Source: Styela clava (taxonomy: Eukaryota > Chordata > Ascidiacea > Stolidobranchia > Styelidae). From it: a stretch of 64,000 nt of DNA. The first letter of the stretch is position 1. Every line of letters starts with the position of its first letter. The translations under genes were made by a program, and so were the position numbers. Location of the stretch: NCBI RefSeq assembly GCF_964204865.1, contig NC_135251.1, positions 26,288,001 to 26,352,000 on the forward strand, read 5' to 3'. Positions 1-64,000 of this stretch are shown here, in pieces. Below the pieces are notes generated by a model, which worked only from the letters and a program-made list of their open reading frames with translations, was not told where the DNA came from and searched no databases.

Positions 1-354
1 GAAGCATGGGTTCAAATCTGGATGTGCTAATATTGAGAAGACTGGTGTTTGGAGTAGGTTTAAGTGCAAATTTCAATTAAACTTTGTCTGCGGGATATTG
101 AAAATTATCAAAGTTATTGCGAGATCCAATTTTTGCTTGCGACCACAATGATCGATAAAAAGTAAGAAGTGCGCTTTAGATATATCGTTGATCAGTGCAG
201 TTATATCTAAATGAGATATAATTAGGCCTACTGGACGAGGCAAATTGCAAACGGTCATGCCGAATACTATTATAGTGACACACGTTTAATAAACGGCAAC
301 AGTTTAGCCCGATGGGCGTGTCAGTATAATATTCTCTATGTATTTGTCCATAAC

Positions 355-759
355 TAGGGCTGGGCATTTTCGACTACCTGATGATTTCAGTATGGAATCG
401 AATATTTTTTTCGAATCGAATCTCGAATACTTGGGAGATATATAATTGTATGTAACTTTCTTCTTGTATTTGGTCCTCCAGATACACAAATTACTAGAAA
501 CGTAAAATACATCACTCAGACAGATTGCTGAGCGTACACAATAAAAAAATACATTTTCATCAATAACTCACTACAGAAATGAGTCATATGTCAGAATTGC
601 GTTGAACAATATGACTTCCATGAAAAAAGTTGAGAAACTTACCTCGACAATCGGCGGAAAGGAAACAAACAAGATGGCGGCGATACAAAATTTTGCTCTG
701 AACCACTTCGAATAGTTTACTATTCAATTCGAATATTCGATTCAAAATGCCCAGCCCTA
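355..759. mobile_element. hAT-like MITE, TAGGGCTGGGC family (copy A)
   Basis: Terminal inverted repeats begin TAGGGCTGGGCATTTTCGA and end with the complement ...AAAATGCCCAGCCCTA. The flanks TCCATAAC (347-354) and TCCGTAAC (760-767) are an 8-bp target duplication with one change. Copy C has the single unoccupied TCCATAAC. An 8-bp duplication and these ends fit the hAT superfamily. There is no transposase ORF, so it is non-autonomous. Confidence 0.88.
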
Positions 760-766
760 TCCGTAA

Positions 767-1570
767 CCGAAAAGCTTTTTTTTTTTTTTCAAAAATGCCA
801 TTCAGTTATAATCAGTTTCTCCTTTCCTTGCAAATCTTAATTTTTCCTTTTGCTTCTTATCCGTTGCTTTTTATACTTGTGTTATTCAAAGGGTCAACAA
901 CCTTTCTACGTCCGAGCGACGAAAAAAAATCTGAAAATCAAAACCAATCCGTTCAATTTATAGATGCTATTTATCGGCGATTAATTATTGTCGACGAGGT
1001 GGTCACTGATGTATAACAGAAGTATAAAATTTACAACTTTTTTGTACAGAGAAAATAGCTGCAAAGTTGTGCGTCAAGTGTGAAGAGCTATGCAGAAGGG
1101 GATAAAGGCCTACCAGGATTCATTTAATTACTGATTGAAATAAATTTGGTAAAGAATTTACGTCAATGTTTGTAACCGGAAAAGAAAAAGAAAATAAAGA
1201 TAGATTTAAACTATGATATTTTTTCAAGTTTTCATTTCCACCCAAGAACTGATCAGTGAAACTGTGTGCTCGAATAAAATAAAAATAAAATCTTCCCATA
1301 ATAAAATAAAAACTCAAGCTGAATTAATATAGCAGCAACGTGTAATTAGGATTCTGCTCATCATGACATCATTCGCAAAGAAGATATGTTCCAAAGCAAT
1401 ATTTGAATAACTAGAAGTATTTTCACTACTCTTGCGTGTAATTTAAAACTTTAGAAAACGTCATTATTGACTATTTACCCCATCTAATTCCATTTTTTTT
1501 TAATTGTGTATATTGTATATCGAGACGTAGAACTATAATACCTTTCATAAGTCAGTAATTAGCCAATTTT
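767..1570. other. Copy A sequence without recognised gene
   Basis: Unique part of the tandem unit, matched at about 7738-8745 in copy B (apart from the MITE at 7986) and 14526-15335 in copy C. It is AT-rich with several short A/T runs. I see no coding pattern: the short open frames are not preserved between the three copies. Bases 1011-1018 (TATAACAG) are the empty target site of the copy B MITE. Confidence 0.6.
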
Positions 1571-1572
1571 TG

Positions 1573-1790
1573 GTGCTCCAGAAGTATGTCTACCTTTATG
1601 GATGTAACTGATTTTTTTCGCCTATTTTACATCAAGTTGTTAATTAAAGGGACTGAAACTTATGGGCATGGGGTATATTAACTTGGCTAACACAAACAGT
1701 CTCCGAACTCGTAATAGAACTAATATGAGGATAATCAGAATAAAATTATGGCCTAACCCTAACCTGGTACACATACTACGGGAGTACCCA
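1573..1790 (+). repeat. Dispersed SINE-like repeat, copy 1 (GCTCCAGAAGT family)
   Basis: Begins GTGCTCCAGAAGTATGT and runs through the CTAACCCTAACCTGGTACAC segment. Diverged relatives occur outside the tandem units at 21115-21335 (minus) and 63858-64000 (plus), so this is an older dispersed repeat already present in the ancestral unit. No A/B box or clear ends are visible. Confidence 0.7.
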
Positions 1791-3060
1791 ATTTTTGTTA
1801 ATGATAATTTACTCATTTTAAACTTCTGCATAACGAAGTCATTTATTCTGCAGAGTCATGGATGTTTATTCAATTGATAATCCTCTTTTTAGCAGTTAGA
1901 AGTAATAGACCTAAAATAAGGACATTTGGAAGAATCGTTGTAATGACCCCCAAAAGTCGTTCCCTTGAATTTATTAATCTTTTGAAGCTGTAACTCTTCA
2001 CAATCTATGAGGTTTTTGCTGAACTTTCGTATCTTATAGAAAGTTTACAATTTAACATGTTAATATATATCTATATATAAGCAAGAATAAATTTGTGATC
2101 ATAGTAAAATTTGGAATGAATGCATTGCTTGATCTAGGTATGAGCTTTTCCGACGTAATCTGTGGTCTAACGCCAAAACCAGAAGTGAGAAAATTTTCTA
2201 TAGACTTAGAGCAATGATTGGCAAACATGATGTACTACCGGCCAAAATATACACTTTTCAGATAGCGTGAAGGCCACAACAGATTTGAACTTATGCGAAA
2301 GGGGAGCCGCCACGCAACTTGTAATTTTGTTTACGTCACCACACAAACGAATTCAATTGAGGCCCCAATTGTTTAAAAGAAATATAAATAATGATCTTTC
2401 AGCGAAATACACAATTGTACAGTCTTAAACCAATCAAAGTTTCAAAACAATTGGTCGGGTGCAAATATACGTAGATGCAAAGATATTGGAACCTCATTCT
2501 GAAGTTATTCGACCATTTAATATCTACTGACGGTAGTCACTGTATCGGACGGGTGTATAGTTAACGAGAACACACTTTTGTACCGGATACAGCCAAGGTT
2601 TAGGTTAGAGTTGCACTCGAAAGCATTCATGATTTAAGAAAAAGGTACAATCGGTACCTTTTATATGTATACTGTTTTCTGATATAAACCCAATTTGAAG
2701 AAGTTTTTTCCTTCGCTCGAAACAACGTTTTCCAATCGGGGTGAAATTTCTCAACAAGGATAAATTTTGTCGTTAATGGGGAGCGTTTTTCATTTGGTGT
2801 AGTAGTACCTATATTTTTCATTTCTTCAATATTGCTATAATACTCATTTAAGCACACATCATAAACTACTAAAACTGTACAAAATCCAGAGTTTCACCAG
2901 CGCATAACACCAGCTGAGACGAAAAAATAAATTCTCGCTCTCTCTCTCTCTGTCTAATTTTGAATTTACTAAAACAGTAGTTATAGGCATAGTGATGCAG
3001 AAATAAAGAGTTACAAAATAGGCGAAGAGAGGGATTTAATTCTTAAACTGTTTATTATTT
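1791..3060. other. Copy A sequence without recognised gene
   Basis: Matches B 10612-11850 and C 15552-16808 apart from indels. Contains a (CT)n microsatellite at about 2935-2952. The stretch near 2390-2470 resembles the 'CAATTGGTC' dispersed repeat seen elsewhere in the window. No conserved open frame. Confidence 0.6.
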
Positions 3061-3068
3061 GTTTAGAG

Positions 3069-3385
3069 CAGGGGTGTGCAACCTTTTTCGTAGGCGGACG
3101 AAATATCAATAACCGGGTGAAACCGCGGGCCGCACCAACATATAACACAGCTTTCAAATTCAGCTTTCTATTAGTTGCAGGCACAAATTGATGTCTTTTT
3201 GTTATTGATCTCATGTCATCATTAGGGGTCCTTGCAGAAATGATAAGTTAAAACGCCTAAATTGTTAGCTTTTGTATCTTTTAATCTTATTTTTTTTCAA
3301 ACTGCTCTCCAGTTGCCTCCGCGGGCCGCACAATTTTCCTTTGCGGGCCGCATTTGGCCCGCGGGCCGCACTTTGCACACCCCTG
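3069..3385. mobile_element. hAT-like MITE with CAGGGGTGTGCAA ends
   Basis: Starts CAGGGGTGTGCAACC and ends TTTGCACACCCCTG, so the termini are inverted repeats. It is flanked by perfect 8-bp duplications GTTTAGAG (3061-3068 and 3386-3393). The interior has repeated GCGGGCCGCA motifs. Copies B and C lack it. It is non-autonomous. It inserted exactly at the left boundary of the neighbouring CAGTGG element, reusing that element's target duplication. Confidence 0.93.
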
Positions 3386-3393
3386 GTTTAGAG

Positions 3394-4598
3394 CAGTGGT
3401 TCCAAACCGGTGGGGAATTTTCCACTAGTGGGAAATTTGGAGGTTGTAGGTGGGAAATTGAATGCTCCTCCAAAAATGTACGCACAACAACACAATTATT
3501 AAGTATTACACAATGAAATTCAAAATATATGCCATGAAGCCGAAAAAGATTCCCATTCAATTAATCAAAACTTTAGTAAAATATCACGTTGTTGGGCATG
3601 ATATTCTGATCGTGCTACGTAACTCATTTTGATCTTTGGTCGGCCGATAACAACCTCACAGGCATGTCTCGAGCGAGCACCAACGCTTTAAATTGAACGT
3701 TACGCAGGAAGATTTTTGTTGCAGAGCCGCAAAAGGGAACAGTTTTTATTCAAGTGTCTTGGGTAAGCACGCGCGCTATGATGAACAAATATTTGACCCG
3801 TCCCTCCATTCTGCTAAATTGTTAATAAAAGATAATGGCTTATGTAAAAATAAAGTACGATCATAGTCATATCGGCTACGTTTCACGTTTTTAACGAAAA
3901 TTTTGAGCAACTGCCGCAATGCGTTTTTTGCACTAAGACCATTTCCAATGGTTCTATGTAGCCCCATGAAATGGAGCAACATATTTCAAATACCCATTTG
4001 CTTATCAGTTTGCTAAAAAAAATTGCAAAATAAAAGCAGGATAAGATTCGACAACATGGGCAATTTCAAATGAGTTCAAAGGTGATATCAACTGCGTCAT
4101 TTCTAGATGTCCTGCGAATAGCAAGAACCAAAAGTTCCATAACATCAGTGGGGCATAAATGAAACTTTGTCTCGTGGAGTGTGATGATCTTCTGCCGAGT
4201 AAGTCTGCGCCGTTAAAGATGATTGGATCTCCTTGTCCAATAGATTAAAACTTCCGGTCTATCATATAAAAAAAAACAGCAGAATTGATATAGACGGTGT
4301 AATGTTATGTAAACTTTGATGCGTTTTATGTAATTTTAAGCGTTGAATTGTTCTATTCGATGGATAACACTGATTTTATTTACACGGATCGTCACTGTCT
4401 TGGGATGCTAGACGGCGCAATGAATGTTCTCGCAGGGTTTCAACCTCTGCACCAATTGCAAGCCTTTATCATAGAAAGTCATACCAATTATTATTGACAG
4501 GAAAATTATTCTCTTTAAATAAGTCCATATATATTAGTAAATAACAACTCAGCCTAATCGGAAGTGGGAAATTGAGATACAAAGGTTGGGTACCCCTG
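3394..4598. mobile_element. hAT-like element with CAGTGGTT ends (copy A)
   Basis: Begins CAGTGGTTCCAAACCGG and ends GGTTGGGTACCCCTG (imperfect inverted repeats), flanked by GTTTAGAG and GTTTAGGG (4599-4606). Copy C has the single target GTTTAGGG uninterrupted. The 1.2 kb interior has only short open frames on both strands. It may be a decayed or internally deleted copy of a larger autonomous hAT element. Confidence 0.9.
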
Positions 4599-4746
4599 GT
4601 TTAGGGCTATTAGGATTCTGTCGTGGGGAATTTCACGTTGAAACTACATCAGATTCACAAACTTGAAATTAAAATTCAATTAAAATAAGCACTGAACTAT
4701 TTCGTCATGATAACTACTTTGCTAACGATGAATTTGAAATATTCTT

Positions 4747-5135
4747 GCGGAAGCTTGTCAAATGAAAAAATTCTAATAACAAGCTGGAAGTCGGTGCTGA
4801 TAATGGGGGATTGAATGTGATTTACTACACGATTCCAACTTCAACTTCCGGCTTCAGCTTTCGGCGCCTCTGCCATATTATGTTACTCACCATTGTGTCT
4901 ACGAAAAGATACAAAAAAACAAAACGTCGGTCGGAATATTATAAAATTTTGAGGAAGCTTGTCACAACTGTCAAACGAATAAATTCTAATAACAAGCACG
5001 AAGTCGGTACTGATAATTGGGGATTGAATGTGATTTACTACACGATTTAAACTTCAACTTCCGGCTTCAGCTTTCGGCGCCCCTGCCATATGTTACTTAC
5101 TATTGTGTCTACGAAAAGTACCAAAAATAAAATGT
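4747..5135. repeat. Direct tandem duplication, unit about 215 bp (copy A)
   Basis: The block containing GATTTACTACACGATT and CTTCCGGCTTCAGCTTTC occurs twice in a row (about 4747-4960 and 4961-5135). The same two-unit arrangement, the second unit truncated, is at 13207-13550 in copy B. Open frames across it are not convincingly coding. Confidence 0.8.
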
Positions 5136-6014
5136 CAAAATATTATAACCTCTTTCTCCGAACAATAAAGATATCGAAACATATTCACGAGTCAATCCAG
5201 GTTTTCCAGTTTAACAAAGAAAAATTTTATCCCGGCTTATCATATATATAATATATGAAACGAACAAAAAAACGGGCAGTGCGTATTGGACAAATCTTGG
5301 TTCGATTCGTAGGCTTAGTACTGCTGAAACATCACTGGAAAACGTGCACTTTCTGTTCGGCATTTTGAATAATTAAACGAGAGTTAAGCTGACGTTAGAT
5401 ATTAAATTGATGTATCAAACTTACAACAATTATGACAAAACAATATAAGTAGTCTCTCTCCCTCTCCCACGAAACTAGTGAAGTGAGTAGCAAATCAGAA
5501 ATAATAGACTGGTTCCAACAAATACAAACAAAAAACAGCCTTTTCGGGGGTAATAGATGTTCAACGACGTATTATGAGGAGTACAGATTAAATTATTGCG
5601 CAGTCGGGTTAGAGTTGTAACCTGGCTCATAAATCGAAAACATAGTTTCTGATCTGATCATTTTTAATCTTGAACAATTATTCATTGAAAGTAGCCCAAC
5701 AGTCAAAATGTCTGAAATTACTGCGATATTTAAAAACTATTTTTTGTAATATCTAGCTCAATCCGACCTAACTCTAAATTCTGAACTATATTGATCTACC
5801 TTTAACTTCAAGTCGAATTCGTTATTTTTGATGCGGAGTCACTTCTTTTTGGTAGTTTAGTAAACAGTACTGGCAGAGTTTAGCTTCGATGTACATTTCT
5901 ATAATATTGGCAACTGCGTTGCATTGATCACTTCGCATAACACTTTTTAAATGATAACACATTTTTTTTTCTATTTCATTGTAAGGATTGTAATTAATAC
6001 AAAAGCTGCAGAAA
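5136..6014. other. Upstream region of the acidic-protein gene
   Basis: Present only in copy A; deleted from B and absent from C. AT-rich, with an (AT)n run near 5238-5258 and a CT-rich run at 5453-5468. It should contain the promoter of the gene starting at 6015, but no individual element can be assigned with confidence. Confidence 0.4.
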
Positions 6015-6404
6015 ATGAATTGCAAAAACAAGATCATACCTGTCGTTCTCCTTTATTGCTGCATAATAGCAAGTGAGTTGTATGTCATATTTTCTATCGA
6101 ATTGCAATTGGAACAAATCAAACTTTTTAACGTTAATTGTTGTTTTGTTATCTTTTTTAATGAAATGCAATATGAATAAAACATTTTAGAAGATCTACAT
6201 TTCGAAGAATTTGACTACAATGAAGATTTTAATAAAAATCTCGAGAAAGAATATCCTCAAAAATTTTTGGATGAAAAAAATATTGAAGCGGAAATTGACA
6301 CCGATTTTGACGACGATGAAGACTTTGAACCAGACCTGGAATCAAATTTTGAAGCCATATTCGAGGATGATGTTGAGCCTAACTATGAAAAATTTTTGGA
6401 ATAA
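6015..6404 (+). CDS. Small secreted, highly acidic protein (two exons, about 90 aa), unrecognised
   Basis: I propose exon 1 at 6015-6072 and exon 2 at 6190-6404, joined by a 117-bp intron with donor A|GTGAGT and acceptor TTTTAG|A in matching phase. Exon 1 encodes a short basic start followed by a hydrophobic run (IIPVVLLYCCIIA) typical of a signal peptide. Exon 2 encodes a low-complexity chain dominated by Asp, Glu and Phe, with repeated [DE]F[DE] motifs and recurrent -PNYEKFLE-like phrasing, ending at TAA. A candidate polyadenylation signal AATAAA lies at 6747-6752. Copy B retains a diverged version of the last codons (13551-13612), with similar acidic wording. No family is recognised. It is inferred to be secreted; the function is unknown. 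The start is supported by the hydrophobic leader only. Confidence 0.6.
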
Positions 6405-6947
6405 CCACCAAGACAGCACCCACAATACATGCCTTTATTTTTCGAAAATTCCAATTCGCTGTTTCATAGAAGTGCCCCAAATTGTACGCAGAATTTAATG
6501 AAATTATATGGATATTTGTCTGTTAGTCTTACGAAGCGTGAAAGCAAATAGAACATTTTAAATGGTCAATGGTCACCTTTCTTTCGTGACCAATTTTTAT
6601 ACCTAGCTTTGACTATGTTTTCATGCACCTTCGCATGTAAATTCATTTCGCCTTCCAATATTTAAAAAAGCACGTCTACACCAAAGTAAAACTCCACCAA
6701 ACAAAACGTTTGGTAGCGACCACGAAAGCAGAATATAAAATAATTTAATAAAATGAAGAGTGTGCTTTTGTGACTTTTCTTGTCTTGTTTTCCTTCATTT
6801 TGAGCATTAATTTATAAAATAATATTAAATATAATATATCTGAATTTAAAATTGTATTTTTTAATCATATTGGTCACATGTTCTTTAGAAATGAATTCTG
6901 AAAAGACAACGTTCTTTGTGTGAAAAGTTCAAGTTATGTGGGAAAGA
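6405..6947. other. 3' flank of the acidic gene and unit junction
   Basis: Matches copy B 13613-14145. The similarity continues directly into the start of the next unit in both cases, which shows the copies are in tandem. Contains AATAAA at 6747-6752. No further gene seen. Confidence 0.55.
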
Positions 6948-7327
6948 GAAGCATGGGTTCAAATCTGGATGTGCTAATATTGAGAAGACTTATATATGTG
7001 CACAACAGCTCATTCCCTCGTGTCTGGAGTAAGTTTAAGTGCAAATTTCAATTTAACTTTGTCTGCGGGATATTGAAAATTATCAAAGTTATTGCGAGAT
7101 CCAATTTTTGCTTGCGACCACAATGATCGAAATAGGAAAAAGTGCGCTTTAGATATATCGTTGAACAGTGCAGTTATATCTAAATGAGATATAATTAGGC
7201 CTACTGGACGAGGCAAATTGCAAACGGTCATGCCAAACACTATTATAGTGACACACGTTTAATAAACGGCAACAGTTTAGCCCGATGGGCGTGTCAGTAC
7301 AATATCCTCTATGTATTTGTCCATAAC

Positions 7328-7730
7328 TAGGGCTGGGCATTTTCGACTACCTGATGATTTCAGAATCGAATCGAATATTTTTTTTGAATCGAATCTCGAA
7401 TATTTGGGAGATATATAATTGTATGTAACTTTCTTCTTGTATTTGGTCCTCCAGGTACACAAATTACTAGAAACGTAAAATACATCACTCAGACAGATTG
7501 CTGAGCGTACACAATAAAAAATACATTTTCATCAATACCTCACTACAGAAATGAGTCATATGTCAGAATTGCGTTGAACAATATGACTGCCATGAAAAAA
7601 TTGAGAAATTTACCTCGACAATCGGCGGAAAGGAAACAAAAAAGATGGCGGCGATACGAAATTTTGCTCTGAACCGCTTCGAATAGTTTACTATTCGATT
7701 CGAATATTCGATTCAAAATGCCCAGCCTTA
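7328..7730. mobile_element. hAT-like MITE, TAGGGCTGGGC family (copy B)
   Basis: The same insertion as at 355-759, inherited through the tandem duplication: same flanks TCCATAAC/TCCGTAAC at 7320-7327 and 7731-7738. Small differences from the copy A version accumulated after duplication. Confidence 0.88.
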
Positions 7731-7985
7731 TCCGTAACCGAAAAGCTTTTTTTTCATTTAAAAATGCCATTCAGTTATAATCAGTTAATCTTGCCTTGCA
7801 AATCCTAATTTTTCGTTTTGCTTCTTATCCGTTGCTTTTTATACTTGTGTTATTCAAAGTGTCAACAACCTTTCTACCTCCCCGCGACGAAAAAAATCTG
7901 AAAATCAAAACCAATTCGTTCAATTATAGATGCTATTTATCGGCGATTAATTATTGTCGAAGAGGTGGTCACTGATGTATAACAG

Positions 7986-8189
7986 GGTGACCGTACATTT
8001 GAACCCATGTACATTTGAACCCATGCGTATATCCACGGGTTCAATCTACATGCGGGTGCTAAAACCCAAGGGTTAGGGTTAGTATGGGTTTAACTATCCG
8101 TGAAACAAAAAAAATTCCATAGGTGCAATAGCATACAGGTGCAATTGTCATGGGTTCAAATGTACGTGGGTTCAAATGTAATGGAACCG
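7986..8189. mobile_element. 204-bp MITE with GGTGACCGTACATTTGAACC end
   Basis: Starts GGTGACCGTACATTTGAACC and ends GGTTCAAATGTAATGGAACCG, an imperfect inverted repeat. Flanked by perfect 8-bp duplications TATAACAG (7978-7985, 8190-8197). Copy A (1011-1018) and copy C (about 14769-14776) show the empty site. Internal copies of the ATTTGAACCCATG motif foreshadow the minisatellite version at 25432. Confidence 0.93.
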
Positions 8190-8749
8190 TATAACAGAAG
8201 TATGAAATTTACAACTTTTTTAACAGAGAAAATAGCTGAAACGTTGTGCGTCAAGTGTGCAGAGCTATGCAGAAGGGGATAAAGGCCTACCAGGATTCAT
8301 TTAATTACTGATTAAAACAAATTTGGTAAAGAATTTACGTCAATGTTTGTAACCGGAAAAGAAAAAGAAAATAAAGATAGATTTAAACTATGAGGTTTTT
8401 TCAAGTTTTCATTTCCACCCAAGAACTGATCAGTGAAACTGTGTGCTTGAATAAAATTAAAATAAAAATTTCCCATAATAAAATAAAAAACTCAAGCTGA
8501 ATTAATTTACCAGCAACGTGTAATCACGATTCTGCTCATCATGACATCATTTGCAAAGAAGATATGTTTCAAAGCAATATTTGAATAACTAGAAGTATTT
8601 TCACTACTCTTGCGTGTAATTTGAAACTTTAGAAAACGTCATTATTGACTATTTACCCCATCTAATTCCATTTTTTTAATTGTGTATATTGTATATCGAG
8701 ACGTGGAACTATAATACCTTTCATAAGTCAGTAATTAGCCAATTTTGGT

Positions 8750-8907
8750 GCTCCAGAAGTATGTGTACCTTTATGGATGTAACTGATTTTTTTCGCCTAT
8801 TTTACATCAAGTTGTTAATTTAAGGGACTGAAACTTATGGGCATGGGGTATATTAACTTGGATAACACAAACAGTCTCCGAACTCGTAATAAAACTAATA
8901 TGAGTAA
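8750..8907 (+). repeat. Dispersed SINE-like repeat, copy 2, split by a hAT-like element
   Basis: Equivalent of 1573-1790. It is interrupted after 8907 by the 1645-bp insertion and resumes at 10553-10612. Confidence 0.7.
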
Positions 8908-10552
8908 TAGGCTTGCACGTAATTGACAAAAATCAATTCCGTAATTACGGCCAAATCGATTACGTAATGACCCCGTAATTGCGATATTTTTTTCACACTT
9001 TTAAACCTATCATAACAACCAATTTAATCCACTTCTATTCCGAATGGGACATCGACAGTTGGGACAGTTTGGTTTTCATATTTCCGCTAGTACTACACGC
9101 CGGCGACATATGCTAAAGACAAATATCAAGGAGTGAATTCAAATTAATTTTATTCTGATTTTTATCTTTTGTGTTAGCTTTGATTTTCCTTTATCAACTT
9201 TATCACCCAATTTTATGCGATCAATTTTATCATTACCAACACTGGTATGTGGTAATATATTTATGAAACGATAGTTGACTTTTTTAAAATCGTATTAACG
9301 TATTAATACGAGTTTCGTATTACGAGTTTCGTATTAAATAAAAATTCCGGGTTTCTAATTTATAAATCAACGACGAGCGTATTCTCTCGTTTGATTATAC
9401 TTGCCTCACGACGAAGACTTGTTATTGTACCGTTTTTTTTTTACATTATCCGACTTCACTACCTAGTTAGCATTTTATAATAATTATTGATGCCGACTTA
9501 TTGACGATATTCCGATTACCATGCTTCATTTTACATTAAATCATTTCGCGGCCTAAATGTTATAACATTATTTGCGATAAATTTAGATTAAATATTAATT
9601 ATTTGCGCATTATTTAAATACCGTACTTATGTGACATGCCTTCTCCGAAAATACAAAGTTATATCGCAAAACAATGCATTTGGTGGCATTTATTTTGCAC
9701 TCACGAAAATATTAATTTACTTTTCTAACTCAAGTCGACAATCCTATCGGCTAAGATTGACACAAGTTTGGTCGAGTGCCGGTGGTATTTGAGTCGACGA
9801 TAAATCAAAATAAGTTGCCGCATTTGGTAAAGACTTAAAGATATTGTAAAGACATATTTGGCCGAGATAGTGCGAGGCATTGTGAAAACAAGGCCAAGTA
9901 CTGACAGATATATAAGGATAAAACCGGTAACAGAACATCAAGATTTTGTAATAGAAAATGGATCTCGCGCAGAATAAACATGGGAAATCCCGTCTTTTTG
10001 TTGTTTCTCTGCCGTCTGAATCGCTTTACCGATGCCGGAATAACTAAGTTGCGTTGGTTCATTACGCAAGTTCTCTTCCGTCGTCATATTGCTGTTTGAT
10101 AAGCGCGACATTAATTATCACGGCATTTACAAATAGACCATGTTTTATAAGTTGATCTCTTACATTCTTTAGTCATTTCACCCGAAGAAGTTGAAACCAG
10201 GTGTGTTGGCGTCCATCAGTCTCAACACAATTCTATCCCATATCTACGCTTGATATGTACATTTGCCATGCTAGATAAGTTGGTAATAGGTTAGTAAATG
10301 GCAACGCGTTATGCCTTCTCCATCTGCATAACAAGAGAGAAAAAAACGGCTGCGAATACCGGAACTCTAACTTCTTCTACTTATTAAACTTTAATTTTTT
10401 ACAATCGACGGAATTGACTGCTCTAAAGAGAGCTCGTTGCAATCGCAAAAGCGCTCCACCAATACTTACGAATTTACGTAATTCGTAACTTCGCTTCCGT
10501 AACTCGAAATAATTCCGTAATTCCGTAAATCCGTAAATTACGTGCAAGCCTA
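8908..10552. mobile_element. 1.65 kb hAT-like element with TAGGCTTGCACGTAATT ends
   Basis: Terminal inverted repeats TAGGCTTGCACGTAATT / AATTACGTGCAAGCCTA, with subterminal repeats rich in CCGTAATT at both ends. Flanked by perfect 8-bp duplications ATGAGTAA (8900-8907, 10553-10560). Absent from copies A and C. The interior shows only short frames and no recognisable transposase, so it is probably an internally deleted, non-autonomous hAT element. Confidence 0.93.
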
Positions 10553-11862
10553 ATGAGTAAAATCAGAATAAAATTATGGCCTAACCCTAACCTGGTACAC
10601 ATACTACGGGAGTACCCATTTTTGTTAATGATTATTTACTCATTTTAAACTTCTGCATAACGAAGTCATTTATTCTGCAGAGTCATGGATGTTTATTCAA
10701 TTGATAATCCTCTTTTTAGCAGTTAGCAGTAATAGACGTAAATTAAAAGGACATTTGGAAGAATCGTTGTAATGACCCCCAAAAGTCGTTCCCATGAATT
10801 TAATAATCTTTTGAAGCTGTAACTCTTCAAAATCTATGAGGTTTTCGCTGAACTTCCGTATCTTATAGAAAGTTTACGACTTAACATGTTTCTATATATA
10901 TATATAAGCAAGAATAAATTTGTGATCATAGTGAAATTTGGAATGAATGCATTGATTGATCTAGGTTTGAGCTATTCCGACGTAATCTGTGGTCTAACGC
11001 CGAAACCAGAAGCGAGAAATTTTTTCTATAGACTTAGAGCAATGGTTGGCAAACATTATGTATTACCGGGTAAAATATACACTTTTCAGATAGCGTGAAG
11101 GCCGAATTCGTTTGCGCCTCCAAACGAATTATGGCGCGATCGCGAACTCCTATTACTGTGTTAAACGCCTGCCGCAATGAAACGATGATCAATGAGCACG
11201 AAATGGTCAGAGTGTGAAATCTGTCACAGTGGCCTCCCGGTGCCGTAGCGCACCTGACAACAGATTTGAACTTATGCGAAAGGGGAGCCGCCACGTACTT
11301 GTAATTTTGATTACGTCACCACACAAACGAATTCAATTGAGGCCCCAATTGTTTAAAATAAATATAAATAATGATCTTTCAGCGAAACATACAATTGTAC
11401 AGTCTTAAACCAATAAAAGTTTCAAAACAATTGGTCGGGTGCAAATATACGCAGATGCAAAGATATTGGAACCTCATTCTGAAGTTATTCGACAATTTGA
11501 TATCTACTCACGGTAGTCACTGTATCGGATGGGTGTATAGTTAACGATAACACATTTTTGTACCGGATACAGCCAAGGTTTAGGTTAGAGTTACACTCGA
11601 AAGCATTCATGATTTAAGAAAAAGGTACAATCGGTACCTTTTATATGTATACTGTTTTCTGATATAAATCCATTTTGAAGATGTTTTTTCCTTCGCTCAA
11701 AACAACGTTTTCCAATCGGGGTGAAACTCCTCAACAAGGATAAATTTTGTAGTTAATGGGGAGCGTTTTTCATTTGCTGTAGTAGTACCTAGGCTTTTCA
11801 TAGGTTACAAAATAGGCGAAGAGAGGGATTTAATTCTTAAACTGTTTATTATTTGTTTAGGG

Positions 11863-13065
11863 CAGTGGTTCCCAACCGGTGGGAAATTTGGAGGTTGTAG
11901 GTGGGAAATTGAATGCTCCTCTAAAAATGTACGCACAACAACACAATTATTAAGTATTACACAATGAAAATCACAATATATGCCATGAAGCGGAAAAAGA
12001 TTCCCATTCAATTAATCAAAACGTTAGTAAAATATCACGTTGTTGGGCATGATATTCTGATCGTGCTACGCAACTCATTTTGACCTTTGGTCGGCCGATA
12101 ACAACCTCACAGGCATGTCTCGAGCGAGCACCAACGCTTTAAATTGAACGTTACGCAAAAAGATTTTTGTTGCAGAGCCGCAAAAGAGAACAGTTTTTAT
12201 TCAAATGTCTTGGGTAAGCACGCGCGCTATGATGAACAAATATTTGACCCGTCCCTCCATTCGGCTAAATTGTTAATACAAGATAATGGCTTATGTAAAA
12301 ATGAAGTACGATCATAGTCATATCGGCTACGTTTTACGTTTTTAACGAAAATTTGGAGCAACTGCCGCAATGCGTTTTTTGCACTAAGACCATTTTCAAT
12401 GGTTCTATGTAGCCCCATTAAATGGAGCAACATATTTCATATACCCATTTGCTTATCAGTTTGCTAAAAAAATTGCAAAATAAAAGCACGATAAGATTCG
12501 ACAACATGGGCAATTTCAAATGAGTTCAAAGGTGATATCAACTGCGTCATTTCTAGATGTCCTGCGAATAGCAAGAACCCAAAGTTCCATAACATCAGTG
12601 GGGCATAAATGAAACTTTGTCTCGTGGAGGGTGATGATATTCTGCCGAGTAAGTCTGCGCCGTCAAAGATGATCGGATCTCCTTGTCCAATAGCCATGCG
12701 CATTTTCAAAAATAGGTTAAGACTTCCGGTCTATCATATAAAAAACAAAACAGCAGAATTGATATGGACGGTGTAATGTTATGTAAACTTTGATGCGTTT
12801 TTTGTAATTTTAAGCGTTGAATTGTTCTATTCGATGGATAACACTGATTTTCTTTACACGGATCGTCTCTGTCTTGGGATGCTAGACGGCGCAATGAATG
12901 TTCTCACAGGGTTCCAACCTCTACACCAATTGCAAGCCTTTATCATAGAAAGTCATATATTTGACAGGAAAATTATTCTTTTTAAATAAGTCCATATATA
13001 ATGGGAAATAACAACTCAGCCTAATCGGAAGTGGGAAATTGAGATAAAAAGGTTGGGAACCCCTG
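11863..13065. mobile_element. hAT-like element with CAGTGGTT ends (copy B)
   Basis: The same insertion as 3394-4598, flanked here by intact matching 8-bp duplications GTTTAGGG (11855-11862, 13066-13073). The termini CAGTGGTTCCCAACC and GGTTGGGAACCCCTG are better-matched inverted repeats than in copy A. Only short open frames remain inside. Confidence 0.92.
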
Positions 13066-13550
13066 GTTTAGGGCTTTTAAGATTCTGTCGTGGGGAATTT
13101 CACGTTAAAACTACATCAGATTCACAAACTTGAAATTAAAATACAATTAAAAAAAAGCACTGAACTATTTCGTCATGATAACTACTTTGCTAACGATGAA
13201 TTTGAAATTTTCTTGCGGAAGCTTGTCACATGAAAAAATTCTAATAACAAGCTGGAAGTCGGTGCTGATAATGGGGGATTGAATGTGATTTACTACACGA
13301 TTCCAACTTCCATCGTCGGCTTCAGCTTTTGGCGCCTCTGCCATATTATGTTACTCACCATTGTGTCTACGAAAAGATACAAAAAAACAAAACGTCGGTC
13401 GGAATATTATACAATTTCGAGGAAGCTTGTCCCAACTGTCAAACGAATAAATTCTAATAACAAGCACGAAGTCGGTACTGATAATGGGGGGTTGAATGTG
13501 ATTTACTACACGATTTCAACTTCAACTTCCGGCTTCAGCTTTCGGCGCCT

Positions 13551-13612
13551 TATTCAAGGATGATTTTGAGCCTGATTATGAAAAAGATCTGGAGGTTTGT
13601 ACAACATATTAA
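13551..13612 (+). pseudogene. 3' remnant of the acidic-protein gene in copy B
   Basis: Immediately right of a deletion breakpoint at about 13550, the reading frame keeps the acidic phrase DDFEPDYEKDLE and ends at TAA, aligning with the last codons of the gene at 6015-6404. The signal-peptide exon and most of exon 2 are missing, so this is a truncated pseudogene. It is not identical to copy A (Asp for Phe and Asn changes, and a longer tail). Confidence 0.7.
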
Positions 13613-14525
13613 ATAACCACCAAGACAGCACCCACAATACATGCCTTTATTTTTCGAAAATACCAATTCGCTGTTGCTTAGAAGTTCCCCAAATTGTACG
13701 CAGAATTTAATGAAATTATGTGGTTATTTGTCTGTTAGCCTTACTGAGCGTGAAAGCAAAGAGTACAATTTAAATGATCAATGATCACGCTTCTTTTGTG
13801 ACCAATTTTTATACTTAGCTTTGACTTTGCTTCCATGCACCTTTGCATGTAAATTCATTTTGCATTTTAATATTTAATAAAGCACGTCTACACCAAAACT
13901 CCACAAAACAAAACGTTTGGTAGCGACCACGAAAGCAGAATATAATAAAATGGAGAGTGTGCTTTTGTGACTTTTCTTGACTTGTTTTCCTTTATTTCAT
14001 CCATTGATTTTCAAAATAATAATGAATATAAAATATCTGAATTTAAAATTGTATTTTTTCATTCACAATGGTCACACGTTTTTTTAGAAACGGATTCTGA
14101 GAAGGCAACGTTCTTTTTGTAAAAAGTTCAAGTTATGTGAAAAAGGAGAGCATGGGTTCAAAACTGGATGTGCTAAGTTTGAGAAGACTTATGTGTACAA
14201 CCGTTCATTCCCTCGTGTCTGGAGTAAGTTTAAGTGCAAATTTCAATTAAACATTGTCTGCGGGATATTGAAACTTTTTAAAGTTATTACTAGATCCAAT
14301 TTTTGCTTGCGACCACAATGATCGATAAAAAGTAAGAAGTGCGCTTTAGATATATCGTCGAACAGTGCAGTTATATCCAAATGAGATATAATTAGGCCTA
14401 CTGGACGAGGCAAATTGCAAACGGTCATGCCGAACACTATTATAGTGACACACGTTTAATCAACGGCAACAGTTTAGCCCGATGAGCGTATCAGTATATC
14501 CTCTATGTGTTTGTTTGTCCATAAC

Positions 14526-15339
14526 CGGAAAGCTTCTTTTTCTTCCAAAAATACCATTCAGTCATAATCAGTTTCTCCTTTCCTTGCAAATCCTAATTTT
14601 TCGTTTTGCTTCTTATCCGTTGATTTTTATACTTGTTTTATTCAAAGTGTCAATAACCTTTCTACCTCCCAGCGACGAGAAAAATCTGAAAATCGAAACC
14701 AATCCGTTTAATTTATAGATGCTATTTATTGGTGAATAATTATTGTCAGAGCGGTGGACATTGATGTATAACAGAAGTATAAAATTTACAACTTTTTTGT
14801 ACAGAGAAAAAAGCTGCAAAGTTGTGCGTCGAGTGTCAAGAGCTATGCAGAAGGGGATAAAGGCCACCTGGATTCATTTAATTACTGATTGAAATAAATT
14901 TGGTAAAGAATTTACGTCAATGTTTGTAACCGGAAAAGAAATAGAAATGAAAAATAGATTTAAATTATGATGTTTTTTCAAGTTTTCATTTACATTTCAT
15001 TTTAAGAACTGGTCAGTGAAACTGTGTGCTCGAATAAAATAAAAAAAAAGTCCTTCCATAATAAAAAAAAACTCATGCTGAATTAATTTACCAGCAACCT
15101 GTAATCGCGATTCTGCTCTTCATTACATCATTCGCAAAGAAGATATGTTCCAAAGCAATATTTGAATAACTAGAAGTATTTTCACTACTCTTGCGTGTAA
15201 TTTAAAACTTTAGAAAACGTCATTATTGACTATTTACCCCATCTAATTCCATCTAATTTTTTCTAATTGTGTATATTTTATATCGAGACGTGGAACTATA
15301 ATACCTTTCATAAGTCAGTAATTAGCCAATTTTTGGTGC
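14526..15339. other. Copy C sequence without recognised gene
   Basis: Diverged equivalent of 767-1570, including the empty site of the 204-bp MITE. No open frame is conserved among the three copies. Confidence 0.55.
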
Positions 15340-15550
15340 TCCGGAAGTATGTGTACCTTTATGGATGTAACTGATTTTTTCGCCTATTTTACATCAAGTT
15401 GTTAATAAAAGGGACTGAAACTTATGGGAATGGGGTATATTACCTTGGATAACACAAACAGTCTCCGAACTCGTAATAGAACTAAATTGAGGAAAATCAG
15501 AATAAAATTATGGCCTAACCCTAACCTGGTACACATACTACTGGAGTACC
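15340..15550 (+). repeat. Dispersed SINE-like repeat, copy 3
   Basis: Uninterrupted equivalent of 1573-1790 in copy C, beginning near GTGCTCCGGAAGTATGT. Confidence 0.68.
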
Positions 15551-16892
15551 CAATTTTCGTTAATGATTATTTACTCATTTTAAACTTCTGCATAACGAAG
15601 TCATTTATTCTGCAGAGTCATTGATGTTTATTCAATTGATATTCCTCTTTTTAGCAGTTAGCAGTAATAGACCTAAATTAAGAACATTTGGAAGAATCGT
15701 TGTAAAGACCCCCAAAAGTCTGATTGATCTAGGTATGAGCTATTCCGACGTAATCTGTGGTCTAACGCCAAAACCAGAAGTGAGAAAATTTTCTATAGAC
15801 TTAGAGCAATGATTGGCAAACATGATGTACTACCGGGCAAAATACACACTTTTCAGATAGCGTGAAGGCCGTATTCGTTTCCGCTCCCAAACGAATTATT
15901 GCGCGATCGCGAACTCCTATTACTGTGTTAGACGCCTGTCACAATAAAACGATGATCAAATATAGGAGCACGAAATGGTCAGGGTGTGAAATCTGTCACA
16001 GTGGCCTCCCGGTGCCGTAGCGCACCTGACAACAGATTTGAACTTATGCGAAAGGGGAGCCGCCACGCAACTTGTAATTTTGTTTACGTCACCACACAAA
16101 CGAATTCAATTGAGGCCCCAATTGTTTAAAATAAATATAAATAATGATCTTTCAGCGAAATATACAATTGTTCAGTCTTAAACCAATCAAAGTTTCAAAA
16201 CAATTGGTCGGGTGCAAATATACGTAGATGCAAAGATATTGGAACCTCATTCTGAAGTTATTCGACCATTTAATATCTACTGACGGTAGTCACTGTATCG
16301 GAAGGCTGTATAGTTAACGAGAACACACTTTTGTACCGGATACAGCCAAGGTTTAGGTTAGAGTTGCACTCGGAAGCATTCATGATTTAAGAAAAAGGTA
16401 CAATCGGTACCTTTTATATGTAAACTGTTTTCTGATATAAACCCATTTTGAAGAAGTTTTTTCCTTCGCTCAAAACAACGTTTTCCAATCGGGGTGAAAT
16501 TCCTCAACAAGGATGAATTTTGTCGTTAATGGGGAGCGTTTTTCATTTGCTGTAGTAGTACCTATATTTATCATTTCTTCAATATTGCTATCATACTCAT
16601 TCAAGCACACATCATAAACTACTAAAACTGTACAAAAGCCAGAGTTTCACCTGCGCATAACACCAGCTAGGACGAAAAATAAATTCTCTCTCTCTCTCTC
16701 TCATTTTGAATTTACTAAAACAGTAGTTTTAGGCATAGTGGTGGAGAAATAAATAGTTACAAAATAGGCAAAGAGAGGGATTCAATTCTAAAACTGTTTA
16801 TTATTTGTTTAGGGCTATTAGGATTCTGTCGTAGGGAATTTCACGTTAAAACTACATCAGATTCACAAACTTGAAATTAAAATTCAATTAAA
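15551..16892. other. Copy C sequence without recognised gene
   Basis: Equivalent of 1791-3060 plus 4599-4690 of copy A with the two hAT-like insertions absent. Contains a (TC)n run at about 16687-16702. It ends at the edge of the tandem duplication. Confidence 0.55.
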
Positions 16893-17144
16893 AAAATATT
16901 TTTGAATTTTATATGAATATAACCATTACAACAAACAAGAGAGCTATGCTCAAATATAATGACACGTAACGCCACATAGTGGTAAATTTTGATGACGTCA
17001 TACCACACAAAAAACGAATCCCATGCAACCATTGAATTGGAAATACATGGAACGATCTTCTCTCTCGTTTTGCGTTGTCTCGCCGCGGGATCATTTGATC
17101 GCCGCCATCTTGGCATTTATGCCACCAAAGATTCTTCGTGTTGT

Positions 17145-17933
17145 ATAGAGGACTTGCACGGGTCACGTGACCTTGTTACTGGACGGCAATAAAACAAAAA
17201 CGTCCATTTGGCTCCTGTCAGTTGCAAGTCGGATTATACGTTTCCGTTTTGTTTGGCTGTTGAAAATGGTTATTTCGTATTGTTCCGCTGGCTGTACGTA
17301 TAGTATAGACAACGAAATGGAACTTCAGCTATATTCCACTGTTTTCAAAAGATCCGGAACGTCGCGCAATGTGGATATCATCTATTGGCAGGACTGCTTG
17401 GTGTCAAGTCCAGAAGCCATCTTACTCGTGTTTCACTGTTTGCGGACAGCACTTCGTTGATGGTGAGTCATGATGTGCCGTTATCAATTTTTTTAAATAT
17501 TCATAAGCTCCCTCATTTCAATGGAAAGCAGATGACAAACTACTGTTATTGGTAGGCTTAGCCCTACTTGCAGACTTGACTCGTGTAAGGTATTAATCAA
17601 TAATTGCCATAAGGTATTGTTTCCCTAGTTAGCAGGTAATCTATTAGTAATTGTGAAAATTTGAATAGATAACTAAAGTTTAATGCCAGTGCTAATGCAA
17701 AAAATAACCAGAATTTAATTGAATTCTCTATCTGAGAATACGCTCGCCACCGCATCTCTGATCCCCATGGGCAGATGGGAGTTTCACAGGTCCCAATCCC
17801 ATGCGGGGATAGTTATGTGCGAGGGGACGAGGAGATTGCAGCTCCTCCCACTGAGGGTGGTTCACTCGACCGCTGGGCGATTACGACATACCCCACCATC
17901 AAGTCCATGCTTCTAAAACAAATAACTGGCTAA
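17145..17933 (+). repeat. Left arm of an inverted duplication
   Basis: About 790 bp, starting TATAGAGGACTTGCACGGG, that reappears in reverse orientation at 20028-20876. The arm contains a THAP exon and a tRNA-derived SINE fragment. The arms differ by many substitutions and small indels, so the duplication is not recent. Confidence 0.85.
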
Positions 17934-18270
17934 CTAATCCCGACATAGAATGGTAATCGTACGATGTTGCACCTTGCAATCTGTCCCCAACCACAGATAA
18001 ATTCTATCCTAAAAACTACCCACATTGGTAGGCATAGTTGCGTTTTAAATTGAAAGAAATCTTCATTAATGGTCAGAAGGTGTTGTCTGATTATTTTGGT
18101 AGTTAGCAGGTAATTTATTACTGATCTGATACACAAACTTGGCACTGTCAAATGATGATTAGTGTTTAATTTATTTTCAGGAAAAAGGGAAGATAACCCA
18201 TTATCAGCTGCTTACATGTCCTATCGATATTTGAATTTTCGCCATCCCCAGAGAAGAAGAGAATAGTTCG
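17266..18270 (+). pseudogene. THAP-domain gene/transposase remnant, two exons, frameshifted
   Basis: Exon 1 (17266-17462) starts MVISYCSAGC, the opening Cys pair of a C2CH THAP zinc finger. After about 23 codons the frame must change. In another frame it continues FSKDPERRAMW...TVCGQHFVDG, with the conserved W and the closing C-x2-H, up to a good donor G|GTGAGT. Exon 2 from 18181, after TTTTCAG, continues in phase as KREDNPLSAAYMSY, resembling the segment that follows THAP fingers, and ends at TAG near 18267. THAP domains are DNA-binding zinc fingers found in P-element/Kolobok-type transposases and genes derived from them. The internal frameshift makes this a pseudogene unless an unseen splice restores it. 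Confidence 0.75.
17725..17930 (+). repeat. tRNA-derived SINE fragment
   Basis: Contains CGCTCGCCACCGCATCTCTGA, a B-box-like CAGGTCCCAATCCCATG and the tail motif CCATGCTTCTAAAACAAATAA. It aligns with the better preserved SINE at 60348-60695 (reverse complement). It lies inside the inverted-duplication arm, so it was present before that duplication. Confidence 0.68.
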
Positions 18271-19118
18271 AAAAAGGAGGATTTTGAAGAAAGGAAAAAG
18301 GCAGGACCATTTCAACAAATTCTGTTAACTTGTATGCGTTGCAATATTAATTCGCAGTTGTTAGCATAAACATTTAATGTGTCTTTCGACTAGACCTACC
18401 ACACTTAAAAAAAAACGCCCACACCTCTTTTCACTAGAACCATAATACTGTAAAATATTTGATAGAAATTACCCCCGAGGCATCATATCTTTCATTTGAA
18501 AGGGCTGTGGAGGCAGATACATTTTTTACTCTAAATTATGGAATGTTACTTCCAGGTTATCTTATCCTTGCTTATAGATATCTTGAGGTTAGTGACTCCA
18601 ACTGACCCATGCATGCCACACTGAAAATTCTCTTGTGTACCCATAAAATAAGGCTGTTGGAGCCTTCAGACCTTGAAAACAGTCGAATCTGAGCACGATG
18701 GATTCATGTGAAACACATAATATGCATTTAGAGGCAAAAATATCCCATCCTGAGCAGCACCGATCCACAACATCCTGCCTATGGAATCAAAACATTAGAC
18801 AAATTGGTGTACTGTGCGCATTCACAAATTTTTGCGAATCAAGTGTGCCTTTTGACTAAAGAAATTGTTTTTTGAAAATACATTTTTGATGTGCTTTATT
18901 TTTCAAATATAATTTATAATTACTGTAAAGTGTGTGATACATTTGGTACCATGAATACTATTTGCAAATTAGCTTGGGTTACACCCCTCTCAAATAAAAG
19001 TTTAGACTCTTAAGTCGTATCTCATAATATTCTTTAAACAAAAGGTTGCGGCTAGCTGGCTACCCATCAGAATTTCCTTTCAGATCACAAAGTCGCAATA
19101 TTACGCCTCGCTTAAGTT
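18271..19118. other. Spacer between inverted arms, no gene seen
   Basis: AT-rich DNA between the THAP exon remnant and the YqaJ-like fragment. I see no open frame with coding character. It may be eroded interior of the same transposon. Confidence 0.4.
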
Positions 19119-19475
19119 TCATTGGCAACTGTATCTGGTTGTAGTATCGGTGTCCATCGTTAGACTGAAACCTTCACGACCAGACCCACCGAAACAATTT
19201 TTTTTTCTTGATAGGGTCGTCTTGAAGTTGATTTCGTTAAAGCACAATGGACACTTTATCTCCACCAATCCACAGTAATGACAAGTTACTTTGTCATTAC
19301 GATAAGCATCAATAAATGGATACTGAGGATGTATTATCAAGTCACGCAAGCTGAGGTCTTGTGCCACTGTGGTCTTGTTGCAACTTATACTTTGCCATCC
19401 ATCTATTCCATGGTCGCACCCATATCTGTAAGATAATGGATACAGATAAGAGTTTTCATAAAATCTAACGATCAA
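19090..19475 (-). pseudogene. YqaJ-type exonuclease fragment, frameshifted
   Basis: On the minus strand a 118-codon frame contains GLVEIKCP, the strongly conserved core of YqaJ/lambda-exonuclease-like recombinase domains, in which the E-x-K supplies catalytic residues. Further on, another frame reads NDGHRYYNQIQ, matching the HxYYxQ(V/I)Q motif that follows in that family, so one frameshift separates the two. The fragment is short (YqaJ domains are usually about 150-200 aa). It sits between the two THAP-bearing arms, so it may be a second component of the same mobile element. Confidence 0.6.
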
Positions 19476-19488
19476 GGAGTGTGAAATT

Positions 19489-19876
19489 TAGGGCTGGGCA
19501 TTTCGATTTCAGAATCGAATCGAATAATTTTTTCGAATCGAATCTCGAATACTTGAAAATATAAAATTGTAAGCGACTTTATCATAGTAATTGGTCCTCT
19601 CAACAAATGAATTACTGAAGACATAGAATAAATCACTCAGATAGATTACTGAGCGTTCACACAGAATAACAAACACGTTTTATCAATAACTCACTACAGA
19701 AAATAGTCATATGTTAGAATTTCGTTGAAAAAATATGACTTCAATGAAAAAAAAATTGGGGAATTCACCTCGACCATTAGCGGAAAGATAAAAACAAGAT
19801 GGCGGCGATTCGAAATTCCAGTCTGAACCGATTCGAATAATTTACTATTCGATTCGAATGGAAATGCCCAGCCCGG
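19489..19876. mobile_element. hAT-like MITE, TAGGGCTGGGC family
   Basis: Starts TAGGGCTGGGCATTTCGA and ends ...GGAAATGCCCAGCCCGG, flanked by GTGAAATT (19481-19488) and GTAAAATT (19877-19884), an 8-bp duplication with one mismatch. Independent of the copies at 355 and 7328. Confidence 0.85.
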
Positions 19877-20027
19877 GTAAAATTTATGTCCATATCCCAC
19901 CACAGCCACTAGTCGTAAATGAATTTGATTCCGGGTAGCATATCTTTTTTACCAATGACAATAAAAAGACATTTTGAATCAGTTGTACAAGCACCATTAG
20001 GATAGGATTTATCTGGGGGGGGGGGCA

Positions 20028-20876
20028 GTTATTTGTTTTCAGAAGCATGGACTTGGATGGTGGGGAATGGTCGTAACCGATCAGCGACCATGTGAACCAC
20101 CCTCGGTGGGAGTGGAGCTGCAATCCTCTAGCACATAACTATCCCCGCATGGGATTGAAACCTGTGAAACTACCAGGGTGATCAGAGATGCGGTGGCGAG
20201 CGTATTCCTAGATGGCGAATTAAATTGAATTCTGGTTATTTTTTGCATGACCAGTGGTGTTAAACTTTAGTTATCTATTCAACCTTTCACACCTAGTACA
20301 GTAGTAATAGATTACCTGCTAATCAGGAAACAATACCTTCTGTCAGACCTTACAGCAGTACAGCAATTGATTATTAATTCCTTACTGTCTTACACAAGTC
20401 AAGTCTGCAACTGCAAGTAGGCCCACGCCTAGGCCTACTGATAACAGTAGTTTGTCATCTGCTTTCCATTGAAATGAGGGAGCTTGTGAATATTTAAAGA
20501 AATTGATAACGGCACACTATCACCACATTGTCACTCACCATCAACGAAGTGCTGTCCGCAAACAGTGAAACACAAGTAAGATGGCTTCTGGACTTGACAC
20601 CAAGCAGTTCTGCCAATACAGCAATAGGCAATAGATGATATCCACATTGCGCGACGTTCAGGATCTTTTGAAATCAGTGGAATATTACTGAAGATCCATT
20701 TCGTCCATGTCTATACTATACGTACAGCCAACAGAACAACGAAATAACCATTTTCAACAACCAAACAAAACGCAAACGTATAATCCGACTTGCAACTGAC
20801 AGGAGCCAAATGGACGTTTTTGTTTTATTGCCGTCCAGTAACAATGTCACGTGACCCGTGCAAGTCCTCTATATGG
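20028..20876 (-). repeat. Right arm of the inverted duplication
   Basis: Reverse complement of 17145-17933, ending CCCGTGCAAGTCCTCTATA. Contains the second THAP exon copy and a SINE fragment (about 20040-20215). A run of 11 G at about 20016-20026 marks the inner edge next to the SINE tail. Confidence 0.85.
20539..20751 (-). pseudogene. Second THAP exon copy, degraded
   Basis: Minus-strand copy of exon 1 at 17266-17462. Loss of a few bases right after the start codon region destroys the opening Cys pair, and extra bases are inserted mid-exon. The block encoding FTVCGQHFVDG and the donor GTGAGT are retained. Clearly non-functional. Confidence 0.75.
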
Positions 20877-21114
20877 TTTTGGCCAGTATTTCGTCTATTT
20901 TAGTACCCAGTGCGCCGCATATGGATGTATATGCGACACTGTGTGGATATTCAAATACAATTATATTCGAGTTGGGAATTTGTTGCCCGATGTGGATCTC
21001 GTTCTTAAAAAAATTTGATTGCTCAGGCGATTACACAATAGATATAAGTGGAAACAATTATTTTTGTCTGATATCATAAAAATGCAATATCCTCCACGTA
21101 CGGGGAAACTTTCA

Positions 21115-21335
21115 CCCTGATCTTGGGTGAAGTGCGAAGCGCAGCTCCCGTAGTCTGTGTACCAGGTTGGGGTTAGGCCATACCTTTTTTCCGATTTTTC
21201 TTATTTTAGTTCTATTACGATCTCGGGTACTGTGTGTGTTAGCCAAGTGAATATGTCCTTCGGTCCCTTTACACACCTTGGTGTGAAGTAGGCGAACTAT
21301 ATTAGTTACCTCCATATTGATACACACACTTCTAG
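21115..21335 (-). repeat. Dispersed SINE-like repeat (minus)
   Basis: Reverse complement reads GGGCGCTCTAGAAGTGTGTG... through GGTATGGCCTAACCCCAACC, matching the repeat at 1573-1790 and the window end. Confidence 0.72.
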
Positions 21336-22190
21336 AGCGCCCTTTAGTTTTGTTTATATTTATTCATAGCTCGGGTACTACGGAACCAGTCCACGCAATG
21401 ATATTGAGATCGCCACGCAAAATACTTGCGGTAAAACATGGCCAAATACAGGTGAACGGGAAAGCGATTCCGATAAGCCATCTTGGCTAATGTTCTGTGG
21501 TCGTTTTTGTTTGCTTTAGTTTAGACTGATACGTTGGCTATATTATTAAACACAACTTGAGCAAATTTATAAAACTGCCAAAATTAGCCCTGTATGTTGG
21601 TCTGGGATATATTGGCGTTTGATATATAATTAGAAACGAGTCATGATCAGGAGAATATGTGAGAAAAATTGACGCAAAAATTGATTTCTGTCAAATCCCA
21701 TAAGAAATGCATTACGCGACTAGGAAAAATGGGAAGCATAGCGTCAAAACGAGAGAGCGTTCAAATGATCCCGCGGAAACGAGAGAGAAGTGCACTCTAT
21801 TTATATATCTCTGTGCATGCAACTCACCGGAATATTTGAAATGAATAAAAGTAATAGCCTTCTAGCGAAAATTTAATCTTTGAGCACTGAAAATTTCAAA
21901 GCAATTGGTCCAGTAATCAAAGAGAAAGGCGTTCGTTTTTTTCTGTGACAAAGAACAAAAATAGGATGAAGAACAACAACATAATGTTAAAACGATCCGT
22001 AGGTCCACTTACGTGTCAAATACATAGGATCAAGATATGGCATCCTTCGCTCGCTCCATTTTTGTGTTTTTCAGGCCTGGAGCTGGCAACATGGCGATAG
22101 CATCGAGCTGTCACTAGGTGGCAGGTTGGCTATGTCGGCCTTTCTCAACGTGTTGGCCTTCCCGTGCCTCGCGTAATTTTTATTAGCGAT
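21336..22190. other. Upstream region of RPL15, with a dispersed repeat
   Basis: Bases 21836-22025 belong to a dispersed repeat (AAAAGTAATAGCCTTCTAGC ... CAATTGGTCCAGTA), with other copies at about 26840-27035 (plus) and, reversed, at about 25855-25960, 27435-27530 and 36890-36990. The remainder holds no ORF of note. The stretch 22100-22215 should include the RPL15 promoter and 5' UTR; a pyrimidine tract CCTTTCTC near 22139 could be the 5' TOP typical of ribosomal protein mRNAs (weak). Confidence 0.5.
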
Positions 22191-22215
22191 ATTGTTGAGC
22201 TGTTTTTGCAATATC

Positions 22216-22830
22216 ATGGGGGCATATAAGTATATGAACGAGGTATGGCGCAAAAAGCAATCAGATGTCATGCGTTATCTTCTTCGCATTAGATCTTGGC
22301 ATTTCAGACAGCTTTCAGCCGTTCACAGAGCACCAAGACCCACTCGCCCAGAAAAAGCACATAAACTTGGCTACAAGGCAAAGCAGGGATTTGTTATCTA
22401 CCGTGTACGTGTTCGCCGAGGGGGTAGAAAGAGGCCTGTACCAAAAGGAGCAACTTATGGAAAGCCTGTTCATCATGGTGTGAATCAGCTCAAGTTTGCT
22501 CGGTCTCTCCAGAGCGTAGCAGAAGGTCGTGCTGGGCGTCATTGTGGAGCGCTTCGTGTATTGAACAGCTACTGGGTGGCTGAGGATTCAACTTACAAAT
22601 ATTTTGAAGTCATTATGATTGATCCAATGCACAAAGTAATTCGACGAGATCCCAGCATGAACTGGATATGTAAATCCGTCATGAAACATCGGGAACTACG
22701 TGGATTGACATCTGCGAGCCGCATGAGTCGTGGCCTTGGCAAGGGCCATAGGTTCAACAAAACTAAAGGTGGATCTATTCGAGCATCATGGTTAAGAAGG
22801 AATACTGTTCAAATGAGAAGGAAACGTTAG
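22216..22830 (+). CDS. RPL15: 60S ribosomal protein L15 (eL15), intronless
   Basis: 204 codons from ATG at 22216 ([19 protein letters not shown]) to TAG, the exact usual length of eukaryotic eL15. It matches the family along its whole length, including the [17 protein letters not shown] block, the [17 protein letters not shown] block and the basic C-terminus [11 protein letters not shown]. The product binds 28S rRNA in the large ribosomal subunit. The frame extends upstream of the ATG (to 22192) but the conserved start is at 22216. The coding region has no intron and no broken residues. It is either a genuinely intronless gene (possibly with an intron in the 5' UTR) or an intact retrocopy; no poly(A) tract follows the stop closely, which argues mildly against a fresh retrocopy. 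Confidence 0.97.
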
Positions 22831-24365
22831 AGCCTCCAGATCTCAATGTATATTTTACCATCTTGTGTCAAAATACAGAGATACCATACATGATATTTGT
22901 GTTCATTGTTCAAAATGTCTGATCAACTACAGGTTTGAATAGATTACAATTCGAGATCGTTAGTAAGTTGGTTTGAACTTATGATATGTTCATTAGCGCA
23001 GGTGGTTACTATGGTTAAAAATAATAGTGTATTAAATATTATACTTGCTCAGTAATCCAAGCATGAGGTTAGGAGTTAACTTAGCTTACTATACCATAGT
23101 TTATTAATGGATTTGATAAACTGAGATTTCATCTGTCAGAGATGCACTATAAGAAGTTTCCTATTAGTCTATAAACAATCTCCCCATAAAATTGTACAGT
23201 AATAAAAAAATCTCCATTCCCACTTATGTTTTTTATCATGAAATTTTATTATTTTGAAATATCAGTAATCTTGGATCCTATTTTTAATGAGTCTTGTGAA
23301 TAAAATTTCTCTGGCCAGTTTTCGAGCAAAAAGATACCAATGATTAAGGATGTACATGCATCAACAGCTCTAATTTGCAAGAATTTTACATTTGTAAATA
23401 ATTTTGAAAAATCTTAGTCCTTGATCTACTGCAAAATCATGTATTCAAAATCTTATAAAGCAAACGATAGCACTGAAAACTAACAGGATGTAGTGAGAAA
23501 ATATTATTGTTACATTAAATTAAATAAAAGGGCTTTGGAATTCAAAATTGTTTTTATATCGAACTGTGATGACCAGAGAATCTGAAATCTGCAACAGAAA
23601 CATATCTCAAATGGTTTGACATAACGTTTATACATACCGTAAATAGTATTTGATAATCAACACACGAAAAATTGATCATTTGCTTAATATTTTTAGATCA
23701 GGAACATTTCAATGCATATTATTTTTATATTTATTTTAATCTTTAGTTAAATTGAGATTTCAGTTATTAGGAAATAACAGAAAAAATAATGTGTTAGAAG
23801 GCCAGACATAGGTATACCAAACTTCAATAATTCAGTGGTTTATGTGACATAGTAATGTAATTAGTTGTCGAGAATTAGAAATTTGGTGTAAACATAATGA
23901 ACATGTTATGCCCTCTGCCATATGTTGCACCTAGCAAAATTTTCCAGCGATGCTTCTTGTTGCCTCATAGTTTCAATACTTTATTTTAATTCAAGAATGC
24001 AGACAATAGGACTGTTGCACAGTTGTCACTCGATATGCACAACCAAAAAATATCATTGTTACCAACACTGAAGAGCTGGCTTAAAATGAATAGGTTGAAG
24101 AGGGTAGATTCAATTATGTGTATTAATTATCAAGTGTCAAAAATCTATGATTAGGAGCTGGGGCAACTAAATTTGCTGTCTCCATCTATTGTGGTACAAT
24201 ATGAGCATTATATTATTATTTCTCAAAAGGATTTTCAGGAATTTGTCAAAATTCTAGAACAAATTATAATATTTCATCAAGAAAACCAACTTTCTTTTGA
24301 GATTTTGACGATAATGTTTCTTATCAGTAAGACAAATCTAAAAATGGATGGGCTATAGAATGATT
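22831..24365. other. Downstream of RPL15, no gene seen
   Basis: About 1.5 kb of AT-rich sequence with only short random frames. It contains ATTAAA near 23033 and no clear AATAAA close to the RPL15 stop. No repeat family recognised. Confidence 0.45.
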
Positions 24366-24373
24366 TCTATAGG

Positions 24374-25038
24374 TAGGCTTACCGTACGTCCCGTTTTAGG
24401 CGGGACAGTCCCACTTTTTAACGTTTTGTCCCGGCGTCCCGACCGGTCAGCCAAAAGTCCCGATTTGGCGTCCAGTCAGTCAGCATAATACGAGAACAAT
24501 AGCAATTGAATTGTCATGTTCTCGATACTGTTGTTGCTGTGTAGCGTACCGTTATCCTATCTACTTACAGCCTATCTGAAGGCGGATGCGTGGTTTTGTT
24601 TGTTTCGTTGTTTTGCTAAAATTTGTTACGTGTAAGGGTTCCATTACATTTGAACCCACGACGATTGCACCTGCATACTATTGCACCTATCAATTTTTTT
24701 TTGTTTAACGGATATTTGAATCCATACTAACCTAACCCATGGGTGTTGGCACCCGCGGATATACACATGGGTTAAAATGTACGGTCACCCGTGTAAACCC
24801 CGTACGCCAAAGGGGTGCTTAACGTTAACGTTAATTTCTTTCTATTTTTCAAACTGAAACCGATATTCAGACAGACAGCCCATGAACTCTCCATGACAAT
24901 ATGGTCAAGGAAGACAGCCGGGATGGTTTTAAATGTAGGCCCTAAATGTGAAATCGATAAATTTGAAGCAGAAAAAAAATCACAGCTATGGTCTTTGGAG
25001 GCGTCCCGCTCTGAGGTCACAAAAATATGGTAACCCTA
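24374..25038. mobile_element. hAT-like element (TAGGCTTACCGTACGTCCCG end), interrupted by a MITE
   Basis: Left end TAGGCTTACCGTACGTCCCG, right end ...TATGGTAACCCTA, flanked by TCTATAGG (24366-24373) and CCTATAGG (25039-25046), an 8-bp duplication with one change. GTCCCG-rich subterminal blocks lie at both ends. A second element (24637-24789) has inserted inside it. No transposase seen. Confidence 0.8.
24637..24789. mobile_element. MITE of the GGTGACCGTACATTTGAACC family, nested
   Basis: Inverted relative to the copy at 7986: starts GGTTCCATTACATTTGAACC and ends GGTTAAAATGTACGGTCACC. Flanked by CGTGTAAG (24629-24636) and CGTGTAAA (24790-24797). Sits inside the 24374-25038 element, so it is the younger of the two. 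Confidence 0.87.
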
Positions 25039-25431
25039 CCTATAGGACAAGTGCTTTTAATTATCATGAATACATTGAATTAAATATAAGGATATTCTTC
25101 CCGTAACATCCAATGTGCTTAAAATATTTGTCCCTGATGTTAATAATTTCGAAACCCGAAAAGCTTTTACCGCGATACAGCTGATTGATTGCTATTAGAT
25201 CCGTAGTTACACAGGATATATAACAAATACAGTCGCCCCCGCGCACTGTAAAAAACGTTTGCGTCTCTTCGCCATTTCGAAAACAAATCTACAAAGCCCC
25301 AGTTACGTTGCCAATCGATTACGGCTTCCCAGAGGAAATTTTGAGTTTGTCAAGTTTTGTCACTTTCTTGAGGAATGCTTTTCTTTATTTTGAAACTTGG
25401 CTACCTTGTTGACATTTTAGATGCTCAGTAT

Positions 25432-25766
25432 GGTGACAGCACATTTGCACCCGCGTACATTTTCACCCATACATTTGCACCTGCATACTTTCGCACTCAT
25501 AGATTTTAGCACCCGCGGACATTCGCACCCATGTACATTTTCACCCACGTACATTGCACCCATGAACATTCACACCCACGAACGTTTGCACACATGTACA
25601 TTTGCACCCATAAACATTTGCACCCCTGTACATTTGCACCCGCGTATGTTTGCATCCACGTGCATTTGCACCCACGTACATTTTCACCCACAGGACACTT
25701 GCACCCACGTACATTTGCACACACAGACATTTGCACCCACGTATATTTGCTTCCATGAACACTCAA
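25432..25766. mobile_element. MITE expanded into a minisatellite (ACATTTGCACCCACGT units)
   Basis: Starts GGTGACAGCACATTTGCACC, clearly the terminal sequence of the MITE family above, and is flanked by perfect 8-bp duplications CTCAGTAT (25424-25431, 25767-25774). The interior is about 18 imperfect tandem copies of a unit of roughly 16-18 bp (ACATTTGCACCCACGT and variants). It lacks stop codons in several frames, so the open frames here are a by-product of the repeat rather than genes. Confidence 0.88.
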
Positions 25767-25774
25767 CTCAGTAT

Positions 25775-27434
25775 CGGTGTTTTCACTGCACGCGAATTCT
25801 AGTTTGTTGCGACTCTATTACAGTTTGCTTTCCAAATACAGGTGGATTAAACCTTAAACTACTGGATCAATTACTTTGAAATTTCCAGTGGTTAAAGATT
25901 GTATTTTTTGCTAGAAGACCACTTTGTGTCCAAAAACAAGATGATGATCAACAACAACATAATAGTAAAAAAACAAAATGATCCATGTGTAGGCTACATT
26001 TCGTGTGGCGGTGTCGCAATTGAGAATGACGACTGGTGCAAATGTTCATGCATGTTAATATGTACGGTTGCAGATTTCATGGTTATAGACGTCTAACTCT
26101 AATGTCTGGAGTCCAGAAATGTATGGAGTGTAAGTGTTTATTTCGATTTTCCAATACAACAAAACAATACATGGAAAAACAAACAAATGTACGGAAAATC
26201 AGGAAAATGGGGAAAATCTAAAAAAGATTCAAGACGTGCTGGTGCACGTGCCCACTTACCCCAAACAGCAAACAACACATTGAAATAAATTAAAAAAAGG
26301 AACACGGAAGATAATTCGGGCTCGGGCGTAAATACTTGGCTGAGGATGTGGCAAACAACACATTGAAGTAAATTGAAAAAAAAAGGAACACGAAAGATAA
26401 TTCGGGCGTAAATACTTGGGTGTGGATGTGGAGTTTTATTAAGGAGTGTAATTTCTACTATATCTGTACATATAAAAAACGAGAATTGTAGAACATAAAC
26501 AAACAAGCAGTGCGCAATACCGGTATGTGGTAATTGATTTGATTACAAACGCACTCAACTAATAGTCTACCGGACGATAAACAACAAGGATAAAAGCACC
26601 ATAAAAGAAAACAAGAGAGCTACGCACAATATATATATGGACACGTTAGACCAGAGCGAATCAGTCCTTACCTTTGACGCTACCGGTACCCTCAAAAAAG
26701 TTCTGAATTTCCAGTAGCAAGAATTTTGCAGAATCAAAACGTACAGCCAGTCATGACACTGACTAAAATCAGTGTTCCCATGGATAAAAAATAATACAGC
26801 AAAATTTTAGACGAAATATCAAATTTCATAGAATTCACGCAAAATTTTGAAATAAATAAAAGTAATAGCCTTCTAGCAAAAAAAATAATCTTTAACCACT
26901 GAAAATTTCAAAGCAATTGGTCCAGTATTCGAAGAGAAAAGTGACTTTTTAAAAACGTGTCAAAGAACAAGAACAACAACAACAACAACATAATATTGAA
27001 ACGATCGTTATGTCCACTACGTGTCCAACAACAACAAACGAAGTGAAATATGACAAGAGCATTGCCCTGGCGTTACAACTTCAGTTTTAATCAAAATTCA
27101 TGTGCTTAGTGTAAGTAGTCTTTTTAAGGCAATCTACCTTCAAATATTCGTTACATTTGACTGTTCATGTTTTTCCCAGCTTCGACCAGTTTTCCATGAT
27201 CTGATGCGAACTGATCCATATCGTATCAGTACTGTATCCGACAACATCGTTTTGACTTAAGTTTGTATGTATCTTCTCAGTAGGGTTTATATTCGTCTAA
27301 TTTCCATGTTTTCGTCCAAATATTTCCTACCCCAGTATTCCACCGTTGATATTTTACGTCCGCACCCGACGGCGGTCTCAATGGAGGTTCAAATATGCTG
27401 GGTGTCGTTTACGTTGCAAATGTACGTGGGTTCT
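25775..27434. other. Repeat-rich intergenic region
   Basis: Contains reversed (25855-25960) and direct (26840-27035) copies of the CAATTGGTCCAGTA dispersed repeat, and a two-unit direct repeat of about 85 bp at 26266-26430 (GCAAACAACACATTGAA ... AATACTTGG). The long minus-strand frame across this direct repeat looks like low-complexity read-through, not a gene. An (AAC)n microsatellite lies at 26971-26990. Confidence 0.55.
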
Positions 27435-27549
27435 CTTCTCACTAATTACTAGACCAATTATTTTAAAATGTTTAGTGGTTAAAGATTGTGATTTTCGCTA
27501 GTTGGCTATTACTTTTATTTATTTCAAAAAATTTTGTTTCCTCGTGCGA

Positions 27550-27557
27550 TGACGTCA
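27550..27557. promoter_or_regulatory. Perfect palindromic CRE (TGACGTCA) in repeat-derived DNA
   Basis: Exact CREB/ATF consensus 110 bp upstream of the ORF at 27660. The same octamer in the same repeat context occurs at 16993-17000, so it came with the dispersed repeat. A role as a promoter element here is inference. Confidence 0.35.
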
Positions 27558-27659
27558 TCAAAATTAAAAAATTCGCACTTTGTGGCGATAGTCTGCTGTT
27601 ATAGGTTGCATACCCGTAACCAATCGTTCGCCTGTTCGTACGCGGAAAGGCGTAGAGAC

Positions 27660-27995
27660 ATGACATCTTCGTACTCTGAGATTTTGAATAATCGTTCTGG
27701 TAATATTCCATCGCAGAGAGATGAAAGAGTTGGAAAGATACGAAGACCACATTGTTTACATATTCAATTTTCGAAAGACGAACAATTTGACGAAGGAATT
27801 AGAAATGCTGCTAAAAGCATTGTTTTAAAATGCTTGACGAAAACTCATATCAAAACAATTGCAGTGAGGCCATACAACGCTGTAGATATTACATGTAACT
27901 CAAGAGCTGCGGTATTACAGTTAGCAACGTTTTTAGAAGCTGAACCTCATACCATACTTAAATGGCATTTATATGAGCCGGAATTGATCAAATAA
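27660..27995 (+). CDS. Unidentified 111-aa protein
   Basis: An uninterrupted frame beginning MTSSYSEILNN and ending ...HLYEPELIK before TAA. The composition is mixed and globular, with alternating hydrophobic and polar segments (RPHCLHIQFSK, THIKTIAVRPYNAVDITC, AAVLQLATFLEAEP) suggesting strand-helix-strand secondary structure; no signal peptide or membrane segment. It lies 365 bp upstream of CLASRP on the same strand, directly after a repeat-derived stretch that carries a CRE palindrome. I do not recognise the family with confidence. The layout is faintly like small RNA-binding or Gag-type alpha-beta domains, but that is only an impression. Length and composition make chance unlikely. Additional exons cannot be excluded. 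Confidence 0.5.
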   Translation: MTSSYSEILNNRSGNIPSQRDERVGKIRRPHCLHIQFSKDEQFDEGIRNAAKSIVLKCLTKTHIKTIAVRPYNAVDITCNSRAAVLQLATFLEAEPHTILKWHLYEPELIK

Positions 27996-28360
27996 AGTTG
28001 CAGCTGTGCAGACCTGGTTTTCTTAAAACTGTAAAATGGTTAACGCTGGACGGTATCATACCCTAACAATTTGATTTAGAAATCAGGTTGAGAAATACAG
28101 AAATACCGTAACAGTCTCTGAGTCTGTCAATAGGAAAGAATCAATTTTCAAAATATTTTCCATCTGAATTTGTGTCTTGTTTTGTTATTCATACTAGGGT
28201 GCTACACATTAATAATTTATCCATACATTGCAATTAGGCTACTATAAGTGTTCATTCGATTGAATATGTGAATTTCGTACAATTTCAGTAATAATTCTGT
28301 AATCGGTCCATACTGCCATAGATGGTCGCTATTCAGTGACTGTGGAATTTATTATTCAAA

Positions 28361-31300
28361 ATGTGGCATGAAGCTCGACGACAGGAAAAAAAAATAAGAA
28401 AATTTATAGTTGATCACAAAAAAAGATCTGAAAGAAGACATGAATACTATGAAAGAATAAAGCAAGATCCAACAAAATTTCTTCAGGTGTGCTTTCTACC
28501 ATTGTGTTATATCTGCATATATTATATAAAACATTTTTTATCTTGGGTCAACACTGCTGCTCATTATTTAGCCAGTTAGATTATAATGTTGAAATTCTCA
28601 ATTCAGGTTCATGGCCGCAAGGCGAAAATTCACTTGGATGGAACAGTTGCAGTGGAAGCAGACAATAATCATCATATGATGCCATGGCAGGGAGATAGCA
28701 GCAATATGATTGACAGGTGTCTATTTTGGCATTCTTCGACATCATTCAGTACATTATTATTCGTATTTCTTGTAGAAGCAAATTTCACTGAAACAGTAAT
28801 TTAGGTCATCTAGATTTTTAAATCACATTAAATTTTTAATTTAATCGTTTTCATATAATTGCTGCCAATTACAGTTTATAAGAACTCTATGTTGCATATT
28901 AGATGGGGTGATAGACTGTTCAAGGTTTAATATTGTGCCATTATGAAATGTGTATAGTTATAATTTTTTTATATGATGCTTGGTCATGCCTTTCACTCCT
29001 AACAAGCCCTGTTCAAGCAGCCCCTGATATCTAATGATATGTAAGTAGGTACTATTATTAGGAGGGACCAGAATCTTTCTGGTTTGGCATTGCCGATACA
29101 ATTTCTAACACCTTGAGTGAAGTAATCTGCAATGCAAATACATTTTGATCTATTTGTGACGCTGTTTTTTCTCTCTTTCCATTCAGATTTGATGTTCGTA
29201 CACATTTAGATTATTATATACCTACAAAGAAGGAATCTGATGAATTGGTCACAGAAGAAGAAATAAAATGCAATTTTGAACGTTACAGGGTGTTAATTTG
29301 GAATGAATACAAGTGTGTAAAATTGTGATTATAGTAGTAGAAACAACAACCTGTGTACGGATTCAATATCTCTCACTGTTTCTGGCTGTTTGCTTTTCAA
29401 ATCCTTCGTTTTTCTTTAGTGTTTTATGATATGTAAGTAGATGGTGGGCTCTGAATTAGCAAATGATGATCAATCGATCCAATATCATCATCATTCAGAC
29501 AGAAAATTCATTTTTATAGCTCCTAATACAGGCAAGATATCAAGCTATGAATCATGTTTTTAGACGTGTTTCGGAGCATCAACATCTTCGACAAATTTAT
29601 ATTGAGGAACAGTTTCCCGAGATTGCTGCAGAACAGAAGCAAAGTGCTGAAGCACAGAAACAGATTTTGGCGCAGGGTCGAGCTACCATTGGATATAATT
29701 ATGAAGTGGATAAGAACAACTCGAGTGATTCCATCTCGAAACGAAAAGCCGGAGATGGTGGGGTGATTAAGTAAATTTATTTTTGTTCCTAGTGCTCAAG
29801 TGGCCCTTGCAACTATTCACTGGTGATATTCCTACCTCTCATTGAGGCATGTGACTTTGATTTTAGCAAAAAAAACTGTAAGCATTCCACTGATAATGAT
29901 CATCATCGCTCACATCTTCAAATTTAGTTTACAAAAGTCATGTTCAATATCAAATGACCCCTCAGCAATTGTTATTCCTATAATATTTGTGAAACCTACC
30001 TTTTGATTCTTGCTTGTAAATATTGGACAGTCAATCAATCTTTGGGGAAGCTATTACAAGCAACTAATAAATTGTATGTCCGACCAACGATATAGCATAA
30101 GGGCGATGACTGAATGTATTCAATAAGATCATTTGTTTTCAGTATAAATTCATATTCCTAGTTAAGAAAATTGCTTCCAGGCTGCCACCGTCCCACTAGA
30201 ATTACGTTTGCTTTTTAAATATTTACTCAACAATATCATGTGGGTGAATCATCTAATATTGAGGAAATTTAAACATTGCTTGAATCTGGGAGAAGAACAA
30301 TTGAAATGTAATTCCCATTCTCACATTAGCGCGGCATGTTATCAGTGGCAGAATGATCGAGAACTCAGTATATTGATTGTTAGGTTATGGGTTCGAGCCA
30401 GATAGCTTCTTTATATGTGAAATACATGCTTGAAACAAACTAAGTTAATTGTGTGGCGTGTCCAACTTGTTCCAATGCTTTGGTACAAAAGAGTTGGTCA
30501 AAGTGACACTGTAGTATACATTATATAAAAAATTCTCAAGAGGAAGATAATTTATTCTTGTGTGGCATTGAAAATACAGTGAAATGAAAGCAACATCCTA
30601 ACCAATCTAACCAAGTTAGTTTTGCATTAAAATAGAATGTATTATTTACAGAAAAAATGGTTGATCGAATCATACAACCTGTGATTTTAATTTATTTCAG
30701 ATCATTATAATGTCAAACAGTCATTTTGAACTACAAATATATATAGAATATAACTTGTAAAAAGGTTGTGCTCTTTTTCTACACTGGGATTTCAGTTTTT
30801 CATGTGCTAGAATTCTAGGTGGATAAATATTCTTCACCCTCAAGTTCTCAACATACTGTCTGAATTGTTTTATTTATTTGAAGTCATATTTATTCTAATA
30901 AAATCAGTAATGACAATTTTATGTCGTGGGTAAGCAAATGTACATAGTTTTATGACAACTTTATTATATTTTTTGGACACTGCAATATCCATTATGTAAA
31001 ATTATGTTTATGGACTGACATTATTGAAAACCACTAAAGAAAATCCTTAATCACATCAACAAAGACTGCTCTCTAAAATGTTCTTGTGGCAGACATTGAG
31101 TTGTAGGTGCAGTTAATTCCTGCCAAAACCACCTTAGTTTATTTGTTGCCATCATCGGTGACGAATTATAGATCCCTCTCACTCACTCACATACATAAAT
31201 AATTAACTTACTTCAATGTAGACATAAAGCCAATGTAATGGGGATAAAGTTGATCAGTTGTGTTCTATTAGTACCATGTTTTTTATTTATAGAAATGACC

Positions 31301-34300
31301 TTTTTACATTTTAATAGATGATGAAGAAGAAGAAGATGATGATAAGGATGATTTTGACATCACTGCAGAATTGGAAGAAATTCCACCACTTTCCGAGATT
31401 AGTATGGAAGCAATAACGGCTCTTGATGATATTGGTGTTAAAAGCTACAGTCTCCGGCGAGGAGGATTTGGTGATTGTTTACTAGATGATCAAGATTATA
31501 TAGATAAAATTGGAGCAGCAAAAGCACTTGAAAGTGAGAAGCAAAAATTTTCCGGAAGAAAATCTAGGAGGGAACGCAAACTCCTAAAAGATGAAAGACT
31601 GAAGGTTTGTACTGTGTAAAAAATTGAATCTTCTGCTTTACTTTATGTAGATTAACTGCCATTACATTTTGATTCTTTAACTCTGCTTCATAATAACCTA
31701 TATTTTATTGTTTTGAAATTTGGCTATCAGAATATATTCATTGTTTTGTAGGGAAGAAAAATAAGTGCATTGAGTTATGTGCAACAAGAATCTAGCAGTA
31801 CAAGTAGTGAAAGTTCAGGTAAGACAACGTTCAAATTTTCTGTAAAAACAACTAAACTGAAAAATATTGCTGTAAATCATAACGGTCGGTCGGACGAAAC
31901 GTTACAGAAATACATTTATGTTAGTGGGCAGCTGGACTCTAATTGGATAGAATAGTCATGTTTATTCCAGCTACAGCATCCCTGCAGTACACGGATACGG
32001 ATTCCCTAGCATAAAGGCACAGAGGAAAGATAGGGAGTTAATCTTGCGCAACCCAACTCCAAGTCATCGCTGTGAACTTATAGTAATGATCAAAAGAAAA
32101 CACTTCAAGTTGATATTGACTGCATTTTTGTATGCAGCTCAATGAGAATGCTTTCCCTTCCATTTTGTAACACAATTATTTTTATTAGAAGACGCCAGTT
32201 CATCTGAAAGTACGAATTCTAATTCATCTGATGAAGATGAAAAATCTAAAAGAAAATCTAAGGGTAATATTGAATACATCACTTCCTTTGGAGGAGAGCA
32301 GGGAAAGTATGATATTTTTAGTTCATTACTCTTTCAACTGATCCAACAATGATATTTAAAACCATAAAGTTTATGAAGCCGGATATTTAGCATTTATTTT
32401 AAATCAAATTTTCCCAGACTGGGAGGCATTTTGTGGTTCTTGGGGAAGAAATATTACTTTGTTTTTCATTTAATATGGTTTAGTTATTTATTAGGGTTAT
32501 TGTAATACATATTTTTGCATGAATTTTGAACTATTCAAACTGAGAAAATGACAGAGTGCACCTTGCACATAGTTTTTATGAAAGTGAGAGTGGTATTAAG
32601 AGTTGCAAAATGGGCAAAGGGAGGTATTCTTCGGGAACGACTGTTTTAGATAGTTATGATAGATTACAAAAATATTCTGAATTCATGACTAGAAGATTTG
32701 TTTAATTCCATTTTTATTTCTGCGCATACATATATTATTTGAAATATGTGTGCTTCGCAAATTTCCACATATTTAGGTGATTTTAGTAGTATTTTTTTAC
32801 CAAATAATATTTCATCATTGTTTTTCAGAAACTGTCCCAAAAGTAACAACAGCATCACGAAGGAGCCAAAGAAAAGTAAGGCTGACACAAGGAGTAGAAA
32901 ATACAGAAGAAGATCTCATTCACATTCTCCGGAACGCAATAGATCAAGATCTCGATCAAGGTCACCAAGATATAGAAAGTAAGTTTTCACAACAAATATG
33001 AACTGCTAGAGTGCTACTACTTTATTTATTTTGAAAATTTTGTGAGCTCTATGGGATTCGCTTGGAATTTTTCGATGATGACTCCCACAAAATTGAAAGT
33101 CTGCCGTGTGATAACATATACCTAATTTTTTGACAAAAAAGACGACTGGTGGTACTGTAAAAGATTTGATACGACTTCTTTATAGCCTTCATGTCCTTAT
33201 ATTTGAGCATTGCTCTCTTATACTACTTACCGTAATATACTTCTTCAATATAGAAACTACCGGTAATATTTTCTAAAATGAAAATTGATTTTTTAGGCTT
33301 TGCTTGAACTGGCAGTTGCTATATTTGTGTGATAATATGAAATCTTGACAAATCAACCTGTTATGCAATTGAGTTTTGTGTAATTAAAAGAAAATTACTA
33401 TAAAGTATTACCTGGATGGTACTCGCCTTGCACTGGTTTCATTTAATCATAATTTTCAAGAGGTCTATTTTAAAAATACTTGCCTCGGCTCACATGCAAT
33501 CAGTGTGACTTGATTTCATTTTCATCAAAATTGAAATATTCTTATTTGAACATGTACATGGGAATTTTTTCATCTCAACACCCATTTCATCACAGATCTT
33601 CGAGTCGGTCACGTAGATCTCGTTCTAGATCATATGAAAGGAGGAGATCAAGATCACGATCAAGAGATAGGACGTCAAGATCGAGGCAACAAAAAAGGTT
33701 TGTCATCTTTGCATGTCCATGATAGTTATCAGTAGTCAGAATAGGGAAAACTTTTGTATGTTTGATTCTTGCATGGTGATGAGTGCAGACTACAAATGAA
33801 ACATTGCCTGGTTGGCTACATGTGCTTACATATTTGACAAAATCCATTTTTAATAAAACTTTTGAAGCAACAATAATTCTCGGTTATTATTTGAATATGT
33901 TGTCCTTGTGTGTTGTACAGTGATTTATATTTCCATTGATTTTCATAAGTTTTTTTGTTAAGGTCCAATTATTCCTCTGTTGCGAATATAAGCTCAACTT
34001 CACAAAGTAGCGAAAATATTTTGAAAAGCTTGTCAAAAACGAAAACAGCTGAGGAAAAAGCAGCTGCTTTGCAGAAATTAACTCCGCAACAAAAACTTAA
34101 AATTAGAATGCAAAGAGCTTTGAACAAACAGGTAATTATTATATTCAATGCAGCCATTTTAATCATTTACACTTGAGCAAAATTGATACTGAATTATGGA
34201 TTCTAATAACATACACTTATTGTCATATCTGTTATTGAATATGTAGAGTAATATTGCTGCTACACAACACTTATTACACTTGCACTCAAAAACCTAAAAA

Positions 34301-35356
34301 TTTATGGAAATTTTTATTTTTGCCAGAAGATTGCCTGTGAATAATTGTTTTTTATCAATATTTTACATTAATATTCATGGTTCACCCTCAACTTCGTTTT
34401 ATGCATAATTCACTCCATTAGGACAAAAAATACTACAAATGACGTTGGAAATACCACTATTCCATTTTCTAATATTTCCACATCCTGCCAAGCTTATATT
34501 CCCAATATCTCATTCAATATTATAATGGATTTGCATTATCTGTTCAGTTAAAAGTGGACCGCAATGCTGACAATGAAAAGCGAATAATTAAACAACAAGA
34601 AGTGATGGAGAGAGATGATGATATCCGAGAAATGTCAAGAAAAATGAGACAGCGGGCTGGTGAAAGGTGCCTTCGCACACATAAATGATTAGGGCTGGGC
34701 ATTTTCGAATATCTGATCATTTCAGAATTGAATCATATATTTTTTTCGAAGCGAATCTTGAATATTTGGAATATATTCATATGTATGTGGCTTTTTGATT
34801 ATGATGATCCTCCAAGCACTTAAATTACTGAAAACATAGAATTCGTCCTTCAGACAGTTTGCTGAGCGTTCACACACAACAAGAAACATGTTTCATCAAT
34901 ACCTCACAAGAAATAAAAGAGTCACATGTCAAAAAACAATATGGCGGCGGTTTGAAATGCCCAGCATAACTATTCGATTCGAAATGCCCAGCCCTATATG
35001 ATTATGTTTCTTTCATTCATTCAGTTCTAAGCATTGTTAAGTTTTGTACTGTATGGTTTTGAAATGGCTTAATTGCAGCACAATCATTATTTTGCTTAGT
35101 TGTAATAACTTTGTACTTACCGGTACATACTACCAAAATAGCTGTAATTTTAAACAGCTTTATGTATGAGAGAGAGATTTATTTCGTCAACCAGAAAAAA
35201 ACAGTCATAATAATAAATAAATAATGGCTATCGGTATAGACTGGAAGGAGTGATACGACCATGCGGTCAGGTACTTGTATTACTTTGTTTTTCATTATGT
35301 AAGTTTACCTTTTTGGTTATTTCAGACGTGAATATACGGACTCACCTTACCACTGA
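28361..35356 (+). CDS. CLASRP: CLK4-associating SR-rich protein (CLASRP/SWAP2), 12 exons
   Basis: Exons: 28361-28486, 28607-28716, 29187-29289, 29532-29757, 31318-31604, 31752-31818, 32189-32306, 32829-32978, 33596-33697, 33963-34131, 34548-34666, 35326-35356. All splice phases agree, giving 535 aa (human about 674). The N-terminus MWHEARRQEKKIRKF...EYYERI, then VHGRKAKIHLD and MMPWQGD..NMIDRFDVR, is the SWAP/DRY-EERY domain. An acidic DDEEEEDDD block and the SGRKSRRERK and ITSFGG motifs follow, then RS repeats (exons 8-9), the C-terminal LTPQQKLKIRMQRALNKQ block and a short ...SPYH end. The family binds CLK kinases and influences alternative splicing in the nucleus. Intron 11 contains a MITE (34690-34996). 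I corrected exon ends to the donors that keep phase. Confidence 0.93.
34690..34996. mobile_element. hAT-like MITE, TAGGGCTGGGC family, inside CLASRP intron 11
   Basis: Begins TAGGGCTGGGCATTTTCGA and ends GAAATGCCCAGCCCTA. The duplication is eroded (ATGAT is shared near both sides). The interior is shortened compared with the copies at 355 and 7328. Confidence 0.75.
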
Positions 35357-37686
35357 CTCGATGCTTTTATTGGCCATGTCAAGAATTATCAGCGAAATTG
35401 AGGAGCATGCATACTTTAATGTTTGCTATCACTCAGAAACGCAATGGAGTAGACCATAAACTGCTTTTGGATCTGAAATGGTTTCAAGATATGACAATCG
35501 AATTCAATTTTCCCCTACAGTATGTGCAGTTATTTTTATCTCCAAGCAAGTTTGTGCGCTGTCAACTGGAACCAAATATTGATGGAGAAGTTAAAATGCA
35601 TACAAGAATGGGGATTTGCTGACACCATATAGATGAGTAGTCGATACTGGGTTAACTGATTTGAGCCCTCCAAGTCAGAAAAACGATTTTAGACTGCAAA
35701 ATCTGAGGTTTCCTTTGGCAGGAAATTTCATAGAGAAACCATTGGTGCAACTCGAATTTTATTGCAATAATTTGGTCAGAAAAAACGTAGTCCTTCGAAT
35801 TCTAGTTATTGGAAATTTTCAAATCGTTTTGTATGTGCCTACTTCGTAGTTGTGTACAAAGTTACACTTATATTGTCTCTTGATTATTCACCTTCATAAG
35901 TTATGATTGTTATAAAGATAAAGATTAAAATAGCAATGCCTTCTGTAGCAAATATTGAACAAGTTTTATTCTGTTTTTAGTTACTCAAGTTGATAGCCCA
36001 ATAATCCTCTGTGGAGGAGACCATTTCGATGGTGATAGTGGACTGGTGCCTTATGTCATCATTGCTAGGGGATAGATTTGGTAGACTGATTGAGCAATTT
36101 TGTGCATTATTGCCTGCGGTATTGAAATTCTGTAGTTTTGTTGTGGTTATGTTATACTTCTGATGTCAGATACATTGTTCAAACAGTTTGATTTAATACA
36201 TGTTTATTGAGAGATTCGTAAATGGTACAATTTGAAATACTGTATTATGGCAAGCAAAAATAGTTAGCAGTCTCTGACAAACTGGCTTCAGAAACCGATA
36301 ATAGGGTTAGCCATTTAGATGGTTACGAATAATTAATTCTTGGATTCATAATATCATCAATTGACTTACTCCAGGAGATGCAACAATTAACTCTTGTATA
36401 ATGGTTATTTGTATTTCATATACTGTATAGCGGTCGATCAAAAGTGTATCACTGTAATAGTCTGCAGCAACAAATGCGAACACTGATATAAGCAAATCCA
36501 TATTTTCAGGATATTGTGCCGAACGTCTCGAATTTACAATGTGCCCCACCGGTAGTCAAAAGTCGTAGTCAATCGTGATTCGCATTTAGCAACAGCAGCG
36601 GCAGAGAAATGCTAAATTATTTATGTCATTAGTTGATGCACACTGTAAATTCTTTTAGTGGCCCGGTGTAGGCTACATGTTAATCAAGTCATCGATCTAG
36701 TCACACTGGAATGATTTTGGCGTTTAGAAGGCCGTTAATCACTGTTCTCGAGTGGGAAAGCGTTCATCCCGGCAATGGGAATTTTTTCAAGTGGCATTGA
36801 GAGTGGGGGCAGAGCCTCCGTCCCCGCAGTGGTGAAAAAACGTTTGAAACGCCACGCCCACTTGTTACCTAATCCTAAAAAGTCGCTTTTCTCTTTAATT
36901 ACTGGACCAATTGCTCTGAAATTTTCAGTGCTTGAAGATAACAATTTTCTTTAAAAGGCTTTTACTTTCATTTACTTCAAACGTGTCTATATATTGGAGT
37001 ATAGCTCTCTTGTAATTTAATTGCAGTAATAAAAAATTAGTGTACAGATAGCTGTGACAACTAGGCTTTACCGGTACATTTAAAAAACATATTCTTGTAT
37101 GTGATGAATCATAATGATGGTTCGAGACACATACCCCATTTCACAGGCGCCAACTAGCAAAAGCACTCTTAAAATAGCCCCGGAAATTTTGCAAGGGTAA
37201 AGTATATTAACGACTAACTGGTCTGAGCGGATGCGAAAAGAGACCACTGTTATGTCACTTTGCATTTTGAGTATATGAAGTATTTTTCGGGGGTCAAGGG
37301 TCGGGGAAAGGTCCATATGTCTGTGAACTCATCATCAAGTTAATTATGACGTTTGCGCATAATTGGTATCAATTTTGGTGAAGTCAAAGTTGTTCATTTT
37401 GTGAATTAGAGACTTCTGCTCGTGATCTAACTCCTAACACACCAACAAGCAAAAAATTCCGATAATCAAGTATCCGAAATTTCACAAACATAAAGTAAAG
37501 AACAGAGTACTTTCGGGTCAAGGGTCACAAAAAAATAAAAATTTTCTGATCTAAAGCGCAACGTATATTATGGTATCGACCTGATGCAAAAGGCTTTGTT
37601 TAGACCGCAAGCGTGATCCTACCCGTGAGGTTATTGCTAGATTTCGCTAACGGGTCGACGACGTTTGTTCGATATTCTAGAGAGAG
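35357..37686. other. Intergenic region CLASRP-MEA1
   Basis: Holds the CLASRP 3' UTR and the MEA1 promoter. A reversed copy of the CAATTGGTCCAGTA dispersed repeat lies at about 36890-36990. Two GGGTCAAGGGTC-type stretches near 37290 and 37515 resemble each other. No further coding exon recognised. Confidence 0.45.
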
Positions 37687-38738
37687 ATGACCAACAAACG
37701 TATCCAAGTTCCAGAGCCAGATCAGTCTAAAAAAGATGAACCAGACCAGCATGTTATGAACCAAGTTGCTGAATTGAATGCTTCGGGTAGTGACACCGAT
37801 GATGAGGCCTATGATATGGATGTTCATGGGTTAGTAAAGAAAATATTATGGTGCTGGTATCGGTACGGTTTAAAATCTCTATGTTAATCAAAGTTGACCA
37901 ATTCCCTATGCACATTGTTTTGTTGCAGAATGTTTACTTGTTTGATTTCCATTTAAGTCATTTACTGTTAAATCAATACTGCAATACATCTTTACCAAAT
38001 TGTTATATTTATATTAGCTCCACCTGACAACGAACATAAAATAAAAATGATTTTTTAAACTATTACTAAAGACAGAAAGACGCTTGCTCAAAAGTTGTAG
38101 AAAATAGATTCATGCTGCTAATTTCACCAGTTGTTCCCTTCATACATTACTTATTACGGTAACTGTAAAGCAAGCAAATATATATGGGCCATTTTTCAGC
38201 TCTAGTGTATATTTAAAATGCTTAAGAATAGATCTCCACATTCACAATAGGCCTTGAAGCTACATTTTTTGGATCGAGAGTGTTATTTTAATTGTCAACT
38301 TTGACCTGTGTATATGTACATGTTCGTTTTACAGGTACCTGCCACTAACATTATCTGAAAATGATGCTGGAATATCAGAGTTTCATGCAGAACCAATGGA
38401 TTCTTCAGATGATGAAATGGCTGAAGAAAATGACGAGGTGTCTCACCAGGAAAAAAGAGAATTAACAGTTAATACTGGTAATTTTTGTATAAGTGTTTTA
38501 TAAACACTTACCATTTCCATCAGGTTCAAAAACACCCAAATATTTTTCAGATCTTGTCCTTGATGCAATGAAAAGTATTTCACTTCCACAAAGCAGCATT
38601 CCATCTTGGGCAGATGAACTTTCAGAAAATGATTGGAACAGCATGATTCAAAGGACTATTACTGGAGAAAAAAAACCTGTGCAGCAAAGTCTGAGCCAGA
38701 GTTGTGCTGTCACAACAGACAAAGGAGAATCAACTTGA
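37687..38738 (+). CDS. MEA1: Male-enhanced antigen 1 homologue (MEA1), 3 exons
   Basis: Exons 37687-37829, 38335-38477 and 38551-38738 join in phase to give 157 aa. An acidic N-terminal half (NASGSDTDDEAYDMDVHG) runs across the first junction into GYLPL, matching the conserved GYxPL segment. The C-terminal block DLVLDAMKSISLPQSSIPSW followed by ADELSENDWN corresponds to the conserved MEA1 C-terminus, where vertebrates have VKRTMAGVSLP...PAWAREISDAQWEDVV. Human MEA1 is about 185 aa; its molecular role is poorly known (expressed in testis and elsewhere). A second in-frame acceptor at 38523 would add nine residues, so exon 3 may have two starts. AATAAA occurs near 38890. Confidence 0.88.
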
Positions 38739-38985
38739 CAGCCTGCTTTGTACCAAACAATATTGGTGCAATATCAGTGATCCATTTGAAACCGTCAGAT
38801 TTGCCCCATTCAGTATAACATATTTTTGAAAAAATATTTTAATGGTGAAAACGAATCGCACATGGTTGTGAAAAATAATTGTGCCAAAGAAAATAAAAAC
38901 TACAGTGAAATGAAAAAAAAACATCAAGAAGAATACAGTGTGAGAAAATATCCTGTACATATATGAAAAAATTGGCAAGACTGCA

Positions 38986-41476
38986 TTAAGATCCTATCTT
39001 TTTATATTTTGCTGTTTTGAGACTTTCAATTTTCTTAAAAGCGATTATGCAATGTAAATTCCTCCCTTTCTTTTTGGTCTTCCTTTCTTGTACTCCACGA
39101 TGTGTTTGACGAATATCAAAGTAGTATGGGGACTCTGAGTGCAGATCTTGAAGTATATCACACCATCTAAACAAAATGGTTATGGGTATACATAAAACAC
39201 TGCCGTGATGAAGGTTATGGAATGAATATAAAAGCAGCACCTACTTTTTACAATGAATAGGTGGGTGACATCTACTTGGCTCTCCAATGAAAAACCAAGT
39301 TGTGCATGGGGTTGTACATGTCAAAGCTTCTGTGGAGTCTCTTTCAGGAATACTGGTGAAAGCATGAGTGGGGAGATATGCTTCTGTTGGATTCTGCAAA
39401 TATTAAAATAATCACAAAAAACTTGCTATAACTTCGTAGTGAACAACAGACATACCAGTGGTGTATCCTCGTATCCAATCGGACAGAAGTAGTGATTCAA
39501 ACAATGGTATATAAATCCCATTTTTTCATCTACAAGACCATTTTTCAATTGTGTAATTGCACTTTCATCAGTCATTGTTCGTGTCTGCAAGCGGCCTGAT
39601 ATAAGAAGATATTGGTCCAGCTTATGAGAATAACCTGTTTTTTTCATCATGGATTTTCATATTTTATCAAGTAATAGCTTGATGCTGCGTTTTTTATTAT
39701 CTAACATTGGTTATTCGGTATGAAGTCGCCTTGTAATAGACTTTTAAAAAACAAGTTATGAATGGTATCATATCATTGCAGCAATATGTCAAATCTTATA
39801 CAAAGGTAATTAATATATGGTTTACTCAAATACAATTGCGAGAGTGTTTTTTAGTTCGCATTTCATATATATTGAGATATTTTATTTGGAAATGAGTGTC
39901 TGTATCCAACTAACTGATTGTACCTTTCGGTTTGTAGAGATAATATGCTCGTCCATGAACACCATAGCGTTCATTCAATCGTCTGAACCATCTCATCAAC
40001 GTAGCATTTCCAGTAAATGGGCCAAAACGTATTTCTTCGAAAGGTGGTTTAAAACCCAAGCAATGCAGAGCCGCTTCCTGATATTACATCAAATTTTGTT
40101 ATACATTGTGAATTAATTACTCACATGTTACATCTAACTGAAAGCCCTATAACAAAATCCACAGTACATTACTGTTGCGATTAGTTTGATCACATTATAT
40201 TTGATTTGCAAATTGCTCGCACAATCATATCTTGATTAGATAATTCACATACACACTTTATGTGTCAGTCTGAGAAGTTTTCCAACAAAAGTGTGTAACA
40301 GCATTAAGAGTTTAGTGCAGTGGTTTCCGACTGTTCTCGATATATTTAATGACGTTTATACACCGTTTTGCTATAGACTTTCAAGTCTGAGACATGAAAT
40401 GTGTATGTGAATTATCCATTTGATATCTGACTGAGCGAGCAAACTAATCCTGACTGTTGAAAATTTAATAAAGGCTATCAGTTAGTTGGAACATGTGAAA
40501 CTGCTATTTTGATGTTTGCTAAGTTGGGAAAAGCTGGTGTAGTTAATCATGTAACTTTTTTAGCTAGTGAACATATATTACCATTACCATACTTGAGTAA
40601 TCGGAGGCAATGTTCCTGTTCCTAAGTTGCTGTAAAGATAATTCCAGACTGAGACAACCGAAGAAAGACCACAAGATTTCTTATACTGGGGCCTTGAAAT
40701 GCAGTGCCATCTTCTTAAGTCAAGAACTTTCCTCTCAGCAAGAATTTCGTTCGTCAACCCGGACAAGTCAGGGCCTTGGGATCTGAAATATAATTACGGT
40801 TTTAGAATTGTTGCTAATACAGAAGTTAATTATTAAACCTAAAATCTTTATTATACTTTTCTTGACTTTCCCTTGCAGATCTCCTAAATTTAGTCTTTGA
40901 ACTCTTCTGAGCAGACTTTTTCAGATCACTGCCTACATCAATTTCCCATGCTGTTGAACTCAAACAAGGATCACCACCTGCAGGATTAGAAAGTATGGTG
41001 CTAAAATTATCCGTGGTACATGGCTGGCTGGTTACAACAGTACTGTCATGTGTCTGCAAACTTTTTAAATTTCTAGCAGATTTAACAAAAATTTTCCCCT
41101 TCACACCTAAGGTTAATGGCTCGCTGTCTGATTCTTCTGAACTTGACGACACTGATGTTTCTTCCATCACGGATCCTTCAATTACAGAATGTGTTTGTTC
41201 GGGTAGTAGAAAACCATTTTTCTTTTTCGACATATCATTATAATGGTATTTTGTTGGTGTTTTCAGTTTCACGGATTTCAAGCTTTCGGATATAAATGTG
41301 GAGGACTGCCCCAAACTATGTTGTGATTTGCTCACTATGGTATTGTGGTTTGCATCATCTTCAAAACAACTCTCGTACTCTGAATCACTTTCATCAACAG
41401 GGGTGTGGTTAGTGCGGTTTATGTCAGGCAAAGCATCACCAATCTTTGGTCTCAAAATACTTAGTAAAGAGCCCAT
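38986..41476 (-). CDS. BIVM: BIVM homologue, 6 exons
   Basis: Minus-strand exons in transcript order: 41476-40839, 40782-40593, 40077-39924, 39595-39456, 39393-39245, 39166-38986. All phases agree, giving 483 aa (human BIVM 503). Exon 1 is Ser/Asp/Glu-rich and poorly conserved. Exon 2 has the hallmark [20 protein letters not shown] followed by [14 protein letters not shown]. Exon 3 has [18 protein letters not shown] and MRWFRRLN, exon 4 [15 protein letters not shown], exon 5 [18 protein letters not shown], exon 6 [18 protein letters not shown] and LHCIIAF. The start is the first ATG in the exon 1 frame ([11 protein letters not shown]) in a favourable AAAATGG context. BIVM is a conserved intracellular protein of uncertain function, named for a short immunoglobulin-like motif. 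It is convergent with MEA1, 247 bp apart. Confidence 0.93.
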
Positions 41477-42193
41477 TTTACATTTCGGTACTCTTGTATA
41501 TTTATTAAGAAAAAATATCAAACTGTTCAAGACATCTGGAATATATTGAAAATTTGAATTAGTTTTACCGTTGCTAAGGACAGAAGGAGTAAAAATGATA
41601 CGTTAAAAATTTTTCCTATTAAAACTATGTCTGTACCTGGATGTTTTGTAGTATTTCTACCATCACAGAATACTTTTTTGCCACCAAACAGCCCTACATA
41701 AGTTTAAATCAGTAGTGTAGCACAATGTCTAAATGTATGCTTGAATTAGATTTGTCAGTATACAGATATACTAGACATGAATGACAGAATGCTGATAGTC
41801 AGATGCTTCTGCACAATTAATTTGTTTGAGAATGAATTATATCTGGATACAAGAGCTTTTTGGTACCGTGCCATTTGTATTTGCAGTCTTGTGTGTCTCT
41901 CCATGACCAGACTGCCAGATGACTGAACCAGGTGCTCGTACAACCAGCTCAACCATTGTCATGGAAAGGGGCTGCTATGGTTGGACTTACTAAGGCCACA
42001 ACCGTACGGATGCGTCCAGACTGCAAGATGACAAAGTCTTCTTTCAGTCTTAGCTGTTAGATTTACAAGTTTTATTGCTAATTAGACCTGAAATGCTGTT
42101 TCTTGTCTGAATGCGCATAGAATCGGTTTGGAATTCAAACAATACTGTAAGGTGTAAAACGCGGGCACATATTACTCTATAATTCAAGTCTTA
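41477..42193. other. BIVM upstream region, no other gene seen
   Basis: Presumed promoter and 5' UTR of BIVM on the minus strand. No conserved element recognised. One 65-codon minus frame near 41755-41952 shows no family resemblance. Confidence 0.4.
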
Positions 42194-42201
42194 CATCTGT
42201 A

Positions 42202-42396
42202 GGTGACCGTACATTTGAACCCATGCGTATATCCACGGGTTCAATCTATATGCGGAATGCGGGTGCTAAAACCCATGGGTTAGGGTTAGTATGGGTTTAA
42301 CTATCCGTGAAACGAAAAAAATTCCATAGGTGCAATAGCATACAGGTGCAATTGTCATGGGTTCAAATGTACGTGGGTTCAAATGCATTGGAACCA
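42202..42396. mobile_element. MITE of the GGTGACCGTACATTTGAACC family
   Basis: Starts GGTGACCGTACATTTGAACC, ends TGCATTGGAACCA, flanked by perfect 8-bp duplications CATCTGTA (42194-42201, 42397-42404). Nearly identical in sequence to the copy at 7986-8189, so the family was recently active. Confidence 0.92.
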
Positions 42397-42733
42397 CATC
42401 TGTACAATGTTCTCAAAACCAAAATATCAGACACCGGTAAGCAAGGTAAGGTACTAAAGCTAACCCGTTAACCACCTTCGCTTGATGAGTTGACCATATC
42501 GAGTTGGCCGCCGTGACTTGTAGCCCTCACCCTATTATACGCGATGGTGCTGAGAAGTTCGAGTGAGTGATAGTCGTGCTCGTGTATAAATTAATGAATA
42601 TTTATCAAAACTGCTTCATAATTAACTTTAAATATATAAAATGTGCTTCTGAATAATATTGATACTCTCTACGGGGCGAGGCTAACTCGACAGCATTACA
42701 GCGGCTCCTGTAATCGGGTATGGTAGGTACCGG

Positions 42734-45090
42734 GGGTAGTTAAAAAATGGCTATGTCCCATATGTCCGCTATGTCCCTACTAAAATGGCTATGTCCGCTA
42801 TGTCCCTACTAAAATGGCTATGTCCCATCTAAAATTGCGTCTCCGATATTTTCCTACTAAAATGACTATGTCCGATATGTCCCTACTAAAATGACTATGT
42901 CCGCTATGTCCCTACTGAAATGGCTATGTCCGCTATATCCCTACTAAAATGACTATGTCCGCTATGTCCCTACTAAAATGACTATGTCCGCTATGTCCCT
43001 ACTGAAATGGCTATGTCCGCTATATCCCTACTAAAATGGCTATGTCCCCACTAAAATGGCTATGTCCCATCTAAAATTGCGACTCCGATATTTTCCTACT
43101 AAAATGACTATGTCCGCTATGTCCCTACTAAAATGGCTATGTCCCATCTAAAATTGCGACTCCGATATTTTCCTACTAAAATGACTATGTCCGCTATGTC
43201 CCTACTAAAATGGCTATGTCCCATCTAAGATTGCGACTCCGATATTTCCCTACTAAAATGACTATGTCCGCTATGTCCCTACTAAAATGGCTATGTCCGC
43301 TATTTTCCTACTAAAATGGCTATGTCCGCTATGTCCCTACTAAAATGGCTATGTCCCATCTAAAATTGCGACTCCGATATTTTCCTACTAAAATGACTAT
43401 GTCCGCTATGTCCCTACTAAAATGGCTATGTCCCATCTAAAATTGCGACTCCGATATTTTCCTACTAAAATGACTATGTCTCTACTAAAATGGCTATGTC
43501 CCATCTAAGATTGCGTCTCCGATATTTTCCTACTAAAATGACTATGTCCGCTATGTTCCTACTAAAATGACTATGTCCCTACTGAAATGGCTATGTCCGC
43601 TATATCCCTACTAAAATGGCTATGTCCGCTATGTCCCTACTAAAATGACTATGTCCGCTATGTCCCTACTGAAATGGCTATGTCCGCTATATCCCTACTA
43701 AAATGGCTATGTCCGCTATGTCCCTACTAAAATGACTATGTCCGCTATGTCCCTACTGAAATGGCTATGTCCGCTATATCCCTACTAAAATGGCTATGTC
43801 CGCTATGTCCCTACTAAAATGGCTATGTCCCATCTAAAATTGCGACTCCGATATTTTCCTACTAAAATGACTATGTCCGCTATGTCCCTACTAAAATGGC
43901 TATGTCCCATCTAAAATTGCGACTCCGATATTTTCCTACTAAAATGACTATGTCCGCTATGTCCCTACTAAAATGGCTATGTCCGCTATGTCCCTACTAA
44001 AATGGCTATGTCCCATCTAAAATTGCGACTCCGATATTTCCCTACTAAAATGACTATGTCCGCTATGTCCCTACTAAAATGGCTATGTCCGCTATTTTCC
44101 TACTAAAATGACTATGTCCGCTATGTCCCTACTAAAATGGCTATGTTCCATCTAAAATTGCGACTCCGATATTTTCCTACTAAAATGACTATGTCCGCTA
44201 TGTCCCTACTAAAATGACTATGTCCCTACTAAAATGGCTATGTCCCATCTAAAATTGCGACTCCGATATTTTCCTACTAAAATGACTATGTCCCTACTAA
44301 AATGGCTATGTCCCATCTAAAATTGCGTCTCCGATATTTTCTACTAAAATGACTATGTCCCTACTAAAATGGCTATGTCCCATCTAAAATTGCGACTCCG
44401 ATATTTTCCTACTAAAATGACTATGTCCGCTATGTCCCTACTAAAATGACTATGTCCGCTATGTTCCTACTAAAATGGCTATGTCCCATCTAAAATTGCG
44501 ACTCCTATATTTTCCTACTAAAATGACTATGTCCCTGCTAAAATGGCTATGTCCCATCTAAAATTGCGTCTCCGATATTTTCCTAATAAAATGACTATGT
44601 CCGCTATGTCCCTACTAAAATGACTATGTCCGTACTGAAATGGCTATGTCCGCTATATCCCTACTAAAATGGCTATGTCCCTACTAAAATGGCTATGTCC
44701 CATCTAAAATTGCGACTCCGATATTTTCCTACTAAAATGACTATGTCCGCTATGTCCCTACTAAAATGGCTATGTCCCATCTAAAATTGCGACTCCGATA
44801 TTTTCCTACTAAAATGACTATGTCCGCTATGTCCCTACTAAAATGGCTATGTCCGCTATATCCCTACTAAAATGGCTATGTCCCATCTAAAATTGCGACT
44901 CCGATATTTTCCTACTAAAATGACTATGTCCGCTATGTCCCTACTAAAATGGCTATGTCCGCTATATTCCTACTAAAATGTCTATATCTCTACTAAAATG
45001 GCTATGTCCCTACTTAAATGGCAAAGTCCTAAATGGCTATGTTCTAAAATTGCGATTCCGATTAGTTTCAACTAAAATAGCTATGTCTGG
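42734..45090 (+). repeat. Left terminal minisatellite array (77-bp higher-order unit)
   Basis: Built from three related blocks: a 29-bp unit (AAAATGACTATGTCCGC + TATGTCCCTACT), a 20-bp unit (AAAATGGCTATGTCCCATCT) and a 28-bp unit (AAAATTGCGACTCCG + ATATTTTCCTACT). Together they make a 77-bp higher-order repeat, mixed with extra copies of the 29-bp unit. It decays from about 44980 inward. No long ORF. Confidence 0.97.
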
Positions 45091-45350
45091 AATATCGGAT
45101 CAAAATTGATAGATTTATATCGAACATGATCATCACCACAAAATCAATTGTGACGTAGGGTTAAGAAAAGAGACTTTGAAATTAACATCAAATCAACTGT
45201 TACTTTGTATCTAGATTCTTGACTATAGATGCAATTTTTCAAGTTCTAATTCTGATTTAAAATTTGCACATTTTTAAAATCAACTATTCTAGAATGTCAA
45301 AATAAATTGAATGGTAGTAGTTAATATTTTGTTTAAAACTTACCTATAAG
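45091..45350. other. Inner flank of the left array
   Basis: AT-rich interior of the composite transposon between array and hAT relic. No ORF or repeat recognised. Confidence 0.4.
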
Positions 45351-45668
45351 GTAGATATCAAGGTGATCCAAACCCAGGCACGCAAGCCACATGTGGCCCG
45401 CCGCTTTATTATCTGTGGCCCGCCGCTTTATTATCTGTGGCCCGCGTCACATTCGGAGAGTAATCAAAAAATCGCATTTCGTGTTGTTTCGTAATAAAAT
45501 TGAATAGAAAAAACTTTTGACATTTTGTTACATCAATAATGTCACTGAATTGACTAGTGTTATGGCTAGCTGAGGCAACTAGCGAAGTTGAATGATGTGC
45601 TTGGCAGTCTAAATCGTTATCTGGCTTTCTATCTTTTTGTTCGGGAATATATGCTAACAATATATATA

Positions 45669-46049
45669 CCGTGTTTCGCCGAAAATAAGACCTACCCTAA
45701 AAATAAGACCTAGCCTAAATTTTAGGATTGATTTTAATATAAGTCCTCCCTAATAAGACCTAGTCAATAACGCGAATTTTTTTTTTACCTGGTCGATAGC
45801 AAGAAATCTCTCCCATACGTTATAAATGATTACCTAATCTAAAACGTGTGGGAGAGGAAAACGTGTCATTTAAGTAAATGGATATCGGTTTCAATATTTT
45901 TTTTTTTATTTGAAAATCTCCTAATTCTGTACTTTCTAATTTTGTTTTTGATGAATAAAATTATAAGACATTCCCCGAAAATAAGCTCTAGTGATATTTT
46001 TCGAAAGAAAATTGAAATAAGACACTGTCTTATTTTCGCGGAAACACGG
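45669..46049. mobile_element. MITE with CCGTGTTTCGCCGAAAATAA ends, TA target
   Basis: Inverted termini CCGTGTTTCGCCGAAAATAA and TTATTTTCGCGGAAACACGG, flanked by TA on each side. AAATAAGACCTA-type repeats lie inside. Ends of this kind are widespread in invertebrate and vertebrate genomes. Non-coding. Confidence 0.82.
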
Positions 46050-46106
46050 TAGGCATCATAGAAAACTAAAAATCGAATGCGGATTCTATTAGCCTGTGAT
46101 GGCTAT

Positions 46107-46324
46107 TGTTATATCTTTATAACAAGTAATGAATACAGACTCATTACAAAACTGCACGCGATTTATTTGGACATCCGTCCGTCAACTTAGTTCAAAACAA
46201 AAGACCACTAAACAGAGGAAAAACAACTTACGGCACTAGACAGCATTGTGACGTAACAATATAGCACACAAGCAGATAGAGTAGTAAACAAGCTATGATA
46301 GTAAGCTCAACATAATATATAACA
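46107..46324 (-). repeat. 3' LTR of the gypsy element
   Basis: 218 bp, TG...CA ends, immediately preceded on the minus strand by the polypurine tract. Should contain the polyadenylation region of the element. Confidence 0.95.
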
Positions 46325-46544
46325 CTCCTTCCCCCCTTTTTGGAAATATTGTACAAATTCAAGAACCAAATATTAAAAATAAATGTACAACACAATTACC
46401 CGAATTCCAACATTCCCAATCAAATGGTATAAAATATTGCAAAAACAAATATACAAGCAACGTACAGAATTTCACAAAGAAACTAAGAAATTCAAAGAAA
46501 CTTTTACAACTATAATTCTGTCCAGTACAAAATTATAAAACTTC

Positions 46545-49500
46545 TTATAGAGATAGTTTTTCTGGCGGTTTTGATATTCTGCCAGATCTTGTTTTATAAG
46601 GTATGTTTGAATTACTGGACGATTCTGGAAAATTAGGAACTGGGTCTACATTGTCTCTGTCATTTTGAGATTCATCAGTCTCTTCAATAGCAGTAGAGGT
46701 AGGAGTTGAATTTCTATCTCCCACATCAACATCAGGTATTCCTGTTGGAATTGCAGCTGGTATTCTCTCACTCATTCTAAAATCTTGATTCCCTTCACGT
46801 ACCATTACATCATCAGCAGAAAATCGATGTCGAATATGATCAAGATGACGTCTAAAAATTCTTCCATCGTTCAAACGAACACGACACATTTGACCCATAA
46901 CTTCAGTTACTGTGGCAGGTAACCATTTGAAACGAGATCCAACGACTTCTGTAATAAAAACTGGGTCATCAATGTGAAAAGTTCTTATTATTCCACTTGG
47001 AACATTCTCTGCTGACTTCTTCAAACGTGATGAAGGTGCGATTAGATCCAGATGCGTTCTAATCTTACGACGAAAAAGTAATTCCGACGGAGTCTGACCA
47101 GTCGTTGTATGTGGTGTAGTTCGGTATTTAAATAACCAGCGAACAAGTCTGACTGACAAAGATGCTGGTGCTTGTTTCTTCAATCCAAGTTTAACTTGTT
47201 TTACCATTGATTCAGCTTGGCCATTAGAAGCCGGATGTCTCGGTGGTGAAAACAAGTGCTTCACTCCATTTGCCTTTAGAAATGTTGCAAATTCGTCTCC
47301 TGCAAAACAACCAGCGTTGTCAGTGACTACAACTAGTGGTAATCCATGTGTAGCAAATGAAAGTCTGACTTTTTCAATAGTTTCATGAGCAGAAACTGAC
47401 GATGTAATCCACACATCTGGCCATTTGCTAAACGCATCAACAATAACAAGAAGCATTTTCCCATCAACTGGACCGGCATAGTCCATATGTATTTTTTGCC
47501 ATGGACCATTAGGATAAGACCATGGGCTAGCAGGAACTTGAGGTGCACTGGGACGTAACTGTTGACACAAACTGCAAGATTTCACCAACTCTTCAATATC
47601 AGCATCAACCCCAGGCCACCATACATGATTACGAGCAATTCTTTTCATAGAACAAATACCAGGATGACCATCGTGAAGTAATTGCAACACTTTCTGTCTT
47701 CCTTGTGGCGGAATAATTACTCGACAACCCCAAAATAAACAATTTTCATGGACACTTAGTTCCGTCTCTTTGCTTCTATAAATTTGTAATTCTGGGTCTA
47801 TGTCAGAAGATTTTGGCCAGCCCATTTGAGTATGATGCATAACTGCGGACAGTACAGGATCTCTTCTCGTCCAAGACTGAATTGCATCAACTTTAACAAG
47901 GGTAGAATCGACTGCTTCAAGAAGATTCACTACATCACCACAAGGCGGTATATAATCCGGTTTATCAGGCAAAGGCAAACGACTTAGTGCATCGCTATTG
48001 GCTTGGTTTTTACCTGGAACATACACTAATTCGTATTGATATCCATCAAGTAATACTTTCCAACGGATCATTCTCGGTGGAGCTGCATCAGGAAGTGGCT
48101 TATTCTTCCCAAGTAAACCGAGAAGTGGCTTGTGATCAGTTTCCAAAACAAACGGTCTTCCATATAAAAATGAATGGAACTTTGTAACAGCGAATACTAG
48201 AGCTAATCCCTCTCTATCCAATTGGCTATAATTACGCTCTGGTTTTGACAAAGATCTGGATGCAAAAGCCACAGGACGTTCTCCTTCCTGCGTTATTACA
48301 GATAAAACTGCTCCGATTCCATAAGGACTGGCATCTGCAGAAACAATGACGGCGGCATTTCCGTCAAAATGAGCAAGGCATGGAGCATTACACAATAGCG
48401 ATTTCGTTTTCTTAAAAGCTTCCACTTGCCTTTTATTCCAGTGCCATCGAACATTCGAACGAAGAAGTTCATACAAAGGAGCAGCAACAGTTGATAAATT
48501 TTTAATGAATTTACCATAATAATTAAGCATCCCCAGATATGAGCGCAACTGATGTATATTTTGTGGTTCTGGGGCATCCAGAACAGCTCTCAGATTATCT
48601 TCAGTTGGTTGAACACCAAGTTTATTTATACGATATCCAAGATAAGTAATTTCTGAAACCATCCATTTACATTTGTTTGAATTAATTTTTAGACCTTCAT
48701 TTGTAAGACGCTTGAAAACTTCTTCCAATCTGGCTATGTGTTCTTTATCAGAAGAACCGGTTACTCCAATATCGTCTTGGAAAACACCTACACCTGCTAT
48801 GTCACCCAGCAGTGTTTCAAGATATCTCTGGAATATAGCTGGGGCACTTGATATTCCATAAACAAGACGATTTGTCGTGAATAATCCCTTATGTGTATTA
48901 ACTACTGTGTACTTTTGACTCTCTTCTGCCAATGGTATCTGCAGATATGCCTCTTTCAGATCAATAACAGAGAATTTTTCCCCACCAGCAAATTTAGTCA
49001 ATAATTCATCCACCTTTGGCAATGGATACTGCTCAAGACGACTTGCTTTATTTACAGTCAAGTCATAACTTCCACAGAGCCGAACTGACTTCTGATCAGC
49101 TTTTAATACGGTAACCATAGGTGCAGCCCAATCGGATGTTTTACATGGCTTCAAAACACCGATTTCAACTTGTCTATCAAGTTCAGCTTCAACCAATTCT
49201 TTGAGTGCAAGAGGTACAGGTCGTGGTTTATAAAATTTAGGCTTAACGCTGTCATCAATCTCCAATTTGGCTTCAGTTTTTGCACAACCTAATCCAGGTG
49301 AAGACAATTCAGGATACTTATCAAGCAGTGTACTGATTTTAACATCAGAATAGTTAATTTTGAAAATTGAATTCCAATCAAGTTTGATATGTTTCAACCA
49401 ATTTCTCCCCAGCAATGGTTTACAGCGGTTACTATTTCTTACCACAGTGATTGGCAATACCATTGGGTTACCATTTTGATACGTTACAGTAACATCCCTT

Positions 49501-50618
49501 TCTCCCTCTACTGGAATAGACTCCCCCGTGTATGTAGACAGTTTAACATCGGTGTGGTTCAATTCTGCTTTTGGCCACAACTTTTTATATTGCACTAAAG
49601 ACATGACAGATAGTGTAGCCCCTGTATCTACTTCCCAAGAAATGTTTTTGCCATCGACGTCAAGATCAAGATAGATTGGATTGCATTTCACACCCACATT
49701 GTTATTTTGCACGGACGACACTGTATGATGTAATTCGTATGATGAACCAGAGTTTTCATTCGTTTCACTTTCGCCCGGCGTATTCTTATCACCAGCGATA
49801 CAACATTGAGAATTACATTGCTTACTTCTCTGGCCGTGTCTATACTGACTTGATTTCTTGAATCGACACACACTTTTGGTATGGCCCTTTTTACCACAAC
49901 AAAAACACTTGGCATCTTTAAATGGACATTCACGGGCAAAGTGCTTAGAACTATCGCAGCGAAAACATCTAAGAGACTTACCCCCTCTAGGCGAAGAAAG
50001 CTGTGGTGCTCTAGGCTTGGATTTGCTATCGGAGTTCTTTTCACGCTGCACATCAATTTCATATAATTTCTCTGGTCTCGTGTGACGTTGTTCAATTTGT
50101 TTTGTTTGTTGCTTTGCTTGTTCTAGACTTTTTGCATAATCCAGAAGTTCTCGAAGAGACATACGCTGCTGTAGAGCTTTTTCCCTAACTCTAGAATCAC
50201 ATCCACCAGAAATAACTTGCTGTTTTATTTCACGATCAGCATCCGTAAAATCACAGGTAACAGCTAATTTACGCAAACGTGCCACATAAGTATCAATATT
50301 TTCGCCAAATTTCTGTTTTGCATTCCTGAAAACATCACATTCAAAATCAATGTTTATCTTTGGCACGAAATAATTATCCAATTTCTTAACGGTGTTGGTA
50401 TAAACATTATCATTTTCATCTGCATTCGGCGGTTCGGGCAAGTTCTCATACAGGTCAAAAACTTCAGGTCCCGCAAAATGTAATAATAACGCTTTCTTTC
50501 TCTCTGCGTTGTCAATCGACATGGCGAGGCACATGTTTTCAAATTGTCGCAGCCATTGTTGCCATTCGTCTGGGCGATTAATGTTGAATTGCGCAACTTC
50601 CAATGATGCTGACGTCAT
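46545..50618 (-). CDS. Gypsy Gag-Pol polyprotein, 1357 aa
   Basis: A single frame from ATG at 50618. Domain order: capsid-like Gag (about 1-210), two CCHC zinc knuckles (CFRCDSSKHFAREC at about 218, CFCCGKKGHTKSVC at about 235), retroviral-type aspartic protease (VDTGA, about 331), reverse transcriptase with the active-site motif FQDD (about 613-616), RNase H (SADASPYGIGAVL), integrase with an HHCC zinc finger (HPGICSMKRIA...CSLCQQ) and a D,D,E core (MDYAG about 1046, TDNAG about 1099, GQAES about 1136). All catalytic residues I can check are present and there is no frameshift, so this copy may still be able to move. Gag and Pol in one frame is common in several gypsy clades. No envelope gene is present. 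Confidence 0.97.
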   Translation of the reverse strand: MTSASLEVAQFNINRPDEWQQWLRQFENMCLAMSIDNAERKKALLLHFAGPEVFDLYENLPEPPNADENDNVYTNTVKKLDNYFVPKINIDFECDVFRNAKQKFGENIDTYVARLRKLAVTCDFTDADREIKQQVISGGCDSRVREKALQQRMSLRELLDYAKSLEQAKQQTKQIEQRHTRPEKLYEIDVQREKNSDSKSKPRAPQLSSPRGGKSLRCFRCDSSKHFARECPFKDAKCFCCGKKGHTKSVCRFKKSSQYRHGQRSKQCNSQCCIAGDKNTPGESETNENSGSSYELHHTVSSVQNNNVGVKCNPIYLDLDVDGKNISWEVDTGATLSVMSLVQYKKLWPKAELNHTDVKLSTYTGESIPVEGERDVTVTYQNGNPMVLPITVVRNSNRCKPLLGRNWLKHIKLDWNSIFKINYSDVKISTLLDKYPELSSPGLGCAKTEAKLEIDDSVKPKFYKPRPVPLALKELVEAELDRQVEIGVLKPCKTSDWAAPMVTVLKADQKSVRLCGSYDLTVNKASRLEQYPLPKVDELLTKFAGGEKFSVIDLKEAYLQIPLAEESQKYTVVNTHKGLFTTNRLVYGISSAPAIFQRYLETLLGDIAGVGVFQDDIGVTGSSDKEHIARLEEVFKRLTNEGLKINSNKCKWMVSEITYLGYRINKLGVQPTEDNLRAVLDAPEPQNIHQLRSYLGMLNYYGKFIKNLSTVAAPLYELLRSNVRWHWNKRQVEAFKKTKSLLCNAPCLAHFDGNAAVIVSADASPYGIGAVLSVITQEGERPVAFASRSLSKPERNYSQLDREGLALVFAVTKFHSFLYGRPFVLETDHKPLLGLLGKNKPLPDAAPPRMIRWKVLLDGYQYELVYVPGKNQANSDALSRLPLPDKPDYIPPCGDVVNLLEAVDSTLVKVDAIQSWTRRDPVLSAVMHHTQMGWPKSSDIDPELQIYRSKETELSVHENCLFWGCRVIIPPQGRQKVLQLLHDGHPGICSMKRIARNHVWWPGVDADIEELVKSCSLCQQLRPSAPQVPASPWSYPNGPWQKIHMDYAGPVDGKMLLVIVDAFSKWPDVWITSSVSAHETIEKVRLSFATHGLPLVVVTDNAGCFAGDEFATFLKANGVKHLFSPPRHPASNGQAESMVKQVKLGLKKQAPASLSVRLVRWLFKYRTTPHTTTGQTPSELLFRRKIRTHLDLIAPSSRLKKSAENVPSGIIRTFHIDDPVFITEVVGSRFKWLPATVTEVMGQMCRVRLNDGRIFRRHLDHIRHRFSADDVMVREGNQDFRMSERIPAAIPTGIPDVDVGDRNSTPTSTAIEETDESQNDRDNVDPVPNFPESSSNSNIPYKTRSGRISKPPEKLSL

Positions 50619-50774
50619 TATTCTGTTAACAGTAGCAATCGTGCTTCAACGATGCTCAAATAATTTACTGCCGTTTAATTCAATATAATAACAGGCCTTG
50701 GGTTCCCAGTCCAGTGAATGCTGTTCACTATGAATATCCAAAGTCACTGATTATGCTGCAATAATCAGTTCTAA

Positions 50775-53733
50775 TAGGCCGCGAGCCGAGGCCATTTATC
50801 TTTCAGTTTCGTAGCGCACATCAGGTAACTACCTGAAAATGATTTTAAAATGTTCCTTAGAAATTTAGTAACAAATATTGCCTTGTTCCCACTTCCAAAA
50901 GTTGCACGTTTTACAGAAAAGACGCTTTTACTACAATAAATATGTGTTACCATCTGTCCTATTTTCTCTGCTTTTCCGGTATCATGGGCCAATGAACGCA
51001 GACTTCTGCACGACGTAACAGTCAAGTTAGTCAGCTTTAGGTGGATCCCCAGTGGTCGGATGAATATCAGATGTACTCAACTGCTCGCTTTTGCGTTGAG
51101 TCTGTGAGTAGCCTTTCCATAGTTTTTTTCAGTTACCGGTAATATTAGTCCAGTTATTCTAAGGAGGTGTTGAAAAGTATAGGTAAGATATTAAACACTT
51201 GTATATCCTTGCCATAAATAGCAATTTCAGTTGAGCACTAGCTCATAAGACGTTGTTAAATAGGTACCGTACGGTGCGGTAACTCCAAGGAAGGCTAGAC
51301 CTAGAATAATATGTCACAAACAACGATATTTTCTGGCTTGCATGAAATGTTTATGATTAATTTAATGACTCTTCTTGACTATTCAGCAGACTTATACTAC
51401 TATATAGGCCACAGCATATTTGGAAATAGAAATGAATGGCTGTTTCTGTAATGCACGGTTGTGTGAAAGAGAAGAAATTAATCAATTTTACTAATGTCGG
51501 TTGGTCTAAATCTAAATTCATAGAGTCGACAAGAACCTGGGAAGCAATGATAAGTTATGCCGGAGTGGAAAGAAAGGTAGCATTGGAAATGATTGAGAGG
51601 TGAGAAATGAAGTTGTAGATAAACAGTTGATGTTTCATAATATAGTCTATAGTCCATACTCATACTGTCATAGGACATTTCAGACTGTGATATATCAAAA
51701 TTTAGTGTAGATATAGTCTAGTAATGGTATGCAAACACTGCTGGACTGTAGAACATGAAATGAGCATATATACGCTCATTTAGTACATCAGATAAAATGC
51801 ATTATGTATTCAAGGTATTAGTTAGTATTTAGGGGTATTTTTAAAATCATGCTGCTCCAAATATTATTTTCTTCCTTATTTTAGATACTGTACTACAAAA
51901 GAAAACGGCAATGTTCCACCAATCCGACCTAACGCAGGCTCTGATCCCTGCTGCTATCAGTGCTATAAAATGGATTAAACAAGAAGTCTTGAAGCTTAAA
52001 GGTATATGAGAATCATAATAGTTGCAAACAGCTTAGATGGGCTATTCATATTGAAATACTTTAGCACTTTTCTGCAATTGGAACTGCCCATCAAATTCAT
52101 GTTGGAGACTTCATTGAGATTTTCAATTCATTTTTTTCCCTCGACTATGAAGATCTTTTGAGGTTAACGAGGTATTAATAAATAAAGCTGAGGAATTTGA
52201 AGAGGATATGAAGAATGTAAATGATACCAGGGCACGTCTATTTAACACTGTCAAACATAAGGATTATACTCTCCACCCAACAATGATTCACTGAAGAAGC
52301 ATGTGGCCCTCAAATCAGTTCTTGAGTTGGCAAACTGCAAAGAAAAATAGTCAAAATAATTTATGAAAGTGTGCCAAAATCAACTTAAATTGCACAGATT
52401 TTTGTTTTTGTATTGACTGCAGAAATCACAGTACACCTATAGAGGAAAAGTCGATTTTTGAGATAGTGGATTTCGAAAACAATTCAGAAGAAAGTGAATT
52501 ATATATTACAGTTGATTTAATAAGTATCATACATTTGTTTTTTTTTTCGGACATTTGTTAGTGTCGTAGTCCTGTTTCTAGAAATATTATTGCCTTTGTT
52601 CAAATACATAACCACATAAACTAAAAAAAGATTAATTGTAAATTGTAATATTTCTGTTCACTATGTTATGTACATATTGTACATTCATTTAATTTTCTTG
52701 ACTTTTGCGGTAAATTTCTAAGTGAGAAATAACTGATTTATTTGTGTTTTCGTGCTCACGATGTTAATTTGTGACTTCATTGCTTAAAAATAAATACGTT
52801 TGATACTTGATAGCTTCTATAAAATGGATGTAGCTTTTTATGCTGTTTTTGTTGTAAACTGCTTGTGGTTATTACATAAAATTTATTCTCAAATGTGAAT
52901 CCGCGTTGTTGGTGTCGCTGCTTTCGAGGTCACTCCCGACTCCTGTCACACAATTAAAGTATTTTTTGTTGTTGGTTACATGTATGCCATATTTTTCGTA
53001 ATCTACCTAATAAATTATGATTGACTGAGGAAGTCCGATTTTGGTCAGGCAAAACATTACAGGAATACATTTGTGTTAGTGTGCTGTAGGGCTCTCGAAT
53101 TGTATAGTTCTTATCTATGCGTTGTAAACTTATGGTTATTGAGTTTCCGGGAACCTCTTATATTCAATTTCGCACCAGGATTGTGGAACAAGCTGTAATG
53201 CGTTCATTATGTTCGTTTTCACACTAAACTGAAGAATTTATTTAGTTACCAGATGTGCGCTACGAAACTCATTTTCTGGGCGTTTTCATGGTTTCGTCTC
53301 ACGGCCCATATCCGTGGTAAGGATCTACAAGTGTTTAATAATTTACTTATACATTTTTCAACAACGTCTTAGCATAACTTAACTAATAATAACTAAACAG
53401 GGCTATGGAAAGCCTGCCCAACTCAGCGCAAAGTCGAGCAGAAATAACTAATATTCATCCGCTCGCTAACAGCTGGTTTAATTCAATTGTTACGTCATGC
53501 AGAAGTCATTGTTCAGTGCCGAAAATGTAGAGAATATAGGACAGATCGTAGCACATATTTCTTGTAGTAAAAGCGTCTTTTCCGTAAAACGTGCAACTTT
53601 TGGAAGTGGGAACAAGGCAATATTTGTTACTAAATTTTTAAGGAACATTTTAAAATCATTTTCAGGTAGTTACCTGATGTGCGCTACGAAACTCACTTTC
53701 TAGGCGTTTTTCAGGGCCTCGGCTCGCGGCCTA
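50775..53733. mobile_element. 2.96 kb DNA transposon with about 360-bp inverted repeats, inside the gypsy leader
   Basis: Ends TAGGCCGCGAGCCGAGGCC and GGCCTCGGCTCGCGGCCTA. Similarity between inverted ends continues for about 360 bp (50775-51135 and about 53395-53733). The flanking triplet TAA is present on both sides (50772-50774, 53734-53736), compatible with a PIF/Harbinger-like TAA target, though TA is an alternative reading. Inside, short frames such as 51451-51603 (MHGCVKEKKLINFTNVGWSK...) and 51900-51980 (..NVPPIRPNAGSDPCCYQCYK) resemble pieces of transposon-borne proteins of the type GYHRxCYxxFT, but no intact transposase is seen. Probably non-autonomous. Confidence 0.8.
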
Positions 53734-53854
53734 TAACTCCGTCGCAGTCCAGCGACTGTTCTCTTATCTATCCTCGAAATTAAGCTGTAACTTCGATATA
53801 TTTTCCTTCCTTCCCCAAGAAATGGCTACAAAACGGCACAAAAAGGCTTTTTAA

Positions 53855-53867
53855 TCCTCGTCGCCAA
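53855..53867 (-). other. Primer-binding-site candidate of the gypsy element
   Basis: The minus strand reads TGGCGACGAGGAT, 3 nt inside the 5' LTR. The initial TGG complements a tRNA CCA 3' end; tRNA identity not determined. Confidence 0.6.
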
Positions 53868-53869
53868 TT

Positions 53870-54087
53870 TGTTATATCTTTATAACAAGTAATGAATACA
53901 GACTCATTACAAAACTGCACGCGATTTATTTGGACATCCGTCCGTCAACTTAGTTCAGAACAAAAGACCACTAAACAGAGGAAAAACAACTTACGGCACT
54001 AGACAGCATTGTGACGTAACAATATAGCACACAAGCAGATAGAGTAGTAAACAAGCTATGATAGTAAGCTCAACATAATATATAACA
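53870..54087 (-). repeat. 5' LTR of the gypsy element
   Basis: 218 bp, one substitution from the 3' LTR; contains the promoter of the element by analogy with the family. Confidence 0.95.
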
Positions 54088-54422
54088 GCTATGTCTGAGT
54101 GATAACTATGTATTTGCACAATAAAAGTGTTTGTTTTGTATTGCACTGTTTACCTATTCTTGGCACTATTGTGGCCCGCGAACAATGCAAAAGTAATTTT
54201 GTGGCCCGCGAGGCGACAACCTTGGACCACCCTGTGAATATATATTCCGTATTAGTGACGTCACAAAGGACATTTCCAAGCTAGTTTTCCCAACGTTGCC
54301 ACATAGTATGACTATACCGTAAAGAAGAAAGAGACAAGGAAATTATCAAAAATTAAGATAGCATTTTTAAAGTGCTTGTTGGACTGCGTATAATTTAGAA
54401 TTTATTTAGCAAAACACATTTA

Positions 54423-54533
54423 TTGTTTATGCTGGGAAAATTCATGAGTGTGGTATCTTTTTATTGCGAGTTGGCACCATGTTGTATTTGTCGACGCTGG
54501 CACAACGATTTTTTTCATTTCTGCCGGATCGAG
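54423..54533 (+). CDS. Candidate upstream exon of the PHD/MULE transposase
   Basis: An open frame of 37 codons, rich in Cys and His near its end (CCICRRWHNDFFHFCRIE), stops at a strong splice donor GAG|GTATGT. It is in phase 0 with the acceptor ATCAG|TCA at 55540 that opens the main transposase frame. If used, the intron (54534-55540) would contain the whole hAT-like element 54548-55535. An alternative is that before the hAT insertion another frame ran straight through this position (ATG at 54537), with no intron. The ATG at 54423 is weakly supported. Confidence 0.35.
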
Positions 54534-54547
54534 GTATGTATCAGTCA

Positions 54548-55535
54548 CAGGGTTGCCATATTGGCTTTTTTAACGCCAAATTTGCCATTTTTGGCTTTTT
54601 TCAAACGCGTTTGGCGTCAGAATTTCCGTTTGGCTTTTTGGCGTTTTTTTGGCTCTTTTTCAAGTCTATTATAGTGTCTATTATTAAAATCATATGAAAT
54701 ACGATATTTAGTGTGTAACAACTGAACAATACCGGTAGCCTATTACCTGATCTTATTAGCTACCGGTACTTAACATTAGGATTTCCTGGAGCATCGATTT
54801 CCTTGTTTGTTACATTAACTCTTAACCCTGTAACCATACCCAATAAAAAATAATTGCAGTTTCTGCAACTGCTCAGACAGATGTTCAAGCAGGGTTGTAA
54901 ACATTGCCTCGTTTTTATAGTTTTGCGTGTTATTTGTCAGTTTTACGTTCCGATTCCAAAAAATAGTTGTACCCGTAACTGTTATAACTTAATTTCATTA
55001 TGCCTGATATGGTTTATGTGAGCTTTAGTTTAATTCTGCAATTGCAGTAACGATGTGATTAACTACGCTAAAATTACTGAATTAGATATCAGTGGTCCAC
55101 TTGCGAGCGGCAGAGGGTTAGATAATTTTTTAATAAAATTGATGGTTTATAAATTCTAAAAGTAAAAAAATTTTCAATAGTAAAGTACGATATAGGGAGA
55201 CTTTTTTAAGGTATATCACAAGTTTAAGTAGAAACATGTAGGTATATTACATACTGACAGACTGAAGCGGCACCCTGTATTGTATATATTGAATGGTAAA
55301 ATAAGGCTGTCCGCTTGATATTTATTTTACTTTCTAAAGTTCTATAGGAACTTTACTTTCTATTTGTGTGCCTCACTGAATGAACTGATGGCTCTACATC
55401 ATCATCAGTATGTTGCCAAGGGCTTAAAATCTCACAAATCATGGGGCTTTTGTACTTAGTAAAATTGTTGGCTTTTTCTGGCTTTTTTTATGTCTTGATT
55501 TGGCTTTTTTTGATCGCTGGGGTCTGGCAACCTTG
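54548..55535. mobile_element. hAT-like element with CAGGGTTGCCA ends, inserted next to the PHD exon
   Basis: Starts CAGGGTTGCCATATTGGC and ends GGGGTCTGGCAACCTTG (imperfect inverted repeats), flanked by perfect 8-bp duplications ATCAGTCA (54540-54547, 55536-55543). GGCTTTTT-rich repeats near both ends. 988 bp, no ORF. The insertion splits the 5' part of the MULE transposase locus. Confidence 0.92.
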
Positions 55536-55540
55536 ATCAG

Positions 55541-58336
55541 TCATCATACAAATGCTTGTTTTGCGGTTTGAATTGTTCAACTGGTTGCATTGAATGTTCT
55601 GGTTGTGAACGCTGGTGCCATTTCGATTGTGCCCGGATAGAAACCGAATTACGGCAACAATGGGGAGAAAAACATCTATCTTACTATTGTAAATCTTGTG
55701 TTTTTCTTGACCATGGCTATGATTTCGAGGTGTCGATGAGAAGAGTTATGAACAAAATTGATCGTGTGAGTTTTGATACCAAAAATGTATATAAATTCCT
55801 GAAAGAAATAGCTGAGCAGGAGCAAATGCTGATGGACGCACATAAAGTAAAGCTTCCTGAGTTTCCAGAATCGAGGAATTTTCAGGGTGAATTAGATGAA
55901 CCGTCCAATACTCTGTTACAACAATTGTCGCCATCGGTTTTAGATGAATATGAACCGATATATACGATAGGTGATGGTTTGTTTGGTACACAGGATCATT
56001 TCCTTCATCTTCGCTTCTTAACTATTATTGAAATTCTGTCTTATCCCCAGTGTTACGACATCGAGAGTACAAATTTACATCCAGTCCTTAAAGACTTTAG
56101 GATCGTTACTCTGGATCTGAAAAACGTACTACACTGTGCAGCGACAATTGGCAGCCATTGTGGGATGGATTGCTTATTGGCTCTTAGCGCCGCATTGAAA
56201 GTTTCATACAACTCCTTACAGCCTTCTACCGGCCCAACAGACATGCGATCTCCCGCTTATTCAATAAGTATCCAGGGTAGGGAGGTTTCTTCGAGACGGG
56301 GTCCATATTTTCACATAATGTGGACTACAACAAATGTTCCTGCAAATTTTATTGATTTCGTACCCAATCACTTTGTTCCTTTATTAAAGAGACACCTTCG
56401 ACAAAGTCAAAAATTGTCCTTGAATACTTGCATTGATCTGGAGGGACCAGGTCTGGAGATTTCAAATTGCCACACTGAAGAATCTGAAAATATGATATCC
56501 AGTATGATTTATGCGCAGACTGACCAAAACACTGTAGACGAGGGCTGGCATGAGCTTCCGTTTGGTATTTTCTTGGGTATTTCAGAATTGTTGAAAATAT
56601 TCAAAAACAAAACCGTGAAAGTTAGTCCTAGAATACCAACGGGGGAGAAAAACAACTGTTATTTCATAGTTGATCACAACGAAAACATACGCAGAAAAGA
56701 GAAAAAAGTGAAGCAAATTTTCGAAGACGATTGCGGAAGCTGGAAACAAATCAATTATACCTCCGCTCTGTATTTACTTCAAAATGACGAGGTTAAATAT
56801 ATTTATGAGAAAGGGGGGAGATTTTGCATAAGATCGCGCCACGGAAAAAAACTGTCATATCCAGTTATTGAGCCACAACCCAAAACGAGTGAAATATGGA
56901 GAATTGGACGTTATTATGCTCGGCAACCGACTGGCTATGAACGACGAATCACTTGGATCGATGGCCACATTGGTATGAAGGTGGCAGTAGTGGAATACAA
57001 GGGCATATTTCCTGGTCATACACCCCATGGAAATGCAAAGATAAACCAACAGGCGTACATAAGAACATCAGCAGACGTTATGGAAAATATTATATCTAAA
57101 TGTGAAGGCGTTACTGCAAAAAAACTTTATGTTAATCTTCAACAACATGCGGAGAAAAACCCCAGAAATCTAAGACAAATCGAAAATGCGAGGTTCAATC
57201 AAAAAAAGCAGGGAGCAGGAATAAAAATATATCATAAAAATTACGCTGACGAGATATTAGAGGTCATTAACATGGCGCAAACAAACGAATTTGTACAAAA
57301 AGTAACCCACAGTAAAATGGAATCTGTTAATGTACCTTTATTCTTTGAAGAGCAATGCTTGGATCTGAAGCGGTTTTGTTGCTCAGGTAAAACTATTCTT
57401 GGGATTGATAAAACTTTCAATTTAGGACGAGTCTACGTCACAGTTACAGTTTTCAAAAATCTTTCCTTGCTGTCATGTAAATCTGGTGAACACCCATTGT
57501 TTTTCGGTCCTATATTTTTACACCACAAATCTGACAAATCCACATTTACAGAATTTTTTACCAACATAAAGTCCAAACTTGGTAGAAAGTTGGATAACTT
57601 GACCGTTGGTACTGATGACGAATCGGCCCTACACGGTGCTTTCACATCTTCTTTCCCGGATTCAACTCATGTCCTTTGCAGCAGACACATGAGGGAAAAT
57701 TTAATAAATTATCTTAAGGATAAGGTCGGTACTAGTGAAAACCTCCGGAGATCAATTGTTAGTGAAATTTTCGGTTTGTTTCATTGCCAAAATGAAAAAG
57801 AGTTTGATTCAAAGACTGAAGAAGTCGTATCGTACTGTAAAACCAGGTGCAAAGGTATTGTTGGATACCTCAAAACAAGATTTCTTCCGTTATTTAAAAA
57901 TAATATTTGGCAAAAAAAGTCACATACAAATGGATACCTGTGGACAAATAACAACAACGAGTCCTTAAACCATGTATTGAAATGCGTTGCCAATTGGAGA
58001 CAACATAAACTTCCTGATTTAATTCACATGCTTGGTGATATAATCAAGTCGTCGTATACCGATGTGAGAAAGGCACTGTTGAAGCAAGGGCCATACACGT
58101 TGTACGGACCATATGCCCAATTTTCGTTGTCCGTATACACTTGGATGCTGATGACGGAAGTCGAACGAAATAAATATTTTAAAGATTTTTTACAACGTGT
58201 TCAGTTGTCTTCCCCTGATAAATGTCCTCCTCGTCTTTGTTCATCAACTGATGGTAAATTGCAAACAATATCTCCATCACAAACAGCTGGATTGAAAAAG
58301 GGAGAAAAAAGGAAGAGAAAGACTCGAAAAATATAA
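55541..58336 (+). CDS. MULE-type transposase with N-terminal PHD finger
   Basis: About 930 aa of continuous frame; residue numbers here count from the Leu codon at 55556. The frame opens at the likely acceptor ATCAG|TCA and reads SSYKCLFCGLNC, completing a PHD-type C4HC3 finger (CIECSGCERWCHFDC...YYCKSC, residues 1-50). A middle region with SHCGMDCLLALSAAL is weakly OTU-like. Then come KNPRNLRQIENAR-type wording and the MULE DDE core: GIDKTF (D618), TDDESAL (D687/D688), LCSRHM (C708, H711) and NNNESLNHVL (E802). The tail is basic (KKGEKRKRKTRKI), a likely nuclear signal. It should cut and paste the surrounding element. No internal stop, but the 5' end is disturbed by a hAT-like insertion, so the true start and whether it is still expressed are unsure. 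Confidence 0.88.
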   Translation, partial: SSYKCLFCGLNCSTGCIECSGCERWCHFDCARIETELRQQWGEKHLSYYCKSCVFLDHGYDFEVSMRRVMNKIDRVSFDTKNVYKFLKEIAEQEQMLMDAHKVKLPEFPESRNFQGELDEPSNTLLQQLSPSVLDEYEPIYTIGDGLFGTQDHFLHLRFLTIIEILSYPQCYDIESTNLHPVLKDFRIVTLDLKNVLHCAATIGSHCGMDCLLALSAALKVSYNSLQPSTGPTDMRSPAYSISIQGREVSSRRGPYFHIMWTTTNVPANFIDFVPNHFVPLLKRHLRQSQKLSLNTCIDLEGPGLEISNCHTEESENMISSMIYAQTDQNTVDEGWHELPFGIFLGISELLKIFKNKTVKVSPRIPTGEKNNCYFIVDHNENIRRKEKKVKQIFEDDCGSWKQINYTSALYLLQNDEVKYIYEKGGRFCIRSRHGKKLSYPVIEPQPKTSEIWRIGRYYARQPTGYERRITWIDGHIGMKVAVVEYKGIFPGHTPHGNAKINQQAYIRTSADVMENIISKCEGVTAKKLYVNLQQHAEKNPRNLRQIENARFNQKKQGAGIKIYHKNYADEILEVINMAQTNEFVQKVTHSKMESVNVPLFFEEQCLDLKRFCCSGKTILGIDKTFNLGRVYVTVTVFKNLSLLSCKSGEHPLFFGPIFLHHKSDKSTFTEFFTNIKSKLGRKLDNLTVGTDDESALHGAFTSSFPDSTHVLCSRHMRENLINYLKDKVGTSENLRRSIVSEIFGLFHCQNEKEFDSKTEEVVSYCKTRCKGIVGYLKTRFLPLFKNNIWQKKSHTNGYLWTNNNNESLNHVLKCVANWRQHKLPDLIHMLGDIIKSSYTDVRKALLKQGPYTLYGPYAQFSLSVYTWMLMTEVERNKYFKDFLQRVQLSSPDKCPPRLCSSTDGKLQTISPSQTAGLKKGEKRKRKTRKI

Positions 58337-58493
58337 TTTTTCATTAATGACTATTAAATATGTAGACCTTGATAGAGTCGGCCCTTGACACAATTCGTTA
58401 ATATGCCTAAGCAATAAACTTATTTTAATTGCATCAAGACATATACTAGCTTTTTTTCTCAGATATGCATGGCTATATTAAAAATGTAGTAGA

Positions 58494-60069
58494 TGACATA
58501 GCCATTTTAGTAGGGACATAGCGGAAATAGCCATTTTAGTAGGGACATAGCCATTTTAGTAGGAAAATATCGGAGTCGCAATTTTAGATGGGACATAGCC
58601 ATTTTAGTACGGACATAGTCATTTTAGTAGGAAAATATTGGAGTCGCAATTTTAGATGGGACATAGCCATTTTAGTGGGACATAGCCGTTTTAGTAGGAA
58701 CATAGCGGACATAGTCATTTTAGTAGGAACATAGCGGACATAGTCAGAAAATATCGGAGTCGCAATTTTAGATGGGACATAGCCATTTTAGTAGGGATAT
58801 AGCGGACATAGCCATTTTAGTAGGGACATAGTCATTTTAGTAGGAAAATATCGGAGTCGCAGTTTCAGATGGGACATAGCCATTTTAGTAGGGACATAGC
58901 CATTTTAGTAGAGACATAGCCATTTTAGTAGGGACATAGTCATTTTATTAGAAAAATATCGGAGTCGCAATTTTAGATGGGACATAGCCATTTTAGTAGG
59001 GACATAGCGGACATAGTCATTTTAGTAGGGACATAGTCATTTTAGTAGGAAAATATCGGAGTCGCAATTTTAGATGGGACATAGCCATTTTAGTAGGAAA
59101 ATATCGGAGTCGCAATTTTAGATGGGACATAGCCATTTTAGTAGGGACATAGCGGACATAGCCATTTTAGTAGGGACATAGTCATTTTAGTAGGAAAATA
59201 TCGGAGTCGCAATTTTAGATGGGACATAGCCATTTTAGTAGGGACATAGCCATTTTAGTAGGGACATAGCGGACATAGTCATTTTAGTAGGAAAATATCG
59301 GAGTCGCAATTTTAGATGGGACATAGCCATTTTAGTAGGGAAATAGCGGACATAGTCATTTTAGTAGGAAAATATCGGAGTCGCAATTTTAGATGGGACA
59401 TAGCCATTTTAGTAGGGACATAGCGGACATAGTCATTTTAGTAGGGACATAGTCATTTTAGTAGGAAAATATCGGAGTCGCAATTTTAGATGGGACATAG
59501 CCATTTTAGTAGGGATATAGCGGACATAGCCATTTTAGTAAGGACATAGCGGACATAGTCATTTTAGTAGGAAAATATCGGAGTCGCAATTTTAGATGGG
59601 ACATAGCCATTTTAGTAGGGACATAGCCGTTTTAGTGGGAAAATATCGGAGTCGCAATTTTAGATGGGACATAGCCATTTTAGTAGGGACATAGCCGTTT
59701 TAGTAGGAACATAGCGGACATAGTCATTTTAGTAGGAAAATATCGGAGTCGCAATTTTAGATGGGACATAGCCATTTTAGTAGGGATATAGCGGACATAG
59801 CCATTTTAGTAGGGACATAGTCATTTTAGTAGGGACATAGCGGACATAGTCATTTTAGTAGGAAAATATCGGAGTCGCAATTTTAGATGGGACATAGCCA
59901 TTTTAGTAGGGACATAGCCATTTTAGTAGGGACATAGCGGACATAGTCATTTTAGTAGGAAAATATCGGAGTCGCAATTCTAGATGGGACATAGCCATTT
60001 TAGTAGGGACATAGCCATTTTAGTAGGGACATAGCGGACATATGGGACATAGCCATTTTATAACTACCC
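58494..60069 (-). repeat. Right terminal minisatellite array, inverted
   Basis: The same 29/20/28-bp blocks and 77-bp higher-order unit as the left array, in reverse complement (GGACATAGCCATTTTAGTAG...), about 1.58 kb. The outermost segment next to the end matches the outermost segment of the left array most exactly, as expected for a terminal inverted repeat. Confidence 0.97.
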
Positions 60070-60347
60070 GGTACCGGTACCGTATACAAATTTTGCAGAG
60101 TTTTTCGAATATCTTCAGTCGTTTTTGATATCATAGATTTCAAATGTTTAAGCCAGTTTATATATAATCTGAATTAATTTTAGCAACACCGCACGGAAAA
60201 TATCACAATTCTCATGATCATTAGAGCGTAACCATTGCACTAACCAATCATTCATCCGCGCGCTGTGCTTTGAATGCTTGTGGCTTTGTTGATATTTGGC
60301 TTTGGGGGTCGGGAGGTTTTGCTGGTTCCGTTAATTCTGCCATTGCA

Positions 60348-60695
60348 GCATTAGGATAGGATAGGATTTACATATTTATCCCGGGGGAGAGGAAAGCCGA
60401 TAAGACGGCTTATCCATATGGCGAACCACGGCCTCTCGTCCGGTTACCATTCCAAGTCGGGTATGGGATTAGATTTACTGTATTGTTTGTTTTCGGAAGC
60501 ATGGACTTGGTGGTGGAGGAAGCCGTAACCGACCAGCGGTTACGTGAACCACCCAACGACGGCGAGGAGTCCAGCAATCCTCTCGCACATAACCATCTCT
60601 GTCTGGGATTCGAACCTGCGAACCCACGCAGAGTAGTTAGAGGTGCGGTGGCGATCGTATTCCTAACGCTTAGCCCGTTGAGCCACACCGCCGCG
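60348..60695 (-). repeat. tRNA-derived SINE
   Basis: Read on the minus strand: head GCGGCGGTGTGGCTCAACGG with A box TGGCTCAACGG, B box GGTTCGAATCC about 60 nt further on, then a body with CCAAGTCCATGCTTCCGA and a tail of repeated CCTAT units. Flanked by CATTGCA (60341-60347, 60696-60702), a probable target duplication. Related fragments: 17725-17930, about 20040-20215, and a tail-like piece near 60998-61080. Confidence 0.87.
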
Positions 60696-60702
60696 CATTG
60701 CA

Positions 60703-61302
60703 AATGCAACACGAATTTTACTACATAACTTGAGCAATTGGAACACAGATTTATCATGGAATGTAAAGATAAATAGGAATGTAACTTGAATCCTATCAAT
60801 GTCAGCATTTTGCATCTGATACCGTCAGACCGTACGGGCGTACGGTACAGCCGTAGACTAGTGCTGTAGTGATCCCGGTAAGTTAGATTGGTTAATAATA
60901 TTAACTACAGAACTATATTAATAATACTGTAGTATAGGGCAGTAGGGGTGGATTTGCATATTAAAATAGAGTAAAAGCAATAACACGGCTCAATCATATG
61001 ATATGGTGAAACACGGCCTGACGGCCTCTCATCTCCGATTTCAGGATTACCAATCCTGCAATCCATGTCCGGTACCAGTAGGTAGGTAGCCTAGTTAGGG
61101 TTTGCTTTTAAATGGGAAATTTTGACTATATTGGATAAAATGAATTATAAGAACATTAACAACTACGGTATGTTAATGCAGTAATGCCCATTCAAAAGTA
61201 AAAATGTGCGGAGTCATTTAAACACAAAACTCCAAATACATAAAAACCAAAGTGCATGAGAATAGTCACCACATTTAAAGACATCAATTTTAGTAATGAA
61301 TA
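60703..61302. other. Intergenic, SINE tail-like fragment only
   Basis: Bases 60998-61080 (CACGGCCTGACGGCCTCTC...) resemble the body/tail of the SINE at 60348-60695. Otherwise no feature seen. Confidence 0.4.
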
Positions 61303-61310
61303 GAAACCCC

Positions 61311-61505
61311 GGGTCTCGTGTAGTTTCATACCTAACGTACTTCTAGTGGGCGTAGCATTAGCATATTATTTTATTATGTCACTGTGACATCGTAGTGACA
61401 TAATTTTTGGATGGCGTAATCAGGTGGGGGTTAGGATTAACATATGCAAAAATTGTTATGATACGCTCACTAGAAGTACTTTAGGTACGAAACTACACTA
61501 GACCC
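61311..61505. mobile_element. 195-bp palindromic MITE (GGGTCTCGTGTAGTTTC ends)
   Basis: About 48 bp at each end are inverted repeats (GGGTCTCGTGTAGTTTCATA / complement of GTACGAAACTACACTAGACCC), flanked by GAAACCCC (61303-61310) and CAAACCCC (61506-61513). The centre has a smaller palindrome around TGTCACTGTGACA. No coding capacity. Confidence 0.85.
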
Positions 61506-61721
61506 CAAACCCCCCTATACGAGACAGTACGGACCTTCATATCGGCAAACCGACACTAGAAATAAACTAAAAGGAAGCGCAATCTAAAAACATCACCATT
61601 TAGTACGGCTCCTCATACAGCTCCTCATTGTCTCATTTCAGAGAATCCCATTTTGGCGATGAACAAACACTTCTTCTTTAAGTTGCACAAAAAACTACAA
61701 AGAAGTGCAATCTAAAAACAT

Positions 61722-62226
61722 CATCATTGAATTCCTCAGGAAAAAATAATCCAAGTCACAAACGGAAAAATATTCTACCGTGGCATTCGTGAATTTAAAG
61801 CAAAAAGCGGCAATTTTGGTCACATGACTGCTGCAATTAATTTATATCATTATTGAGACAAACATGATGCGATATGACGTATCTGCTGTTGTACAGACAC
61901 CCATCATTTGTGAGACACATGGAGTGTCTATTTTATCATTGAAGCAAATGACAGGACATTCTTGGAATTTAGAAAGTGTGCTGTACTGCCATTGAATTCC
62001 TTAGAAAAAATAATCCGATTCACTGAAGAACAGAAGGATAAATTATTTTACTGTTGCATTTGAGAGTTTTAAGCAAATAACCCCAATTTTATCGTGTGAT
62101 GGGCCATGCACGCTATGATTGACTTAAATTATTATTGAGACAAGCATGGCGCGATCTAACGCATATGCTGTCACGCCAGACTCCGTCGTTTCAGAGACAA
62201 ATAGAGTGTTATTTAACCAAATGTCA
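61722..62226. repeat. Diverged direct repeat, two units of about 260 bp
   Basis: CATTGAATTCCTCAGGAAAA (61725) and CATTGAATTCCTTAGAAAAA (61992) each start a block that continues through AATTATTATTGAGACAA-like text and ends near GAGACA..GAGTGT. The units are about 65-75% alike by eye. A shorter related piece (GCAATCTAAAAACATCA) precedes at 61580 and 61708. Confidence 0.65.
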
Positions 62227-62679
62227 GTGTATTGCGGCCCCATTATAACAGAGAATAGTTTAGTGTACAAGACCTTGTTTGCCTATGTCACAATTGTTTG
62301 ACTCGACAGAACACAGAGGTCTGATATTGATCGCCAATTTATTCAAAAAACTTGCAAAATAGGTTATGATAAGTTTTGCTTTGGCAAAAAAATTACCAAC
62401 ATTGGCTATTCAGGAGTATACTACAGGAAATGGATCTGTATAAAAAAAGTCTAAACTTAAATTTGCATGTATGAGAGCGAATAAACACTATTGTGTTTCA
62501 TTTATTTAAACCACAGTTGGATTATTATACAAAAGAAATAGAATCAATATAATGTTTCTGTAAGAAATTTATTCACTTGTTTTTAGCTTACTTATTGTAG
62601 GCATATTTTTGAGTTTATTAAACACTGTCGTTTTTGGATTCTGGACGATTTATCAATCATCCTTCAAAGTCCAGTAGTC
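62227..62679. other. Upstream of NUSAP1-like gene
   Basis: Presumed promoter and 5' UTR. No recognised motif. AT-rich. Confidence 0.4.
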
Positions 62680-63659
62680 ATGTTGTCCTCAGATTTAAAG
62701 TCAATGAAAAGAGCTGAATTACAGAAGCTGGCTAAAAAACATGGAATAAAAGCAAATTTGAAGGTAATTTGTTTATTCTTATCGCTTGTTATCATAATCC
62801 AAATGATAATTTATTTTATAGTATCTGTGATAAGCCCTTAAAATGAAAAACAATCAAAATTTATTCATGATAATTGGTGATTTCAATTTTAGATTATATT
62901 TTTATACCAATAATTACTTTTTTTTTATTTTGCAGACTGATGGAATTATTGCAGCGTTGCAGTCAGTATTCGATGCAGAAAAAGAAAATGCAAAAACACC
63001 TGATACTTCACTGGTAGCACAATCAAAAACACCAGTTAATGTGGTATAACATTATGACAAAGTTAATTTGAGTTCGTTTTCGTGTCATGTTCAATGTATT
63101 TCTTTTTAGCATTAGCCTTTATGGTCTTAATGACATTATCAAATTGTGTTTATATTAATAATAGGATGGGACTGATATTTATCTTGCATTCTCTGCAGGA
63201 TTATTTGCAAAATATAAAGATTTATAAGATATTTCCATCTCTCTAATATATCTTAATGAAGTGCATTACTGTATTACCATAACCTATGAGTATTGTTGTG
63301 TTATATTTTATTATTTTTCTATTTTAGTTTCCAACTCCGCCATTAGACGAAGCAGAAGATTTGTTCTCAGTCAAACCACCATGGAATAATAGCGACTTAA
63401 TGTCTTTTGTGAGAACAGTTTATTATATTTTTCTTTCATCAGAAAAACACGATATTGTGTAATTATTAATCATAATTTGGTTCTATTTTTCTAGGTTATC
63501 TAGGTTTTTATATTTAATTTTCGAATCAAATGCAACTGCAACTATACAGTCTATGTGTCTTCACAGGACTCTACCCCAGAACAAGATAGCAAGAATGACA
63601 AATCTTTGGAAGCAATTCCTGAAACTGGAACAAGAACAAGAAGTTCATCTGGGAAGAGG
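62680..63659 (+). CDS. NUSAP1: NUSAP1-like protein, first four coding exons (gene continues beyond window)
   Basis: Exons 62680-62763, 62936-63043, 63328-63408 and 63567-63659, all phase 0. The N-terminus LKSMKRAELQKLAKKHGIKA followed by NLKTDGIIAALQS is a SAP-type helix-turn-helix and matches the start of nucleolar and spindle-associated protein 1, where vertebrates have LKYSDLQNLAKSLGLRANLRATKLLKAL. The following exons are Ser/Thr/Pro/charged, as expected of the disordered middle of NUSAP1 (TPEQDSKNDKSLEAIPETGT). NUSAP1 binds chromatin and microtubules and supports mitotic spindle assembly. The diagnostic C-terminal microtubule-binding region is outside the window, so another SAP protein is possible. 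Confidence 0.65.
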
Positions 63660-63857
63660 GTGAGATTACTTGTTTGTATTATTTTCTTTTTCAATCACAG
63701 TTGTACCCTTAAATGCCAACTATCCAATAAACTTTTCCAAGGATGTCAAAAACGAATCAAATATTCAGATCATTCCGAATGTTTTGGCAAGGAACTGTGC
63801 TGTATGACTATTCATCAGTAAACAAGGGATATTCATATAGTCTTTTATAGAAATTAG

Positions 63858-64000
63858 GGCGCTCCAGAAGTGTGTGTACCAACATGGGGGTAACTAATTT
63901 TGTTCGCCTACTTTACATCAAGTTGTGTAAAGAGACGGAAGCTAGGCTATGGGCACGGGCAATATTCACTTTACTAACACAGACAGTCTCCGAACTTGTA
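63858..64000 (+). repeat. Dispersed SINE-like repeat (GCTCCAGAAGT family), runs off the end
   Basis: GGCGCTCCAGAAGTGTGTGT... to CAGTCTCCGAACTTGTA matches 1573-1720. It lies in an intron of the NUSAP1-like gene. Confidence 0.72.

Follow-up and report, generated by a model that had tools for sequence, protein, structure and literature searches.

The window, a stretch of 64,000 nucleotides from the genome of the ascidian Styela clava, holds a 17,336-bp element at positions 42734-60069, and the boundaries of this element are base-exact. Its features are as follows.

42726..42733, no strand: left target-site duplication (TSD), GGTACCGG; the same letters stand at 60070-60077
42734..42779, plus strand: left outer end module, GGGTAGTTA...CTA, 46 bp, identical to the right end at 45 of 46 positions
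42734..45100, plus strand: left arm, 2,367 bp, an array of 20/28/29-bp units, 71 of them of the 20/29-bp type
46102..46106 and 54088-54092, no strand: left and right copy of the 5-bp TSD GCTAT of the Ty3/gypsy element; copies C13 and C2:17.16M are uninterrupted there
46107..54087, minus strand: nested Ty3/gypsy LTR retrotransposon, 7,981 bp, with a 1366-codon open frame on the minus strand
54540-54547 and 55536-55543: 8-bp TSD of the hAT-like insertion, ATCAGTCA
54548..55535, no strand: hAT-like insertion, 988 bp, with the ends CAGGGTTGCC...GGCAACCTTG
55514..58336, plus strand: transposase open frame, 940 codons, with PHD-like, OTU, beta-rich middle and MULE domains
58482..60069, minus strand: right arm, 1,588 bp, an inverted array of the same units as the left arm, 48 of them of the 20/29-bp type
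60070..60077, no strand: right TSD, GGTACCGG, matching the left copy exactly

The sequence-only reading had described two opposed arrays of 20/28/29-bp blocks with matching outer ends and a perfect 8-bp duplication outside them. The ends and the duplication are confirmed by the matches listed above, and the opposed orientation by strand counts and by alignment. With one mismatch permitted, GCTATGTCC occurs 105 times on the plus strand of the left arm and never on its minus strand, and 65 times on the minus strand of the right arm and never on its plus strand; outside the arms it is found twice in the 13.4-kb interior and three times in the 42.7 kb to the left of the element. The two arms align as inverted repeats at 79% over 1,728 columns. 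Each of the other six complete copies carries the first 25 bp of the left end module at its two ends, with at most three mismatches.

The LTRs of the Ty3/gypsy element (46107-46324 and 53870-54087) are 99.5% identical. The hAT-like insertion, which is missing from copy C10, splits the probable start of the transposase, MYQS, from its body, and the MYQSSYK frame is uninterrupted in C4, C13, C19, C2:17.16M, C6, and C17. Minus both insertions, and with one TSD copy of each retained, the window element comes to about 8.4 kb. The window copy is a damaged relic: it carries the Ty3/gypsy insertion as well as the hAT-like insertion at the transposase start, and has lost its OTU motif, DGNC, through a 30-bp deletion. 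The earlier reading had overlooked the OTU domain, the Ty3/gypsy and hAT-like insertions, and the fact that this copy is damaged.

The transposase

A MULE transposase had been placed between the arrays, and the open frame proved to be real. It matches the Pfam MULE model with E 7.9e-6 and 26.7 bits, narrowly missing the cut-off of 27.6; among the relatives, L017 lies above this cut-off (28.1) and L022 below it (16.6). The catalytic half has a fold like that of ISCth4, a transposase of the IS256 family (Foldseek E 1.8e-6), and the putative catalytic triad D638, D707, and E822 is invariant in the four-sequence alignment A2. The PHD-like region has a C4HC3-like spacing of cysteine and histidine residues, as judged by eye; its match to Pfam PHD stays below the cut-off (E 0.074; 0.07-0.08 when the relatives are included). 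Because of this, and because the first 60 residues of the structure model are poor (pLDDT about 39-47), no DNA-binding domain was identified confidently in the transposase.

The protein is a PHD-like/OTU/MULE transposase, and the element combines a MULE-type DDE domain with a TSD in the 8-10 bp range, which places it in the Mutator superfamily. A fully undamaged transposase frame was found in none of the copies read; the longest, in C4, ends 13 codons short of the end of the window copy. No FLYWCH match was obtained from Pfam at E <= 1 in the window transposase or its relatives, a phage collection searched with the transposase gave zero matches, and no entries named Rehavkus were among the 3 and 14 matches of the protein searches. 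A literature search at title and abstract level found no report of OTU in MULE transposases, and the term OTU is absent from a MULE survey (PMC6446971).

Further copies and empty sites

Nine further close transposase copies are found in the genome. Array units lie near all ten, in C1 as a degraded remnant only. Both ends are present in seven of these copies, and each of the seven has a perfect 8-bp TSD (GGTACCGG, ACGGCAGA, CCTAAGTT, CACCGTAC, CCGCGGTC, ATATCGAG, and ATTGTGGC). A perfect 8-bp TSD brackets 11 of the 15 end pairs that were read, four of them with no detected transposase; two others have a 9-bp TSD, and two have none. The two with a 9-bp TSD are the near-identical loci C10:7551794 and C18:10822797, with only 1 and 4 recognisable end units. 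No transposase match was found at C3:175462-182728, C3:1068451-1073399, or C13:1206376-1210787 in a search where 49 of 156 candidates were scored. At three or fewer mismatches there are 87 occurrences of the end pattern, versus 19 of a reversed control.

The C19 copy sits inside a repeat. Its empty site is represented by 40 junction-spanning matches, six of them with 100% identity over 136-137 matched bases, and the two empty relatives that were read both hold a single CACCGTAC.

It could be argued that independent satellites flank a MULE by chance, or that a MULE landed in a satellite, since bulk tandem arrays of the unit exist and the 77-bp unit gives 745 matches. However, all 150 matches listed of these 745 lie at element loci, with no free satellite among them (40 of 177 candidates scored), the perfect TSD stands immediately outside the array ends in all seven two-ended transposase copies, and empty sites are present for one copy. 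Chance flanking is therefore exceedingly improbable, and for the complete copies examined it is rejected on the TSDs and the empty sites. The arms are the mobile ends of the element. The sequence-only reading had regarded the minisatellites as inverted ends, and had predicted further copies with GGGTAGTTA ends, 8-9 bp duplications and variable arrays, as well as an empty allele with a single duplication. Such copies were found, with 8-bp duplications, and empty sites with a single duplication were found for the C19 copy. The opposite outcome, mostly free satellites or the lack of any other copy with ends and duplication, did not occur among the matches listed.

Its description of the element as foldback-like agrees with a 1.52-kb locus, C14:13979938-13981457, where two arms lie back to back with an end on each side. 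The element has the long, variable inverted arms of direct tandem repeats that characterize foldbacks, and the copy made up of arms alone is this one locus, which has no perfect TSD.

Variation of the arms

The arms of the seven complete copies range from 0.6 to 5.9 kb and hold 18-169 units, and the coding DNA of these copies is 96-98% identical; arm length varies far more than coding sequence. The left arm of C17, at 5.9 kb, has a higher-order period of 106/212 bp, which supports the earlier suggestion that the subrepeats were amplified in situ. For the seeding of dispersed satellite DNA, suggested there as well, no instance appeared among the unit matches listed.

Since the arms are inverted relatives that could pair, palindrome-driven gene conversion might homogenize them within each copy and so maintain the arrays. 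Left-right similarity, measured as shared 50-mers, is indeed marginally higher within a copy, but the value of 0.20 (n=8) barely exceeds the 0.18 between different copies (n=72), and one unit variant is present in seven of eight left arms and in none of ten right arms. Conversion between arms is accordingly very unlikely, and was rejected as the main homogenizer. Left arms share a mean of 0.41 with other left arms (28 pairs), and the left and right arms are distinct lineages.

When units were chosen with up to 5 mismatches, 16 of 17 positions were uniform at levels of at least 90% in 460 left-arm units and at least 94% in 508 right-arm units, the ninth position reaching 63-65%. This uniformity could reflect recent homogenization of the arrays instead of selection. 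The inner part of the conserved end module, GGGTAGTTATAAAATGGCTATGTCC, is itself an array unit.

Related elements and the role of the repeats

Of the transposase relatives at 28-77% identity in the same genome, the families examined were C10:8.54M, C5/C220/C13/C14/C18, and C10:23.39M. Two other OTU-MULE families have inverted ends made of tandem repeats with unrelated sequences, and in one of the two the tip motif is again the repeat motif. The C5 family has a 9-bp TSD. The ends of the C10:8.54M relative are long and inverted (93% over 972 columns), with only an imperfect TSD, while the third, C10:23.39M, shows 416-bp tandem repeats to its left and none to its right in the 8 kb examined.

The design is striking, but not unprecedented, as Rehavkus, Tetris, Tm1, Muta1, and FB precede it. 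The FB elements of Drosophila and the foldback (TU) elements of sea urchin have long inverted arms with short tandem repeats. Foldbacks have been reported in both hosts (PMC4079207). Rehavkus encodes a transposase that is related to MULEs and bears a PHD finger, carries a minisatellite ahead of its 3' TIR and is reported with 9-bp TSDs; in the survey it is listed from Arthropoda and Annelida only, with no mention of OTU (PMC6446971). Rehavkus-1_TC from Tribolium (Repbase), of 9.5 kb, has inverted termini containing a 164-bp satellite unit, in most cases as 5 and 8 monomers (PMC10218199). The minisatellite at the 3' terminus is a likeness, though the Styela element has it at both termini; compared by description and not by transposase sequence, it further differs in its ascidian host, OTU domain, 18-169 units per arm, and 8-bp TSD in all seven complete copies. 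It is a possible member of Rehavkus proper, with the 8-bp TSD and the weak PHD match on the negative side.

Tetris from Drosophila virilis is foldback-like, with 220-bp tandem repeats inside its TIRs and 8-10 bp TSDs, and its repeats also form satellite-like arrays of kilobase size (PMC4079207). It is described there with no known transposase, whereas the Styela element has an internal one and no free satellites among the matches listed. Tm1 from root-knot nematodes (PMC3169594) and Muta1 with its relatives from Aedes aegypti (PMC5225508) belong to the Mutator superfamily, carry short tandem repeats within their TIRs or close to them, make 8-9 bp TSDs and have given rise to non-autonomous derivatives; subterminal repeats of 9-15 bp occur in 10 of 12 Aedes long-TIR families (PMC5225508), and Muta1 is mobile in yeast. 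Their arrays are shorter than those of Styela, with 1-9 units, mostly of 14 bp, in Tm1, and nine units of 12 bp in the 145-bp TIR of Muta1, and their transposases (496 and 504 aa) are described, in the passages used, with no mention of the OTU found in Styela. Phantom (MULE group 20) has Tunicata among its hosts, 8-10 bp TSDs, and, in aphids, a minisatellite after the transposase ORF; its zinc finger is FLYWCH, SWIM or none, so that some members lack FLYWCH (PMC6446971). An assignment to Phantom, compared by description and not by transposase kinship, was dropped as there was no FLYWCH match.

We judge it fairly probable that the element is an ascidian Mutator-superfamily DNA transposon whose long TIRs are arrays of a short putative transposase-recognition unit, the repeats being likely transposase-binding sites. 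The PHD-like/OTU/MULE transposase would recognize the unit at many sites per arm, pair the two ends, cut at GGGTAG and insert the element with an 8-bp stagger. Within an arm, slippage or unequal exchange would lengthen or shorten the array, and copies lacking a transposase would be moved in trans.

A competing possibility, to which we give less credence, is that the arrays are passive, tandem-repeat growth hitch-hiking inside a short functional end of which only the outer 25-46 bp or so matter. The almost unchanged outer module, the wide spread in arm length and the regular C17 array, of a type made by unequal exchange, all fit neutral growth, as do the two near-identical loci with few recognisable units, from which it follows that many units may be unnecessary, or that the rest have decayed. 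However, at least 18 units per end are kept in all seven complete transposase-bearing copies, two other OTU-MULE families made similar ends from unrelated repeats, and in one of these the tip is built from the repeat motif. In Galileo from Drosophila, which has foldback-like long TIRs, the internal repeats bind the THAP domain of its transposase (PMC3688188), although that transposase is of the P superfamily and unrelated to the Mutator type.

With recognition arrays as the preferred reading, it may tentatively be proposed that an animal OTU-MULE clade, with a deubiquitinase-like domain of its own, marks its ends by tens to more than 100 copies of a family-specific minisatellite and not by one putative binding site, the repeat sequence being replaced in each family while the architecture is kept; the arrays would then be fast-evolving selfish satellites that lie inside a transposon and are moved by it. 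For MULEs in chordates the survey gives limited evidence, bar one Ciona savignyi sequence (PMC6446971), and no ascidian foldback Mutator was found among the titles listed in the literature search. Here, a kilobase minisatellite is tied to a mobile element at base level by TSDs and empty sites, and three OTU-MULE families in one genome share an end design built from unrelated repeats. The C17 array resembles a step toward a satellite taken within the element, and the natural series of arms, from 18 to 169 units, makes the purpose of foldback repeats testable.

The window element and its inverted arrays

The assembly searched comprises 376.6 Mb in 379 contigs, and the window lies at G000:C2:26288001-26352000 (C numbers denote contigs of this assembly, and also the element copy found on them). 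The parts of the Mutator-like element (MULE) of the window, with target-site duplications abbreviated TSD, are as follows.

Window element: parts and array units
42734, left junction, read from the sequence: ...GGTAGGTACCGG / GGGTAGTTAAAAAATGGCTATGTCCC...
42734-45100, forward strand, left arm
46107-54087, nested Ty3/gypsy element: LTRs 99.5% identical, TSD GCTAT, one long open frame
54548-55535, nested 988-bp hAT-like insertion: ends CAGGGTTGCC...GGCAACCTTG, 8-bp TSD
58482-60069, reverse strand, right arm
60069, right junction, read from the sequence: ...GGGACATAGCCATTTTATAACTACCC / GGTACCGGTACC...
20-bp unit of the arms: CTAAAATGGCTATGTCCCAT and variants
29-bp unit of the arms: the 20-bp unit and an extra 9-bp block of GCTATGTCC type
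28-bp unit of the arms: CTAAAATTGCGACTCCGATATTTTCCTA

Both arms resolve almost wholly into these three units, which seem to derive from a single ancestral unit. The outer 46 bp of the arms, the end module, match at 45 of 46 positions, and the module itself appears to contain the array unit. An orientation-specific motif occurs 105 times in the left arm and, on the other strand, 65 times in the right arm; the element interior and the 42.7 kb to its left together hold five.

The Ty3/gypsy site is uninterrupted in C13 and C2:17.16M, and the site of the 988-bp insertion in C10. The latter insertion, inside which no open frame of at least 150 codons was found, sits directly after the MYQS codons, the probable start of the window transposase; the MYQSSYK frame is continuous without it in C4, C13, C19, C2:17.16M, C6, and C17. 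Ten codons are also missing from the window frame, among them the OTU motif DGNC that is kept in C4, C13, C19, C2:17.16M, C2:14.49M, and C17. Because of this insertion and this loss, the window copy very probably cannot produce an intact transposase.

Within the Ty3/gypsy element, 50774-51214 and 53315-53734 are inverted relatives (77%). Elsewhere in the window, several segments of 0.5-1.7 kb are repeated in rearranged order at 86-96% identity (1-17000), and a 16-bp minisatellite (ACATTTGCACCCACGT, about 19.5 copies) lies within a 152-codon open frame (25441-25750). A single uninterrupted open frame at 22216-22827, a gene or a retrocopy, encodes the ribosomal protein eL15. Its identity is 93% with the Microcosmus squamiger protein and 84-86% with the proteins of Ciona, Clavelina, and Phallusia, which identifies the host as an ascidian.

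Copies, end pairs and empty sites

Searched in six frames with the window transposase, the genome yielded 53 matches (49 of 156 candidates scored). Apart from the window itself, nine loci are closely related, their DNA being 92-98% identical to that of the window over the aligned parts, and array units lie near the transposase in all nine, in C1 as a degraded remnant only. When all nine were extended outward to look for ends, C6 showed the left end only, C2:14.49M the right end only, and C1 neither. Seven of the ten copies are thus two-ended, and all seven carry end modules and a perfect 8-bp TSD, which bears out the sequence-only reading that the arrays are the inverted ends of the element.

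The 22-bp end pattern, with up to three mismatches, gave 41 + 46 matches against 8 + 11 for a reversed control. Thirty-six were exact and 14 had one mismatch, and these 50 formed 11 facing pairs at most 30 kb apart. Together with C4:4651225-4653504 and three weaker pairs, 15 end pairs were read, besides six single ends and two same-direction pairs. A perfect 8-bp TSD flanks 11 of the 15 (seven complete copies and four others), and a 9-bp TSD is found at two more loci; further copies with such ends, an 8-9 bp duplication and variable arrays had been predicted.

End pairs with TSD
Window, complete copy, 8-bp, GGTACCGG
C4:14975606-14983478, complete copy, 8-bp, ACGGCAGA
C13:12878341-12886495, complete copy, 8-bp, CCTAAGTT
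C19:15490053-15497379, complete copy, 8-bp, CACCGTAC
C2:17160311-17171340, complete copy, 8-bp, CCGCGGTC
C10:9639821-9646499, complete copy, 8-bp, ATATCGAG
C17:7671561-7696784, complete copy, 8-bp, ATTGTGGC
C3:175462-182728, end pair, 8-bp, GTATGCTA
C3:1068451-1073399, end pair, 8-bp, ATTCCTGG
C4:4651225-4653504, end pair, 8-bp, CTTCTAGT
C13:1206376-1210787, end pair, 8-bp, GCCTCAGC
C10:7551794 and C18:10822797, near-identical end pairs, common 9-bp, TTATTTGAA

At the two 9-bp loci just 1 unit is recognisable on one side and 4 on the other, which favours the alternative that only the outer ~25-46 bp work in transposition and that the rest is neutral repeat growth. No TSD was found at C14:13979938-13981457 or C8:8854532-8854612. 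The former consists of two arms back to back, the interior being absent, and this agrees with the foldback-like character proposed for the element.

On C6, two end modules in the same orientation (12563983 and 12564971, locus L068) lie 988 bp apart, each preceded by a nearly identical outer flank; flank, end and array appear to have been duplicated in tandem there. A variant end, GACTAGTTATATAATGGCTATG, occurs at seven places among the matches listed, on C8, C9, C13, C14, and C19, with two outward-facing ends about 6 kb apart both on C8 and on C13. These are possibly another repeat family.

Empty sites were sought with a composite query of joined flanks from eleven sites (40 of 2,489 candidates scored, all in the C19 part, so that the matches listed include none to the other ten). 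The C19 copy is inserted within a repeat. At least 40 relatives of that repeat align over the junction with 96-100% identity, and for six the identity is 100% over 136-137 matched bases (query length 150 bases). The two relatives that were read each have a single CACCGTAC, compared with two at the filled site, as expected of an empty site.

The 77-bp unit (the 29/20/28-bp blocks joined) has 745 genome matches (40 of 177 candidates scored). The arrays might have been mostly free satellites, but all 150 listed matches lie within nine element loci (C19, C17, C13, C10, C6, C4, and three on C2), a listing that would leave out diverged arrays and beyond which free arrays could exist. The left arm of C17 (5.9 kb, 169 units, with a dominant 106/212-bp higher-order period) is a satellite-like array still within a two-ended, TSD-flanked element. 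The window family has mobile ends, an 8-bp stagger and array turnover, and that the arrays are the mobile ends of a MULE is close to certain.

Evolution of the arms

Across the seven complete copies, left arms measure 1.07-5.90 kb and right arms 0.61-2.88 kb; the coding DNA of the other six is 96-98% identical to that of the window. The proportion of shared 50-mers is 0.41 between left arms (28 pairs) and 0.24 between right arms (45 pairs; ~0.35 in 28 pairs without the degraded C1 and C6). Palindrome-driven gene conversion between the arms, which would keep the arrays alike, is very improbable, since left-right sharing within a copy (0.20, 8 pairs) is hardly above that between copies (0.18, 72 pairs), and the unit variant CTGAAATGG...CTATATCC is found in 7/8 left arms and 0/10 right arms. 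The inner boundary is common to six of eight left arms (altered in C6, different in C19), and that of the right arms is exactly common to five of ten, with variants of it in most others. Because 50-mer sharing, the unit variant and the inner boundaries all differ by side, left and right arms are inherited as distinct parts, without mutual homogenisation.

Two internal end modules of C2:14.49M (L045), at G000:C2:14499391 and 14500603, meet array DNA precisely at their terminal base; the tandem terminal segments in which they lie measure 980 and 1,212 bp. At this one locus, an end could have inserted into an array and then been duplicated.

Transposase, related families and known systems

The Pfam OTU domain is below cut-off in C4 (E 0.009) and above it in two relatives (2.4e-6 and 5e-6). 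The MULE domain scores 1.1e-5 (26.2 bits) in C4 and 28.1 bits, above cut-off, in the relative transposase L017, and is weak in a second, L022 (E 0.011). The window protein was modelled with AlphaFold2 (11 sequences, mean pLDDT 70, pTM 0.39), poorly so over its first 60 residues, which include the PHD-like part. The model matches the IS256-type transposase ISCth4 (E 1.8e-6); among OTU folds the best E is 1.4e-3, and OTUD3 gives a TM by target of 0.64 (E 0.015). The named relatives in the databases are proteins of Ciona intestinalis, Branchiostoma lanceolatum, and Mytilus coruscus. In the window family the OTU and MULE parts are separated by a beta-rich middle domain. The relative protein P0001 (1477 aa) has, by eye, four tandem copies of this domain (DDCGxW ... 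PQP); Pfam at E <= 1 finds MULE alone in it.

Repeat-built ends are also seen in related families. The C5 family, whose protein is 33% identical to that of the window element, is represented by six near-identical copies that were retrieved (99.7-99.9% over 4.6-4.7 kb), one on a 38-kb contig. Its ends, known from the C5 copy, have GGGTGTTGTCAAAAACTGAAT on both sides and a perfect 9-bp TSD, TTCTATTCG; in each arm a 10-bp repeat recurs ~28 times (70-71% matches) and a 123-bp repeat 2.3 times. The inverted ends of C10:8.54M, ~0.97 kb long and 93% identical, contain 166-bp repeats. The motif of these repeats, CCGGAACGGA, also occurs near the very tip; with one mismatch allowed, it has 10 matches per arm and none elsewhere in the 10.8 kb. 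In a third family, C10:23.39M, tandem repeats were seen on just one of the two sides.

The Galileo transposase binds the repeats of its element with its THAP domain, an interaction that the authors call untested for Foldback and Phantom repeats (PMC3688188). Muta1, whose TIRs each carry nine 12-bp repeats, is able to transpose in yeast (PMC5225508). By analogy with such systems the repeated units are putative transposase-binding sites; the end pairs without a detected transposase suggest mobilisation in trans. The full explanation, which includes this putative binding-site step, is somewhat favoured.

The literature searched yielded no MULE transposase with an OTU domain and no such ascidian element. 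Minisatellite-bearing termini are described in Rehavkus, PHD-type MULE relatives (PMC6446971; PMC10218199), foldback TIRs in the MULE Tm1 (PMC3169594), and satellite growth out of foldback repeats in Tetris (PMC4079207). Since each of these features has a precedent in the sources consulted, the minisatellite-ended, OTU-bearing ascidian MULE is a variation on a known design.
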